A stretch of DNA of 64,000 nt, taken from contig PYIU01000001.1 of assembly GCA_003415625.1 (NCBI GenBank), forward strand, positions 5,580,746-5,644,745, given 5' to 3'. The position numbers were made by a program, and so were the translations under genes. Shown in pieces: positions 1-64,000 of this stretch. The number at the start of each line of letters is the position of its first letter. The first letter of the stretch is position 1. Source of the DNA: Aquanectria penicillioides (Eukaryota > Ascomycota > Sordariomycetes > Hypocreales > Nectriaceae). The notes under the pieces are model-generated. The model had not been told where the DNA came from and ran no database searches. It was given only the letters and a program-made list of their open reading frames with translations.

Positions 1-1183
1 TGCGAGCAATACGGCCCCCCGGGAGAACTTCATAGCCCGTAGGGGCGCTTGATACCGCTGCCACTGCTGCTTGGGCCATAACGGGTCCTTTCCTTGCTGG
101 GGAAGGTTGGTTGAAAATGCTTCCCTTGGGACTAACCGGCCTCTGGCGTCTCTTCTTCAAGCAGAAGAAAATGGCCACGGCAAGCAACGCAAGGCCAGCA
201 ACAACTCCAACCACGATACCAGCAATAGCACCCCCCTTCAAACCGTGGCTGTTGTCGCTGTCACTCCCAGCAGCGCTCGTCTCCGTCGCAGAGCTAGTCG
301 GTGCTGTGAAAGTCATAGTAGCAGTGAGAGAAGGCAGATGAACATTCTTGCATCGTTCTTCGGCATTGGCATTGTAGCAGCAGGTGTCAGTCGAGTTGAT
401 GCCCCCTTTGGAACAGTACGAGCAAAGGCCGACAGTGCTGTTAGCATAACCGCAGTTCTTTGACTCATTGTCCATGCCCGAGATGCAAGTAGAGCTGTCC
501 AGGGCGCCCTCGGGAAGCGCACAAATGGTGAAGTCAGATCTAATCAACGAAACCACATCGGCCCTTGGGTTTAAGCAAAGGGCATCGTCGGACGTGAGGT
601 ACACCTCGCTTTGCGCGAACTCAGCGCAAGTCTCGGCACATAGGGGCCGAGATTGTTTGTTAGTAAGACCGCAGACACTCTTTGAGTTCTGAACAATAGC
701 GTTGCAAATCACGGTTGTGGTAAAGCGAGCATACATGTTGGTTGAGTTCTTCAAGTCAATATTACCACAACCAAAAACTCCTTGGTACCTGCAAGTTGGT
801 TAGCGAATTAATACTTGCAATACCAGGTGAATCCAAACTTACTTTTTCTGGACATAGGTGGTGTTCACGTAGGAAGTAAGCTGTTGGTCGAAGTCGGCTC
901 TGCTAGATACATACTGCAGGAATGGGCTGATCCCACGTCAGTCGAAATTCATCTCGAGAGGACGCGCAACTCACAAGTCAGACGACGAGGCATTGGTTGA
1001 AATAGTGGCGGACTCAAAGGCTGGGCATGCCGTTGAGCCCTGAAGAGAGATACAGGTATCAGCAGCCACGAGAGCGGGAGCAGCGGAGAGCAGAGTGAGA
1101 GCCAGGTGCTTGGCGCTAGGCGAGGAACGCCTTGCTGATGGAGGCCGGCGACTTGGCGCCTTCGAAGACGACGGTACCGACAT
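1..1183 (-). CDS. Secreted/single-pass membrane protein of the fungal SH3-domain (Fus1-like) family, C-terminus beyond the window
   Basis: Three exons fit in phase: 975-1183, 843-926 and 1-788 (continues past the left edge). The N-terminus is basic and Ser/Arg-rich, then a hydrophobic signal-like segment ending near ALVAA and the motif DTCISLQGSTACPAF. The ectodomain is Cys-rich with N-glycosylation sequons such as NTT and NST. A Gly/Ala/Val-rich transmembrane helix (GAIAGIVVGVVAGLALL) follows, then a KKRRQR stop-transfer stretch and a Pro/Ser-rich cytoplasmic tail that runs out of the window. From memory of the family, fungal proteins with this N-terminus carry a C-terminal SH3 domain; that domain is not visible here, so the SH3 assignment is inference. 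Likely role: plasma-membrane or cell-wall sensor/adaptor. The start is the ATG at 1183, just before the signal-like segment. Confidence 0.75.
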
Positions 1184-4100
1184 AGCGAGATGTTTTTCTG
1201 CAATGGAGAGCAGAACACGATGACGATATCTTTACAGAACCTCCACGGGCATGTTCGTCGGGACGGAATTCTGCGGTTGCACACCCTCTGATATGGGCTG
1301 TCGTCGGGACGTCGGGTTCGGGGTAATTGACGGGTAGAGAGCTGTTGGCACAGAGAATAGTCGAGTGATAGTCGTAACCAAAAATTCGAGTTCGGCAAAC
1401 GCAGGCTCAGACAAAATGCTTCGAAAGGTTGAATGAGGCCGCAGACGCGCAGGGCTCGGTTCGGGATAATCAAGAGAACGATCGGTAGCAGTTGGCGTTA
1501 AATTAGGATTTAGGATTAGAGGAAAGAAGCGAACGTCACGAAGAGAGATGAAAAAGAAGGTGGTTGTGAAAGTGAAGGCCGGCCCTTGAGGAATGAGCTT
1601 GGAGGCTCCTTCCTGTCGATTGTCGTCGGGCTGGACGTGCAGTTGAGAGGAACCAGCGACGAGACGGAAGACAACACTGGCCGGGCACGGATGGGGGGAG
1701 GGAAAAGAAAGAAACAAGTCGAGGCCCTGGGACAGGGTGAAGAGAAGTTGAGAGGGGGCAGAGCCAGAGGTTCGGGCCTGAGCTTCAGACCTGACTAGGA
1801 TATTAGGGGGTGGGAGCGCCTAGTGTGGATGGGGGTCCAGGTCGCGCGCGATCCCTTGATCCCTTGTGAGGATTCGACGATTGTTCGCGACTGAGTCGGG
1901 TCTGAGCCAAAGGAGAGAGTCCAGGCGGGACCGGGGCTGGGGGAAGTCGGGCCTGTGCTTTTGCTTCACAAAGTTTGGGCGAGGGGGGAAGAAGTTATGA
2001 ACGGAAGTGAGAGCCTGGGACTTGAGAGTTGAGAGTTGAGCGGAGCGGAGTGAGGAGCGGACAGACGAGGAAGACGGAGGCCAGCCAAGGCAGTACCATT
2101 GGCATACTACCTATGTAAAGGCAGATGCCCAGACATAGGCGGGTAGGTGCTGTGCAACTTCGTTCGGAGTGGGAGCAAGTGGACGACAAGCCGCGGGATG
2201 CACAAATGGGCGATGGCGATGGTGGTGCCGATGGTGGTGCCGGCGTCTGGTGTTTGGCCCGGAGCTTGTCCTGGGTCACAACTGCGCCGAGAGGGAAATG
2301 GCCATGGCCGGGGGGTGCCTGCCCGACTTAGACCCAGATGGGGATGGAACAGGTCCCGTTTGCGACGGCGAGACAGCGGTGGTGCGCGAGCTGCAAGTAC
2401 CGGCGCCACCAATTTTGGGTTAGAACGGTACCTGGCCCACTATGGATGCACGTTGGGGCGTTTTAATTTTGGGGAACAGGGATCGCGGATGCGGGCTTGG
2501 GGGGGTCCATGCCGCCCAGCGGCCCCCCCCCTCCCCCGAGAAGCCCCCTCCTCCAGAAGTCTAGCGCCAAGATACGTAGGTGCCGTCACTACCTGAGCGA
2601 CATCGGGTCCTTCATCACCTACCAATTGCGATCTGGGCCGCTGGACAGTTGGCCACTCGCGTTGTAGCTCCCAAAATTGAACCACCACTACACCACCACA
2701 GAGGGAAAAATCCCGACTCGAGCGAGCCCTGCAGCTGGATGCTTCCATGGTCCATCCAGCGGTAGGGTTCCATTCAGCCCACGTCTTCCGTGCCTCACCA
2801 CGTTTCTCTCGCGGCCATCCATCCTGCGTTCAAGCGGTGGGCGTGATGCACTCGGCCTGTCAGAGAAGCCGCGCAAAAGCCCTCGCTGGCTCCCAATCAT
2901 GTTGCACTCCATCCACGTCCCGGACATAGTATGTTCCTGCAGGTCATCCCCCTCGCCATCCCCTACGTACTTCGCGAAGGCGCTCCTTGCCTTATTAGCT
3001 TGAGTGCGACAGGTCCGGAGCTGGTGATACTACGTTGTCTGTGCGCGCCCTCGCATCGCGCTTGACGCAGTTCCAGGTCTCGAATCTACCTATGATGGCT
3101 TGCCCGGTGTTTCTCCGTCCGCACTTGGGTCCAGCTTCCACGACACCATCTCATTCTCCACGTGGACCAAAGTCATGGCTGGTGAGACCTTGATCCAGTC
3201 GTGGCCCAGAACCGCAAGACGGCTGGCCCCCTTGGCCCAAAGCTGTCGTGTTTTGCCCACTCAAGCTGCGAGTCAATGACCAAACGCGCGTCTGCTAGAG
3301 TGCCCTCAGTCTGTCTCTCTGACCTCCCTTAGTTGTGCATCAACTTGGAAAAAGGAAAACTAGCCAACCACTGCTTGCTTTTGGCGCCATCTTAGCGTCT
3401 ACGCCGGTCATCTCGGCTGTTTTTGGCCTTGCTGTTGCTCGATTAATGAGCGAGGAACATTTTCCGTCTCCATTATTTTCTCTGTGACTAACACAACAGA
3501 AGGGAGTTCAAGTTGCGCTGGCAATCACTGATCTGACCCAATCGATCCACAAGCATCATCACAGCAAAACATCACCGAGACCCGATGCACAAATAGCCAC
3601 TAAATCCACATGTGCAAGCGTACAAGCAATCATACTACCGGTATGTGTATGCGGCCTGCCTGCAGCAAGCTAGAGCGCCGACGACGTAATGGATGTGCCT
3701 TGTCAGTCGGGTGCAAGATTGCCCCCATTATCCGCTGTACACCCCACCACTTTACCTTAGCTTAGCTTGATGGGCTTCGTTGCCCGGCGCGCAACTTCTC
3801 TGAACTAATCATTCCCTTGGGCGCAACGATTGAGTGGGACGTATCCAAGCTCAAGCTGAGCGGTTGGGTTCTGCTAGGTGCACCTACAGAGCGCCTCGTC
3901 AGCGATGATGGCTGTTTTTTCTTCCTAGATACTGCTCAGCCTCAAGCCCATGATCATGATTCCGTCTCATCCTGAATGCCTGCTCCAGTATCGCCGAGTG
4001 GACGACTATCAAGGGCAGGACTTCCTTCGCTCCGATCCCAAATAGGTAGTTAGCTACGTCGTTTGCCAGACCGCCGTCTGAAACTGGTCATGGATGCCAT

Positions 4101-5376
4101 GTCTCCACCGCCCAGTGTAGCATCAGCACCGCTACCCCAGCAAACCTACGAACTCTGGCATGTTTCTACAAGAACCCATTTGGCGACTCCCTGTTCTAGC
4201 GGAGACATCGGGGGAAACGCAGCCCAGCCATCCAATTGGCCTGCCTCCGAATTTGTCGGCGTACGCTTAGGGAGATGACGATGGGCCACATCTAGGCACA
4301 CAAGATGGATAATGCTCCCAGGTACAAACTACACCAGCCAGACACAGTTGCCGACCAAATGCAACGTACGACGGTCACTTTGAACTACCGTCCTGCAAAC
4401 AAAGAAACGATTGCGCTTCAGGCCCGCGCCTGCTTTGTGCGAGACGCAGGTGGGTGTTTACCATCACTCCGGGGGTCTCGTGGTCGTCAATCTCTTACAC
4501 ATGTAAAATCTCGACTGGTCTACTCAACGACAAAAGTAAATACGGCCAACCACCAGATGGTGCGCCTCTAAGCCCTAATGGAGCCGCCGCTCTTAATGGT
4601 TTGGAGAGAAAAATTATCACACACGGCAAGCGAGTTTATTCAGAATCGCGACAGAAAGAACTGGGTGATGCACAATTCCCACACAATAACAACAGTTCAG
4701 TCTGTTCGGGTGTCCACATATGTAATTTCCCAGCCATCATGGGTCCCCTGCTCAGCCAGGCACACGTTTCACCTTTAGCCAGGCACACGGCTTGGACAGG
4801 GTTTATCCGGTCCCGGGCTATCTGCAGCAACATCTCACTAAGCACCGAGCTCGTATCAGTGAAGCCTTCGGTCTGGAGGCCAGGCGAAGGCGAGGGATCA
4901 TCCACTCCATCGTCGCATTTCACAAAGTCAAGAGCGAGCCATTGTGGGGCTGATAGTTGCGAGAGTTATAACGCGCAGGTCCCTGGGCATATCAAGGCCA
5001 TGGGATTGAAAAAAAGGCCGCACGCGACAAGCGATGCGACATCGCATGAAACCATACAAGTACACACAAAATGCTATCCGTGGCAGTCAGAAACTCCGCG
5101 TTAAAGTGCATGCTGTGGCCGCCTGGATATCCTTGCGACGCTGCTGCGCACACTCAGAGTTCGCCTCTAGTTTATGCGTATGCGTGAACGGCGTCAATCG
5201 GGGCGGCCCGTGGTCGGAGCTTCTCTTGGGTGGGGCCGATTCTCCCTCCGCATGAGTTTCGCCATGACCGAAAGAGCAAGCAAGACATGCGGCCAGGCAA
5301 TTAAACAAAGCGTCCCAAAACTGAAAGTCTCATCTGCGCATACAAATCTATGCTATTGGTAGGGATCAACAAACAC
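1184..5376. other. Gene-free stretch of about 4.2 kb
   Basis: I found no coding stretch with recognisable family motifs and no set of ORFs joined by credible splice sites. The first ~1 kb upstream of the minus-strand gene at 1183 is purine/pyrimidine-biased and probably holds its promoter and 5' UTR. Around 2.2-2.6 kb the DNA is very G/C-rich with short C and G runs, which creates long but compositionally biased open frames on both strands. 3.0-5.3 kb looks like ordinary intergenic sequence. No tRNA-like B box was seen. Confidence 0.5.
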
Positions 5377-8300
5377 TCAAGACATCGCACAGGAGCAACC
5401 GACTACGTCTGCAGTAAACAGAAGCGCGTTTCCCTCAAGCTGGGCCAGATCAGCGTAAACTTGCAGCCCAAGAGTTCGCTTGTTGACATCATAAACCCGC
5501 AAGATTACATAGACCTCCCTTCTATCGCTCTCGTATTTCTCATGCATCTAGAATAGCGAATTAGCCATGGTACTCGATTCGCCTGCCAAATAAAGATGTA
5601 TCGAACTAACCATTCGATATTGGTTCTTGCTCACATAGAAAGGAGTCTGGCAAGGCCCCGTCGTAGTTTTAACTTCAAGAAAGAACCCAGGCGTCTTTCC
5701 TACCCATGCCGAAGTCATATCTCTTTGCTCAATAAGCAAACGCGTCAAAGCCCTTCGGGAGTCATCTTAAACCACGTCTGAAGTCCCCCTCGCGGGCCAC
5801 GGTCTGATGGTTGCGTAGTCTGAGTGAACTGAAACGCAGCTGCGAATGTTGCTCCGCCAATTGTCCATAGAAAATTCCGGTAGCTTCGGGTCGGGTCGTT
5901 TAAGCAGTTCATAAACCTGTAGGGTGATTTCTTAGACTTAACAAATCCTCCAATATTGCAGGATAACTCAGATCAAGTTCTCCTGCTGCTCCAGTCTTCT
6001 CATCTCGCTCGAACTGTGTTGTCGACCAGAGCCTAACCGGTGATTCAAGACCATCATAACTGGACTCCTGGCCATCAAGCCGAGGAAGTGCGTCTCCTAT
6101 GTCAGATATGTCATACACAACTTGGCTCACGAAAGGTGTTCCTATCGCTGCCATGGTTGCTTGGTTCAACAATTGTCGATGCTGTGTTTCTGTATCAACA
6201 ATTGGTAGAGAAATTCCAGTTGGTTGAGCTTGTAGATTTCTGGATTACGATCTTATAATACCATGGTTGTCTGGCGACAGAGATGGTGCAGTACGTCGAT
6301 CTGCAGAAGGTAATCCGGTGTAAGAAAGGGAGGCGGTGATGTGATGCCGCTAGAGTAGTTCGTGCATGCAAGTAGGTTATATCATTGGACGGCGAATTTT
6401 GACTAGAACGTATTGCAGCAGGTAAATCTTGCACTGATGAATCATCGGTCACGCTTCGGATGCTGCTCGCAGGCATCGCTGGTCCTATTGATTTAGCATA
6501 TCCTATACTTGCTATCTCGATACTTTCTTCGCTTCGTTGTTCACGTTCAAAGCTTTCCTTCGACTCTGAATAATCATCTTCGATTCCAACAGAAGTAATA
6601 CCTTCCTCCTCTAAAATCCGTGAGATCACTGATCCACTCGAGTTGAGAATATTGGTGGTGATTCGAATGCCGCGTTTATCAACATTCGTGCTCCGGTTAT
6701 CAGAATTCTTCATCATCCAATTGCAGAGACGGGGAAGCAGTTTTGTCATGAAGCAATAGGCTTTAAGATTTATTTTTTTATTTTTATTTTTATTTTTTCC
6801 CCCACGAAATATAAATTTCTCGGGGTGTATATCCCACGAATTCTGTCTAGGTTATTGCATTCGGATTGTTTTAGAAGCCACAATTCGGAAGTAAGATTAC
6901 TCCAAGTACAATTTGGAGTTCCAATAACTTCTGTAAACAAGTTCGCTATGTGATATAGATCAAACTTTTGGCTAGCAAGCATCCTCTTGAACCTGGGTTT
7001 TAAAAAATGCTCGTTCATGAGAAATGGTAGAGCATCCCTTAAGCAATCACATGGGTTGAACCATTTAGCCTTCTCATCTCCATTTAAGGGAGCCAATACC
7101 AATTATTTGTTCTCGAAGGCTTTCCTATTGGCCTATTAGAAGATGGGATTGAGGGAGGTGGATTTCAAACTGACTTGAGTTTCTGTCCCAACTCATTCTT
7201 TGCTGGCGATTGGATAAGCACTCCACATTTCTATAATGATGTATAAATCCACAATTTTTCTCGACCCTTCCATAGTTAATAACCGACATGTAGATTTACG
7301 GATTTGTGATAAGATGGCCATGAAAAAGTCCAACTCTGCATCCTTTCCAACCCTAAGACACTGTACCAGAAATCCCCAGTCTTTGACGTATGTCTCACGT
7401 TCTCGTGGGATTTCTAGTTTCAGAAAAGGAAATTTCTCTGAGCCTTCGAGAAACTTGGAACACCAATCTTGAAGATTTGGAAACGGAAGATATGTTTCTG
7501 AGAGCTTCACAAGTTCGTTGCCTTGGAAAAGAACCGTGATGCATCTCATCTCACTCTGAAGCTGAACAGAGTCTTTCAAGTGTTTCCCTTCAAAAGACCA
7601 ATGAGTCTTTAGAAACCAAAGAAATTTCTCGGGTCGGTAAGTTGTAGCATAGTTGCAACCAGAGGGAAGTCCGACTGGGTCAGATAGAACTCCGAGTTGT
7701 AAATGCCGCTCTATGTCCACATAGCTGCATAGCTAGTTCTCCGAGGACTGTGAGTCAGGGTTTGGCTTTGCCGGGATATCAACGAAGTATCCCTCATGCA
7801 CAAAACCCACTTCCATGCCTGAGTCGTTTTCCCCAGGTTCACTTCCTCCCTTGGTTTCCCTCAGGAGCTCCTGGATTCCAAATCGCGTGTCATTAGGAAG
7901 ATATACATAAAGCCCGTGTGGACGATTTAGTTTTTGTTTATTTGTCATTACAAGAACACAATTTTTGTTACTCAGTGGATTTATAGCCAGGTGATGCGTC
8001 AAGAAGAGAAATCTAGGTTCGTTGACGGCTTTCTCAGTATTTATCTCCTTGAATTAATCATGTTTCTTGAAGATTGCTTAACGAATAGTGTCGACATCAG
8101 CAGTGTTGACTCCAAGGTGCTCTAAAAGAGCTTTTCGTCGAGGGTTTGTTGCAGACCGACTTTAAACCACAAGGAAATCAATGTCTTGGGGGATTTTGAT
8201 TCCATCAATGTCGGAGAAGTAGACTTTAACATTCTTTATCTTCTTCCAGGATCCCTATTTTAGTGGTACTAACGGCATATTACGCACCCGCTCACAAAAA

Positions 8301-8593
8301 GAACGCAACTTTTGGTGTTCGAATGGAAGTGATAGCATATTCGCAACCCTTGTGTGCCAGTCTTCATCCATGAGGTCATCTCTAAATCGAGATGGCCCTG
8401 GTCTAAGATCTTGCTCCACGGCATCAAGGAAATCGTTCAAATAAAATAACTCCGTCCCGTAAGCGTGAATGCTCAAGACATCGTTTGTATCATACCCTGG
8501 AGATAAATAAACTTCCAGATTCAGGCCTCGAAACAGAGGAAGGAGCCCGTTCTTTTTCGAAATTTGTTCTACGAGTTTCCGAGCAGCCCCCAT
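5377..8593 (-). pseudogene. Relic of a NO VEIN-type ATPase gene (middle region plus DUF3883 C-terminus), with RIP-like nonsense mutations
   Basis: The minus strand encodes a diverged copy of the neighbouring gene at 9350-14136, starting part-way through it. From 8593 to 7103 one frame holds the homologous protein (for example FLFLTHHLAINPLSN against FLYLTHHLASDPQKN) with no frameshift, but with stops at 8255 (TAG), 8162, 8078 and 8054 (TAA), 7733 (TAG, where the other copy has Trp) and 7103 (TAA). Sequence equivalent to about 0.9 kb of the intact copy is missing near 6750-6770, where an AT-rich run sits. Further on are the LEEEGI segment (about 6600) and a well-kept DUF3883/NOV_C domain. That domain includes GAAGEL, FSMDNWRSNIRSCVSVHSDY and FFLEVKTTTGP, the last with the E-x-K of PD-(D/E)xK nuclease folds. 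It ends after a good intron (donor GTTAGT, acceptor CTATTCTAG) at the stop 5377. One more stop lies at 5767. There is no intact reading. Confidence 0.85.
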
Positions 8594-9349
8594 GCCTGGT
8601 CCTGTGGGCGCAATACCTCCCAGAGGATAAACTTAGTGTCAGAGAGAAAGCAAGTAACAAAATGTAGGAGAATCAAAAGGAGTGGAAGTCAATGGTTAGT
8701 ATTCCGTCATTATGAGGTGGTCGTCGCCTGACCTAAAGTGTTCTTCGTTCCGGAGTGTAGAACGACTGCACAACCAACAGACTAGATACGCCACCGTGCT
8801 ACAGACTATGGCCTCGCGATGCGCATTTTAGTGCCCTATTGATAACAATGCAAAGTATCCTTTCAGTCCTTCCCAATGATTTAATGGCTGTCGAGGCTTG
8901 GGACAAATTACATGCATATGCTACTGAGTATTTTTATTCCGTCTGAGAATTGACGATATAAGAATGACAGTTGACCCACCTTCAGGTTGTTGTTTCAAGC
9001 ACAGAAACCTTCCTAGTTTATTAAAATAGCCAGGGTCTTGGGCATGAATTCCCTCACCGATAACCTACGTCGTTTACCCAATTCATTCGCAATACACACG
9101 AATCCCAGTGCGTAAAGACTATGCAGTTATCAGCCAACCGCTTCACCACCAACCAGCGTATCATTGATTCATCGTCACAATCATGCATGGCAAAGAATTC
9201 AGCAAGATATAATCTCAATCACAATTCATCTAATCAAAGGGCTGGGATGCCATCTGCGTGACAATACAGACTCCGCTAATCCAACCCACCGCTGGTATTC
9301 GGTATTTAATCCTACATGGTTCTTCTCCAAATGTATACAAGGGATGCGA
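8594..9349. other. Spacer between the relic and the open ATPase gene
   Basis: The first ~70 bases may still hold decayed coding sequence of the relic: a short open frame of plausible protein lies upstream of 8593 in another frame. The rest shows no coding signal and is probably the 3' flank of the minus-strand gene ending at 9350. No transposon termini were seen. Confidence 0.4.
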
Positions 9350-12300
9350 TTAAGTTCCCAAACGACTTGGGGACGGCGGAGTGTCCCGCAGCTGAGTCCT
9401 GCCGCGCAAAGGAATGTCTAGAGATCGTCCGTCGAGGCTCTGGGACTCACTTGGCGGGCTTGAGAAAGCCTTTTGTCTCTCGCCCTTAGCTGATGATGGG
9501 GGTGTCGGCAACGAACCATCTATACCAAAAGGCTTCGTTCTCAATGGTGTAGTTGGTGGCTTCGGTGGGTGCTCGCCTCTGGCATCAGGAGTCGAGGTAC
9601 CAGAGGGTACCTGGTTCAACTCGACGCTCTCATCTTCTGAATCTGGCTTTTCGAGTTGCGTGGTAATGATTCCTTCTTCTTCCAGTATCCGTGGAATTAT
9701 TTCCAAACTTGAGTTGAGTATGCTGGAAACGATTCCGGTGATTCGTCCATCGAAGCCCTGCACCTTTTTGGATACGGGTTCTGTCATGAGCCACTCAACA
9801 AGTCTGTAAGGGAGTTTCCTTGAGTAGCAAAACTCTTGGCTGTTCTTGTCTCTTGATATAAAGATTTCCAGATGGGATTCGCGATCTTCTATATGAAGAT
9901 CATCTTGAGTTTTGATGTGACTGTATTCATGACCTGAGTATGACATAGTGAATTCCGACGTCACCCCATCAGTCTCGTAGACTCTAGTAGATCTCAGTAC
10001 ATCGTATAGATTTCTGAAACTAGAAATGCGAGGACTTCTGAAATGGCTTGCGATCCTGTAACGCTATGTCAGATCACACTCCTATGCAATTACATGCTTA
10101 GTAATGCTACTAAGCATCCATAGCATCAATGCCATTATACTGCAGATGATTAACGTACCGATATAGTGCATAAGCTCGAGGCACAATTTTTCCATCGAAT
10201 GATTTCAGTGCTAACTTTTGCTCATCATCAACTGTTGAAGCTTCCTTGACCAATTTCGATAACATACGGTCCTGGAATCCTAGCCCTTCGAGAAACTGTT
10301 GAAGATGGCGTACTTGGTCAATGTCAAAGTCAAGTGCCCCGATTTTTCCTGCAAACATCCGTCCCAAGTGGACTTTGTCGGTAATGATGAACTCTTCAGT
10401 GCCAGTGACAAGCTCAACCCGACCATCGCTGTAACTGACGGGAAATATTCGCAAACTCAGGAGGGCTCTAATATCAACTTTTCCCTCCTTGAGTAAAAGG
10501 AGGGAGTTGAATTTCATAATCAATTCCTTCGCCATACCCACTGATTTTGGTAGCGAAGGATTCAGTCGAATGCACGCGGCGGAGGCCGCCCCCCATTGAT
10601 CTGTCTCGACGTTCAGAAAGTCACCATAAAATTTAACCTCATGCTCAGTTCTTCTGATTAAGAATTCCATGTCTCCATTTGTTCTGAGGCCGGGCCATGT
10701 ACATGCCGAAGATTGGGCCCAGGTTTTTGACATGGGAGATGAGGAATATACTAAGGCATTGTCATCAAAGTGTTTCCTTAAGTCAGGGTTAGATCAGTTT
10801 GCAAAGACCCTCTTTACTACACAACAACTTACCTAAGTTTGGCTTTCTCCTCAATGGCCATATCCGGCAATATTTCCAGTAGATACTGGTACTGATGGTA
10901 TACCCTCGCCCAATCGGCACATTTATTTTGCTTTAGTGTTTGGAGTTCTTTGACAATGTCCAGCCAAGTGCAATCTTGCACGTTGAGCACTTCCAAAAAC
11001 AGTCCTTCCACATTTTTTGCTTGCTCTGGCAGGGCGTCGAGGATTGGTTTCCAGGCCAGCTTGAGACAAAATGTGCTTTCCATCCTCGGTAATGGCCCGT
11101 TCCACACACATCTAGATGGTGAGGTCCAAACAGCCCGGTCTACCTTGGTTGAAGGGACGAAAACCTTCTCGGTTCTGTTGAAATATGCCCTAATAGCTTT
11201 GTTGGTACAAGCAACTCATTGGCAGGGGGGTTGTAACTTACAGGATTTTCTCTCGGTCCTTATCCTTAGATGGTGACTTAGAAAGTTCTCCATACATAGC
11301 GCTGTAGAGCTCTACAGTTTGGATTACATCCACAGACTCATTGGAATTGTCGATCTGGTCCAGAATTTTCACGTAGAAGCTTATGCTTGCCTCGTCGTGA
11401 ACCCCAAGCCACTCCACAAGAAAATTCCATCTGCTTTTACATGCCCAACGGCCATCTATCGATGTATCCAGTTTGAGAAAGCGAGCTGGCGCTTGACTTC
11501 TGAAAATTGTGTTGCATTTTTCTTGCAGTTCAGGAACCAGCAAATATGCCGTTGACAGTTTCTCCAAATTGCCATTTTCACAAAGCACTTTGACATTTTT
11601 TAGTTCCTCCTGGAGCGTAGGCGAGTTCTTTATGAACTTCCCCTCGTGGACCCACTGGGTTCGAAGGAAGTCAAGAAACTTTTCTGGGCGGTTCTTTGCA
11701 ATGTAATAACAAGCCTCAGATAAGTTGAGCCGCAATGGAGTGACTAGCCTGAGACTTCGCCGAACACCCACGCATGTTATTAGCCAGTCTTGCCAGCTCT
11801 GTGAATCCGGCGTTGGCTTGGGGAAAGATGCGGTCCAGATGTTTTGATGGAGGAAGGACACCGCCATTCCTGGGGCATTTTGGCGTAACCCATCTTCATT
11901 TTTTGTTTCCTTAAGAAGTTCTTGCGGTCCAAATGGATCATCATCACTGACATAGACGTCGTGAAAATAGGGCCTTTTCAAAGTTTTTTGGTGGTCATAC
12001 AGAATGACGTCGAAGCGGTTTTTCTGTGGATCTGAAGCAAGGTGATGTGTCAAATAAAGAAACCTCAAATCCTCAACAATACCATCCTTTTCTCCAGCCT
12101 CTCTCAGGGACCGATGCTTCGCAAGAATCTTGTCGCGCACAAAGTCAACACTCGCAACTCGAACTCCGAAACGCGTGAATAAGTCATTCCGTTGAGAATT
12201 GTCAGAGGCAGCGCCATCAATGAGGTTGAGCCCTGGCAATTTTGGAATCTGGATTCCTTCAATTTCTGGAAAGTATACCTCCAGCTGTGAATTCGGCGCC

Positions 12301-14136
12301 ACCCAATCTCCACTCTGCAATGGCAATAACGTCATGCCCCTCAGTCTCCGGCGAAGACAGTGGGATTCTTCCCTTTGTAAGATCCCAGATAGAAGGTCTG
12401 CAGCATTGCTATGCCACCGATCATCAGTGCTCTTATTTCGCATCACAGATGTTGGTGAGTCAATATCTTTTTGAACCAGGCCAAGAATCTCTGTAGGAGT
12501 GAAGTCTGGCAAGCCATATTGCTGTAAGACTTTCAAGTCTCTCTCTTCGTACTGCTTAGAAATGTATTTGTCTTCATCGGGATCCCGAAATAGAGGATCG
12601 CCTTTTTCATCCAGGCACCATGAGAATGGTCTCCGAAGTTTGGGTAATCGCCTTAATAAAGGTCCTTTGGCACTTGGCTCAAGAACTGGCGCCTCGATGA
12701 TTTTTTCTTTTAGTTTTCTCATCACCACAGACCAAAGAGTATGGTCTTTGTACTGTTCAATGTCCGGAAGAAACCTTGTCCACCTGTACCGAAGGACAGG
12801 GTGCTCACAGAACTCTGAAATAGCTTGGACCAATGTCTCTGGAATTTCGTCCACGATATTCTTGTTTCTCGCAGATGTCAAAATCAACTCTTTATGGGTT
12901 TCCAATGTCACGAAGTCGCTGCAGATCAAAAACTAGTTGATGTTAGTGTTTGAGAACTTGGATTCTGTTTTTGTGTCATACCGGATATTCTGTTTTCTGC
13001 ACCGGCAGGGGTACGAAGATATCTTGTGGCGCAATGATAGGGACATTGTCTTCCGAGAGTGGGAAAGCAAGAGTTATTTTCGTCTTTTCATAGGCTTTGA
13101 AACTCTCTTCAGCCTCAGAGTACATGCAGTTTTTGTTCTTTGCGAGCCCCCCGATTGTACGTTGGGTAATGTGAAAGATTTTGGAAGATGTTGTCGTATC
13201 GCCATCTTTCGTATCAGTTTTCAATATAGTTTGGCGGTTGAATATTGGATACTGAGCAGAAAGTTTTGTCGAAGATTCTAATTCTCCACTTCGGTCGTAG
13301 AACTTGATGCGGATTTGCTTGAGGTTTTTCATAAATAAAAGCATGTCGCCTTCCAGCTGCTTGAATTGTAGTCTAATTGCTTCACGCTGCATCGATAATG
13401 CTGCCTCATCTCCTGTATCATGCAAAAACAGAGTTATTCTTGTCATTGGTTGAGACCCATTTTTTACAGGCTTCTCCCAGATCGGCCAGATCATGTCGTG
13501 TCCAGACGCTGCATGGCCATGTTTGAAGACGAAGGAAAATTCACCTGACTGGATATGGACTTTCCATGCTGCTGTAAACACCGATTTGAAGCCAATGCCT
13601 TTGTCCCCTGCATATCCATGAGTTTTGGTGGTCTTGTAAACGTCGCAAATGGCTTTGACGTTCTCGGCTGTGAAGCCATCTTCATTGCAATCCACTACAA
13701 TACGATCATGGTACACGTGGAAAGCAATGTATGGAATGTGGCCCCAGGTTTCGGCTCTAGAGAAACTGCAATCTTCAGCATTCTGAACAAGCTCGAAGAT
13801 AAAGTGCCAGCTTCTCGGAAAGAGATCCTTCACCAAGCTACGTACGATGATGTCAGCGAATCGTCTTCATTATCCTGGCTGGGAACATTACTTTGACAGG
13901 TTGAGCCCAGGAAACCGGTCCGTTTTGCGAAACGAGCTGTGGGCAGGATCCACGGCTTGATTCTTCAAGGACTCTTGAGCGATGGTTTCCGAAATAGACT
14001 GCACTAGACGTCTAGCCTTGCTCCAATTCGCAGAATCGAAGCCTGAAGCGGCGGGACTGGGGACATCGGAAATGGTAAACACAGAACAATGGAAAGGGAG
14101 GTTTGGAGGTGGAAGATTATGAGACAAGAATGGCAA
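9350..14136 (-). CDS. NO VEIN/sacsin-like protein with an HSP90-type (GHKL) ATPase domain, lacking the DUF3883 C-terminus
   Basis: Six coding exons join with consistent phase: ?-13892, 13837-12982, 12932-11242, 11189-10833, 10776-10159 and 10055-9350. The stop is at 9350. The second exon carries the GHKL ATP-binding fold: ELVQNAED (N box), DCNEDGF (G1) and GDKGIGFKSVF (G2), followed by TRITLFLHD. The region up to about residue 1,250 matches the family's long middle part, then LEEEGI and a Pro/Ser-rich tail ending in PSPSRLGT. Family members normally continue into a DUF3883 (NOV_C) domain; here it is absent, while the adjacent relic at 5377-8593 has it. The first listed exon has no ATG and an in-frame TGA lies just upstream. 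The true start is therefore probably in a short upstream exon near 14200, so 14136 is only the limit of the open frame. About 1,430 residues. Function unknown; chaperone-like or non-self-response ATPase is inference. Confidence 0.8.
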
Positions 14137-14347
14137 TCAAAACATCATCGTTGAGTCGACCTCTACTTATTGACGATCTGGCCAGGAGTCGGCGCTTGAG
14201 AAGGGCAGCCATTCGCCCATTTCAGACTGAGCTCCAAACCAACACCTCAATTTAAGAACGCCTCCCCGGAACCAAAAAGACACGAAACAATCATGGCACT
14301 ACCGTATTCCTATGTGTTGGGGGTTGTGATGAACCATTCTGCAGTAG

Positions 14348-16075
<1,728 letters not shown>

Positions 16076-16369
16076 ATTTTTACTTGGTACCAGCACTGAC
16101 CTCTTCGAAGCATCCCGGCTTACAACGCGAAACTTTGATAGACGGAGATACATGAAGTACATAGACTAGATCCAGGCGCCAAACCAATAGATCTTTGCGC
16201 AGCACATAAGCTGCACCAGTTTGCGCCACACTTACACAACAGCGAGGGCCACGTGTGATTTCCTGGGGAGAATTATACATGTCAGAGTATAATCACCAGC
16301 GTTTCGTGACTGTAGCTAAGACTGCTTTTTGTGACTTCAAGGTTGAAGGTCCTCGGAAGGTAGGTAGGT

Positions 16370-17169
16370 TTGCGCCTACCCTTGCGGATATTGAATGTTC
16401 AGAAAGCAAATGAGCTGGAATTAGCACAAGAGGAAGGGCACAGGCCTACAGAGGAAGGAACATCAAATAATACTGGCGAGTGCAAGATTGTACTGGGAGA
16501 ACCCATCGAGCGTCGTCCCAAGCCACCAACAACTCGGACTACACGCATCAAGACATCAGGGATGAAAGGGTCCTTAGCCAAAATCAGCATAAAACGCTAC
16601 GAGAATGCTCTTTTTGAGGCGATGGCAGTGAACGATGTATCCGAAGATCCGTCGGAACTCGTTCTTTGGGTGGATGGGTCGTTCCGCAAGCATAATGCCA
16701 CGTCTGGACAGTCTTGGGCAGGGCGCTGACTCGGCCGAACTACAAGCTATTGATTATGCTCTCGACTTTGCTATCCAGTTGGTTCATCTTGGTAGCATGA
16801 GACCGAAGTCGCAGGTGATCAGGATCTTCACGGATTCTCAACACTCGCTGCGGCATATCGCAGCACTACCTGTTTTGCCTCGTCCAAAGAATGGAATGGT
16901 GAGAGCCAAGATGCGTCAATTCACGGTAGCGTTGTTGAAATTGGTGCTGCTGAAAATAAAGAAAGTTGGAGGCGGCTCATGTCTAGGTTGAGCTCCATTG
17001 GGTACCGAGAGGCCAAATTGAAGGGAACATCGTGGCGGATAACACAGCTAGATAGGCGAGTGCGACAGCAGACGCAAGCTCGGGCGACCAAGTGACGCTC
17101 GACTGGGACTTGAAGGTTGAAGGGCTGAACGGCAAGCCAATTACAACCGAGCGTGTGCCACCAGGGTGA
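16370..17169 (+). pseudogene. RNase H-like domain relic
   Basis: Pieces of an RNase H fold lie in order on the plus strand but in different frames. ELVLWVDGSFR (first catalytic Asp) is at about 16655-16690, DSAELQAIDYALDF (catalytic Glu) at about 16728, VIRIFTDSQHSL (catalytic Asp) at about 16816, and VELHWVPRGQIEGN...VADNTA (C-terminal motif) from 16987. The strand between the first Asp and the Glu is missing (roughly 30 residues) and the frame changes there. A second frame change precedes 16987, unless a GT..TAG intron ends at 16986. A TAG interrupts the tail after VADNTAR, beyond which the frame stays open to 17167. Such stand-alone RNase H-like ORFs are common in Hypocreales and may derive from non-LTR retrotransposons; the source here is inference. 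Confidence 0.6.
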
Positions 17170-18330
17170 GTGATGCAGAAAGTTGGAGCTTATTATGGTG
17201 GATGCATTGAAACCATTGAAGAGAAAATGGACTAACGGTTTTAATGCGGCAAGGTCGAGACGACGAATACGCGCATTGAAAGATTCCACAGCTGAGCAGG
17301 TTGACTTGGATTTGCCTTGGGGGAGGGTGGGCGCTATCAGCCCATGCGGCTAGTATTTGCCCCGAGTCCGAGGTCACGCAAAGACCAAGTCCAGAAACAG
17401 CGAGACACAGACGGCCATGAAGCCGAGACGGGTTCGGGTCGGCCAGGAGGATCGAGGGTCTTCAACTCTCAAGGCTAAGAAAATGAGCCGGGAAGCTGGA
17501 TTTCGTGCTGCAGATTGAAGCCGTTGCGCGTTGGCAAGGACGAGGGTCTCGTTCCGCAAACCCTTTTCCCACGCAACGACATCGAACGCGGGCAACAGTG
17601 GCACCCGGGTTATCAGACGGTGCCGCCGGAAAAACGTTGAAACTTGACATAATCCACGGACTTCGGACTTCTGGACGGCGGCTGGGTTGGGTATGCTGAC
17701 TGGCGCGAGTTCCATCCGCCGGATCTTGTGTGTGTTAAATCCGCACGTGGCGTCCTCCCTGCGACTGGGTGCGCATTCGCGACCCTGACCGGCGCTCGCG
17801 CTGATGCTAAGCTCCGACCTCCGACTTTGGCACCCGAATCCACCTCCCAAAGCGGTATGGATCCAGGCTCGCTCTGCAGTGCTTGTATCCTGGCGCCGAT
17901 CTGCTCAAGGCGCTGGACGTGCTGAAGGGCTCCGTTGCTTGGCGCGAGCGCCGACCACCGACCACCGATCCCTTGCCCGGCCGGCTACAGTTCTAGACGC
18001 GATGCCTGTTGGGCCGGTGCACACGCAAGTTGCCCGTCATGAAATTGTTGATATATTAGGTGGCTTGCCCGGCTCCATCCATGACGACGATTCGTTTGGA
18101 ATTCGTTGTTGTTCAAACAGGCTCAGGTCCAGCCCTCCATCTACAGCTCCATCCCTCAGCATTCCACCTCGGGCTTCGCTCATCGCCACCCAAACACACG
18201 CAACATCGTCTCATGCGACACATTACCCCAAGTACATCAGGAACTCCACCATAGATTGTTATCAAACCATTGAAATCGGCCAATCTACACCACAAACACC
18301 AAACAGCCGTATCTCGACCACACCTTCACC
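17170..18330. other. Intergenic stretch, promoter side of the DUF3112 gene
   Basis: No gene seen. The open frames around 17.4-17.9 kb are G/C-rich and match no family I know. The final ~150 bases before 18331 are C/A-rich with many short CACC and ATC words, typical of a fungal 5' UTR. Confidence 0.45.
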
Positions 18331-19423
18331 ATGGCTACACAGTATGGCCAACAATCTGTAAGTTGACAACTTTCCCCCCATCCATCAAGTGCACCAACAA
18401 CACAGAATTCCAACTAACCATCCCTCTCCTTTCCAGGGGCCCCCATACTTGCCCACCACAGCTGGTCTTGGTGGTCGTCCAACTACATCGGTCGATGACC
18501 CCGTCAGCGCAGTTATGCTAGTCTTCTTCGTTGGTGGCGCTGCTCTCAACATGACCATCTTCCAACTCAACCGCCGCCGATCTCACAAGTTCGTCCTGTC
18601 TGCCCTGCTCTTCGGTTTTTGCATGGCCCGAATTACTGCAAACGTTCTCCGAATCGCCTGGGCCTCGTATCTGACCAACGTGAGCCTCGCCATCGCCGCC
18701 CAAGTCTTCGTCAACGCCGGTGTTATTCTTCTCTTCATTGTCAACCTCATCTTCGCCCAGCGCATTCTTCGAGCCTACCATCCTCACGTTGGCTGGAGCA
18801 AGCCCGCCACCTTGGCCTTCCGATTCCTGTTCTTCAGCATCGGTGCCAATCTTGTCATGGTCATCATTGCCGGCGTGTACAGCTTTTACACCCTGGACCA
18901 AGATATTCGTCTTCAGCTTCGCAAGATCCAACTTACTGCCACGACCTACCTGGCTGTCTTGGCTTTCCTGCCCATCCCCGTCATCGGTCTCTGCCTTGCC
19001 CTCCCTCGCAAGGCTCGCATGGACAAGTTCGGCCAGGGCCGTATGCGCACCAAGGTCCAGCTTCTCCTCTTTACTTCTGCTCTGCTCACCCTTGGCGCCG
19101 GCTTCCGTGCTGGTGTTGCCTATGAGATCCGACCGGCTTCCAACCCTGCCTGGTTCCACCACAAGGCCTGCTTCTACGTCTTCAATTACGTCATTGAGCT
19201 TATCGTCGTCTATTCATACGCTCTCTCTCGCTTCGACAAGCGCTTCCACATCCCCGATGGCAGCAGCGGTCCCGGTGACTACTCTAGCAGCGGCGACTCT
19301 GCCACCTCCAACGATCGTGTCTTCCGGGTCAACACCGAGTCCGAGGTCTTTGGTGATGACGAGCCTCCCAAGCCCGAGGAGCGCCACGGCAAGAAGGAGC
19401 AGCCTCAACACGAGACTGTTTAG
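18331..19423 (+). CDS. Multi-pass membrane protein of the fungal DUF3112 family
   Basis: A 27-nt first exon (18331-18357, MATQYGQQS) is followed by a GTAAGT..CAG intron and one long exon (18437-19423), giving 337 residues. About seven hydrophobic segments can be counted, including SAVMLVFFVGGAALNMTIF, FVNAGVILLFIVNLIFAQ, LFFSIGANLVMVIIAGVYSF and YLAVLAFLPIPVIGLCLALP. Conserved family features include NMTIFQLNRRR, GFRAGVAYE and a C-terminal acidic, Ser-rich cytosolic tail (GDDEPPKPEER). The family is widespread in ascomycetes and uncharacterised; the seven-helix layout suggests a receptor-like or transport role, which is inference. It is convergent with the PP2A gene across about 1 kb. The ATG at 18331 precedes the first intron and has a good ACC-ATGG context. 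Confidence 0.85.
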
Positions 19424-20439
19424 TTTCCCAACTAGTTACATTTATGCAACCAACAATGCACAACCCCCCCCCCCCTCTTTTTTTTTTTTTTTTTTTTTTA
19501 ATTTTCCTTTTTTCCTGAAGCGTCTTCCTTTATATCATCAACATGTTAGATAAGGATGGGGGGAAATTGGAGGCTGTTGCTGCAGGACTGGTCCTGGCAG
19601 CGCTGTACACGAGACAAGGCGGGGAGGCCTTCAGGAATACACAAAAACAATGTATCGGATGCGATTTTCACACATATCTGGTCTAGGGCGTTGCATGGGA
19701 TAGACGGACGGGTTAGCTTATGACACCACTTAATCAGGATGACCTTGCGGTTGCCATATGTAATCAGACGAAACTGTAATATGATTACAATTTTCAACAT
19801 TTTCCTACCTTTTGCTCATTGCTCCTCTGATGAAATTCCAATAGGCTTGACTTTGATCCTAACCTTGGCAACAACCAACACGGAGGGTTGTCCCGCCCTG
19901 AGTTAGTACTAAGAAGATCAATGACATAATTCATGACCTTGCTGACTAACGATTGGCCGCGACAACCACAAAGTGTGATTCGATAGAAAGGCCGTCTCAG
20001 CCGCAAAAAAAAAAAAAAATCACTGTGAGATTATGGGCCATTCACATCCGATTGTACATATTTCTTTCATTCATGCAACGTTCTTTATTTCTTCCTCTTG
20101 CAGCCTGGACTCGATAAGGTGTATCTAAGTACTCATAGGAAAAGGGCCATGCATGCATTGGAAAAAAGGTAAAGAACCTTCTCCTCCCGGGATGGTGATA
20201 TGCGTCATGTGCGTAAAGGGTGTCCCCCACAGTTTTGCTGCTTAGTCTTTCCACAATATTCGAGGAATCGCCACAAGCGATGACGCAGGCCCGTACATCC
20301 TGCGCCAGGGGATTGTGTTGTCTGGGGGGCTTTTTGTAAAATCGTACAAGAACAAGCACAATACTCGGCGCCGGTACGTCGTTGGTCGCGGACAGGGTTG
20401 CGAGCGTGCGCTTGGTTGAACAGGGTATACGGAGCAAGA
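19424..20439. other. Convergent intergenic region with homopolymer runs
   Basis: 3' ends of the DUF3112 gene (+) and the PP2A gene (-) face each other. The region holds a C11-CTC-T run at 19464-19499 and an A15 run at about 20005-20019, both consistent with 3' UTR low-complexity DNA. No ORF with family resemblance was seen. Confidence 0.5.
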
Positions 20440-21884
<1,445 letters not shown>

Positions 21885-22921
21885 GGTTTGAGGGTCGGGT
21901 TGAAGGCGGATGGCGGAGGGAGAGCTGTGAGAGAATGACGTTGGCGTGGGCGTTGACGTTGACGTTGCGGTCACGCCTGAATCGCGAGCGGTGGGGCACG
22001 AGGCACAAAGGCGGCGTCAGGGGCGGAGAAGGCGAGCGAGGGCGGAAAATAGACGGAGGAGAGGAGGTCGACGGCGGCGGTGGGCGTCGAGACGTTGGGG
22101 ATGAGAGTTGCTTTTGGATCGTGGGAGGCACACGACCGATTTGTGGGCGGGTGGTTTGTTGGTGGGCAGAGATGAGGGAGGGAGGGAGGGATGTCAATAG
22201 TTGGGGGGGGGGCTCCAAGTTCAGCCTTGGGCTGGAGATTGCTCCAGGGCCTTCGCTTAATCCCACTGTGCACTGTGTCTGTGTCCTGTGTGGCGGGAGC
22301 AGGCACAGTGGCGACATCCTGTTGCTGTGGCGGGACCTTGTTAGTTTGGGTTCCAATGCTTACAGCTGCATAGGGACCCCCAGCAGGTCCTTGGGTTAGA
22401 GCTTGCGCCCCCCTTGTGGCGTTGGCACCACTAAAAAGAGAGCTGACAACCACACAGTATCAACAAAAGTCTACACACTGTCCGCAATAGGAGGATCGTT
22501 CTCTGGTTTCAAGAGGATGAAAGCAACCTGAGCGATGAGATATAATGGTCGCCCCCACCGTATCTAGGTATATATCGCACAATATGCGACTTTAGTATGA
22601 ATTTGAAGCAACCAAGCCCTTTGATAACGTTTAAGTCTTCAATTGTGTCCTCTCTGGTTTTTTATACCTTCAAAACAATCTGCATTCCAAACAGACGGAA
22701 CCGGAATCACTACAACAACTACCCCATGGGGTTAGAGAGCAGCTGTGACATGGGAGTAGATTCACTCATTCACAGCTGGCCACAGTATATATAGCATAGG
22801 ATACGAGTTTTGAGTGAAAAGAAGAAAAATATTTATGTCCCAGTGCCCAAACTCCTTCAACCCCATTCAAGTTTCCATGGTCCTCGTCTTCTCTGCTTAC
22901 ATATCGCATTCATTCATTGTC
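21885..22921. other. PP2A 5' region and EXO84 3' flank
   Basis: Minus-strand leader and promoter of PP2A. 21.9-22.45 kb is strongly biased (minus strand Pro/Ser-coding by composition) with an open frame that starts at 22453 and runs to 21971. It shows no family motif and may be a long 5' UTR with upstream ORFs. 22.5-22.9 kb is AT-richer and contains nothing recognisable. Confidence 0.4.
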
Positions 22922-25059
22922 TTACGGTGACAGGCCCAGCCCGACAGGTGCCTCACTCTGCCCAGGCGGCACATCCAGGCCTTTCCCCACCATGTTCATA
23001 AAGTCCAGTCCAACCTCGGACAATTTCGAAGCATGCTCCTTGGCCCTCTCCATGCATTGTGTCCACACGGTGCCTCCAGGCTCGGTGCTGCTAAGCTGTC
23101 TGGCTAGAATAACGTTGAATGCCTCTACCTCCTCCGTAGCCCACTTGACGCAGGCACTCATCATGGGTGGCGGGAAGCATGATTGAAAACTCTGTACAGT
23201 GTTGTGGATTATCATAAAGTAGACAAACGATACCTCCCAAATGTACAGGTGCAAGTCGCCCTGGAAAATGCACTGTCTGTATCGAGTGTGTTAGTAAAGA
23301 TTGTCCTCAAAATATTCTTGTGTCTCACTGACCTAGATCGTTTGTGAATAGTTTTGCTTCTGGCCGCCAAGTACGCCTCTCTGGCCTTGTCCTCGAAGCC
23401 CAGCCTCGTCAACCAGCTGACGTTGCGTCGTGTCTTTGTTTGCTCATTGTGTGTCAACTCGAGTTCGCGAACGATCATGCTTGCTAGCTTTGCACATCGC
23501 TCTTCGGCCTTGAAGTTGATGAAGTCCTGCGCAACTGCATTGTTTTTGAGTCCTCGAGCTAGCCCCTTTAATTTCTCGACGTGGGCCACCGCAGACTCAA
23601 ATCTCTGGAGCGCAACATCAATGTCCAGCTCATCCATCTGACTTTCCACCCAGCGAAGGTTCTGTTGCTTTCCATCCACTTCAATAAGCATGTCCTTGAT
23701 GTCTGACAGGGTCGCCAGGAGCTCTGTCTTTTGAAGCAGACCAGGGTCTCGGGAAGCAAAATAATTGATAGTCTCTCGAGCTTTGTTGTTGGCTTCCATT
23801 TCGGATCGGAGACCCTTACGGAGCGCTTCGACCGCCTTGCGGACATTCAACAAAAGGCCTCTCTTCTCAGAGTCTTCTGGTTTCTCCGTCCGATAGATGA
23901 AAGATTCCTGACCGACACCTCGAACCATGATTGCATCTGCGAGCTTGTTTCGGCCTCCGCTCGACGATTCTCCGGTGCTCAACATGTCTATAACCTCAAT
24001 GTCCAGCAGGGGCCAGCAACGATCTGCTACCATCTTTACCACCGGGCCTCGGGGGTCAGCGTTTGAGGCATCCGTCTTCCGCTTCTTACGCGAAGCGATA
24101 AGGAGATGGTCGTTGAGGAGAAAGATTTGCATCGCACGACGAGACTTGTAGGTTGCATTGTCCAGTTCAATCCAGGGACCAGCATTTTGGACCACATGGC
24201 GCCCAGATGCGTTTGGTAGGAACTTTTGCGATCCTTCCACATTCTTGTACAAAGCCTGCATCTGCGCGTTCCAGAGCACGCTTCTATCGGCAACAGAACT
24301 GCGCCTGTCTCGCTTCGACGGGGTGGAAACTTCACCGGAAATGTTGGCCTCTTCGCCTTTCATCGACGCGGCTCGCAGAGCGGTTGTGTTGAGTTTGAGG
24401 TCGGACATGAGGTTCTTCAGGGCTCTCATCTCGCCCTTGAGCTTCTCTGCTTCTTTGCTGATCTTGATGAACTGTGTCCGGTTTTGCATGACACTCTGCT
24501 GAAGGTCGGCGGCGGCTCGAGTCTTGAGAATCCGCAACTGGTCTTCAAAGTCGCGGATTTGGTCTTCAGTTGCTTCGCTTAATGCATTAGACACGTATTG
24601 GTCGGGGACGAGAGAGGGGTCTCGCAATGCTTTGATATCGATGACTGGGTCAGCACCAGCTCCCCGCGAAGGGGGTGGTCGATCTTGTTGTCCACGGTCT
24701 CGGGTCATGTTGGCGAGCGAGGGCATCCGGGGCATCTGGGGCATAGGCGGAGGGGCGGCATCGTATCCGGACGGGGTATTGTTAAATCGAGTTGAGTAAC
24801 GTCGCTTCACAAGATCGGATGTCTACACGGCCTAATGAGCATGCTGAGGTTGAGGACACTGGGCAGCGAAGCTTACCTTGCCGCCAGCCACGGGAGGTGG
24901 ACGGGGTCGAGGTCGAGCGGCAGGCTCGGTAGCAGGCGCAGGAGCTTTCGACGAGCCATCTTGAGGGATAGGACTGGATATCTGTCGAGGAGCGCTGATC
25001 ATGGGCCGCTTCTTCCTCTTGCCACTACGAAGCGATATCTTGCTGCGCTCCTCAGACAT
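22922..25059 (-). CDS. EXO84: Exocyst complex component EXO84
   Basis: Four exons in phase (25059-24877, 24822-23333, 23276-23234, 23191-22922) encode 661 residues. The N-terminus is basic and Pro-rich (MSEERSKISLRSGKRKKRP). The segment beginning DPSLVPDQYVSNALSEATED leads into a coiled coil (about residues 130-210), followed by a PH-like domain (NASGRHVVQNAGPWIEL to IYRTEKPED). The C-terminal helical EXO84 region includes LTRLGFEDKAREAYL, QCIFQGDLHLYIWE and SCFPPPMMSACVKW. The protein is a subunit of the octameric exocyst that tethers secretory vesicles at the hyphal tip plasma membrane. Length and order match filamentous-fungal EXO84. It is divergent from TOM20 across about 0.6 kb. The start at 25059 gives a family-like N-terminus; an intron separates it from the main exon. 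Confidence 0.95.
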
Positions 25060-25673
25060 GGTGGGCAAGGCGAGCGTACGGCGGGATGAAGCTGTGGGAG
25101 AGAAAATCAAGAGAAAAATTCGAGTTTGTGGTTAATCCAACAAGGGAAAATGAGGCCTTCGAGGCCGCCAGCGAAAAGAACAGCTGCGCCGAGTGGTGAA
25201 GATGGATGGCTGAAGTTGTTTCATTGAAGCATGCCTGGCCATGGCGTTACGTGAGTTGGAGCTCTCCCCATACAGTGCATAGGTGGACTGGACTACGGCC
25301 TGCTTCGAGCAGTCCCGAGGTACGTACCTTCCCTCGACCTTGAGGTCGACGCCTTGGAAGCTCGAGGCCACGAAGCCGTGGTTTATCCGCTCCAGGAAGC
25401 GCCCCAACGGCCCAATCAGTGGGCCGGACCCGGGCTCCTTCGCTGGGGCTAGTGCTATCATGTGCGGTGCAGTTAGACATGGTACCTAAAAAATTGGTTT
25501 CCAATCGCGACGTCTTGAAAGCTCCCGCTTCACACTTGCTGGCCTTCATTGACGACGTAATCCTCCCTCCTCCCCGTCATCACTCAGCTTCGCGTGCTGG
25601 GCCTCCATCGCGATAATATAATTCTTTCCCTTCCTCTTGGCTAACTCCCGCCCCCACCAATCAATCCGTCAAT
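25060..25673. promoter_or_regulatory. Bidirectional promoter region EXO84 / TOM20
   Basis: 614 bases separate the two divergent start codons. No clear TATA box was seen. The TOM20 side ends in a C/T-rich leader with CCCCCACCAATCAATCC just before the start, typical of constitutive fungal genes. Boundaries are set only by the two coding starts. Confidence 0.5.
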
Positions 25674-26414
25674 ATGGTCCAGACCACCACCGTGGTGACG
25701 GCCTCCGTCGCAACCTTTGCTGCTGCCATCGTCGGTAAGCTTCCCTCAGGGCACCCTGCGAAGCTAGCTGGGGCTGTTGTCGAGTGATAAGCCAACAATC
25801 CATTGCTAACTCTTCCGTCTTCCTTCATAGGCTATGCCGTCTACTTCGACTTCCAGCGTCGTAACCAGCCCGAGTTCCGCCGCAACCTGAGGAGAAACGA
25901 GCGCAAGCAGGCGCGTGCCGAGAAGGAGGAGGCCGAGGCCTCGACCCAGCGACAACGCAACATGATCCGCTCCAAGGTCGAGGAGGCCAAGGACGAGGGC
26001 TTCCCTACTGGTGTCGAGGAGCGAGAGGCTTTCTTCAACGAGCAGGTTATGGCTGGCGAGGTTCTGAGCCAAGATCGTATGACAGCCCTTCCGTCGACAG
26101 CGTCATATAAGAGACATCATGCTGACACTGAACAATAGCTACCAAGACTCTCGACTCTGCTCTGGCTTTCTACAAGGGACTTAAGGTCTATCCTGCCCCT
26201 GGTGACCTGATCCGCATTTACGACAGCACCGTTCCTAAGGTACCCCAGAGTAAACCGGAAACCCAGATCAATTCTTGCGAAACTAACAATTGTCCAGCCC
26301 ATATTAGACATTCTTGCCGAGATGATTGCCTACGACTCGACCCTCGACATCCGAGCCCCCGCTGCCCCCGCTGGCATCAACCTGGCCGATATCCCTAACG
26401 TCGGGCTCGACTAA
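25674..26414 (+). CDS. TOM20: Mitochondrial import receptor subunit TOM20
   Basis: Four exons (25674-25734, 25831-26076, 26139-26239, 26298-26414) encode 174 residues. An N-terminal transmembrane anchor ([20 protein letters not shown]) is followed by the conserved [17 protein letters not shown] cytosolic collar, a charged Glu/Lys/Arg linker helix and the TPR-like receptor region ([15 protein letters not shown]...[16 protein letters not shown]). The C-terminus is IPNVGLD. The protein sits in the outer membrane TOM complex and binds amphipathic presequences of matrix precursors. Length agrees with the Neurospora-type protein. Intron 1 splits the anchor codon in phase 1. The start gives the anchor directly at the N-terminus, as in the family. 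Confidence 0.96.
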
Positions 26415-26756
26415 AAAGGGAGACCAACCACAGTCTCCTAAATTCTGGTTCCCCTCCGCTCCGAGCAAAACCAGACTTAAAAAACGACCCCACCCCCTGA
26501 AAAAAAAACTGAAATCATAGGCACGGGAACTCCCCGGGCCCTGAAATCTGATAAGGAGACCTGACGGCCTTCGATGTACCATAGTCTCGCTCTTTCACCT
26601 TCCATAGAGCTTTGTGTAAACAGGTGTACGTTGAACGATTCCGTAATGGACCTAGGAACGGCAATGCTGGCAGCGTTTCAGTAACACTTGATGAAGTTTT
26701 AATTCTTTCATTTTTTTTTTTTTTTTTTTTTTACTTTTATGTCCCCTCGTTTAATC
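26415..26756. other. Convergent 3' region TOM20 / TYW1 with a T22 run
   Basis: Both genes end here, 342 bases apart. A run of 22 T's occupies 26711-26732. Nothing else was recognised. Confidence 0.6.
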
Positions 26757-29227
26757 CTACGAGGCCTCAATTTTCCTTCCCTTTCTGTCTACCCTGTCAT
26801 CACGGGGATCAAAACCGCCGTTACCCCACGTAGCCCACTCGGGGGTTGCTTCTCCCATGTAGTCCTCAGGCTTCCAATCTCCGTCGGGACCTCGTTCCTC
26901 CAAAAGGTCAAAGAACTTCTTGTAATCAATAGTGGTATGCCACTTGCCGTCCACCTTAAATCTGTCGCTCGCCAGAAGAATGCAGCAGCTGTGAGCGTGC
27001 TCGGCTGCAATGCCATAATTCAGGCCCTTCTCCTGCAACCTCTTCTCCAGGGCCTTGACAAAGTCACAGACTTCCCAGTAGAACGGCACGTTCGACATGC
27101 TGAGGCCTGCGTTGGAGGAGGTGGCTGTACCACAATATGTGACGCCCTTGACCTCTACGAAGCACGGGAGACCTTTCTCGACTAATTTTGCGTAACCCTC
27201 GGCCTCTTCTTCAACATTGAAGCCCTTGACCAGCGTCAACCGGAATACAGTTCGGTGGCGGAAACGCTTCTCACGAAGGATCTCGAGGCATCGCTGGAAC
27301 CGCTCCCAGAAGTCTCGGTGGAGGGGTCGATCAATCCTGCGCAGTGACTCCTTGTCGGCTGCGTCAATGGATACGTAAAGCTGTGTGACAGCTTTCAGTG
27401 CAGCCAGCTGATCGGGGTGCTGAGCATTGCAGACCAAGAAGGAAGAGATTCGCTCCTTGTGCAACATCTCCAGAAACTCGTTGATGTAGGGGTAAAAGAT
27501 GGGCTCGCCGACAAGCGACAGCGCGCAGTGCCGGATCTGCATGGCCTCGGCAAACCGCTCTGCTCGAACACCAGGCATCCCGCGCAACATCTTGATTTTC
27601 TTGTAGTGGTTCATCTTGACGCCCTCAAAGATCATGTCCGGCGGGTCTACCACCCATCGCCAAGTCGTTCCGACAGGGTTGGTGCCGTGGCGCCAGCAGA
27701 ACACGCACTTGTTGGAGCAGGACAGAGACGGAGTTGTCTCCATACATTGATGAGAATTGATGCCGTAGAATGAAAACTTGTAACAAGAGCCTCGGCCACG
27801 GAGGGCCGACTTGGTCCATCGGCATGTCTTGACTCCAGAATGGGAGCCCACAATGGCATATCCTTGCTTGGTTAGGGACTTGTAGGTGGGGGAATCCTTG
27901 GCAACCATTTCCTTGGGTCCTTGAGGCATTGTCTTCTTCTTTGTTGATGAGCCATATGAGGTGAAGTCGACAGCGAGGGGTGCCTTTTGAGATCCATTTT
28001 CCTTTCGAATCATTTTTCCAAGATCCTCCACGTCATCAAGGGTCCCTCCAGGATTCTTCTTCTTGTTGTTGTTGCTGTCAGAAGTCTCGTCGTCGAAGAC
28101 AACTTCGCCATCCTCTTCATCCTCTGCCTCGTCCACGTCGCTCTCATCGGGGGCGCCGCTTCCAGGAAGGCCTTCGCCGAGGTTTCCTGTGCGGGAGACG
28201 TGATCAATAACTTCTTGGACACCCTTGGTCCACTCTTGTAGTCGCTCCTCATGATCGCTCTTCATGTCTCCCATTCCAACTGGATATGCCCTCTTGCGGG
28301 AGGTCAACTTGGCCATCCATTTGTCGATCTCTTTGGCCTGGAAGCAGAAGCCTTCTGGCTCAGTAGGCCAGTTTTCCTTGTCGCCAAAGCCAAAGACAGA
28401 GTATCCTAGCAAAGGCGAAAGGGGAGCCGTGTCGATACGGAAATCATGATGAGTCTCCTGCAAGTGCTCGAGGAAAGTGTCGTTGATGGAATCGATGTTG
28501 TAGCTGGGGATGAGGAATAGGTAGAACTGGTCGGCGTCGCCGTGCACTTTTGAGGGAGTAATGAAGTAATCATCAAAATCAATCTCCGCCAGGTCGCGAA
28601 GTTGCGGCTTGAGGAACGTTCGACCCGACTGTTTAGCCAATTGATCCAAAGAGTCTTCCAGCTGCTTGGCGTATTCCTTTGCAATCTTTTCCGTCTTGGT
28701 GGTCACGGACGTGAAGAAGATTAGCAGGAGTACAGGGCGGCTCAAATCCAGGTCATCATCTGCTTTCTTAGTCGGCTTCTTGGCCAGCCCTCCTTTGATT
28801 CTTCGGGGTCCTTGGGATTTGACATCCTTCTTCAATTCGGGTTTGGGCGCCGCCTTCACGATCGGGGTCTTTTCATCGAGGGCAAGTTTCTCAGGCTGTT
28901 GAAAAACCTTTGGCAATGCGACTAGCTCGTTCTTTTCGGCATGCAGGTGGAGGTAGATTCGTGCAGCGCCGAGAACGGCGAGGAGGGCAAAAATTATCGG
29001 AGTTCGATGGATGTGCCAGACTTCGACCAGATCTAGCAGGCAGGTTAGCGGCGCTGGGCACTGCGACGAAGCGCCAGAAACTCACCATCGACAATGGAGT
29101 CGAGTCGCAGAGGCGACGAGTGGTTGGCCCAGTCCATCCCGGAAATGCGGTCGCTGCAGTTGGGCGGCAGCGTTGACGAGATGTTGAAGCTTGTGGTAAT
29201 GTCAAGTCCGTCCGGGGGAAAAGCCAT
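26757..29227 (-). CDS. TYW1: tRNA wybutosine-synthesizing protein 1 (TYW1), radical SAM/flavodoxin enzyme
   Basis: Two exons (29227-29086 and 29032-26757) give 805 residues. Near the N-terminus, after the intron, is a hydrophobic segment TPIIFALLAVLGAARIYL that would anchor the protein in a membrane. A flavodoxin-like domain follows (VLLIFFTSVTTKTEKIAKEYAKQL, with YSVFGFGDKENW), then an acidic linker with poly-Glu/Asp. The radical SAM core has the CxxxCxxC cluster motif within SCSNKCVFCWRHG, and MMNHYK/GMPGV-type TYW1 signatures come after it. It catalyses formation of the tricyclic base 4-demethylwyosine from m1G37 of tRNA-Phe using pyruvate and SAM. Length agrees with yeast TYW1 (about 810). 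The exon 1 start at 29227 is the only ATG giving an in-phase junction. Confidence 0.95.
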
Positions 29228-29683
29228 TTTGCCCCGCCACTCATAATTTTGGTGGGGGGCCTCGTTCGTCATGGCACATTGCCAATCGAATGGCGACGAT
29301 TTGATCAGCGAACCACACCTTTTTCAATGCCCTGGTCGTGGCTTGCCATTCGACCAGCTGGAATATTTTCCGATGCGCCTTTCAACGAGGACTAAAGAGG
29401 TGATAAAATTTTATTAGGCAATGAAGAAAATCAATTTCATCTATTCGTTTTTATTTTTATTTTTCCTGCCGTTTTTCTAACACAAAATGCTTTCCTTCGA
29501 GTCAGGACGTTTTGTTTGTTCGTCCGTAATGCAAATGCTGCAACGCCTGTCTTGATGCTGATCTAATGCTATGCTCGCTGTGAAAATGCTACATGATGCG
29601 TTTGAGTGTGAACCAGGGAACCAAGACGAAAAATAGAATGCAAATGTACACGATGCCTACTCAAAAGTTGGCAAAAGTTATGC
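29228..29683. other. Spacer between TYW1 and the sulfite pump gene
   Basis: 456 bases: promoter of TYW1 and 3' flank of the upstream minus-strand gene. It contains AT-rich stretches around 29.44 kb and no coding signal. Confidence 0.5.
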
Positions 29684-31098
29684 TTAGACCCGCCTGTCGC
29701 CTCCAGCAGCTTGGGACTTTTCTCTCAAATCCTTCAAGCAAGGTGCATGGAACATTTCGCCCGTAATGGCGAGTTTAACTGTTCTGGATGCAACAACCAT
29801 CCACAACAATACCACGGAGAGTGAGAGAATCTAGAAATCATTAGCCATGTTCCCACCAAGTAAAAGTGGTAACGCACCATTGTCGACACCTTGAAAAAGT
29901 CGCTGTCAAGATTTATCGCCAAGGCGCTGGTGCATGTCGCCAGCACACCCAGCGGGAACGTGAATCCCCACCATCCCATGTTGAAGGGGAAATGTTGCAT
30001 CGTACCGATGCTAATCAGGGCAAATGACAGCCAAACCAGAGCGAATCCCCACATGATCATAGCCATGAAGACACCCAAGACGTAGAGGATCTCCCCACCA
30101 CGAAGAGCAAGAGACCCAAAGGCATTTGTCTCGGGAAGCAACTTCATGGCCACCTTTCCGAGTTGCTGAATGCCATATCCACCTTGACCCCAAGGTCCAA
30201 TGGGCAGGAAGACGGAAACAATGACCTCCTTCGGCGGGATGGAGTGGATGGTAAGGCGATGGAAATACAAAGCCAACACACAAGCGGAGAAAGACTCGCC
30301 GATGCCCCAGAGTACGTAAGATGTGATGACTGTAGTCATGGCATGGTTTCGGTCGGGTATCACTTCAGCCAAAATGCCCCCAGAAGCGGCGGCGACTACA
30401 GCCGGCACAATTGGGAGGAGCAGGGCGGCCGTGATATTCTCCAGTCCAGGCCGATGACGGTGCATGACAATAAAAGGCATCGTGATGCAAGTAGCAACCG
30501 ACAGCAGAACATCAATCCACCAAAAGGACCAGGCTAAGGAGATGACCCAGTCGCCCCACCCCTTGCAGCAGAAAACCATCATGTTGATAATCGCTACTCT
30601 CACGTCAGCGGCCCGGTCGAGTGGTGAAGGGCTCGAGAAAACCCACTAGCAAAGCCCATTGGGAAACACCCCAAAAACAAAGACTGGCCCGGGTGGGCAA
30701 TCATGGCCCCCAAATCTCAGGATACAAGGTATATCGAGCAATCGAAATCCCCAGGAAAATGGTAAAGAGGACAACATTCAGCCCAAAGAAGATGTAAGAG
30801 ATGCACTGCAACCACTCTGCGTTGTATGGGAGGTTGTGGAGGAGGATGGACACGATGCCAGTGCCCATGTTGACCGCAAACCATCTACAATCGGAACCAT
30901 CTTGTCAGATTTGCTCACGCCCATCACCCAAGTTGTGCAAATCTGGGATAGAGTGAATGGTACTTACGACGGAGTGAAGTTCCGCACAACCCGACGCCAG
31001 CCGACATTCTCTTTACAGGGGAGTGAAGATTCGCAGGGTCGGGGGGCGCCGTCACACGCCGCCTGGCCGTTGGATAGCGCGGGAGCCTGGTAAGACAT
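29684..31098 (-). CDS. SSU1-type sulfite efflux pump (TDT family), frame broken by one base
   Basis: Four exons: 31098-30968, 30884-30647, 30593-29878 and 29830-29684. The predicted protein of about 410 residues has the family start (WRRVVRNFTPSWFAVNMGTG) and about ten hydrophobic segments, for example AALLLPIVPAVVAAASGG and ILYVLGVFMAMIMWGFALVW. FFKVSTM and VKLAITGEMFHAPCL lie near the end. The family exports sulfite across the plasma membrane. The reading frame is interrupted in exon 2: after PEIWG the phase changes at a G5 run (plus-strand C's 30707-30711), producing TGA. Summed exon length is 1,232 nt, one short of a multiple of three, so a single missing base accounts for it. This could be a sequencing error or a recent pseudogene. 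It is divergent from cysteine dioxygenase, which supports the sulfite assignment over malate transport. Confidence 0.85.
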
Positions 31099-32076
31099 GA
31101 CGATAGGTGATGGTAGGCTGCTGGTAAATGATGGCAGCGAGCAATGATGTAAATCGAACATCAGGTGGTATGAGGGCGAGCAACCGAGAGTTTGACTAAA
31201 ACAACACCGAGAGCTCGTGACTCAGTGTCCAGGGTGCCGGCTCGCGGTGTCAAAGCTTTACCATATGGGAAAGAAGTTTCTGAGGATTCGACGCAAAGCC
31301 CCGACTCTTCTTCCCCAGGAAAGCATTTGGTTCATCTTATACAACATGCCGGCGCTCAGGCGAATTGCCACTTGCGCCGTTGACGGAATTCCCAGCCTTT
31401 CCGATAACCGGCTTAGGGCCGAAATCTCGTGGCGTGGCCGGACCCTCCGATGGAGCAATTGAGCGCAGGCGGTACGGTACCGACAGACTAACAAGCAAGC
31501 GCCTTACGTACAGGTAGCGCACGAACGTCCAAAAAAAAATTGATCTAAATATTGATCCACAGCGATGGTGGGCCTTTTGGGGGACGTAGAAATGCATTGT
31601 TTCTTCCACCTTGTTTATATGCGGTCATTCCCGATGAAATAAACTCCCTCTAGAATCCCTCCGCCAGCAACAATCCGCCTCCACATCCGGCCTCGTGCCG
31701 AAGATAACGCCGTCGCCGCGGAATCCGACCGTCAAGGAAGTCCTCAGCAACCTTAGTGTCCCAGCGTCCAACCAGAAGCGCTAAACTCGCTCACCAGACC
31801 CTGTGGTTCGCCGACGCAGCCCGTCAAATGATGTCGGTATCGATTAAAGACCCACAACCCAACGTCGGTGTTACTATCTGCCGGTTTGTCGTTCCCGGTC
31901 CTGACCGATGGCAGGGAGCAACAGCATGGCCGCGCAAGTCGTCGTCGTCAACCCCCGCTCCCATTCCCGCTCGTTCGACCCAAGTCGGTGTGTTGTCCAC
32001 TTGTCCATCAGACCTTTGTCAACCAAGATCAACCATACTATCATATAGCAATCATCATCATCAACTTCATCAACAC

Positions 32077-32108
<32 letters not shown>

Positions 32109-32130
32109 ACAACTATCCCACACTGCAAAC
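31099..32130. promoter_or_regulatory. Shared divergent promoter of the sulfite pump and cysteine dioxygenase genes
   Basis: 1,032 bases lie between the two start codons. A frame upstream of 32131 is open from 31756 but has no family resemblance and is more likely leader. No convincing CYS3/MetR-type palindrome was found by eye. Co-regulation by sulfur amino acids is inference from the products. Confidence 0.5.
32078..32109 (+). repeat. (ATC)n microsatellite in the cysteine dioxygenase leader
   Basis: About ten perfect ATC units, preceded by an imperfect ATC stretch from about 32050. It lies 20-80 bases upstream of the start codon, in probable 5' UTR. Confidence 0.9.
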
Positions 32131-32907
32131 ATGGCCGTCGGCATTGTCTCTTCCCACTCCATGAGTCTCGGTGTTCCTGCCAAGGTGGGACACTACCAAG
32201 AAAATCTCTTCGAAGAACTCGTCGTGGCGTTAAAGGAGGCACTTGGTCCATCGTCGGGTCTAACGTGTGACGATGTCAACCTCGATATCCTAACTCGTCT
32301 CATGGAAGGCTATGATGGCTCCGACAACCTGTGGTCCAGGTATGCCTTTGGTGATCATAGTCGGGGTTATACTAGAAACCTAGTTGACGAAGGCAACGGC
32401 AAGAGTAACCTGGTGAGTGTAGTCGAGGTCAACTCGACCTCGTCCAACCAATCAATCTCAGCTAAATGGTGCAATAGCTTGTACTTGTCTGGACTCCTGG
32501 CAAGGGCAGCCCTATCCACGATCACGGCAATGCTCATTGCTTGATGAAGATCCTGCGAGGGGATCTAACCGAGACGCGATTTGCCTTTCCAAAGAAAGAG
32601 GGGGAAGAACAATTGGAAGTTATATCAGAGAAGACATATAAAGAAAATGCTGTGGCCTATATGGCCGACGAGCTAGGACTCCACCGTGTGTCCAATAAGG
32701 GTAGCGACTTCGCTGTGTCCCTGCACTGTAGGAGCCCCCCCCTAGTCGCCAACGCTTGTCACGCAACTAACCCGCAACTTTGCAGTGTATACTCCGCCAA
32801 ACGTGGCCAAGAAAGGGTGCCACATCTTTGATGAGAAGACGGGACGAAAAAGCCATGTGCCGGGTTGCCACTACTACTCGGTATATGGCAGACTGCTCAA
32901 TGAGTAG
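32131..32907 (+). CDS. Cysteine dioxygenase
   Basis: Three exons (32131-32412, 32478-32727, 32786-32907) encode 217 residues. The cupin core is clear: HDHGNAHC holds two of the iron-binding histidines and the cysteine of the Cys-Tyr cofactor, and VSLHLYTPP holds the third histidine. The C-terminal CHYYSVYGRL could supply the partner tyrosine. SRYAFGDHSRGYTRNLV contains the substrate-binding Arg region. The enzyme oxidises L-cysteine with O2 to cysteine sulfinate in the cytosol, the step leading to sulfite or hypotaurine. Length is usual for fungal CDO. It is divergent from the SSU1-type pump, which would expel the sulfite formed. The ATG at 32131 gives the usual N-terminal length; earlier in-frame ATGs would add unrelated sequence. 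Confidence 0.93.
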
Positions 32908-35009
32908 ATGATGCTTCAGCCTTGATCACCATGGCCTTTTTTTTTCTTTTCATGAAAAGACATGAATATGCTGGATTAGCGTTTGCGAATTGGGTATTTG
33001 AAATTGTTTGGTCCTTGGCACGTTTTCCGCGTTCCGTGTGTGCCCCGGGCGTCTTGGTGACCCGGCTGGATGATGGTGCCGCCTGGATGAGTTTTAGGTA
33101 GTCTGTCTTGGCTTTTGCCCCCGATAGGGCGACAGTAGCAAAGAATAGACGCTGTGGTCGAACATGGAACCCCACAAACGTGAATCGACGTGAACGAGGT
33201 TGAAAGGAGGAAAAACCAGATGATCCCCAGCTCGTCATCTCCTCATGCCCTTCACAGCTTCTTTGATTGCGCAATACGCACTAGGCTAAAAACAGACCGG
33301 AAGTCGCTTGGTGCTGTACACTTTCCTCGCCGAGCCGCCGATTTCCGTACGCCAAGATGACAGCAACAAGGCTTGCTTAAAAAGATATGTTCGGTTTAGA
33401 CAATCTGGCTTTTTGGAGTCCAGGTTGGGGGCATGTCGCAGGCCAAGATATGGTGGGGTTCTTTCCTAATATAGAAAGGCGGGAGCCAAGATGTGGGGTC
33501 CCGTCCACCTAAACTCGACGACCCAAGCCTATCATCTCGTAGCCTTCTTTCACCATGAGCGGAATTCAAATAAATGGTTCTATCGTTATATCCCGAAAAG
33601 CCCGCATTTTGTCCCCCGAGGCTCGAGAGAGCCTCAATGTTGACCGCCGAGATCCGAAGTATCCGATGGACCTACCGTGGCCCGCCGGTGATGACATGAT
33701 ATATTTATGATGTGCCGCTCCGACGGGAAGAACCGTTTGGAATCGCCCTGGACGAGCAGCCGACTAGGTCGTGACAGTTGGTGCGGCTTTACAAGCCATG
33801 CTTCAAACCACATCGTCTCTCTTTTTGAAAGACTGCATGTCACACCCTTAGCTCTGAGCACGCCACTATTTCCAAGATTTGCTACACGTCACGAAGCCCA
33901 ATCTGTTCTTCCATCCCTGCCCCTCTCCACCGCATTGCCAAGGAACAAGAAATTGTGCGAATTGTGCTTTGTTGGGGTAGGCCCGAAAAAAACAAGGTGA
34001 CATTTCGTACACGTTGGCGTTTAATGTTGCACGACATGTGGTGCTTTCAACATCCACTGTCAGTGCTTCATCCTTTCCTACAGTGGAAGCCACCTTTTGC
34101 AACTCCATCATTGCATCACCGGGCTAAAAAAATTTGAAAACTACGGCCATCTCACTTAAGGGAACTGATAATCATGACGAGACTCCGCAACGGCGAGTAC
34201 GGAATCATGTTGACTAGGTTGGCTCCGCTAACGCAGAAGCTCTACTATATTCTCACAGACGGAGGGTATTCTCCAACTGGCTAGGCATTGGAAACACAAC
34301 AAACCCAGACATGAACATTTACATAAAGGCCACACAATGTTTTCGAAAGAGTAAACTGAAATATTGCATCACTTGTTCATTTTTCTTTTTTTTTTCTCAT
34401 ATCCATTTTCTTCCCGATAAACATCGAATTTCATGTTTGTTTCTGGTGACTGCTGCATTGTGTCTTAGTGCTACAGCTGCCTAGCGTAGTGGTCCTAGCA
34501 TAGCCAGTGGCCAAAAAGATCCGCCACCTAGGCACTTGGTATCTCCTCATTCAAAACCATAGCCTAAGAGTAACACATTGTTTATGACTACACTAGTGTG
34601 CATTATGTTAATAACGTAACCATTTCTGGATTTTTATTGATCCTTTATTATCATGGATAAAGTAAATCTTCATGGCATTAGTACAATTTTAGGAAGCTGC
34701 TTGAGAATTAGATACGTCGTGATGGGGCAGAAGGGGTGAAGACATTGTTAGGCGACCTCTCACAGGGCAGAAATGCACATTTTATTCTCCCCAGCGGATA
34801 TCCGTTGATTTCCCGGTCCCGGAATCACACAGCCCCGCACGAGGACTGCGATCGAATGTCTGTTCTGTCGTTAGATCCGTCTCCTCTCGTAACACCCCTT
34901 TTCGATGCCCTCGAGTACAAATTTCATGGGCTAAAATTCTTTCCCGCATCGCTCAAGACACCTTGAGATATACTATCTCAACTGGATCCACCCAACTGGC
35001 AGCGCCAGT
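32908..35009. other. Gene-free stretch of about 2.1 kb
   Basis: No gene recognised. The ORFs here are short and antisense to one another. 34.1-34.75 kb is AT-rich. The last ~300 bases lead into the PigL_N-type gene. Confidence 0.45.
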
Positions 35010-36304
35010 ATGGTCGACCCATTGAGTGCCGCGGCGTCGGTAATAGCAATAGTAACAGTCACAGTGCAGTCCACCAAGATATTGTACGATACCGTCAACA
35101 GTTTCAGGACACATCAAAATGTGGTTTTGCGACTAATGCGTGAACTCCACGCACTCAATAAAGTCCTGGATGCTCTGGGTGACCATGTGCAAACTGATGA
35201 TGCGGCCTTTGATCCGCTCAAGTTTCCATTAATCCAATGTTGCCACGCATGCACAGAGTTCAAGGGCATTCTAGATGACTGTTCTAAGAATTCAAAAGGT
35301 TCCAGAACTAGTTTTCGCGACTGGTGTAGACTGAGCTTCATGAATGGCAGCATCGTGACATTTACAGACATGTTGGCTGGTTATAAGTCAACAATAAACA
35401 TCGCGCTTGCCGATGCTCACTTGTACGACATCAACTACGAGGAAAGAAAGTACCCTAACCGTTTTTTAGGCGTACCACCAAAGTGACTTTAGAAGCGTTG
35501 AACGAATATAAAGACTTAATCCATGATTCGAAACACGAATTAGAGGAGCATCTGAGCGACATCAGTGAGAAACTACAGCGACTTAGCCCTTCGGATCAGG
35601 GGCCATCTACTACAATAAGCTCCGAGATGGACCGAATAGCATATGAGAGCAATGGAATCGAGGAATGTTTGAAGCTTTGCAACCAACTTCTTGAACAAAT
35701 CAACACCGCACAATTTCAGATTGACACGGCTAGGCCAATACCAAGAACAAACCTGTTCACGACAACAGTATCACCTCAAGACATGTCTTTGGCAGCTACC
35801 AGGACATTGTCTACATTTAAAGGCTTTAGTTACTCACTCACCGACCACGTGTCTTGGTTACAAACTCAGAAGAAGACTACCGAAGCAAGCGCACGCACCA
35901 ATTCGACAAGGTCATTAGTAGAAGTGGGAGCAGATCCTGAGCGTGATCTTCAAATGCTACAAAAAGAATTGAATAGCACAAAACAACGCTTAGAATTCTT
36001 CGAGGAGGCGTCTTCTCGGGCCTCGTCAGTGCGAGTTCATGTTGTGGAGGACATCACAGTGGGAGACAACTCGCAACAGTTCGTTGTCTCTACAGTAGGC
36101 GATTTGATAAGCGTAAAAAGCGCCACAGCTGGTCATGGATCACTCCAGTTTTTTGGTTCTGCGTCAGACGATGCTTTGCAACACCTCCTCAACGCGGCAC
36201 AGAGTAGGACTCAGAGTGTTCAAGATGGGCGACAGGCGGTTTGCGATGATTCAGTTGTAGCCCAGTTATGCATAAGCGGTGGTGGCAGTTCATCCTCAAT
36301 ATGA
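35010..36304 (+). CDS. Fungal STAND-associated N-terminal domain (PigL_N-like) protein with a C-terminal conserved VED..VGD..VST domain
   Basis: Two exons (35010-35422, 35470-36304), joined through a 47-nt intron with a CTAAC branch point, encode 415 residues. Residues 1 to about 140 (MVDPLSAAASVIAIVTVTV...) match the helical N-terminal domain found on many fungal STAND/NLR proteins and on azaphilone-cluster protein L. A helical, coiled-coil-prone middle (DLIHDSKHELEEHLSDISEK; DLQMLQKELNSTKQRLEFF) follows. At about 36031-36204 is a domain with VEDITVGDNSQQFVVSTVGD, AGHGSLQFFG and LQHLLNAA. I recall this module at the C-terminus of related fungal proteins. There is no NACHT, ankyrin or WD repeat, so this is a small adaptor-like member. 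Function unknown; a signalling or cell-death role is inference. Confidence 0.75.
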
Positions 36305-36314
36305 TAAAAATCTA

Positions 36315-36671
36315 TTATTCTTCTGGCGGTCGTATACTTCTGATGTTGCTGTTACCAGTTGCTCCAAGGACATGACCGGTGCCATATGAAGTGCCGAACC
36401 TCCCGTTGCTAGCCGGCTCTTCCTTGGGAACGATCTGACGCTGGCTCAAGATTTTCGTAAGTTCCTGAACCGAGGCTTCCTCCCAAGCGCCGATAACCTG
36501 CCAGGAATTCCACCCGGCTTCGACCTTTGTGGCGTTGTATAAATGGTCTTTGGTCGACACCAAAAGTTGTACCCCAAAATCCCCAACTTTCACATCTTCT
36601 ACTCGGTGCGTGGGGTGGCCGGCAGAGGCATCAGGTTCCTCTGGCGAAGGTGGTGTTTTATTTTGCTCCAT
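36315..36671 (-). CDS. Small protein carrying the same VED..VGD..VST domain as its convergent neighbour
   Basis: A single exon encodes 118 residues. After a Pro/Glu/Ser-rich N-terminus (MEQNKTPPSPEEPDASAG) comes THRVEDVKVGDFGVQLLVST, then KVEAGWNSWQVIGAW and VQELTKILSQR. These align over about 55 residues with the C-terminal domain of the protein encoded at 35010-36304 (shared VED, VGD, Q, VST, AG, S-Q, G, QxL). The tail is Gly/Asn/Arg-rich. The two genes converge with only 10 bases between stop codons. A longer frame upstream (to 36833) is hydrophobic and unlike the family, so I prefer the ATG at 36671. No intron is needed. Function unknown. Confidence 0.65.
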   Translation of the reverse strand: MEQNKTPPSPEEPDASAGHPTHRVEDVKVGDFGVQLLVSTKDHLYNATKVEAGWNSWQVIGAWEEASVQELTKILSQRQIVPKEEPASNGRFGTSYGTGHVLGATGNSNIRSIRPPEE

Positions 36672-37077
36672 GATGTGGCTGTTTTGGGAGCGTTTGAGGT
36701 TGCGCGGAAGTACAAGCAGAAACGAAATGCTAGACAAGATGTTGATGGAGGAAGATGAGGCTCGGTGTCGCCCGATTACCCAACACGTCACATGAGCGGG
36801 GTATATGTGGACCAGGATTAAGCCTGATTCCAAGATCAGCCATCATCATTGCAAGTACAGCCGGATCACATATGTAAAAGCACAGTGGGCGTTAGTTTTG
36901 CAAGCCCGGTTTCACCAATATGGTGATGCCCAATCCGCACCGCTCATCCCGTGGAGTTTGCACCTGGGCGTCCTTGCGTCCGACAATTTCGCCTAAGAAG
37001 TGGACCAAAAGTCTGAAGGAAAATATTCCCAGGACCGTTCAGCTACCACACAATGGTACCATCCACCATACGGACTA
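36672..37077. other. Short spacer up to the TIR element
   Basis: 406 bases: promoter side of the small minus-strand gene and flank of the transposable element. Nothing recognised. Confidence 0.4.
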
Positions 37078-37897
37078 CTAGGGGGGATCTCGAAACCGAC
37101 CATTCCCCCTCCCTTGACAGATTCTCAGTCACGGGGGGCCATTTATTTGCAAAAGGGATGTTGATTTGCAAAATAAAAGGTACTTTAGTCCTTATATAAT
37201 TTAGGTAGTAATTTATGTATTTTCTAACAAATTTGAGATAGACAAACATAAAATATTATATGGGGCAAAGTGGGGCAAAATTACCTAAAATCCCTAACAT
37301 ATCATTGTCGGGACGTTGGAATCGATTGAAGGGATGCTACCCTATAAGGCCAGAGATGCCTCAGAGGGAGGTCATGTGACCTCCCTCTTTCCTTTCTTTT
37401 GCTGTGTTTCAGCTCCCCTAACCCCTCACGATAGCCAGAGTAGTTTTTAGACAAGAACAATGATGATTACTATGACCTAGCAGCTGCTATTACTGTGGCC
37501 TTGACTGTGTCATACGAAAAACCCGGGATTTACCCACAATCATCTAGAACGAGAGGTACTGGACTTTTTGCATATCAATGGCCCCCCGTGACTAGGAATC
37601 TATCACGATCACGGGTCATTAGTTGGAAAAGCGACAGCGATGGGAAAAAGTCCAGTACCTCTGTCACTATATAACTTACTAAGTATTTCAGGTCACTTTG
37701 CACCATCGAGCCCTACTTTCTTTTTATATTTTTGTCTATCAAATTTAGTTAGAATAGTACATGAACTACTATGGAAATTAGGTAAGGCTTGAAGTCACTA
37801 TTTTTTTTCCAAATTGCTGTCGCTTTCCCAACTTGATGACCCCCCCGTGACTGAGAATCTGTCACGGGGGAAGGGTCGGTTTAGAGATCCCCCCTAA
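37078..37897. mobile_element. Non-autonomous DNA transposon (MITE-like) with ~60-bp terminal inverted repeats
   Basis: The left end (37078-37140) and the reverse complement of the right end (about 37838-37897) match closely: both begin YTAGGGGGGATCTC, continue AAACCGACC, and reach GACAGATTCTCAGTCACGGGG. A small indel and a few substitutions separate them. Both ends are flanked by TA, suggesting a TA target-site duplication (Tc1/mariner-like), but GACTA is also shared, so the exact border is uncertain. The ~820-bp interior is AT-rich with no transposase ORF. The subterminal part contains its own hairpin (GTGACtGAGAATCtGTCAC). It inserted in the AT-rich accessory region between the PigL_N pair and the decayed SDR gene. 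Confidence 0.8.
37552..37662. repeat. Internal inverted repeat inside the TIR element
   Basis: Two perfect 18-base arms (37552-37569 and 37645-37662) flank a partial inverted copy of the element's own subterminal sequence (CCCCCCGTGACT...CACGGG...GCGACAGC at about 37582-37640, compared with 37812-37870). This suggests a nested insertion or internal rearrangement. Confidence 0.75.
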
Positions 37898-38788
37898 TAG
37901 TCGGCGTGACTGCAATACATGCCTGTAAAACTAAAAATAACCCCCAGAATTCCAGCAAAGTAAGTACTACATACAGTGAGACGAATAACAATACACATAT
38001 AGCACAAGAAAAACAATCTTCAAAAAATGATTTACCAAGTATATTTTAATTTATCGACAGACAGACTAATGTATCTGCGCTCTCGACCTGTGGTAAATAC
38101 ACCGTCCTGATATCCCTACCCAGTAGGTATATCGTTTGAGCAACTTCTGCACCGGCATGTCACACCAGTACCAAGTCTTAGCTAGCTTTACTCATACATT
38201 GGTCGCTCAGCATGCGACCAACAGATGATGATATGGTCAAGTCGTTTGACAATTTGACAGAAATGAAATCCAAGTCGATTTGCTTGCCTTGGAACCTAAG
38301 CATCAGACCCCTCGGACGGCACCTCAGTCCCGGGATTCAGCCTTACAAGAGACCGGTTTTGAACACATCTTGAATCGTATGCAGGAAAAGCAGGGTTCCT
38401 GGAACCACATCACTAAAACACTTATCACACTCCCGATTTGGCAGAGCCTTCTGTCGCTGTATTGGTGATCTGCGCCATAGCCCCGGGATGGTAGCCATCG
38501 GCCGATCCACCATGCATTAACCCCGACCGGAACCCAGGAAATAAGCTGCTGCATAATAACACGGATGCACCTGCAGCTTCAATAGGATCCATGCCCATAT
38601 AAAAACTATACTTCGTGTTAGTCTCTGGGATAGAGATGACTGAAGTGACGATGAGGAACGCTTGCGTAATCGGGAGACATCACTGTTACGGGAGCCGCAG
38701 CACAGGCTTACAAGAATAATAAATTGCAAGCAAGAAATGTAGCAATCAAGCAAATTTCATTCTAGTAGTTCAAGTTCAGATCCTCAAA
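37898..38788. other. AT-rich spacer, no gene seen
   Basis: About 0.9 kb between the element and the SDR relic. There are short unrelated ORFs only. The last ~200 bases may be the old SDR promoter. Confidence 0.4.
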
Positions 38789-39919
38789 ATGGGCTTATCA
38801 TTTGATCACATTTTCCCGCCTCGACTTGCCTTCGCTGAGCAGAATCACATAGATCTCACAGGCAAGGTAGATGCCGGCGTGTCATTTCCCTCAGAAGGAA
38901 TCATTGACACAGCAATGCCAGGTATATTTCATCGCTGGTCCAACATCTGGCCTTGGACTTGAGCTCGCCACTTTACTTTACTCCAAAAGTGGTACTATTT
39001 TTCCTCGCTGCTCACTTTCATTCCAAGCTCGATGCGGCCACAGTCGAAATAATGTCACGTCAAAAGGGTTGCTGCACCCCCCAGATCTAGACCTCAGTTC
39101 ATACGAGCTCATCAAAACTTCTACGTCGGAATTTCTCGCGCAGTCACAGCGACTTGAAGTTCTCTTTCATAACGCAGGGGTCTTGCCACCTCCCAAGAGA
39201 AGTGAGAATAAACATGGTGTCAAACTGCAAATAGGCATTCATTGCCTAGCACCGTACTTGCTCACGAAACTCTTGGAGACAGCATTGAGAAATACTGCAG
39301 CTCTGCCGGATGTCAAGCCAGGGGAAACAAGGGTGGTCTGGGTTGGCAGCTCTGGGGGAGTTTTGACTCCTGAAGGAGGCGTAAATGTGGAAGAACTGCG
39401 CAACGGGAAGTTTCACGACTTGTCCCCCACAGATCGGTATTGTGCCAGCAAGGCTTGGGAGTACTTCCTCCATGGAAGATACAATATAATTCTAACAGAG
39501 GCTGGTGTTCATTGTGTTGTAAGCGTCTTTCTTCGAATGATTTTGAGCGGATTTGGAGCCTACCTATGCAAACAAAACGACATGACACTGACGATATATC
39601 AAGTATCTCGATCCTGGCAATCTGAAGACTGATCTTCAGAGAACATTCTCAACTAAAGTATCATGGATTGGCTCCTTCTTTTTGAATTCGTTTCTGCAGA
39701 AGCCAATCAAGCGCGCATCCACGGAACCGTTCGCCGGTCTATCTCTAGACATCAAGTCAGGCGTTGAAAGGCTTGGATATTTGGGTAATTCCGTATGGCC
39801 GCATAGCCAAGATCCGTCCAGACCTGGCCAGCGCATGCAAGGAAGGCGTTGATCAGAATTCCGGACCCGTCATGGAATTCTTTACCTGGTGTGATAAGCA
39901 ATTGATAGGCTACCTATGA
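38789..39919 (+). pseudogene. Short-chain dehydrogenase/reductase gene with at least three single-base frameshifts
   Basis: Exon 1 (MGLSFDHIFPPRLAFAEQ...LTGK) leads through a GTAGAT..CAG intron to VYFIAGPTSGLGLELATLLY, which carries the Rossmann TGxxxGxG-type motif. Next come LDLSSYELIKTS, LFHNAGV (NAG motif) and YCASK (catalytic YxxxK). A second good intron (GTAAGC at about 39520 to CAAG at about 39604) joins to YLDPGNLKTDLQR and a C-terminal IPYGRIAKIRPDLAS...FTWC. The frame shifts by one base near 39003, near 39066 and near 39783, each beside a short T, A or G run; otherwise codons and splice sites are intact. Expected length is about 330 residues, NAD(P)-dependent oxidoreductase. Either a young pseudogene or uncorrected indels. 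Confidence 0.75.
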
Positions 39920-40919
39920 ACAAGAAAGGATCCTTTTTTTTTGTTGCCAAGCCTTGTGTGCCAAACTACCAAAAAGTCATCATCAGTTTATGGATATCGC
40001 TTTTATTTGCATTATTCGGTTTGTTCACACGAGCCTCACTATTGCAGTGCTTTCATTTATTGAAATATAAAATTGTTACAACTTAGTGTTTTAACAACGC
40101 ATTGTTGATCGGGAGATTACCTTTGCTGAGCATTGATATCCACAGGGCCATGAGGAGGGATATACTGTGATGCAATGACGCAGGATAATAGCGACTAGCC
40201 AACAATTACCTTTGCTTTCTAAGGTTAGCATTGGCAGTGAAGGCTTCTAGAACATTTAAGAGTGTCTCATCTGCGCATCAACTCTTCGTGTTCCCATGTG
40301 AGAACGAGTATCCTAGCCTTCTCCACCCGTCTCACCCCGTTGCTATAGGGAACACCGTTGACTCGGAGGAATGTCCTGCTTGCCACGCATTGTATTGCAC
40401 TGCCAGAGAAACTATCTTGTTTCCTGGAGAGCTTACGATCCCTTTCGCATATTACCACCAAAATGGCGGTTGGGAAAAGACATTATCCCATTCCAAGAGG
40501 TCGAACTGTAAACTGTGAGAGCAATTGTGCTCCAGACCGCAATTCCCAAAGAGTATGCATGTAAGGAAACATCAGGGAGTGTCATTTCCAAATAAGGGAA
40601 TCTCAAATTCCTGCATCCAAATCTAGTAGCCCTCTGAGGTTATGACGCGATGATGATGATGGGTGGGAAGGACGGCACTATGTGTTCCCTTGTAAGACTT
40701 GGGGGTGGGTTTGTCTCAGAAAGGCGATCAATCTAGCTCGTCATTGGAAGAGGCCCCCAGGCTGGAATGATAGGCCGTCTCCGGAATGTAGGCTTTCAAT
40801 TCAAATCAGTACAAAAGATGAAGAATTCTGCCCAGCCGAGAAGGTCGATTTTTTTCCATCCGGTCTTTGTCTCCAATACCAGTGATCCAAGTCATTGACC
40901 CCGTGAAGACTCTTCCACA
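39920..40919. other. Spacer before the TIL-type gene, no supported gene
   Basis: Two short frames (40231-40518 and 40682-40885, plus strand) contain several Cys and Trp codons but no family I recognise, and they cannot be joined by clear splice sites. Otherwise nothing. Confidence 0.4.
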
Positions 40920-41371
40920 ATGCAGCTACCCGCGTTTCTTGTCACCTTTTTTATCGCCGGAGCTCTGGCTAATCCCATTCTCGGAAATAGTTTTCCTGCA
41001 CCTCTACCAGTGTCGAAGTCAATGAAGACGAGAAAATGCCCTGTCAGTCATTCCATTCTTTCAGCTACGTAAATCCGTATGTAAAGAAATCGAGGTTCGT
41101 TCAAGCTAACTTTTCGACCAAGACGAACCAAGAATGGACAGACTGCGGGTTAGCATGCCCTAAGACCTGTACTTCGCCTCCCAATCGAGTATGCACACTG
41201 CCGTGTGTCGTCGGATGTCAATGCATAGAAGACTATGTCCTAAATAATGTAAGCTGTGTTTCGTTCCAATCCCGCGTTCTTGTTATTAATGTGACTCGGC
41301 AATAGTTCGGTCAATGTGTACCGAAGGATGAGTGTTTTCTTAATTTAGGTAGAGGCATCTCGAAGGAATAA
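40920..41371 (+). CDS. Small secreted cysteine-rich protein with a TIL (trypsin inhibitor-like) domain
   Basis: Three exons (40920-41042, 41123-41248, 41306-41371), all phase 0, encode 104 residues. The N-terminus MQLPAFLVTFFIAGALA is a signal peptide. A short propeptide-like segment follows, and from residue 40 there is a compact domain with ten cysteines: KCP, DCG, ACP, TCT, VCT, PCV, GCQC, QCV, ECF. This is the spacing and number of the TIL fold seen in serine-protease inhibitors. VGCQCIEDYVLNN and FGQCVPKDECF match the family's C-terminal half. Likely a secreted protease inhibitor; a role in competition or host interaction is inference. The introns interrupt it so often that no single ORF reveals it. 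Confidence 0.82.
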
Positions 41372-44241
41372 GTTCATGTGTATTACTTTCATTTGTAGAA
41401 AGAGGTGGAATAAGGAAGGCTCATCTAATGATACCATTCACTTGCCTTGGTAGACTAAATCGAAAAGAAAAAAAAAATCAATACATCTGACAGTGGAGTA
41501 TCGTGAAATGAGCTTCAAGGATTTTCGTAAAGTTGGAATAGATCCTGGGATTCGTTGTCCGAGGAGGAGTCAGCACGAATCAGCTTTACGCCGTCAAATG
41601 CGGAAAAGTTTCAATTCGCCCAACTCAAGGTTGATTTCTGGACTAAATCCAACGATTCCTTGGTGCAACGAGAGGCTGTATTTTCACGGTAGCCATAAAG
41701 AATCAATTCATTCTAGTGTTGTTATGACAGGTGGCTCTGGTCACTTGTAGTATCTCTTAAAAAGAAAAGAAAGAACTAACAATATAAGTTATAGGATGTT
41801 AGTCTCAAACAACTAATATAGCAATCCCTTCCCTACCAGGTTCTAGAGAGAAAAAAAAATCGATACTTCACTTAACAAGCAAGCATGCAATTTATTCATC
41901 ACCGTCACGGCAACTGTAGCGGTGGGATTGGAGGCAAAGTCGAGTTTACCGCGTCCCAACTGTTTACTTTTTATGCCTTGTACTGAGATCAATTTTTAAA
42001 TTTGGGCAAGGGAACAGCAGCACAATTATCTGTAGTGAATATCGTACGTTAGTCAAAATAGCTCTCAACGAGCATTGACAACCGGTGGGGGGAGAAAATT
42101 CATAGACTGTGCTTTGGCAGAACTTAGTTGTGCGAACGGGCCTTCTCTGCTTAAGTGGAGAGTCGTCCGAGTCGTCTTACAACTCAGGGTGGACCATTCG
42201 TTGTCATACGACGAAACTTCTTCAGAAGAAAGTCGCCGACAGAAGAAGAAAGTCGGTCAGGTAATTTCAAGTCTGGAAGCGGAGAGTAGCTCTAGCAACA
42301 GGATGCTTGGTCCGCCGGGCATCTCCGTAAGGCCACATCCAGAGATATCGTGAGTGGGGAATGCTAATGTAGGAACCCGGCGGGCAGCGAACTCACAGAC
42401 ATGCTCATCTCCGTTCACCTCCGTTGACCGACTCAACAATGCATCAGATTTCTTTTTTCCGAATAGGATCCATCACGAGCTTCAAATTAGGCACCATCTT
42501 CAATCGGCCATACGGAGCCGTCGTCAGACTGACAGCACGTGCCTTGTGACACGCAATTGCGGCGCGTGAGGAATTGCCCAAGGCTAATAAGTTTGCCAAT
42601 GTCGGCAATGCGACTAGCCCACAGACCAAACCAAACAAAACAAAAAAAAAGAAAAAAAGAAAGAAAAAAAGTAGACAAGCCCCTGTCCTAAGGGGGGTGC
42701 TGCGATCAGGATATTCATGCGAGGCTGAGAGCGCTGAACAATTTACTCCTGCAGAGGCTCCATCCAGCAACTCCCAAACATAGGAGGATGGGGAGTAGTA
42801 CGAATAGTTGCAAGACAGAAACGACCCGCTCACCACTATGGGCAAAAGGAAACACGACAGTGGCAAGGATCGTTCAGCTTTGCGGCAATTTGCGACCGAG
42901 ATGACGTCTAGTATTGCTCGTAGTTCTGGTTGCCTTGGCAGTGCTGATTCTCGCGGCCGGGCCGGTATGCAGAGTTTGATATACTTGCTTTTGAAGCACG
43001 GCGATGTGAGCGGAATTCAACGGGTTCATGGTCGGGCGCTGAGCAATGCGCCTCCAGCCTCAGCAGCGACAGGGCCAATCCGATCCGACTCCCCTGTCCA
43101 TTCTAGAATCCTGGTGCCTCCCAATATCGGGGCCGGCCCAGGGTCTGCATCGCAGCGCGTCATCTGACAGCTAGTGCATGGGGAAGAAACCTGGTCCCTG
43201 TCGCACCTTGTCAGGCACATGGCCGGGGAGCTTTACTTTGTCTGGGGAAATCGGCATCGCCAATCGACGACGCTGTTGCCACTGTGCCAGGGTGTGAGAT
43301 GAGATGTATTCGTAGTAGCGGCAGCATTCTCCTCCATACTGAGGCCCTGTCTGTGGTGCGGTTTGGTGTGGTGGCCTGGAGCCGCTGGCCGGCCATCGCA
43401 CTTCGACACCACCAACCGGATGATAGGTTGTCACATCGGATCGACATCGAGCCCGATCTAGGTTGAGGCCACCAGCGATCTGAGCCCTAGCCGCCCATAG
43501 CGAACGCAACGCCCACGGCTCCGGCCCTCGTTCGCCCGAAGCCCGAATCCCCTGGCGTCATCCGGGGGCCCAGCTTCTCTATTTTCGGGCTCGAACCGTG
43601 GAGATGAAGCTCCGTTGTCGAGCGAGCGTTGGCTCTGACATGATCGATGTGCATGTCCCCAGTCCCTTTGATCTCCAGTTCTCCACGAGGGATCCAGCCT
43701 GAAGTTTGAGCGGCAAACCGCCCGGTGAGTTGTAAACTTGGTCGCCTTGGCTGCACCCTCGGCTCGGTGCAACGGCAATTGCAGAGGGCCAAGTGGGCAT
43801 TCACGGAGACGGTTCTGGTCTTCACCGAGATAGCCCGATGATGGCTAGGAAATGAGGAGACGACCCAGTGAGGCTGTCTGGTGTGTGTGCACGACAGCCA
43901 GCCACCCATGCAAGCTGCGGCCCCCAGCCTGATGCATCATGAAATGTAACTCTCGTCCGAATTAAAACAAAATAAATAAAAATTTTCCCTTCGGCTGCTG
44001 CGGTCCCATTGCCCGAGATCGGTGACTAGGATGAGCATCACGGCATCTGTACTAAGAATCTGGGGAACGGGACGGACGATCCTAGTACAAAGAAGAAGTA
44101 ATCAAGGGAATGTATTTCCAGAAACAATCCTTGTAGCTAATGCAGATTTTACAACTTAGTTTTACGTATGCTCCCTTTCCAAACGCCTGATATCAATATC
44201 CCAATCTATTTGCCTCGAGCCCTCGTACCCAATCCCCCCAC
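41372..44241. other. Gene-poor stretch of about 2.9 kb
   Basis: No gene supported. An A-rich run lies near 42.63-42.67 kb. ORFs at 42.8-43.9 kb are overlapping on both strands and G/C-biased without motifs. The minus strand near 41.93-42.04 kb reads a short plausible C-terminus (NSTLPPIPPLQLP) preceded by stops, perhaps a relic. Confidence 0.4.
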
Positions 44242-45615
44242 TCATGCCTTGTTCTTGTTGTTCGCCGCAGCAGCGTCAGCATGCGCATCCTCGACGTATG
44301 GCTTCTTGTACATGCCATCGTCGGTGTCGTTGGAGACGCTGGCGCTATCGTGGTTTCGCTCGAAGACTGAGCTGGCAGCCGTGACGGAATCGTTGCCGTC
44401 GGCTTCAGCATCGGCGTGCTTTCGAGCGGCCGACCAGACGGAGAAGTCGTTGGTTACCACACTAGGAGCGTGTGAGGCTGAGGCATCATATGACTCGGCG
44501 TTGGAGGCGTTGCCAATGCTCAGGCGGCGTATGCCATCAGTGAGGTTCGTAGGCTTGTGCGCTGTGGCTGTGGGAGCAGGCTCGGGAGCAGCAGGCTCAT
44601 TTCCAGATGCCAGGAAGGCCTCCTTGTCCTTGTCGGCCTCGGCGCTCTGCTCCTTGTGTTGCTTCCACTTCTCTTCAATGGTAGTGGGCTGCTGCTCATC
44701 GGGCTCGGGCTTAGGCTCCTTCTTCTCGCGTCGGGTAAGCTCGACTTCGAGGACTCGGGTACCCATGGGAACCTTGCCCTTCAGGCCGTTATCGTCACGG
44801 TCGTAGTAGAGGGCCCAGATACCAGGTAGCTCTTCAACAGCGCAGAAGCCCTCCCAACCTTCAAGGGACAAACGGCGGTCCTGCTTAGTGCAGTCAAAGG
44901 GTCCAGTAATGTTGCCCTGGGCATCAGCGCGAACGCCGTACTTGACCTCGTACGTCTCCTTGTCAACGTAGATCCAGTTCAACATGGGAGGGTCGTCGCT
45001 GATGGTGCTGACGAGACCCTCATATTGAGAGTCAGGGTAGGGGAGGAAGTATCCCGAGAAGGAGTATCCCTTGCTAACATTGTTCTTGGGGTCATAGTTG
45101 TACAGAGGGTGCTCATTGGCGATGTAGAGCTAGGGGGTGGGCACCAGGGGTCAGTTTTGATTTTCAAAGTTGAGGCTCGAGACCTAGCTAATTACTTTGT
45201 TGTCCTTTAGAACGACCAACTTATTGTTGATGTCTCGGCTTCGAATGGAGGCCTTGACGCAGGAGACGACCAGGTTGCAGCGACGAGATCGATGCTCTTC
45301 ACGTTTAGTCTTGGACTGACTCTGACGGATAGCCTCCTGAGTGCCCAGCATGGCTGGGCAGATGGTGAGGGCCAGGAGCATAGGGATCGACATGATGAGT
45401 TCTTGCGGGTCTGGATTCTCCTTCTGAAGTTTGGCCTTGAGGTTGTCGACTTCGGTAATCAGCTGTTGTTTGCAGAAGCTGCCAAAGAGTTGTTTGAGAG
45501 AATCCTGTGGGTTGCCCTGGGGAAAGGGGAGAGACGTGGAAGATGACGAAGACGAGGACGCTGAAGACGTGGACTCGGATGAGAAGGATGATGATGATGA
45601 TGATGGATCCGACAT
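44242..45615 (-). CDS. Conserved fungal protein of unknown function with a poly-Ser N-terminus
   Basis: Two exons (45615-45196, 45129-44242) joined in phase 0 encode 435 residues. The first ~25 residues are nearly all Ser, encoded by a TCA/TCC/TCG-type repeat. A conserved-looking globular part follows: SLKQLFGSFCKQQLI, CNLVVSCVKASIRSRDINNK, LYIANEHPLYNYDPKNNVS, MLNWIYVDKETYEVKYGVR and GWEGFCAVEELPGIWALYYD. The last ~150 residues are acidic/Lys-rich and probably disordered. I recall similar hypothetical proteins in other filamentous ascomycetes but no assigned function. No signal peptide, no clear membrane segment. The start at 45615 is the only ATG before the Ser run. Confidence 0.8.
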
Positions 45616-46195
45616 TGATGTGTATGCAGTTCAGCCACGGCAATGTAAACAACAGCGAACCATTCAACGAGAACCACACGATCACGCAGCGCAGCAGGAG
45701 GAGGAGTCCAGGAGTACGGGAGTACAAGCGTACAGGAAGGGAAGAGCAAATCAACTTCCGGGGTAAGTTGAAGAGATTTTCCCAAATCGGTACACTATTT
45801 AAAGATTGTTCGCCCCAGACGCTCAGCATCAAAAGCTCTGCAGCACGGCTGGGCGTGAGCATCCCAGGATGAAGCATGTAGACAAGCCCAATCAAGCAGC
45901 GCATGGCCGGTGTTTCCCGACGAAATCATGCCATCCTTAGATCCGAACCGAAGCCCACAAGGTTCCAAAGAAAATCACTAGAAGGCCTGATCCCTGGTTT
46001 ACCCCAACACTGGCTCCCGATGGGGGGCAAGGCCTGGCGTTGTTTTCCGCCAACACGCATATGCGAAACACGGGCGGCTGCGGCGTCCGGGGCCCATCCC
46101 TGCACCCGCATCGACCAGCCTCCGCGCGCAGCCCAAGCGGATTCTGGTGGAGGCTAGACGCGGGAAATCGACGGCGGGTAATCGGAAGAGCCGGG

Positions 46196-46249
46196 GTGGC
46201 CATCGCCATCGCCATCTCCATCTCCATCTCCATCTCCATCTCCATCGCC
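46196..46249 (+). repeat. (CCATCT/CCATCG)n hexanucleotide microsatellite
   Basis: About nine tandem hexamers, with CCATCG at the edges and CCATCT in the centre. The minus strand could read Asp-Gly/Met-Glu repeats, but no gene surrounds it. Confidence 0.9.
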
Positions 46250-46465
46250 TTTCCGAGGCCCGTCGCAGGACCCGTCGCAGGGATCGAGAAGGGCCCGCCA
46301 TAGTCGCCACGGCGCATGCCAACATCGGATGATATCGCGGATACGTGTCAAAGATGGTCGCCCCCTTGGCCCCTAGCGCCCTGGGTGCCCCATACAAACG
46401 TGTCAATTCGCCCGTGAGGCTGTAACTTGCTGTACGAAATCCTGCATGTACGCTACAAGGGGGGA

Positions 46466-46468
<3 letters not shown>

Positions 46469-46498
<30 letters not shown>
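46469..46498 (+). repeat. G30 homopolymer
   Basis: Thirty consecutive G's, preceded by further G clusters (from about 46459). It is G-quadruplex-capable and a likely assembly weak point. Confidence 0.95.
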
Positions 46499-46499
<1 letters not shown>

Positions 46500-47291
46500 G
46501 CTCTCCTAACTGAAGTCTCGTAGGTAGGTACGTACGTACATGGCATGCTTGGTATAGCAGCATCCCACCTTTGACAACAGTGATGATGGTGGAGAGCCTG
46601 AAAGCTCAAGAGGTCCTACAGAACCCTGGAGACCCTGGCTCCATGTCCAGCTCTGGCTTTAGCTCAAGCTCTATCGAGCTCTGGTTATAGCTCTAGCTCA
46701 AGCTGTGCCTCTTTGGTAGTGGAGGGGGGGGTGGCCAAGCTTCTCACTCTCGCTACGCACGTCCTAAGCTAGTTTGAAGCTGCTTCCCAACCTTGTTGCT
46801 GCCATTGAAGCTACCGATGTTACCTATTATTCCCTCCTACACACCTCGGCGGCCGATAGATGGGGGGCCATGCAGCCGATCCGGACGAGGGTGAGGGTGA
46901 GCGAGGGCGAGGTGACGGCCGCTCAAAGGGCGTGCTGCCGACGCTCTGGCCGGGGTGGAAGGGGGGGGGGGGGGGGGCGTTTGACCGAAGCCAGGGCCCC
47001 TACCGGCTTGTTCTTGCGCTCCATCCCCAGGAAATCGAAAGAGCCGCCAGAGTCTAGCGTGCCTCAAGGTGAGACAGCATTGACAACTCATCAAACTGTG
47101 AGGTTGGAGTTGCTAGGTTCTGATGGGGGTGTTCCGGGGTGTCACTGGGGCCGGGAACCGCAGCCCGGTGTGGGCTGGTGATGTCGCCTTCGAGAGTTTT
47201 TCGGCTTGTCATCTGAGACCGAGTCGGGATCTCTCGCGAGGACGAACGTGACAACGTGAAGAAGCAACGAGCTAATGGATCCCCAATTGTC

Positions 47292-47298
47292 TATAAAA
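47292..47298 (+). promoter_or_regulatory. TATA box of the gene at 47431
   Basis: TATAAAA about 135 bases before the start codon. It is followed by a C/A/T-rich leader (CATCATCATCACTC...), a common fungal core-promoter layout. Confidence 0.6.
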
Positions 47299-47430
47299 GA
47301 ACGTCTGTCGATCCTCGGTGAACCAATTCTTTCCATCATCATCACTCTCATCTCTCTCAACTCAGCTCCAATCACCATCACAACACTTCAACACTTTTTT
47401 TTCGACTTCTCGTCAACCAAATCAATCAAC

Positions 47431-48007
47431 ATGTCTGCTCCTGCGTAAGAGATCCCCTCCCCCCAATCCCTTTCCATGCAGTCCCAGAGGCAGCCCTCCA
47501 TTAGTCCTTTGGGCGTCAAGCGGCATCCAAAAGATTAACAATTGAGCAGCGAGACCGCTTCTCCTACTGCTACCTCCCCCGTTGCCGCTACTCCCAAGCC
47601 TCCCGCTCCCCCGTGTAAGCGGCCGAGGTCTTCTCAACCACCACAAAGAGATCTCAAGCTGACTCTTCTAGCTCCTCCAGCCTCGCCAAGACTGCCTACC
47701 AGTCCGACTCTGACTCCGATGGTCAGGCTCGTGGCGGCCGCCGTGGCGCCAAGCAGCAGTTCGTTGTTCCTCTGCCCACCTCCACCGGCCTCTCTCAGCC
47801 TGCTGGTAAGTCACGGGAACTTCCCTGCACCCTCACGAACCCGTTCGCTGACAAAACTTCGCAACAGGCCAGCTCCTGAAGGGTGCCACCGACGAGAACG
47901 GCAACCAGAAGACCGCCGCTCTCCTCGTCGGTATCAAGCTCGACCTTGAGGCCGAGGTCCACCTCACTGCCCGCGTCAAGGGTGACATCTGCGTCGGTCT
48001 TTACTAA
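47431..48007 (+). CDS. Small conserved fungal protein of unknown function
   Basis: Four exons (47431-47444, 47550-47612, 47672-47805, 47868-48007) encode about 116 residues. The N-terminal half is Ala/Pro/Ser/Thr-rich and disordered (ASPTATSPVAATPKPPAPP), then TAYQSDSDSDG and an Arg-Gly patch. The C-terminal half, GVIKLDLEAEVHLTARVKG-like (KLDLEAEVHLTARVKGDICV), is a hydrophobic/charged beta-like strand motif typical of a family of short fungal hypothetical proteins. No signal peptide. A TATA box, a strongly C/T-rich leader and an optimal codon choice in the last exons suggest high expression. Acceptor 2 is a tandem GAGCAG, so isoforms with or without one Ser are possible. Donor 2 could shift by two bases, but only 47612 keeps the family frame. 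Confidence 0.7.
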
Positions 48008-50245
48008 GCAGCTCCGTGCTCTGACTGATTCCCGATGGTGATTGGGATCAAGCATGGGGGACATGAGATGATGATACACGAGATTTAACGACGGCCCTGC
48101 CGATGCTCTACGCTATTGACGAGCTGCGAATCCACAACGACCTCTCGGGGTGGCTCAGGGTGTCAGGAACGGATTTTTTTTTTCTTTGTTTCTTGTACGA
48201 CATACATAAAAGTACATCTTTGTAGCAAGGTACAATATAACCTCATGACTACCACACTCTTGTATTTTTTTCATTTTCTCCAGTTCATCCCGTGACAATG
48301 CCTTCCATGCAGCCATCGACATCAACCTCCACCCGATTGGACAAGTCATCCCATCTCATGAACATGTTTGCAGAGGTTCAGATAAAGCTGAGCTGAGGTC
48401 GAATGCCCCCACGCCCAATTGGCTAGCCTCTTGTCTCACCCCTTAGTGCCGCCATTCGCGGGTCGCCATTACCATAGTGAGTATAGCAAAGATTGGAATC
48501 ACCAGGGTTAGCAAATTAGTGTTCAAACACTCGCCCAATCGCCATGGCCAATTGTTTTAGCAGCAACCCCTTGGTTGGCAGGGTCAAAAAATATTCGCCT
48601 AAAAAAATTCCAGGGCCATGTTAGAATCAGTTGCCGTAACACCCATGTCAGTTGACTGCTGAAATCGTTCTAGACCCTTGAACTATATAAAGCGAAGATG
48701 TGGATGCACCACGGTGAATGTTCCATTCTTTGATCTTCGGGTTTCACCTTGATTTTCTTCTAGAATTTAACGTTCCTACGATCATCAAGTCAAATTAGGC
48801 TACGTTGAGGAGAACGTTATGATTTTCAAGGTCCGTCAGCTTAGCGCGCCTGTATCAATGCCATTTTCGGTGCTGCCATCGCGCGATGGGGCCATGTCAG
48901 GGAAGAGGATAACCTAAACACATGGGGTTGTAAACTAACGTTAGTGTATGGCTTGATAAGCTTGGTTCATGTGATTCCTCGCTTCTTGTTGCTCTAGTTG
49001 TTTTTGTTGTTATTGTCTTTGGGTTGAGGGATGTATGGTCAGACTACGTGTCTTGACGCTGTAGCTGTTTGAAAACAAAAATGCACGTCTGAATTCGAAA
49101 CAAGAATGATTGCTTGACAGCGCCGAGAACTCAAACATATCATGGCAGGACATAGTTACGCCGCATTAAACCATTCTTCAAACTTCAGTAAACCATTCCA
49201 CGTTTCTTTCACGGAGCACAACATTGCTGTGCATGTCTCACGTCTACTGCATTTGCTACCCTGGAGCTTGCTACAGTTAAAGAAGGAGAAAAAGCACGGA
49301 CATAGTCAACGGGTGGGTTGCGCAACCGTGCGATTCAACGGTAACACCAGTCTATTGATCCTAGCGTGAGACTGTCAATGATGCCAGAAATGCGTATGTC
49401 TCACCTAAGTTTGGCAGTTGCTCCTGTTGTTTGCTTACTTTGGTGCGACCCATAACATGGTTGGCACATAACGGGCGTACGGACACACACTAGTGAGCTC
49501 ATCCCCTTGACATCAACCACAACAATCATCTTAGAATCCGTGTGTATGGCGCACAGATCGATTCAATCAGGCGATAGAAAACATCTGATCGATCAATCTC
49601 ATCTCTCGCGTAGCTTCATCTAGATTCTAGACCGCCAGTTTGAGATTCCGACACTGACCCATGAAATGGCCGAATTGAGTTGGCTGGGTCATCCATGATG
49701 CAGGGGCGATGGCAGCTTCAGTATTCACATGGATACTGCAAGAATTCCCTGCGTCGGGTAATCCTCGAGTGCATATCCCGACCCCAGAGGCCTTAGCTGA
49801 CATGTTGTTATACCTATATCCAATGAGCTGGATGCACGATATTGAGCCGGGTGTGTGTGCGGGGTGTCGGGTTTTATGCGACCCGCGACACAATTGCCCT
49901 TGACAAGTCGCCATCAAATACAACAAGAACTATTGCGAATGTAACGCTTCATTGAACTATACATTAGTTTGAAATACGTGGCCGTGAACCAACGGCGCAT
50001 GAACAGGGAGGATTTCAGCGTAGGAAGTCGCGAGCTTGCTGATGTGCACTTGCGGAATATCTCGATAATCCGATGCCGGGCAAAAGAAGCAAGTTGAGCT
50101 GCAAGGTAACAAGGAGCGAACGATTGTGCACACGCAGCAGGAAGGCCCGTTTCTGAATCACAGTGAGGGGAAGTCAAAAGAAACAAGAGACATTAATTTC
50201 GCGACCTCGTGGAAGCAAGTAAGTGCAAGCCATCGCGCCTTCGCG
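48008..50245. other. Gene-poor stretch with one orphan promoter-like site
   Basis: No gene supported over 2.2 kb. At 48684-48690 TATATAA, followed 130 bases later by an ATG at 48819 (MIFK, then a possible GTCCGT donor), looks like a gene start. I could not follow a credible coding sequence beyond it. The rest is AT-balanced spacer. Confidence 0.4.
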
Positions 50246-53200
50246 ATGCCTCGAAAGACCAAACGCACTCACGAGCTCATCGACCTCACAGGCGATGATG
50301 AGACGCGTCCAACTAACACCAAGCGACCCGCGTTAGGTTCGCACAACCAATCAACCCAGCAGCGCGCCCAAGCTCCCCCATTTTATCCGGCTGGATTAGG
50401 CGGCACCAGCGTTTACGGAAATACTTCCCTGAACTTGAATAGCCATGCGTCGTCTCCGTACTTCGCCTCCTCGCAAGCCTCGCAAGCCTCGCAAGCCTCC
50501 CAGGCGCCTCTCACTGAGCCAGATGTCTTGGACCTGACTCAAGACAGCGATGAACCAGATCTTGAGCTGTATGGGACTTTTGGTGTGTGTCCCGTACCCG
50601 GATGCCCGTTCTTGCATAGTCTGACACATTATAGCGGGGAATATCGTGGGGGTGCGGTACTATAGGGGCTATGCGTCTCCAGGAGAGACCGTCCTTTGTA
50701 GACGTGAACCTCAGAACCAGGTTCGTGGCTTTGAGCTAAGCGCCTTACCCCAGACTCTATCTTGGGTGGTTGGTGCAACCCAAGGTGACAGGGAAACTAA
50801 TAGCTCAAGTAGTATGATCGAAATGCGATCCGAGTGGACAATGTTGTTGGCGACCAGATTGGCCATCTCCCCCGAAAGGTAGTCGAAAAGGTTGCTCCAT
50901 ACGTGGTAAGGGTGAAATATTAGATCTTGTTCTATTGCATATTGACGAACTCATAGGACCGTGGGGACGTCGTCATCGAGGCCCAGATAACAGGAGAGAA
51001 GGCGTACTACGACTGCCCTGTCAGGCTCTACTTTTACGGCTCAAGCAACCCGACCGACCGCTCCAGAATTGAAGCGTTACTGAAACAGGACAAACTCGTC
51101 AAAGCTACCGAGCTCAAGATCACTAGGAAAGATGCTGAAGCTCGAAGAGCCTTGATGGGGCTGAAGACCGGCAGCTCTGGCTCTGGTCTTGGATCGGACG
51201 CCTATCTCCAGGCTGAGCCAGAGGTTACGCTGGAAGCTCTTCTTCAGACTAGCGAGGCGGTCGAGATGCGCAAAGGTGGCGATGCCATCAAGTCATTGGC
51301 AATTGGGGAGAACCAGTTGGAAAAGATGCCAAAGGCTGATCAACCCGTCCAATTGAAATCCCAACTCTTGCCATATCAGCTTCAGGTAGGTACACAAGAG
51401 AACAGATCCAGGTGTCGCTGCTGACCAGCGTGTAGGGCTTGGCTTGGATGACTTCCAAAGAGAACCCCAAACTCCCTGGAAACGGCTCAAATGATGTAGT
51501 CCAACTTTGGAAACGCGATGGCAAAGGACGATTCTGGAACATTGCATCCGACTTTGTCACTTCAACACAGCCAAAGCTTCTTTCTGGAGGTATTCTGGCC
51601 GATGACATGGGCCTGGGGAAAACCCTGCAGATCATTAGTTTGATCCTGACTGGAGGGGTTGGATCTACTCTGATTGTTGCTCCCGTGAGCGTCATGAGCA
51701 ACTGGCAACAACAAATCCAACGACACGTTAATGCAGACCAGCTCCCCAGCGTCTTCATCTATCATGGCGACAAGAGGGCGACGGCAGAGGAACTGATGAA
51801 ATACGATGTTGTCGTTACTAGTTACGGGAAGCTCGCTAGAGAGCGCGAGAATGGTGTACGAAAAGTATTGCTTTCGCCATCAATTGAGTGGCGTAGAGTT
51901 GTCCTCGACGAAGGCCACACTATTCGCAATGTCAGGACCAAAGTCTCCATGGCTGCTTGCGAGGTCAAGGCGAAGTCTCGATGGGTCTTGACCGGAACCC
52001 CAATGTGAGCATTATTCACCAATTCATCTTATTTAGTGGTCCCTTTAATCGCTGATTTGGTATAGTATCAACTCGGTCAAAGACTTACAGTCCCTCATCA
52101 AGTTCCTCCACATTACTGGAGGCATCGAACAACCCGAAATCTTCAACGCCAGAATCACTCGCCGTCTAGGATCCAACGATAGAAGCGCCGAGATCTTGCT
52201 CCAGGCATTGATGCAAGACCTTTGCCTCCGGCGAAAGAAGGACATGAAGTTTGTGGATCTCAAGTTGCCGGAAAAGAAAGAGTTTATCCACCGAATCTCA
52301 TTCCGACCAGAAGAGAAGCGCAAGTACGATGCTCTACTGTACGCACGATTCTCTGCAACAAACGGAGATGGTAGCTGACATATTTATAGATCGGAAGCCA
52401 GAGGCATGTTGGAAGAGTATCAGGCGAAGTCGACAGCAGGACAAAAGGGTCGTTTCCAAAATGTCCTTGAACGCCTCCTCCGTCTACGCCAAACGTATAT
52501 CTATCCCCAGCCCCAAATGACTTCCCCAGATTTTGACCGTTCAATAGGTGCAACCACTGGACCCTCTGCAGGGAGCGAATTGCCGATCTTCTCAAGCTTC
52601 TCGAAGACCAGGACGTCGTCGTTCTAAACGACAAAAACCGGGCTCTCCTTCAAGAAGCTCTGCGCCTCTACATAGAAAGTCAAGAGGACTGCGCTATTTG
52701 CTATGACACGCCCACATCTCCTCTCATCACAACCTGCAAGCATGTTTTCTGCCAGGGCTGCATCACTCGTGCCATTCAGATTCAAGGCAAATGTCCCATG
52801 TGTCGCAATCAGCTTACCGAGGACTCTCTTCTTGAGCCTGCACCTGAGACAACTGGTGATCAGGCTCTTGTGTTGAATTCTGAGACCCAGAGCTCAAAGA
52901 CAGAGGCAATGCTTCAAATTGTGCAAGCCACGCTACGCAAAGATGGGTCGAAAGTCATCATCTTCTCTCAGTGGACATCCTTTCTCAATATTATTCAGAA
53001 CGTGCTTGATGGTGCAGGAATTAAATTCACCCGCATCGATGGCAGCATGAAGGCGGTCCAACGAGACCAAGCCATAAATGCACTTGACAATGACTCCGAG
53101 ACCCGCATCTTGCTTGCGAGCTTGGCCGTGTGCAGCGTCGGCCTCAACCTTGTTTCTGCTGACACTGTTATCCTTTCTGATAGCTGTAAGTTGATAAAAA

Positions 53201-53472
53201 ACTTGTGTCCGGAATTTCACTTTTTAATGCTTGTATTATTAGGGTGGGCACCAGCCATTGAGGATCAAGCCGTCGACCGCGTCCACCGTCTCGGTCAGAC
53301 TCGCCCGACAACCGTATGGCGCCTTGTCATGGAGGGCACGGTAGAGGAGCGCGTGCTGGACATTCAGCAGGAGAAGCGAGAGTTGGTTACCAAGGCGTTC
53401 CAGGAAAAGACAGGCCAACGGAAAAAGGCCAAGGATACCCGCATGGCAGATGTGCTAAAGCTACTTACTTAA
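50246..53472 (+). CDS. RAD5/HLTF-like SNF2 helicase with HIRAN and RING domains
   Basis: Nine exons (50246-50582, 50635-50720, 50813-50905, 50957-51385, 51436-52004, 52066-52338, 52390-52494, 52548-53185, 53243-53472) sum to 2,760 nt, 919 residues. Two SUMO-interaction-like motifs (ELIDLTGDDE and DVLDLTQDSDE) flank a Ser/Gln-rich linker. A HIRAN domain follows (IVGVRYYRGYASPGETVL to GHLPRKVVEKV). The SNF2 ATPase has Walker A DMGLGKT, DEGH box and LTGTPM. A C3HC4 RING (CAICYDTPTSPLITTCKHVF to CPMCR) is inserted before the helicase C half (IIFSQWTSFL, DRVHRLGQTRPT). The HIRAN-SNF2-RING order is that of Rad5/HLTF: post-replication repair, fork reversal and PCNA polyubiquitination in the nucleus. 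A SUMO-targeted role cannot be excluded. Confidence 0.93.
50471..50501 (+). repeat. 9-bp tandem repeat in the helicase gene
   Basis: TCGCAAGCC repeated three times plus a diverged fourth copy, encoding Ser-Gln-Ala repeats in the disordered linker between the two SIM-like motifs. Length changes here would stay in frame. Confidence 0.85.
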
Positions 53473-53804
53473 TTATGGAACAAATCAAGGTGCCGCCGGA
53501 CTCGACAATAAAAATGGGATATTAGGGAATCACAATTTTAATGAGTAGCAGTTGGTGTCTCATACATGCAAGATGAGAACTTTCGCTTTCATGACACATA
53601 GCTCATAGACAAATGGGCCTGAACGATATTCGGGGAATAAAGTTCTGACCGACAGGTGAAACGTAGTTATTGACGTATTCGGTCATTATTGAATTGTTTT
53701 TGCTGCAATCTACGTGCCTTTTTACACTAGGTAGGTTCTGTTTTTACCCCTTCCTTGGGATACTGTACATGTCGGTTGGCGCAGAGGCTCCCCGACTGCA
53801 AAAT
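53473..53804. other. Convergent 3' region, helicase / NCA2
   Basis: 332 bases of AT-rich 3' flank between two facing stop codons. No features. Confidence 0.6.
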
Positions 53805-55948
53805 TTACTTCAGCCACCTGGCGTAAGCCCATCGAATGCGCTCGAGGGCTCTAGCTTGTAGCTGAATGCCCTTTATATTGGAAAGATCGTCAAGGTCCTC
53901 GAGGAATTCCTTGCCAATATCACGGGGCGTGAGCCGATCAACGAGATTGCGTAGGACATGCACCTCACAAAGCAACAGACCATGGTCCTTGTACGACAAG
54001 AGGTTATTCTCAGTGGGATGAGCCTCGGACAAGATGCGATCAATGTTGCGCAGGACACGCATTGCCTTGCCAGCCTTGGCTGATCTGCGTTGACCAGATC
54101 GTCCGCCAAAGGTTCCACGGAGGTATTGAAAGAGGCCAACGGAGACCATCACCCCGGGAGTAAGACCGACAAAGCCAAATACCAATTCTTGGCTTTTGAG
54201 AAGCGAGTCAATTCCAGTCATGGCAACTTCAAGATCAACCTTTGTCTTCTGGACTTGGATTAGGAGCGATCGGACTAGATCACCACGGATTGTGCCCATC
54301 AAAGGACTTTTCAGGTCCATTTCAAACGCTCGTAGCACAGGAGTGACATCACCCTCAGCGACTTTGCTTCGAATCTCAGCAATCTGATCTTCGGAAAGGG
54401 GCAACCCACTTGGAGAAGCAAATCGGGGTTTATCAAGGGCAAAATCAACGACCATGCGCTCCAAACTTTCACGGTCAGCTTTGAGGCTATCGCGGCTCAT
54501 GATGGCGATTTCACTCGTCTTATCATGGCGAATAGTTTGGATGACTTTCCCGGTTGGCTCTACAACCCAATTGAACCAGAAATCTCGGACCGTCGCACCC
54601 AAATCAAGGAACCACCTGGCAATGTCAGCCTTTCGGTTGAACAGAATGCGCAAAATGGTCGTCGATGAGAGCAAGCCAACAGTGGCGATCAGCCAGTACC
54701 GGATGAGAGCAGGAGGTGGGCCGTTCTCCTTCGCAAGACCTTTCATGGCATTCAGATGTTCGGGAAGAGCGTTGTCGATGATGTGGAGAAGCCGGCGGGC
54801 AAGTATCGCAGGTCGATCGGTCGCATTACTATCCTCGAGGTGAACGGACAGCTCAGGGTCCTCTTCGACTCCGGCGAAAACCTTGTCCTCGAAGTCATTG
54901 ATGTTGACATCCAAAGTACAGACCTCCTTGAGAACCATGTCAATAAGAGCAACACTACGCTCAACAACGCCCTTGAGATCGTGATGATCCTGCAGGTCAG
55001 CCTTTTCCTCGTCGTCGGGGCCGAACTGCAACCCCTCATCCATTAATACACCAAGCCCGCTAGCAGTGATTTCTCTGAGTTTTTTCAGTTGCGCTTGCTT
55101 TCGCCGGGCTTCCGCACGGCAGAGCGCCACGGGAGAGAGAACCTTGCGTTGGATATTGGTGAACGATCGTTCTCGGATGCTGTCCTGGACAATGCCATAG
55201 AAATGTTTCCATTGCTCGGCAAGGCCCGTCGTCGTCGAGTCGACAAAATCTCCAGGGGAATCTCGCATAGAGCCAGATCGTAAGCGAGATCTGGTCGAGC
55301 TATAGACGTCTTGTGACCAGGCCCAGAGACGCAACGGGGAAGTCTGAACCGTGTACAAACTGCTGTACGAGTATGAGCTGAGGACATCATCCCAATACCA
55401 GATGTCGTCGCTGAGGGGGATGATTTGCTCTAGCAAGGTGTTGAGGATAACACCGTGGAGCTGAATAGTGGCTTTGCTGACAAGTAGCCACTCGATTTCA
55501 TTTTCATAACGGCTTTTTAGTTCATCGACATGAGCAGGTCTCACCACAACACCCGGCGCAGCTGGTATGCCCGACTGAGTGAGGAGGTTCCTGATTCGGG
55601 CCGCTGGGAGGAGGGGCTGGGAGGAGGAGGTGCTCAACGACTGGACGATGCGGAGGAGGTTATCGAGGCGGGGAGAGGAGAGGACATTGGTGACCGCAAA
55701 ACCGTGGTCGTCAGGTTCAGAGCGCCCGTCCTCTGATGCATCTTCAGAGAGGACAGGGAGCCGGTCAAGGTAGGCATCGAGACGCCGTACCTGGCTGTGG
55801 GAAATGTCAGCATCACGAAGAGGGAAGGCAGGCCAGCCAAAGGTCACAAGGAGAGGCAGGGGAGCAAGAATGTTGAGGGAAGGAAGGGGGGGAATCAAGG
55901 CTAAGTAAGAGTCAGGGGTGGGCGGACGAACTCGGAGACGAGAGTCAT
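53805..55948 (-). CDS. NCA2: NCA2, nuclear control of mitochondrial ATP synthase protein 2
   Basis: The main exon is 55790-53805 (662 codons). It holds the family signatures DDIWYWDDVLSSY, LVFGFVGLTPGVMVSVGLFQ (membrane segment), RNIDRILSEA and GLLLCEVHVLRNL. I propose a 21-nt first exon, 55948-55928 (MTLVSEF), and a 137-nt intron with acceptor CAGCCAG; joining gives MTLVSEFVRRLDAYLDRL, close to the family start, and a protein of 668 residues. The donor GTCCGC is weak. The uninterrupted frame also runs through the intron to 56024 but would add unrelated Pro/Leu-rich sequence. In yeast the protein is needed for proper mitochondrial Atp6/Atp8 expression; it is a mitochondrial membrane protein. 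Convergent with the RAD5-like gene. Confidence 0.9.
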
Positions 55949-56797
55949 GATGGGCCAAGGAGGAACCCGGGTTTGGGCAACAATGCAACAATGCAACCAA
56001 CTCCAAGGTGGGCAGACAAAGCACTACCCAGCGGCTCAGTTCGCAGGAACAGCCTCAGCTTGAGTAGCAGGACGACCAAGCAGGACGGCAGAGTGGGTGG
56101 GTAGGAGGTCCAGGAAGTGACTGGTCAATGCCAGCCGGGCCAACAGCCACCGGACGGTCTGATGAGCAAGTGAACACCGTCGTCGGGGCGGAGGTGCAGT
56201 TGGCGGCAGACGGCAGACGGGCAAACGGGCAGCGGAAGCCGGGTGGTCAGCAGAGCCGCAGCTCAAACTCGGCCGAGGGCACGGGACCGTAGGCGGCGGC
56301 GTACTCGGGAGCGCAGGGCTGCGTGTGGGCGCCGTGTGTGTACGAATGCGTGGCCTCGCAAGAGTGTGCCAGGGCGTTTGTCGCGTGTGTGTGCGCGTGT
56401 GTGCCGGGTCAGACCTAGAGCTCTGGTACCCAACCGTGCAGCAAACAGCAAGCTTTGCGTGGAGCTTTGTGTGGATGTAAGCTTAGGCGTATCCGTAGCC
56501 TTAGCCGCAAAGCAAGGTGCGCTGGACAACGGAACGGAAGCGGGATGTGGGGACAATGGCTATCAGCTCAGACGACACAACAACATCAACGGCCTCAAGC
56601 GCATTGCATCACACCATACGGACAGGACCGGATCGTCAAGGAGCCGATAGAACGGCGCGATGGGGTGTGATAGGCCGGGGCGGAGCACAGTACGGCAGTC
56701 CGGGCGGACGAGGGTGAAACGAACTGGATGAGATGGACCTTGTTAGTGTGGGGTGGACATTTGAGATGGAACGAGCATGTGAATGAACAAGCAGCCA

Positions 56798-56849
56798 TGA
56801 GTGAGTGAGTGAGTGAGTGAGCGTGTGAGCGTGTGAGCGTGTGAGTGAG
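56798..56849 (+). repeat. GAGT and GTGTGAGC tandem repeats
   Basis: About six GAGT units run into three copies of an eight-base GTGTGAGC-type unit. Non-coding. Confidence 0.85.
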
Positions 56850-56893
56850 AAAGCGCCGTGGGTGAGGAGGGTCTGGCGTGAGCACCGTGAATT

Positions 56894-56895
<2 letters not shown>

Positions 56896-56934
<39 letters not shown>
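56896..56934 (+). repeat. A39 homopolymer
   Basis: Thirty-nine consecutive A's directly after ATTGC. No retroelement coding sequence or target-site duplication is visible around it, so a retroposed tail is not supported. Confidence 0.95.
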
Positions 56935-56936
<2 letters not shown>

Positions 56937-58964
56937 GCCAACCAACCTCACATCAGCCTCGGTGGGCGTTGCACCAGGGCGGATGTGTATAGGGTGTTGG
57001 AATGGATTCGTGCGGGTGTGTGAGCGGAGCAGTCATGATGCATTACCTTGACTTGATTCGGTGTCGCACAATGTTTGAGGGAGGCGCAGAATAACTAGAC
57101 GGTGGATGATTGGGGTTGGCTTCGGTCGATGACGGATCATGGGTTTGCAGACGCTGCCAGTCGTCACAGGCAGCCTAGGCGGCGTTCGTTCCGCCGGAAG
57201 TGGTATTCGTATTCGGATTCCGACCCGGCGTTCCAGTGTTCCAGACACGGGAACCACCATAGTCTTCAAAACCAAGGCCACAGACCGCACGCAAGGTGAG
57301 GAATTGTCAGGTCTGAGTAAAAATATCAAATGCAAGGGCATGCATTGGACAATTAGATAGATTGCATGCAATGATGCCGGAAAATTAGAAACATCCTAGA
57401 GAGAGCGATGCGAACTCGTTGGGATTCGGGTGTTGTGGTTTGGCAGAAGGTGGTGACACGAAGGCGAAGGCGAAGGCGAAGACGAATACTATTACCGGCC
57501 CAGATCGATGAGATCATGGGTATGGGTCTCAGATGGTACGTACATACCCCAGTGGGGGCAGGAGCCAAGACGGGTCGCATGGCAAGGAGGGGGGAAGAAG
57601 GGTCGAATTAGATAAGAGAATACTTTTTCTCGCCAGGTAGCCTTTGCTTCATTTTCGTGTAACTCTCTATCTCCCGTCGATCAGGCTTGATGTGGCGCGG
57701 GCGGCAGCCTCCATCGGTCAGCACCTTGAAGAGTTCAAGACCACACCACTTTTCCCCAACTCAAGCTGATGAACCGCTGCTCGGGACGGTACTGAGCCGG
57801 ACGGGGGGCCCAGATGTTTGGCTCTCGAGTTCCGTTTTGGAGGCGGAGGGTCGGCAGTAAACACCAACAAAGATCCATGATCGCCAACCCCTGGACAAGT
57901 TTGTCTTCATTGTCGCCACTCGTCCACCCAGGGGACGCGTAAATGTCAAAATCAGCTGTCACGGCGAGTGCAAGATCCGGTTGACAGGGGGGTGGAACAA
58001 GATGAGGAGGGGTGCAGAGGTAGTCTGAATGCCTTCGTCGCCGCGCCAAACCACCTTATCGCAATCAATGCGAGTCGAAAAAAAAGAGAGCCCTTCACAG
58101 CCGCTTGCTGAAGCCATCGCCCGAGTCGAAAGAAAAATTGGCACGGTCGACCGCCCCCAATGGCAGCGTCTTGACCCATCTCAGCCAGCTCCAGGGCCTC
58201 ATCTCAATCTCCCTTTCCCTGGACGGACTTCCCCCTCCAGGGCCAGGACGAGGGTTATCCATCCCCGGGGGGCGCGCTGTAGCCCCTGTGGTCCCCTAAA
58301 ATTCCCGTCGAAACCCCATGGCATTTGGGGCGGTGACGGCAGTCGCAGCGCGGCCAGGAGGCCCAGGACGTTGGATGATCCAAGAGCCGCCCGTAAGGCC
58401 CCGTGAATGAGCTGCAACTGGGCCCGGATGCCGGAAAGACAATTTGACAGTGGGCTCATTCTGGAACCATTGTGCCCATCTGCCATCTCTTTTTCGTTTT
58501 TCTTTGCCGATTGGCGCACGGACCAATTCCAACCAGGGGCTGGCTCGGGTTGGCTCCCCCATCGTTGCTGCTCGATGTGTGCGAAGGACCCTGTGCTTCC
58601 CTGTTCGGGCCCCTCCTTCCTTCCCTTTCCTCGAGTGTGCCTGCCCTGTGAGTGGCCCGCTGCGTGTCCTAGTGGAAAAGTGGATGTTGTGTCTGCCAAG
58701 CCGCCGTCCCAATTGGATCTGGCGCGCGGCGGGCATTTCGAGGAAATGATAAAACCTCCCCAACAGCCGCCCTCCGTTTTCTTCTCCATCACCGCCATCA
58801 CCGACCCTCTTGACGAGCAGCCTTCCTCGACGGCTCAGAATCGTTGATCGCTCGGTGCTTGTTGGTGTCCTCTTCTCAAAACCCCCCTCATCTATCGGGC
58901 GTCTTTCCTCTATTATCGCTTTACCTTTGAAAAGAATCAAGCCTCTTCGGAGCCCGCCGCAGTC

Positions 58965-60048
58965 ATGGATATCATGTTGTGAGTTTGCCCCTGATACCGC
59001 GCTCGACGCGCCAATGCCTCCTCCCCGATCCATATCAACTCTCCTGAACCATGGCGCTAATTTATGAAAACAGCAACGAGACCATGAAGCTGTCTAACCA
59101 GACTAGCGACTACTTCACCGTCCTTGACGAGGTTTCCAAGTACAACGTTCACCTCAACATCCTCGAGAAGCTCTGGGCTGTATGTCCACCCAAGAACCCC
59201 CCGTCCACTCCGACATTGAACGATGGAAAACTAACATGTGAACTTCCTAGGCCTGGTACGTCTGGATGGCCAACGACACCCTCGCCACCGGCATCATGAG
59301 CTTCATCCTCCACGAGCTCGTCTACTTCGGTCGCTGCGTTCCCTACATGATCATGGATAAGCTCCCCTACTTCCGCCGCTTCAAGATCCAGGCCCAGAAG
59401 GTTCCCACCCTAAAAGAGCAGTGGGATTGCGCCGCCATCGTCCTCGTCAGCCACTTCACCGCCGAGCTTCCTCAGATCTGGTTCTTCCACCCTATCGCCA
59501 CTTACTTCGGAATGGACTACGGCGTTCCTTTTCCCCCTGTCTGGAAGATGGCCTACCAGATTGCCATTTGCTTCATTATGGAGGATGCTTGGCACTACTG
59601 GTTCCACCGCAGTCTGCACTATGGTCCTCTCTACAAGGCCATCCACAAGATGCACCACACCTACTCTGCGCCCTTCGGTCTTGCTGCTGAGTACGCCTCC
59701 CCGATCGAGACTGCTCTCCTCGGCATTGGTGTCGTCGGCTCTCCCCTCGTTCTGATGGCCTTCACTGGCGAGCTCCACCTCTTCACCATGTACGTCTGGA
59801 TCACCCTTCGTCTCTTCCAGGCCATCGACGCCCACAGCGGCTACGACTTCCCCTGGAGCTTGCGCCACTTCCTCCCCTTCTGGGCTGGCGCTGAGCACCA
59901 CGATCTGCACCACGAGAAGTTCATTGGCAACTACGCCTCCAGCTTCCGATGGTGGGATTTCTGCCTGGACACCGAGGCTGGCGCCGAGGCCAACAAGCGC
60001 CGCCGCGAGAAGAAGCTTCTCAAGATCAAGGCCCAGAAACAGCAGTAA
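58965..60048 (+). CDS. ERG25: C-4 methylsterol oxidase (ERG25 family)
   Basis: Three exons (58965-58978, 59074-59179, 59251-60048) encode 305 residues. All three histidine boxes of the fatty-acid/sterol hydroxylase superfamily are present: HRSLH (HxxxH), HKMHH (HxxHH) and HHDLHHE (HxxHH). Hydrophobic helices such as [20 protein letters not shown] surround them. The C-terminus is Lys/Arg-rich ([17 protein letters not shown]), consistent with ER retention. The enzyme oxidises the C-4 methyl groups of 4,4-dimethylzymosterol in the ER during ergosterol synthesis. The 14-nt first exon (MDIMF split) is supported by phase and by the family's N-terminus [14 protein letters not shown]. Codon use is strongly biased toward C-ending codons, suggesting high expression. 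Confidence 0.94.
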
Positions 60049-60564
60049 GCAGCTTCACGGAGCCAATCGGGCGGCACATCTTGATTGCGGTGAATCAAGG
60101 CTACCCTACCAATGAAATCAACGGAGAAGGAAATAGTTCAATCCAGCATTGAACTTGGAAAGACTGAATGTCATCAAAGACATATCCAACCAGTCTCTAT
60201 CGCCCAAGAGGCGGCTTGAGCATTCGCACGGCGTTGGGGGATGTTGACAGAGAACGACTTTTTATGCTTGTATATACGAAAAACCCAACAGCCCAGGAGA
60301 GGCTCTAGATACACGTACTTAATATTCAGCGTCGTTCGTTGAACTTGGAAAACGCATTTTGCCTTGATTTTAGTCTGCTTCTGAGTGAAAGTGAATAATC
60401 AATCTCCCTGTAAGCCCAAGTTTTGCATATCCGGCCGGATATATAGCCATTGTTGCCAACCGCCCTCGGACCTTGATGTGCAAAAACAGCTTGATTCATT
60501 CGACTTTTGATAATCATACAGCCGTTGAATCATACAGCCGTTGATACTCTCACGCCCTCCTCAC
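60049..60564. other. Convergent 3' region, ERG25 / PCD
   Basis: 516 bases between facing stop codons. A direct repeat AATCATACAGCCGTTGA occurs twice near 60512-60544. Nothing else. Confidence 0.5.
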
Positions 60565-61294
60565 TCACTTCTTCTTGGGAGTACAGCAATCCCCCGCAGA
60601 AGCAGCAGCCTGGTCAGCCAAACCTTTGATAGCGCAGCTCTGGCCCTCGGCCTCGGGGTCCGGAGGCAGCTCTCCGAGCTCGGCAGCCAACGCGTCACAG
60701 GCGGCGGCCATGTGGATGTCCTTGTCCGAGAGGCCAGCTGGATTGTGGGTTGTCCATCGGACGAAGGCTGTGTTATAGACCTGGTGATTGTTAGCTCAGA
60801 CAGCAAGGAAGGGTACTGTGGGAAGGAGGATGTGGTTTCACATTGGACCATTCGGGGTGTGGTTTTTGATCTTGCATTGCAGAGAGACGCCAGTCATGAA
60901 ATCCTAGATCTTATTAGCCCACATATTCATGTCATTCGCCTTCATGTGGTCGCATGTCAAGTCTGGTAACACCACGCGGCCAAGCATGTGATTTTTATAT
61001 AAGAAGAAAAAAAAAATAAGAAAAATAGCAATGAGACAAATTGAATATACATCGCAGGCGTACCCAAGTCTTGGCGAACGTCTTGAACCGAAATTGGCGC
61101 TCAAGCGCCGCCCCATCTTTGGTGAGAGCCCACCTGCCGCCCTCGGTGTTCAACAGCGACGTTAACTTGGGCGTGACGGCGGCGGCGTCGCTGCCGGCGG
61201 AGAATCGCGGTGGTGCAGCCATGGCGTGGGCGGAGGATGAGAAGGAGCGGAGGAGGAGCAAAGGGATGCGAGGCGCGGGCCGGAGGAGCGGCAT
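60565..61294 (-). CDS. Pterin-4-alpha-carbinolamine dehydratase (PCD/DCoH), frame broken by one base
   Basis: Three exons: 61294-61064, 60903-60842 and 60780-60565. The protein (about 169 residues if in frame) contains LLNTEGGRWALTKDGAALER, FRFKTFAKTW, DFMTGVSLQCKIKNH, then PEWSNVYNTAFVRWTTHNPAGL and DIHMAAACDALA. This is the PCD fold with the catalytic H...H-P-E-W region. It dehydrates 4a-hydroxy-tetrahydropterin. In exon 2 the phase slips between KIKNH and PEWSN at a C4 run (plus-strand G's 60854-60857). Total exon length is 509 nt, one short of a multiple of three. Two starts are possible: 61294 adds MPLLRPAPRIPLLLLRSFSS, a mitochondrial presequence-like stretch, while 61223 begins MAAPPRFSAGSD and would be cytosolic. 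Confidence 0.8.
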
Positions 61295-64000
61295 TGTGAG
61301 GAGAAAGAGAAGCAAGCTAGAAAGGGAAAGGGAGAGAAGGTGGGTGGGTTGCTTTTTGATAATGGTTGGCTGGATGTTGAATGAGGCTGCGCGGTTGTGA
61401 GTGAGAGATTGTGAGTGGTGCGGGCAGGTGAGGATCGGTGATGGAAAATACCTTTTGGTTGGCGGAAGATGAGGTAGCCGTTGCGGTAGCTTTCGACAAC
61501 GGCCGCTCTATGTTGACTACAAGCCACCAACATAACTCTACAGACCAGACCTCCTCTTATTGCCCGTAGATACCAAAGACCGCTAGTATTTTGTCCCAAT
61601 TGACCGTCATGTGTCAATGCGGATTTTTTTTTTACATGCAGGTGTCCGAACACAAACATCGCATCGCATCATATCAAAGAGATGGTCTAGGGTATGTACG
61701 AATTCATGCCCGCGACCAAATCCTCGTAGCATTTCGCAAACGCCCATGAGAACTAGACACCGACTCACTGGTTCTTCTCGGATAAGATTGACAGGAACTG
61801 GAATAACATAATATCATCTCATACGTCAGCCTCGCCAGCGCACTTCCCTTTCGGGCGGTCGACAGTTGTAGCCTCCTTCACACCCCACAATCACGCAGCC
61901 ACTGACTTCGCTGTGCAGACGCTTCCTCTAAATCGAATTTTGTTTATAATTCTCTCCGACAGACTTCCTCATGTGCGTGATTGTAATTAATAATCACCAG
62001 AAAGGTGGGCTATTGTTGCGGGTACACTACTAGCAGCTGTGGTGGTGCTCATCAGCCTACAGAGTGACATAGCCACAAGTTGTGTCGAGCTATGCGGAAT
62101 ACGGCATCGCCGTCACTAATTTAGGCTCAATATCCCATACATATAAACTGATAAAAAGGGGAGGGGGGGGGCAAGAATACGCATATATGAAAATCGTGGC
62201 TCAGGAGTAATTTGTGCTTACGTAGGATGGTGTTATCATCGGACACGAGGTTAGGGGTGCTACATCCTGACCTGCGATGCTGTGTTGATGTGTTGGCATT
62301 ATCACTTCCATAAAATCATTTTATGTTTGCTCTTTAAAAAGTGGCAAACTAATTTATATCTGAGGAACTTATATGCTTGGAAATGGGATTGAGGTCGAAG
62401 AAGTCTATGGTGGCCCAGGAAATCCTGACATAAAAAATAAATAAATGGGCGGATGCTCCCGAGAGAGAATGTTAAGGTCTCGCCATCTATGGATAAGACG
62501 TCAATCTTTGTTCCCGCCGAGTTAATTGACGGGCCGAATTGGCCATCCTGTTAAGGAAGTTAGCTATTGTTGCCACTTCAACTAGCAGTGCTACGGATGG
62601 TGCTGACATACACTGACGCTAAAAGCCACAGCCCATTACGATCACAACGGTGAGCAGTTGAGATGGCATGAATCGCCGCGCCACGGATTAGTGAGCAGTC
62701 ACAAGTAGCCCTCAAAAGCCAACCTAGTATGGGTTACTGGGGGCTTATATGGAAGCCCGAAGAGGAGTTGTGGCTTGCTTTCGTCAGGATTATGGTAGTA
62801 TTGACCTTGATAGAGATCACGAGATCCGTTGCATTTTATATGACGAGTGACTTAGCGTTATCATTCACAGCTGAAAATGGAAGGGCGTTGTCGGAGACAG
62901 GCCATCAATTTCTCTAAGCGAAAGCAAAATGACAGGGAGCGAAGGGTCATAAGAGACGTGGAGCAAACTGATTTAGGGAGCGGTGGAGATCTGGTCAACG
63001 ATGTGTGATTGCCTGGTGGCCTTTTATGCATTAACAAGGCTAAAACAGTGCATTGCCCGGAGGGAAGTGTTGAAAAGGAGATCAGCAGTTGACAGTCGTT
63101 GACGGTTGAAGTCTCAGAGCCGCAATGCGCCGGGTCTAAGAATAGTTAGTCCGGGATGGGCACCATGCTTGCCTGACAGGGTATCTGGTGGAAGCTCCCC
63201 GGAATGCTCGGGAGGGTCCAGATGATTATTGGATGGCGCCGGCGAAAATATTGAGTTGGATGAATTGGCTGACCTCCTTTGAGCTGCTGGCATTGCAGCA
63301 GGAGGTGGTACACATATCTCTCCGATGATGGAGACGTGGATCTAAGGTTAATATGAACGAGGCCGATGCAAGAGCACAGGTTAATTATGTAGATTGGTGA
63401 TGCGCTTACGGACATGATGCCAAGGTAAACTGAGACGGTGGGGCCATTGACGGAGCTGGTCATGACTGATCTTGTCACTAATTGGTTTGCTGACCCCAAC
63501 TTGGACGGCGGCTTTACACGACGGAGGCGACATCCCCGGAGAATGAAGAAAAATCCCGTGGAAAATGTGGCTCTAGGCCTGGATGTTTCTTTGACGGCGC
63601 TTCCTAGTGCGGAATCTGATCCTTGGGGTGGTGGAATGCAGTCGTCGATGGATCCGGGAGCGTGCGTTTGTTGGCTGTGTGCGAAGTACATGACATGTAG
63701 TGGTCGACTCCACCACGAAAAGAGGGGTGCAGCAGCAATGTGCGTGACGAGGAAGGCCGACTTGGAGATAAATAATCAGACATTTGATTGGGGCGGTGGC
63801 ATCCCGATAGATCCGAGGAGAGGAACGATTCTCGAGGGCAGCGAAGATGCAGATGATGTCGAAGAATCAACCCAGAAGCATCCAGGTATGCATGGGATGG
63901 GAGGCGCGCGTCAGCGTCTGAGAATCTGGCTTGAGGTTGGTTGATGGAGGGAAGAAGGTGCTATGGAGCGCCTCTTTCCTATCTGGCATCGCGGAGGACT
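61295..64000. other. Gene-free right end of the window
   Basis: No supported gene over 2.7 kb. A G-rich run is near 62160. At 63.1-63.95 kb both strands are open for 150-180 codons with a possible intron on the minus strand (donor GTAAGC at about 63411, acceptor TTAG at about 63343), but I recognise no family in any reading. It may be the edge of a gene beyond the window. Confidence 0.4.

Follow-up and report, generated by a model that had tools for sequence, protein, structure and literature searches.

The PigL_N gene of Aquanectria penicillioides and its small tail-to-tail neighbour: a common C-terminal module and a complementary tail motif

The two genes and their proteins

We have analysed a stretch of 64,000 nucleotides (the window) in Aquanectria penicillioides, which belongs to a contig of 8.28 Mb; the whole assembly has 53.8 Mb. 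It contains a gene for a PigL_N protein (gene A) and a gene for a small protein (gene B). They are oriented tail-to-tail and their stop codons are 10 bases apart. Their features are collected in Table 1.

Table 1. Features of the gene pair, in positions of the window
Feature	Position	Strand	Basis or remark
Gene A, PigL_N/HeLo-like protein, 415 aa	35010-36304	+	ORF and splice model
Gene A exon 1, protein start	35010-35422	+	ORF, splice model, PF17111 match
Gene A predicted intron, 47 nt, GT...AG	35423-35469	+	brings ADAHL/RTTKVT into the frame seen in the relatives
Gene A exon 2, through stop codon	35470-36304	+	ORF and splice model
PigL_N domain of A (residues 2-209), interrupted by the intron	35013-35683	+	PF17111 match
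C-terminal module of A: two similar 23-residue stretches and a helix	36026-36211	+	module profile match
Residues of A behind the module (..LCISGGGSSSSI), without tail motif	36212-36301	+	
Gene B, intronless, 118 aa; position includes the stop	36315-36671	-	single ORF; 32 relatives
Module of B	36435-36620	-	BLASTP, profile-profile comparison, module profile, structure model
Tail motif of B, FGTSYGTGHVL	36366-36398	-	only match of the tail pattern in a six-frame scan of the 64-kb window

The first frame of gene A stops at 35486 and the protein goes on in another frame past a short intron. An alternative splice of 20 nt is also in frame; we prefer the 47-nt intron because it yields the ADAxLR junction found in the relatives of A. 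The protein matches the full length of Pfam family PF17111 (PigL_N, which is called HeLo-like in the literature): residues 2-209 correspond to profile positions 1-209, with an E value of 2.2e-70 and 236.7 bits for a cut-off of 27.2. Its most hydrophobic stretch is formed by the first 19 residues, with a Kyte-Doolittle value of 1.83. This is a common feature: in 55 of the 61 PigL_N relatives tested the most hydrophobic 19-mer is also found at the N-terminus. Such an N-terminus would be expected for a first helix that seeks membranes.

Neither NACHT nor NB-ARC has a Pfam match in A. In the whole genome there are 63 match rows for NACHT and 11 for NB-ARC, none of them less than 0.77 Mb from the pair; the nearest one starts at 6,388,293 of contig C1, about 0.77 Mb away, and lies under the family cut-off. 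Weak Pfam matches were studied in 43 PigL_N proteins. SesA is found in 24 of them (best E 4.6e-5) and the Rx N-terminal domain (Rx_N) in 11 (best E 0.0031). Two unrelated families, DUF1664 and NPV_P10, have weak matches in 12 proteins each; families of membrane traffic also appear weakly, the N-terminal domain of syntaxin 6/10/61 in six proteins and that of Sec15 in four. The structure model of P0034, a relative of A, is dominated by long helices. A fold search with its full length gives generic helical rows; HeLo and MLKL are absent among the matches listed, which leaves room for such a fold.

The hydrophobic N-terminus, the weak matches with SesA and Rx_N and the HeLo-like class lead us to read A as an executor-type protein. 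In its predicted architecture, a bundle with a C-terminal module, it resembles the executor side of the known fungal systems, unlike NWD2.

Protein B has no match with any Pfam family at E values up to 1. It has 32 relatives with 86-169 residues, all of them with E 1.5e-15 or better. Twelve carry the name of a species or strain, in the genera Dactylonectria, Ilyonectria, Fusarium, Mariannaea and Stachybotrys; the three B-bearing genera that were checked belong to Hypocreales (Nectriaceae and Stachybotryaceae). When the module of B is compared with its own genome, the only match at E values up to 0.001 is B itself. In the structure model of B the module contains strands as well as a helix; the strands have a spacing of 23 residues. 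A comparison by sequence with solved structures gave a single meaningless row (E 7.8). By fold, Foldseek gave two rows only in the PDB, both from the HET-s amyloid and both non-significant, and 20 rows in BFVD, with a best E of 0.52. Three pattern matches were found in IMG/VR contigs, with no relative of B among them.

The common module

The modules of A and B can be aligned over 57 residues without any gap, with 35% identity and a BLASTP E value of 1e-7 (one comparison). When the profile of 17 A-type modules is compared with that of 32 B-type modules the probability is 98.9 and the E value 1.7e-17. Judged by these comparisons the modules of about 60 residues in A and B are homologous, and chance is ruled out. 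A preliminary description of this DNA, made from its letters alone, had proposed such a shared domain and had chosen beforehand a profile comparison as the one that might refute it: the similarity is significant and the domain is confirmed. The coordinates, the orientation and the distance between both stops given in that description were also exact; the intron of gene A was absent from it.

The profile of B can also be aligned with a profile of 31 modules from other PigL_N proteins (E 5.1e-16). The module is present in 75 of 112 PigL_N hits: by this count PigL_N proteins usually carry it at their C-terminal side, and the pair shares it with many others. A profile scan of the six frames of the window gave no copy besides those of A and B; the next row has E 0.27. 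EAD8 (PF19961) was considered as an identity for the module and was rejected. It has a match in A only, with 18.8 bits for a cut-off of 27; it is not among the 25 commonest of the 189 families matched by the 43 PigL_N proteins, and it has no match in 33 B proteins.

An internal repeat of 23 residues is apparent in the module, with p 0.0015 in B and p 0.031 in A. Over all 80 modules it has p 0.0035 (0.0045 in a first run).

We prepared a maximum-likelihood tree of 85 modules from 62 columns; with only 62 columns its inner forks are soft. The B rows form one group (99/97) and the A rows another one (86/90). Both of them, together with P0048-P0053 and a stand-alone module found in contig C8, form a group (100/99) which is apart from 29 other modules; the C8 module has a long branch and its placement is unsure. 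Modules cluster by orthologue in the tree, not by locus. The identity of A and B modules in six pairs is 33.8% within pairs and 33.9% between them. In five pairs the identity to the window copy is 69-76% for B versus 52-62% for A, and by this measure the module of B is under better conservation than that of A. The simplest history would be a partial duplication which gave rise to B, with module and tail, together with the loss of the tail in A.

In the genome of A. penicillioides there are 33 match rows for PF17111. Modules are found in PigL_N proteins of contigs C2 and C11, which are tailed, of C3, and more weakly of C9. Other copies lie outside PigL_N proteins. Near 765,181 of C1 (L049 1291-1998, - strand) there is a frame of 236 codons without PigL_N bundle; it contains a stretch of helical appearance together with the module and a motif similar to the tail. 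Near 4,799,923 of C8 (L038 4669-5157, + strand) the divergent stand-alone module gene adjoins a large ankyrin-repeat protein. Near 1,584,197 of C3 (L039 4420-5946, + strand) a PNP_UDP frame (phosphorylase superfamily) is followed by a frame with a divergent module; this copy suggests that the module may serve another class of fungal effectors too. Module-only proteins are recurrent in this genome; B is distinguished from the others by its position next to a PigL_N gene and by the relatives shown for it elsewhere.

The tail motif

Many modules are followed by a tail motif, F..YG.G..L; this single pattern was used throughout for all the counts. No protein of the A group (P0033-P0053 and P0107, 22 in all) has it, against 42 of the 53 other PigL_N proteins and 31 of 33 B proteins, in which it lies behind the module. 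The window protein A, which is not counted among the 22, has no tail either. The two exceptions in B carry a shortened form of the motif. Shuffled tails match the pattern at 0.0004 or less. Thus the tail is absent from A-type proteins and present in B-type proteins: its distribution is complementary, which is the new result of this work.

Seven of the 22 A-group proteins end 0-10 residues past the module, among them P0041, which is annotated as partial. Some of the 11 other PigL_N proteins without tail appear to be truncated models. Within the tail-less A group, P0048-P0053 include proteins of Neoarthrinium and of Colletotrichum (Glomerellales); no B is listed under these names. We also considered a tail exon missed in gene A. 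This was rejected, since the pattern has no single-frame match in the window outside B; a tail split by an intron would escape this search. To judge from these sequences, B looks like a detached module with its tail, and A like a protein that has none.

The pair in other genomes

In five cases out of 32 a relative of B and an A-type protein are listed on contigs of equal size, which we read as the same contig. In Fusarium sarcochroum P0014 and P0036 are found on a contig of 11,768 bases and have consecutive tags, FSARC_12679 and FSARC_12680. The other cases are P0007 with P0033 and P0100 (3,365 bases), P0010 with P0107 (5,143 bases), P0029 with P0039 (1,871 bases) and P0001 with P0034 in Dactylonectria macrodidyma (1,135,360 bases); the last one indicates a shared contig only, not closeness. 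In the contig of 1,871 bases the genes of P0029 and P0039 take up so much that introns, flanks and the gap between them share no more than about 300 bases. Judged from equal contig size or from tags, A and B genes are close to each other in four further cases. A sixth candidate, P0008 and P0056, both on a contig of 1,562 bp, was rejected: 117 and 419 codons exceed 1,562 bases.

The other 27 relatives of B were not placed on the contig of an A-type protein, which we have counted against a split unit. By name, three of the 12 B species also have an A-type protein (D. macrodidyma, F. sarcochroum and F. lateritium), and the eight remaining named species with an A-type protein, such as D. estremocensis, are all missing from the B matches. 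Both lists are formed by clusters of 90% identity with one name each, and the A-type search scored 7,997 candidates; for these reasons the overlap of names says little either way on strict pairing. In Fusarium oxysporum, another of the 12 B species, protein P0119 (640 aa) has an A-type PigL_N first exon, 75% identical to P0036, behind an unrelated N-terminal part; this fusion is probably a mis-annotated gene model.

Genomic environment

The surroundings of the pair are those of an ordinary region of the chromosome, with neighbours of a housekeeping type. In positions 20715-32541 and 50069-60048 Pfam identifies EXO84, a radical-SAM/wyosine-base protein, a SLAC1 transporter and a cysteine-dioxygenase-like frame; phosphatase-like, helicase-like and sterol-oxidase-like frames are recognized by eye. 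Large open frames are found in 11241-13866 (- strand), one of them with a sacsin match below cut-off. Upstream of gene B, in positions 37073-37902, there is an element of about 830 bp with nested inverted repeats, whose outer arms of 37 nt are 92% complementary. Parts of it give 127 match rows throughout the genome. Its appearance suggests a non-autonomous transposable element with inverted repeats, similar to a MITE.

A proposed division of one protein over two genes

Since the tail has a complementary distribution, we take a split, regulated HeLo-like unit as the best reading of the pair. An ancestral PigL_N (HeLo-like) protein would have been divided, and its parts would now be encoded by a conserved unit of two genes. 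A would retain the helical bundle, whose first helix is hydrophobic, a long helical stalk and the module; the tail motif would be gone. B, made up of a detached module copy and the tail, would bind A or enter its oligomer by module-module contact, provide the tail in trans and in this way gate the bundle of A. Like the HeLo-like domains that have been studied, the bundle probably acts on membranes, and B would be a dedicated regulatory subunit, either licensing or restraining, and not a sensor. Regulation of A by B in trans through the module could, in our opinion, turn out right or wrong with equal ease. Binding of A and B, the sign of the control and the membrane activity are all what we infer; by analogy with other domain-only proteins, restraint seems slightly favoured over licensing.

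A stronger version of the split unit is possible, and we propose it with doubt: a trans-split HeLo-like executor of cell death, whose bundle could not be armed, or could not be kept silent, without the tail subunit encoded by its neighbour. The homotypic module, through which the tail would be supplied, would then be folded and non-amyloid, or a two-rung solenoid; it belongs to the trans-split version as a whole and is equally tentative.

HeLo-class proteins are described as fungal relatives of the necroptosis executor MLKL in the available part of PMC12881547, and membrane targeting and cell death are reported for the HeLo and HeLo-like domains studied (available parts of PMC12881547 and PMC9815663). 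A trans-split executor, if true, would be a new type of wiring in the HeLo class, without NLR and without known amyloid motif. The results also indicate a different C-terminal control module in PigL_N proteins of about 400 residues from several ascomycete groups. They provide a natural experiment: the tail is on the bundle protein in one set and only on its partner in the other, so that the role of tail and module can be directly tested with two small proteins. Our literature search found no paper on the pair or on the module; papers which mention PF17111 or Helo_like_N do so, in their available parts, only in domain lists, in tables or in an NLR setting.

Alternative explanations

B might also be a leftover, or an independent partial duplicate which serves another partner, such as the tail-bearing PigL_N paralogues; its position next to A would then be due to inertia. 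The same genome does have tail-bearing PigL_N proteins on C2 and C11 and stand-alone modules on C8 and near 765,181 of C1. An independent B also fits the equal similarity of A and B within and between pairs, the tail-less A-type lineages in which no B was found and the several named B species without a listed A-type protein. However B has been kept across Nectriaceae and Stachybotryaceae, it is close to an A-type gene in the four readable cases, and it complements A-type proteins in the presence of the tail; furthermore a second module is absent from the stretches of about 10 kb round five other PigL_N loci of this genome. We consider an independent B rather unlikely. An ordinary scaffold is quite improbable: A would be a PigL_N helical protein at work in, for example, membrane traffic, with B as an accessory and no relation to cell death. 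The long helices of the P0034 model and the trafficking matches agree with it, and no phenotype was found for the PigL_N subfamily of A in the literature searched, but SesA outnumbers the trafficking families as well as DUF1664 and NPV_P10, Rx_N matches are also present, and family PF17111 is treated as HeLo-like in the available part of PMC9815663.

The preliminary description had suggested a receptor and an effector linked by a shared motif, perhaps amyloid, as in HET-S/NWD2. In such a pair a two-repeat beta-solenoid module would template its fold across proteins and activate the bundle of A. The layout of A is that of HET-S: a HeLo-like bundle followed by two repeats of about 23 residues. 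The internal repeat is significant, the strands in the model of B have the same spacing, and its only PDB rows, although non-significant, are those of the HET-s amyloid. A published screen for HET-s motifs kept only HeLo-related proteins under 310 aa, according to the available part of PMC4518210; due to this limit the A-type proteins, with about 400 aa, fall outside it. On the other hand, the PP, PUASM and GDQN patterns are found neither in A, nor in B, nor in any of 144 database proteins. Pfam amyloid motifs have no match in A or B at E up to 1 or in the 33 B proteins, a search which covers HRAM and sigma through Pfam. The identity of A and B is no higher within pairs than between them, and the models show a helix in addition to the strands. 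An amyloid pair is thus very unlikely: a trace of it persists in the internal repeat and, weakly, in the PDB rows, and the known motifs are lacking. Nor does A look like a receptor, given the absence of NACHT and NB-ARC in it and in the genome within 0.77 Mb. The assignment of the N-terminus of A to a class known in fungal NLR systems was correct: it is HeLo-like (available parts of PMC9815663 and PMC12881547). The pair does recur elsewhere, judged from equal contig size and locus tags, contrary to the second outcome by which that description would have been refuted. What is left of the proposed two-component module is the shared domain and the recurrence; the receptor-effector reading is not supported, neither partner being an NLR.

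Comparison with known systems

A close architecture is found in single-gene PF17111 proteins, such as P0054, P0058 and P0084. They have the same bundle, stalk, module and tail, but all the parts are in one chain, whereas here the tail is solely in the partner B. In animals there are CARD-only and pyrin-only proteins, stand-alone copies of an interaction domain which regulate the full proteins. B differs from them in that it also bears a motif which its partner lacks; we claim no kinship of fold.

The HET-S/NWD2 system of Podospora anserina, as described in the available parts of PMC3321046 and PMC9815663, also has two adjacent genes with a common short module, and the arrangement is recurrent. 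One partner again has a bundle of the HeLo class, with a two-repeat module at its C-terminal side. The second partner is however different: here it has 118 aa, without NACHT, NB-ARC or repeats. The module is also different, since it has about 60 residues including a helix and its similarity in A and B is no higher within pairs. Furthermore het-s and nwd2 are divergent in Podospora, whereas the window pair is tail-to-tail. The HELLP/PNT1 and sesA/sesB/het-eN clusters also have an effector and its partner clustered, with a common terminal motif (PMC12881547 and PMC3321046, available parts); the window pair differs from them by having neither the PP pattern nor an NLR. Finally, sigma extensions are reported to be more alike within a cluster in the available part of PMC3321046: they group by cluster, whereas the modules of A and B group by orthologue.
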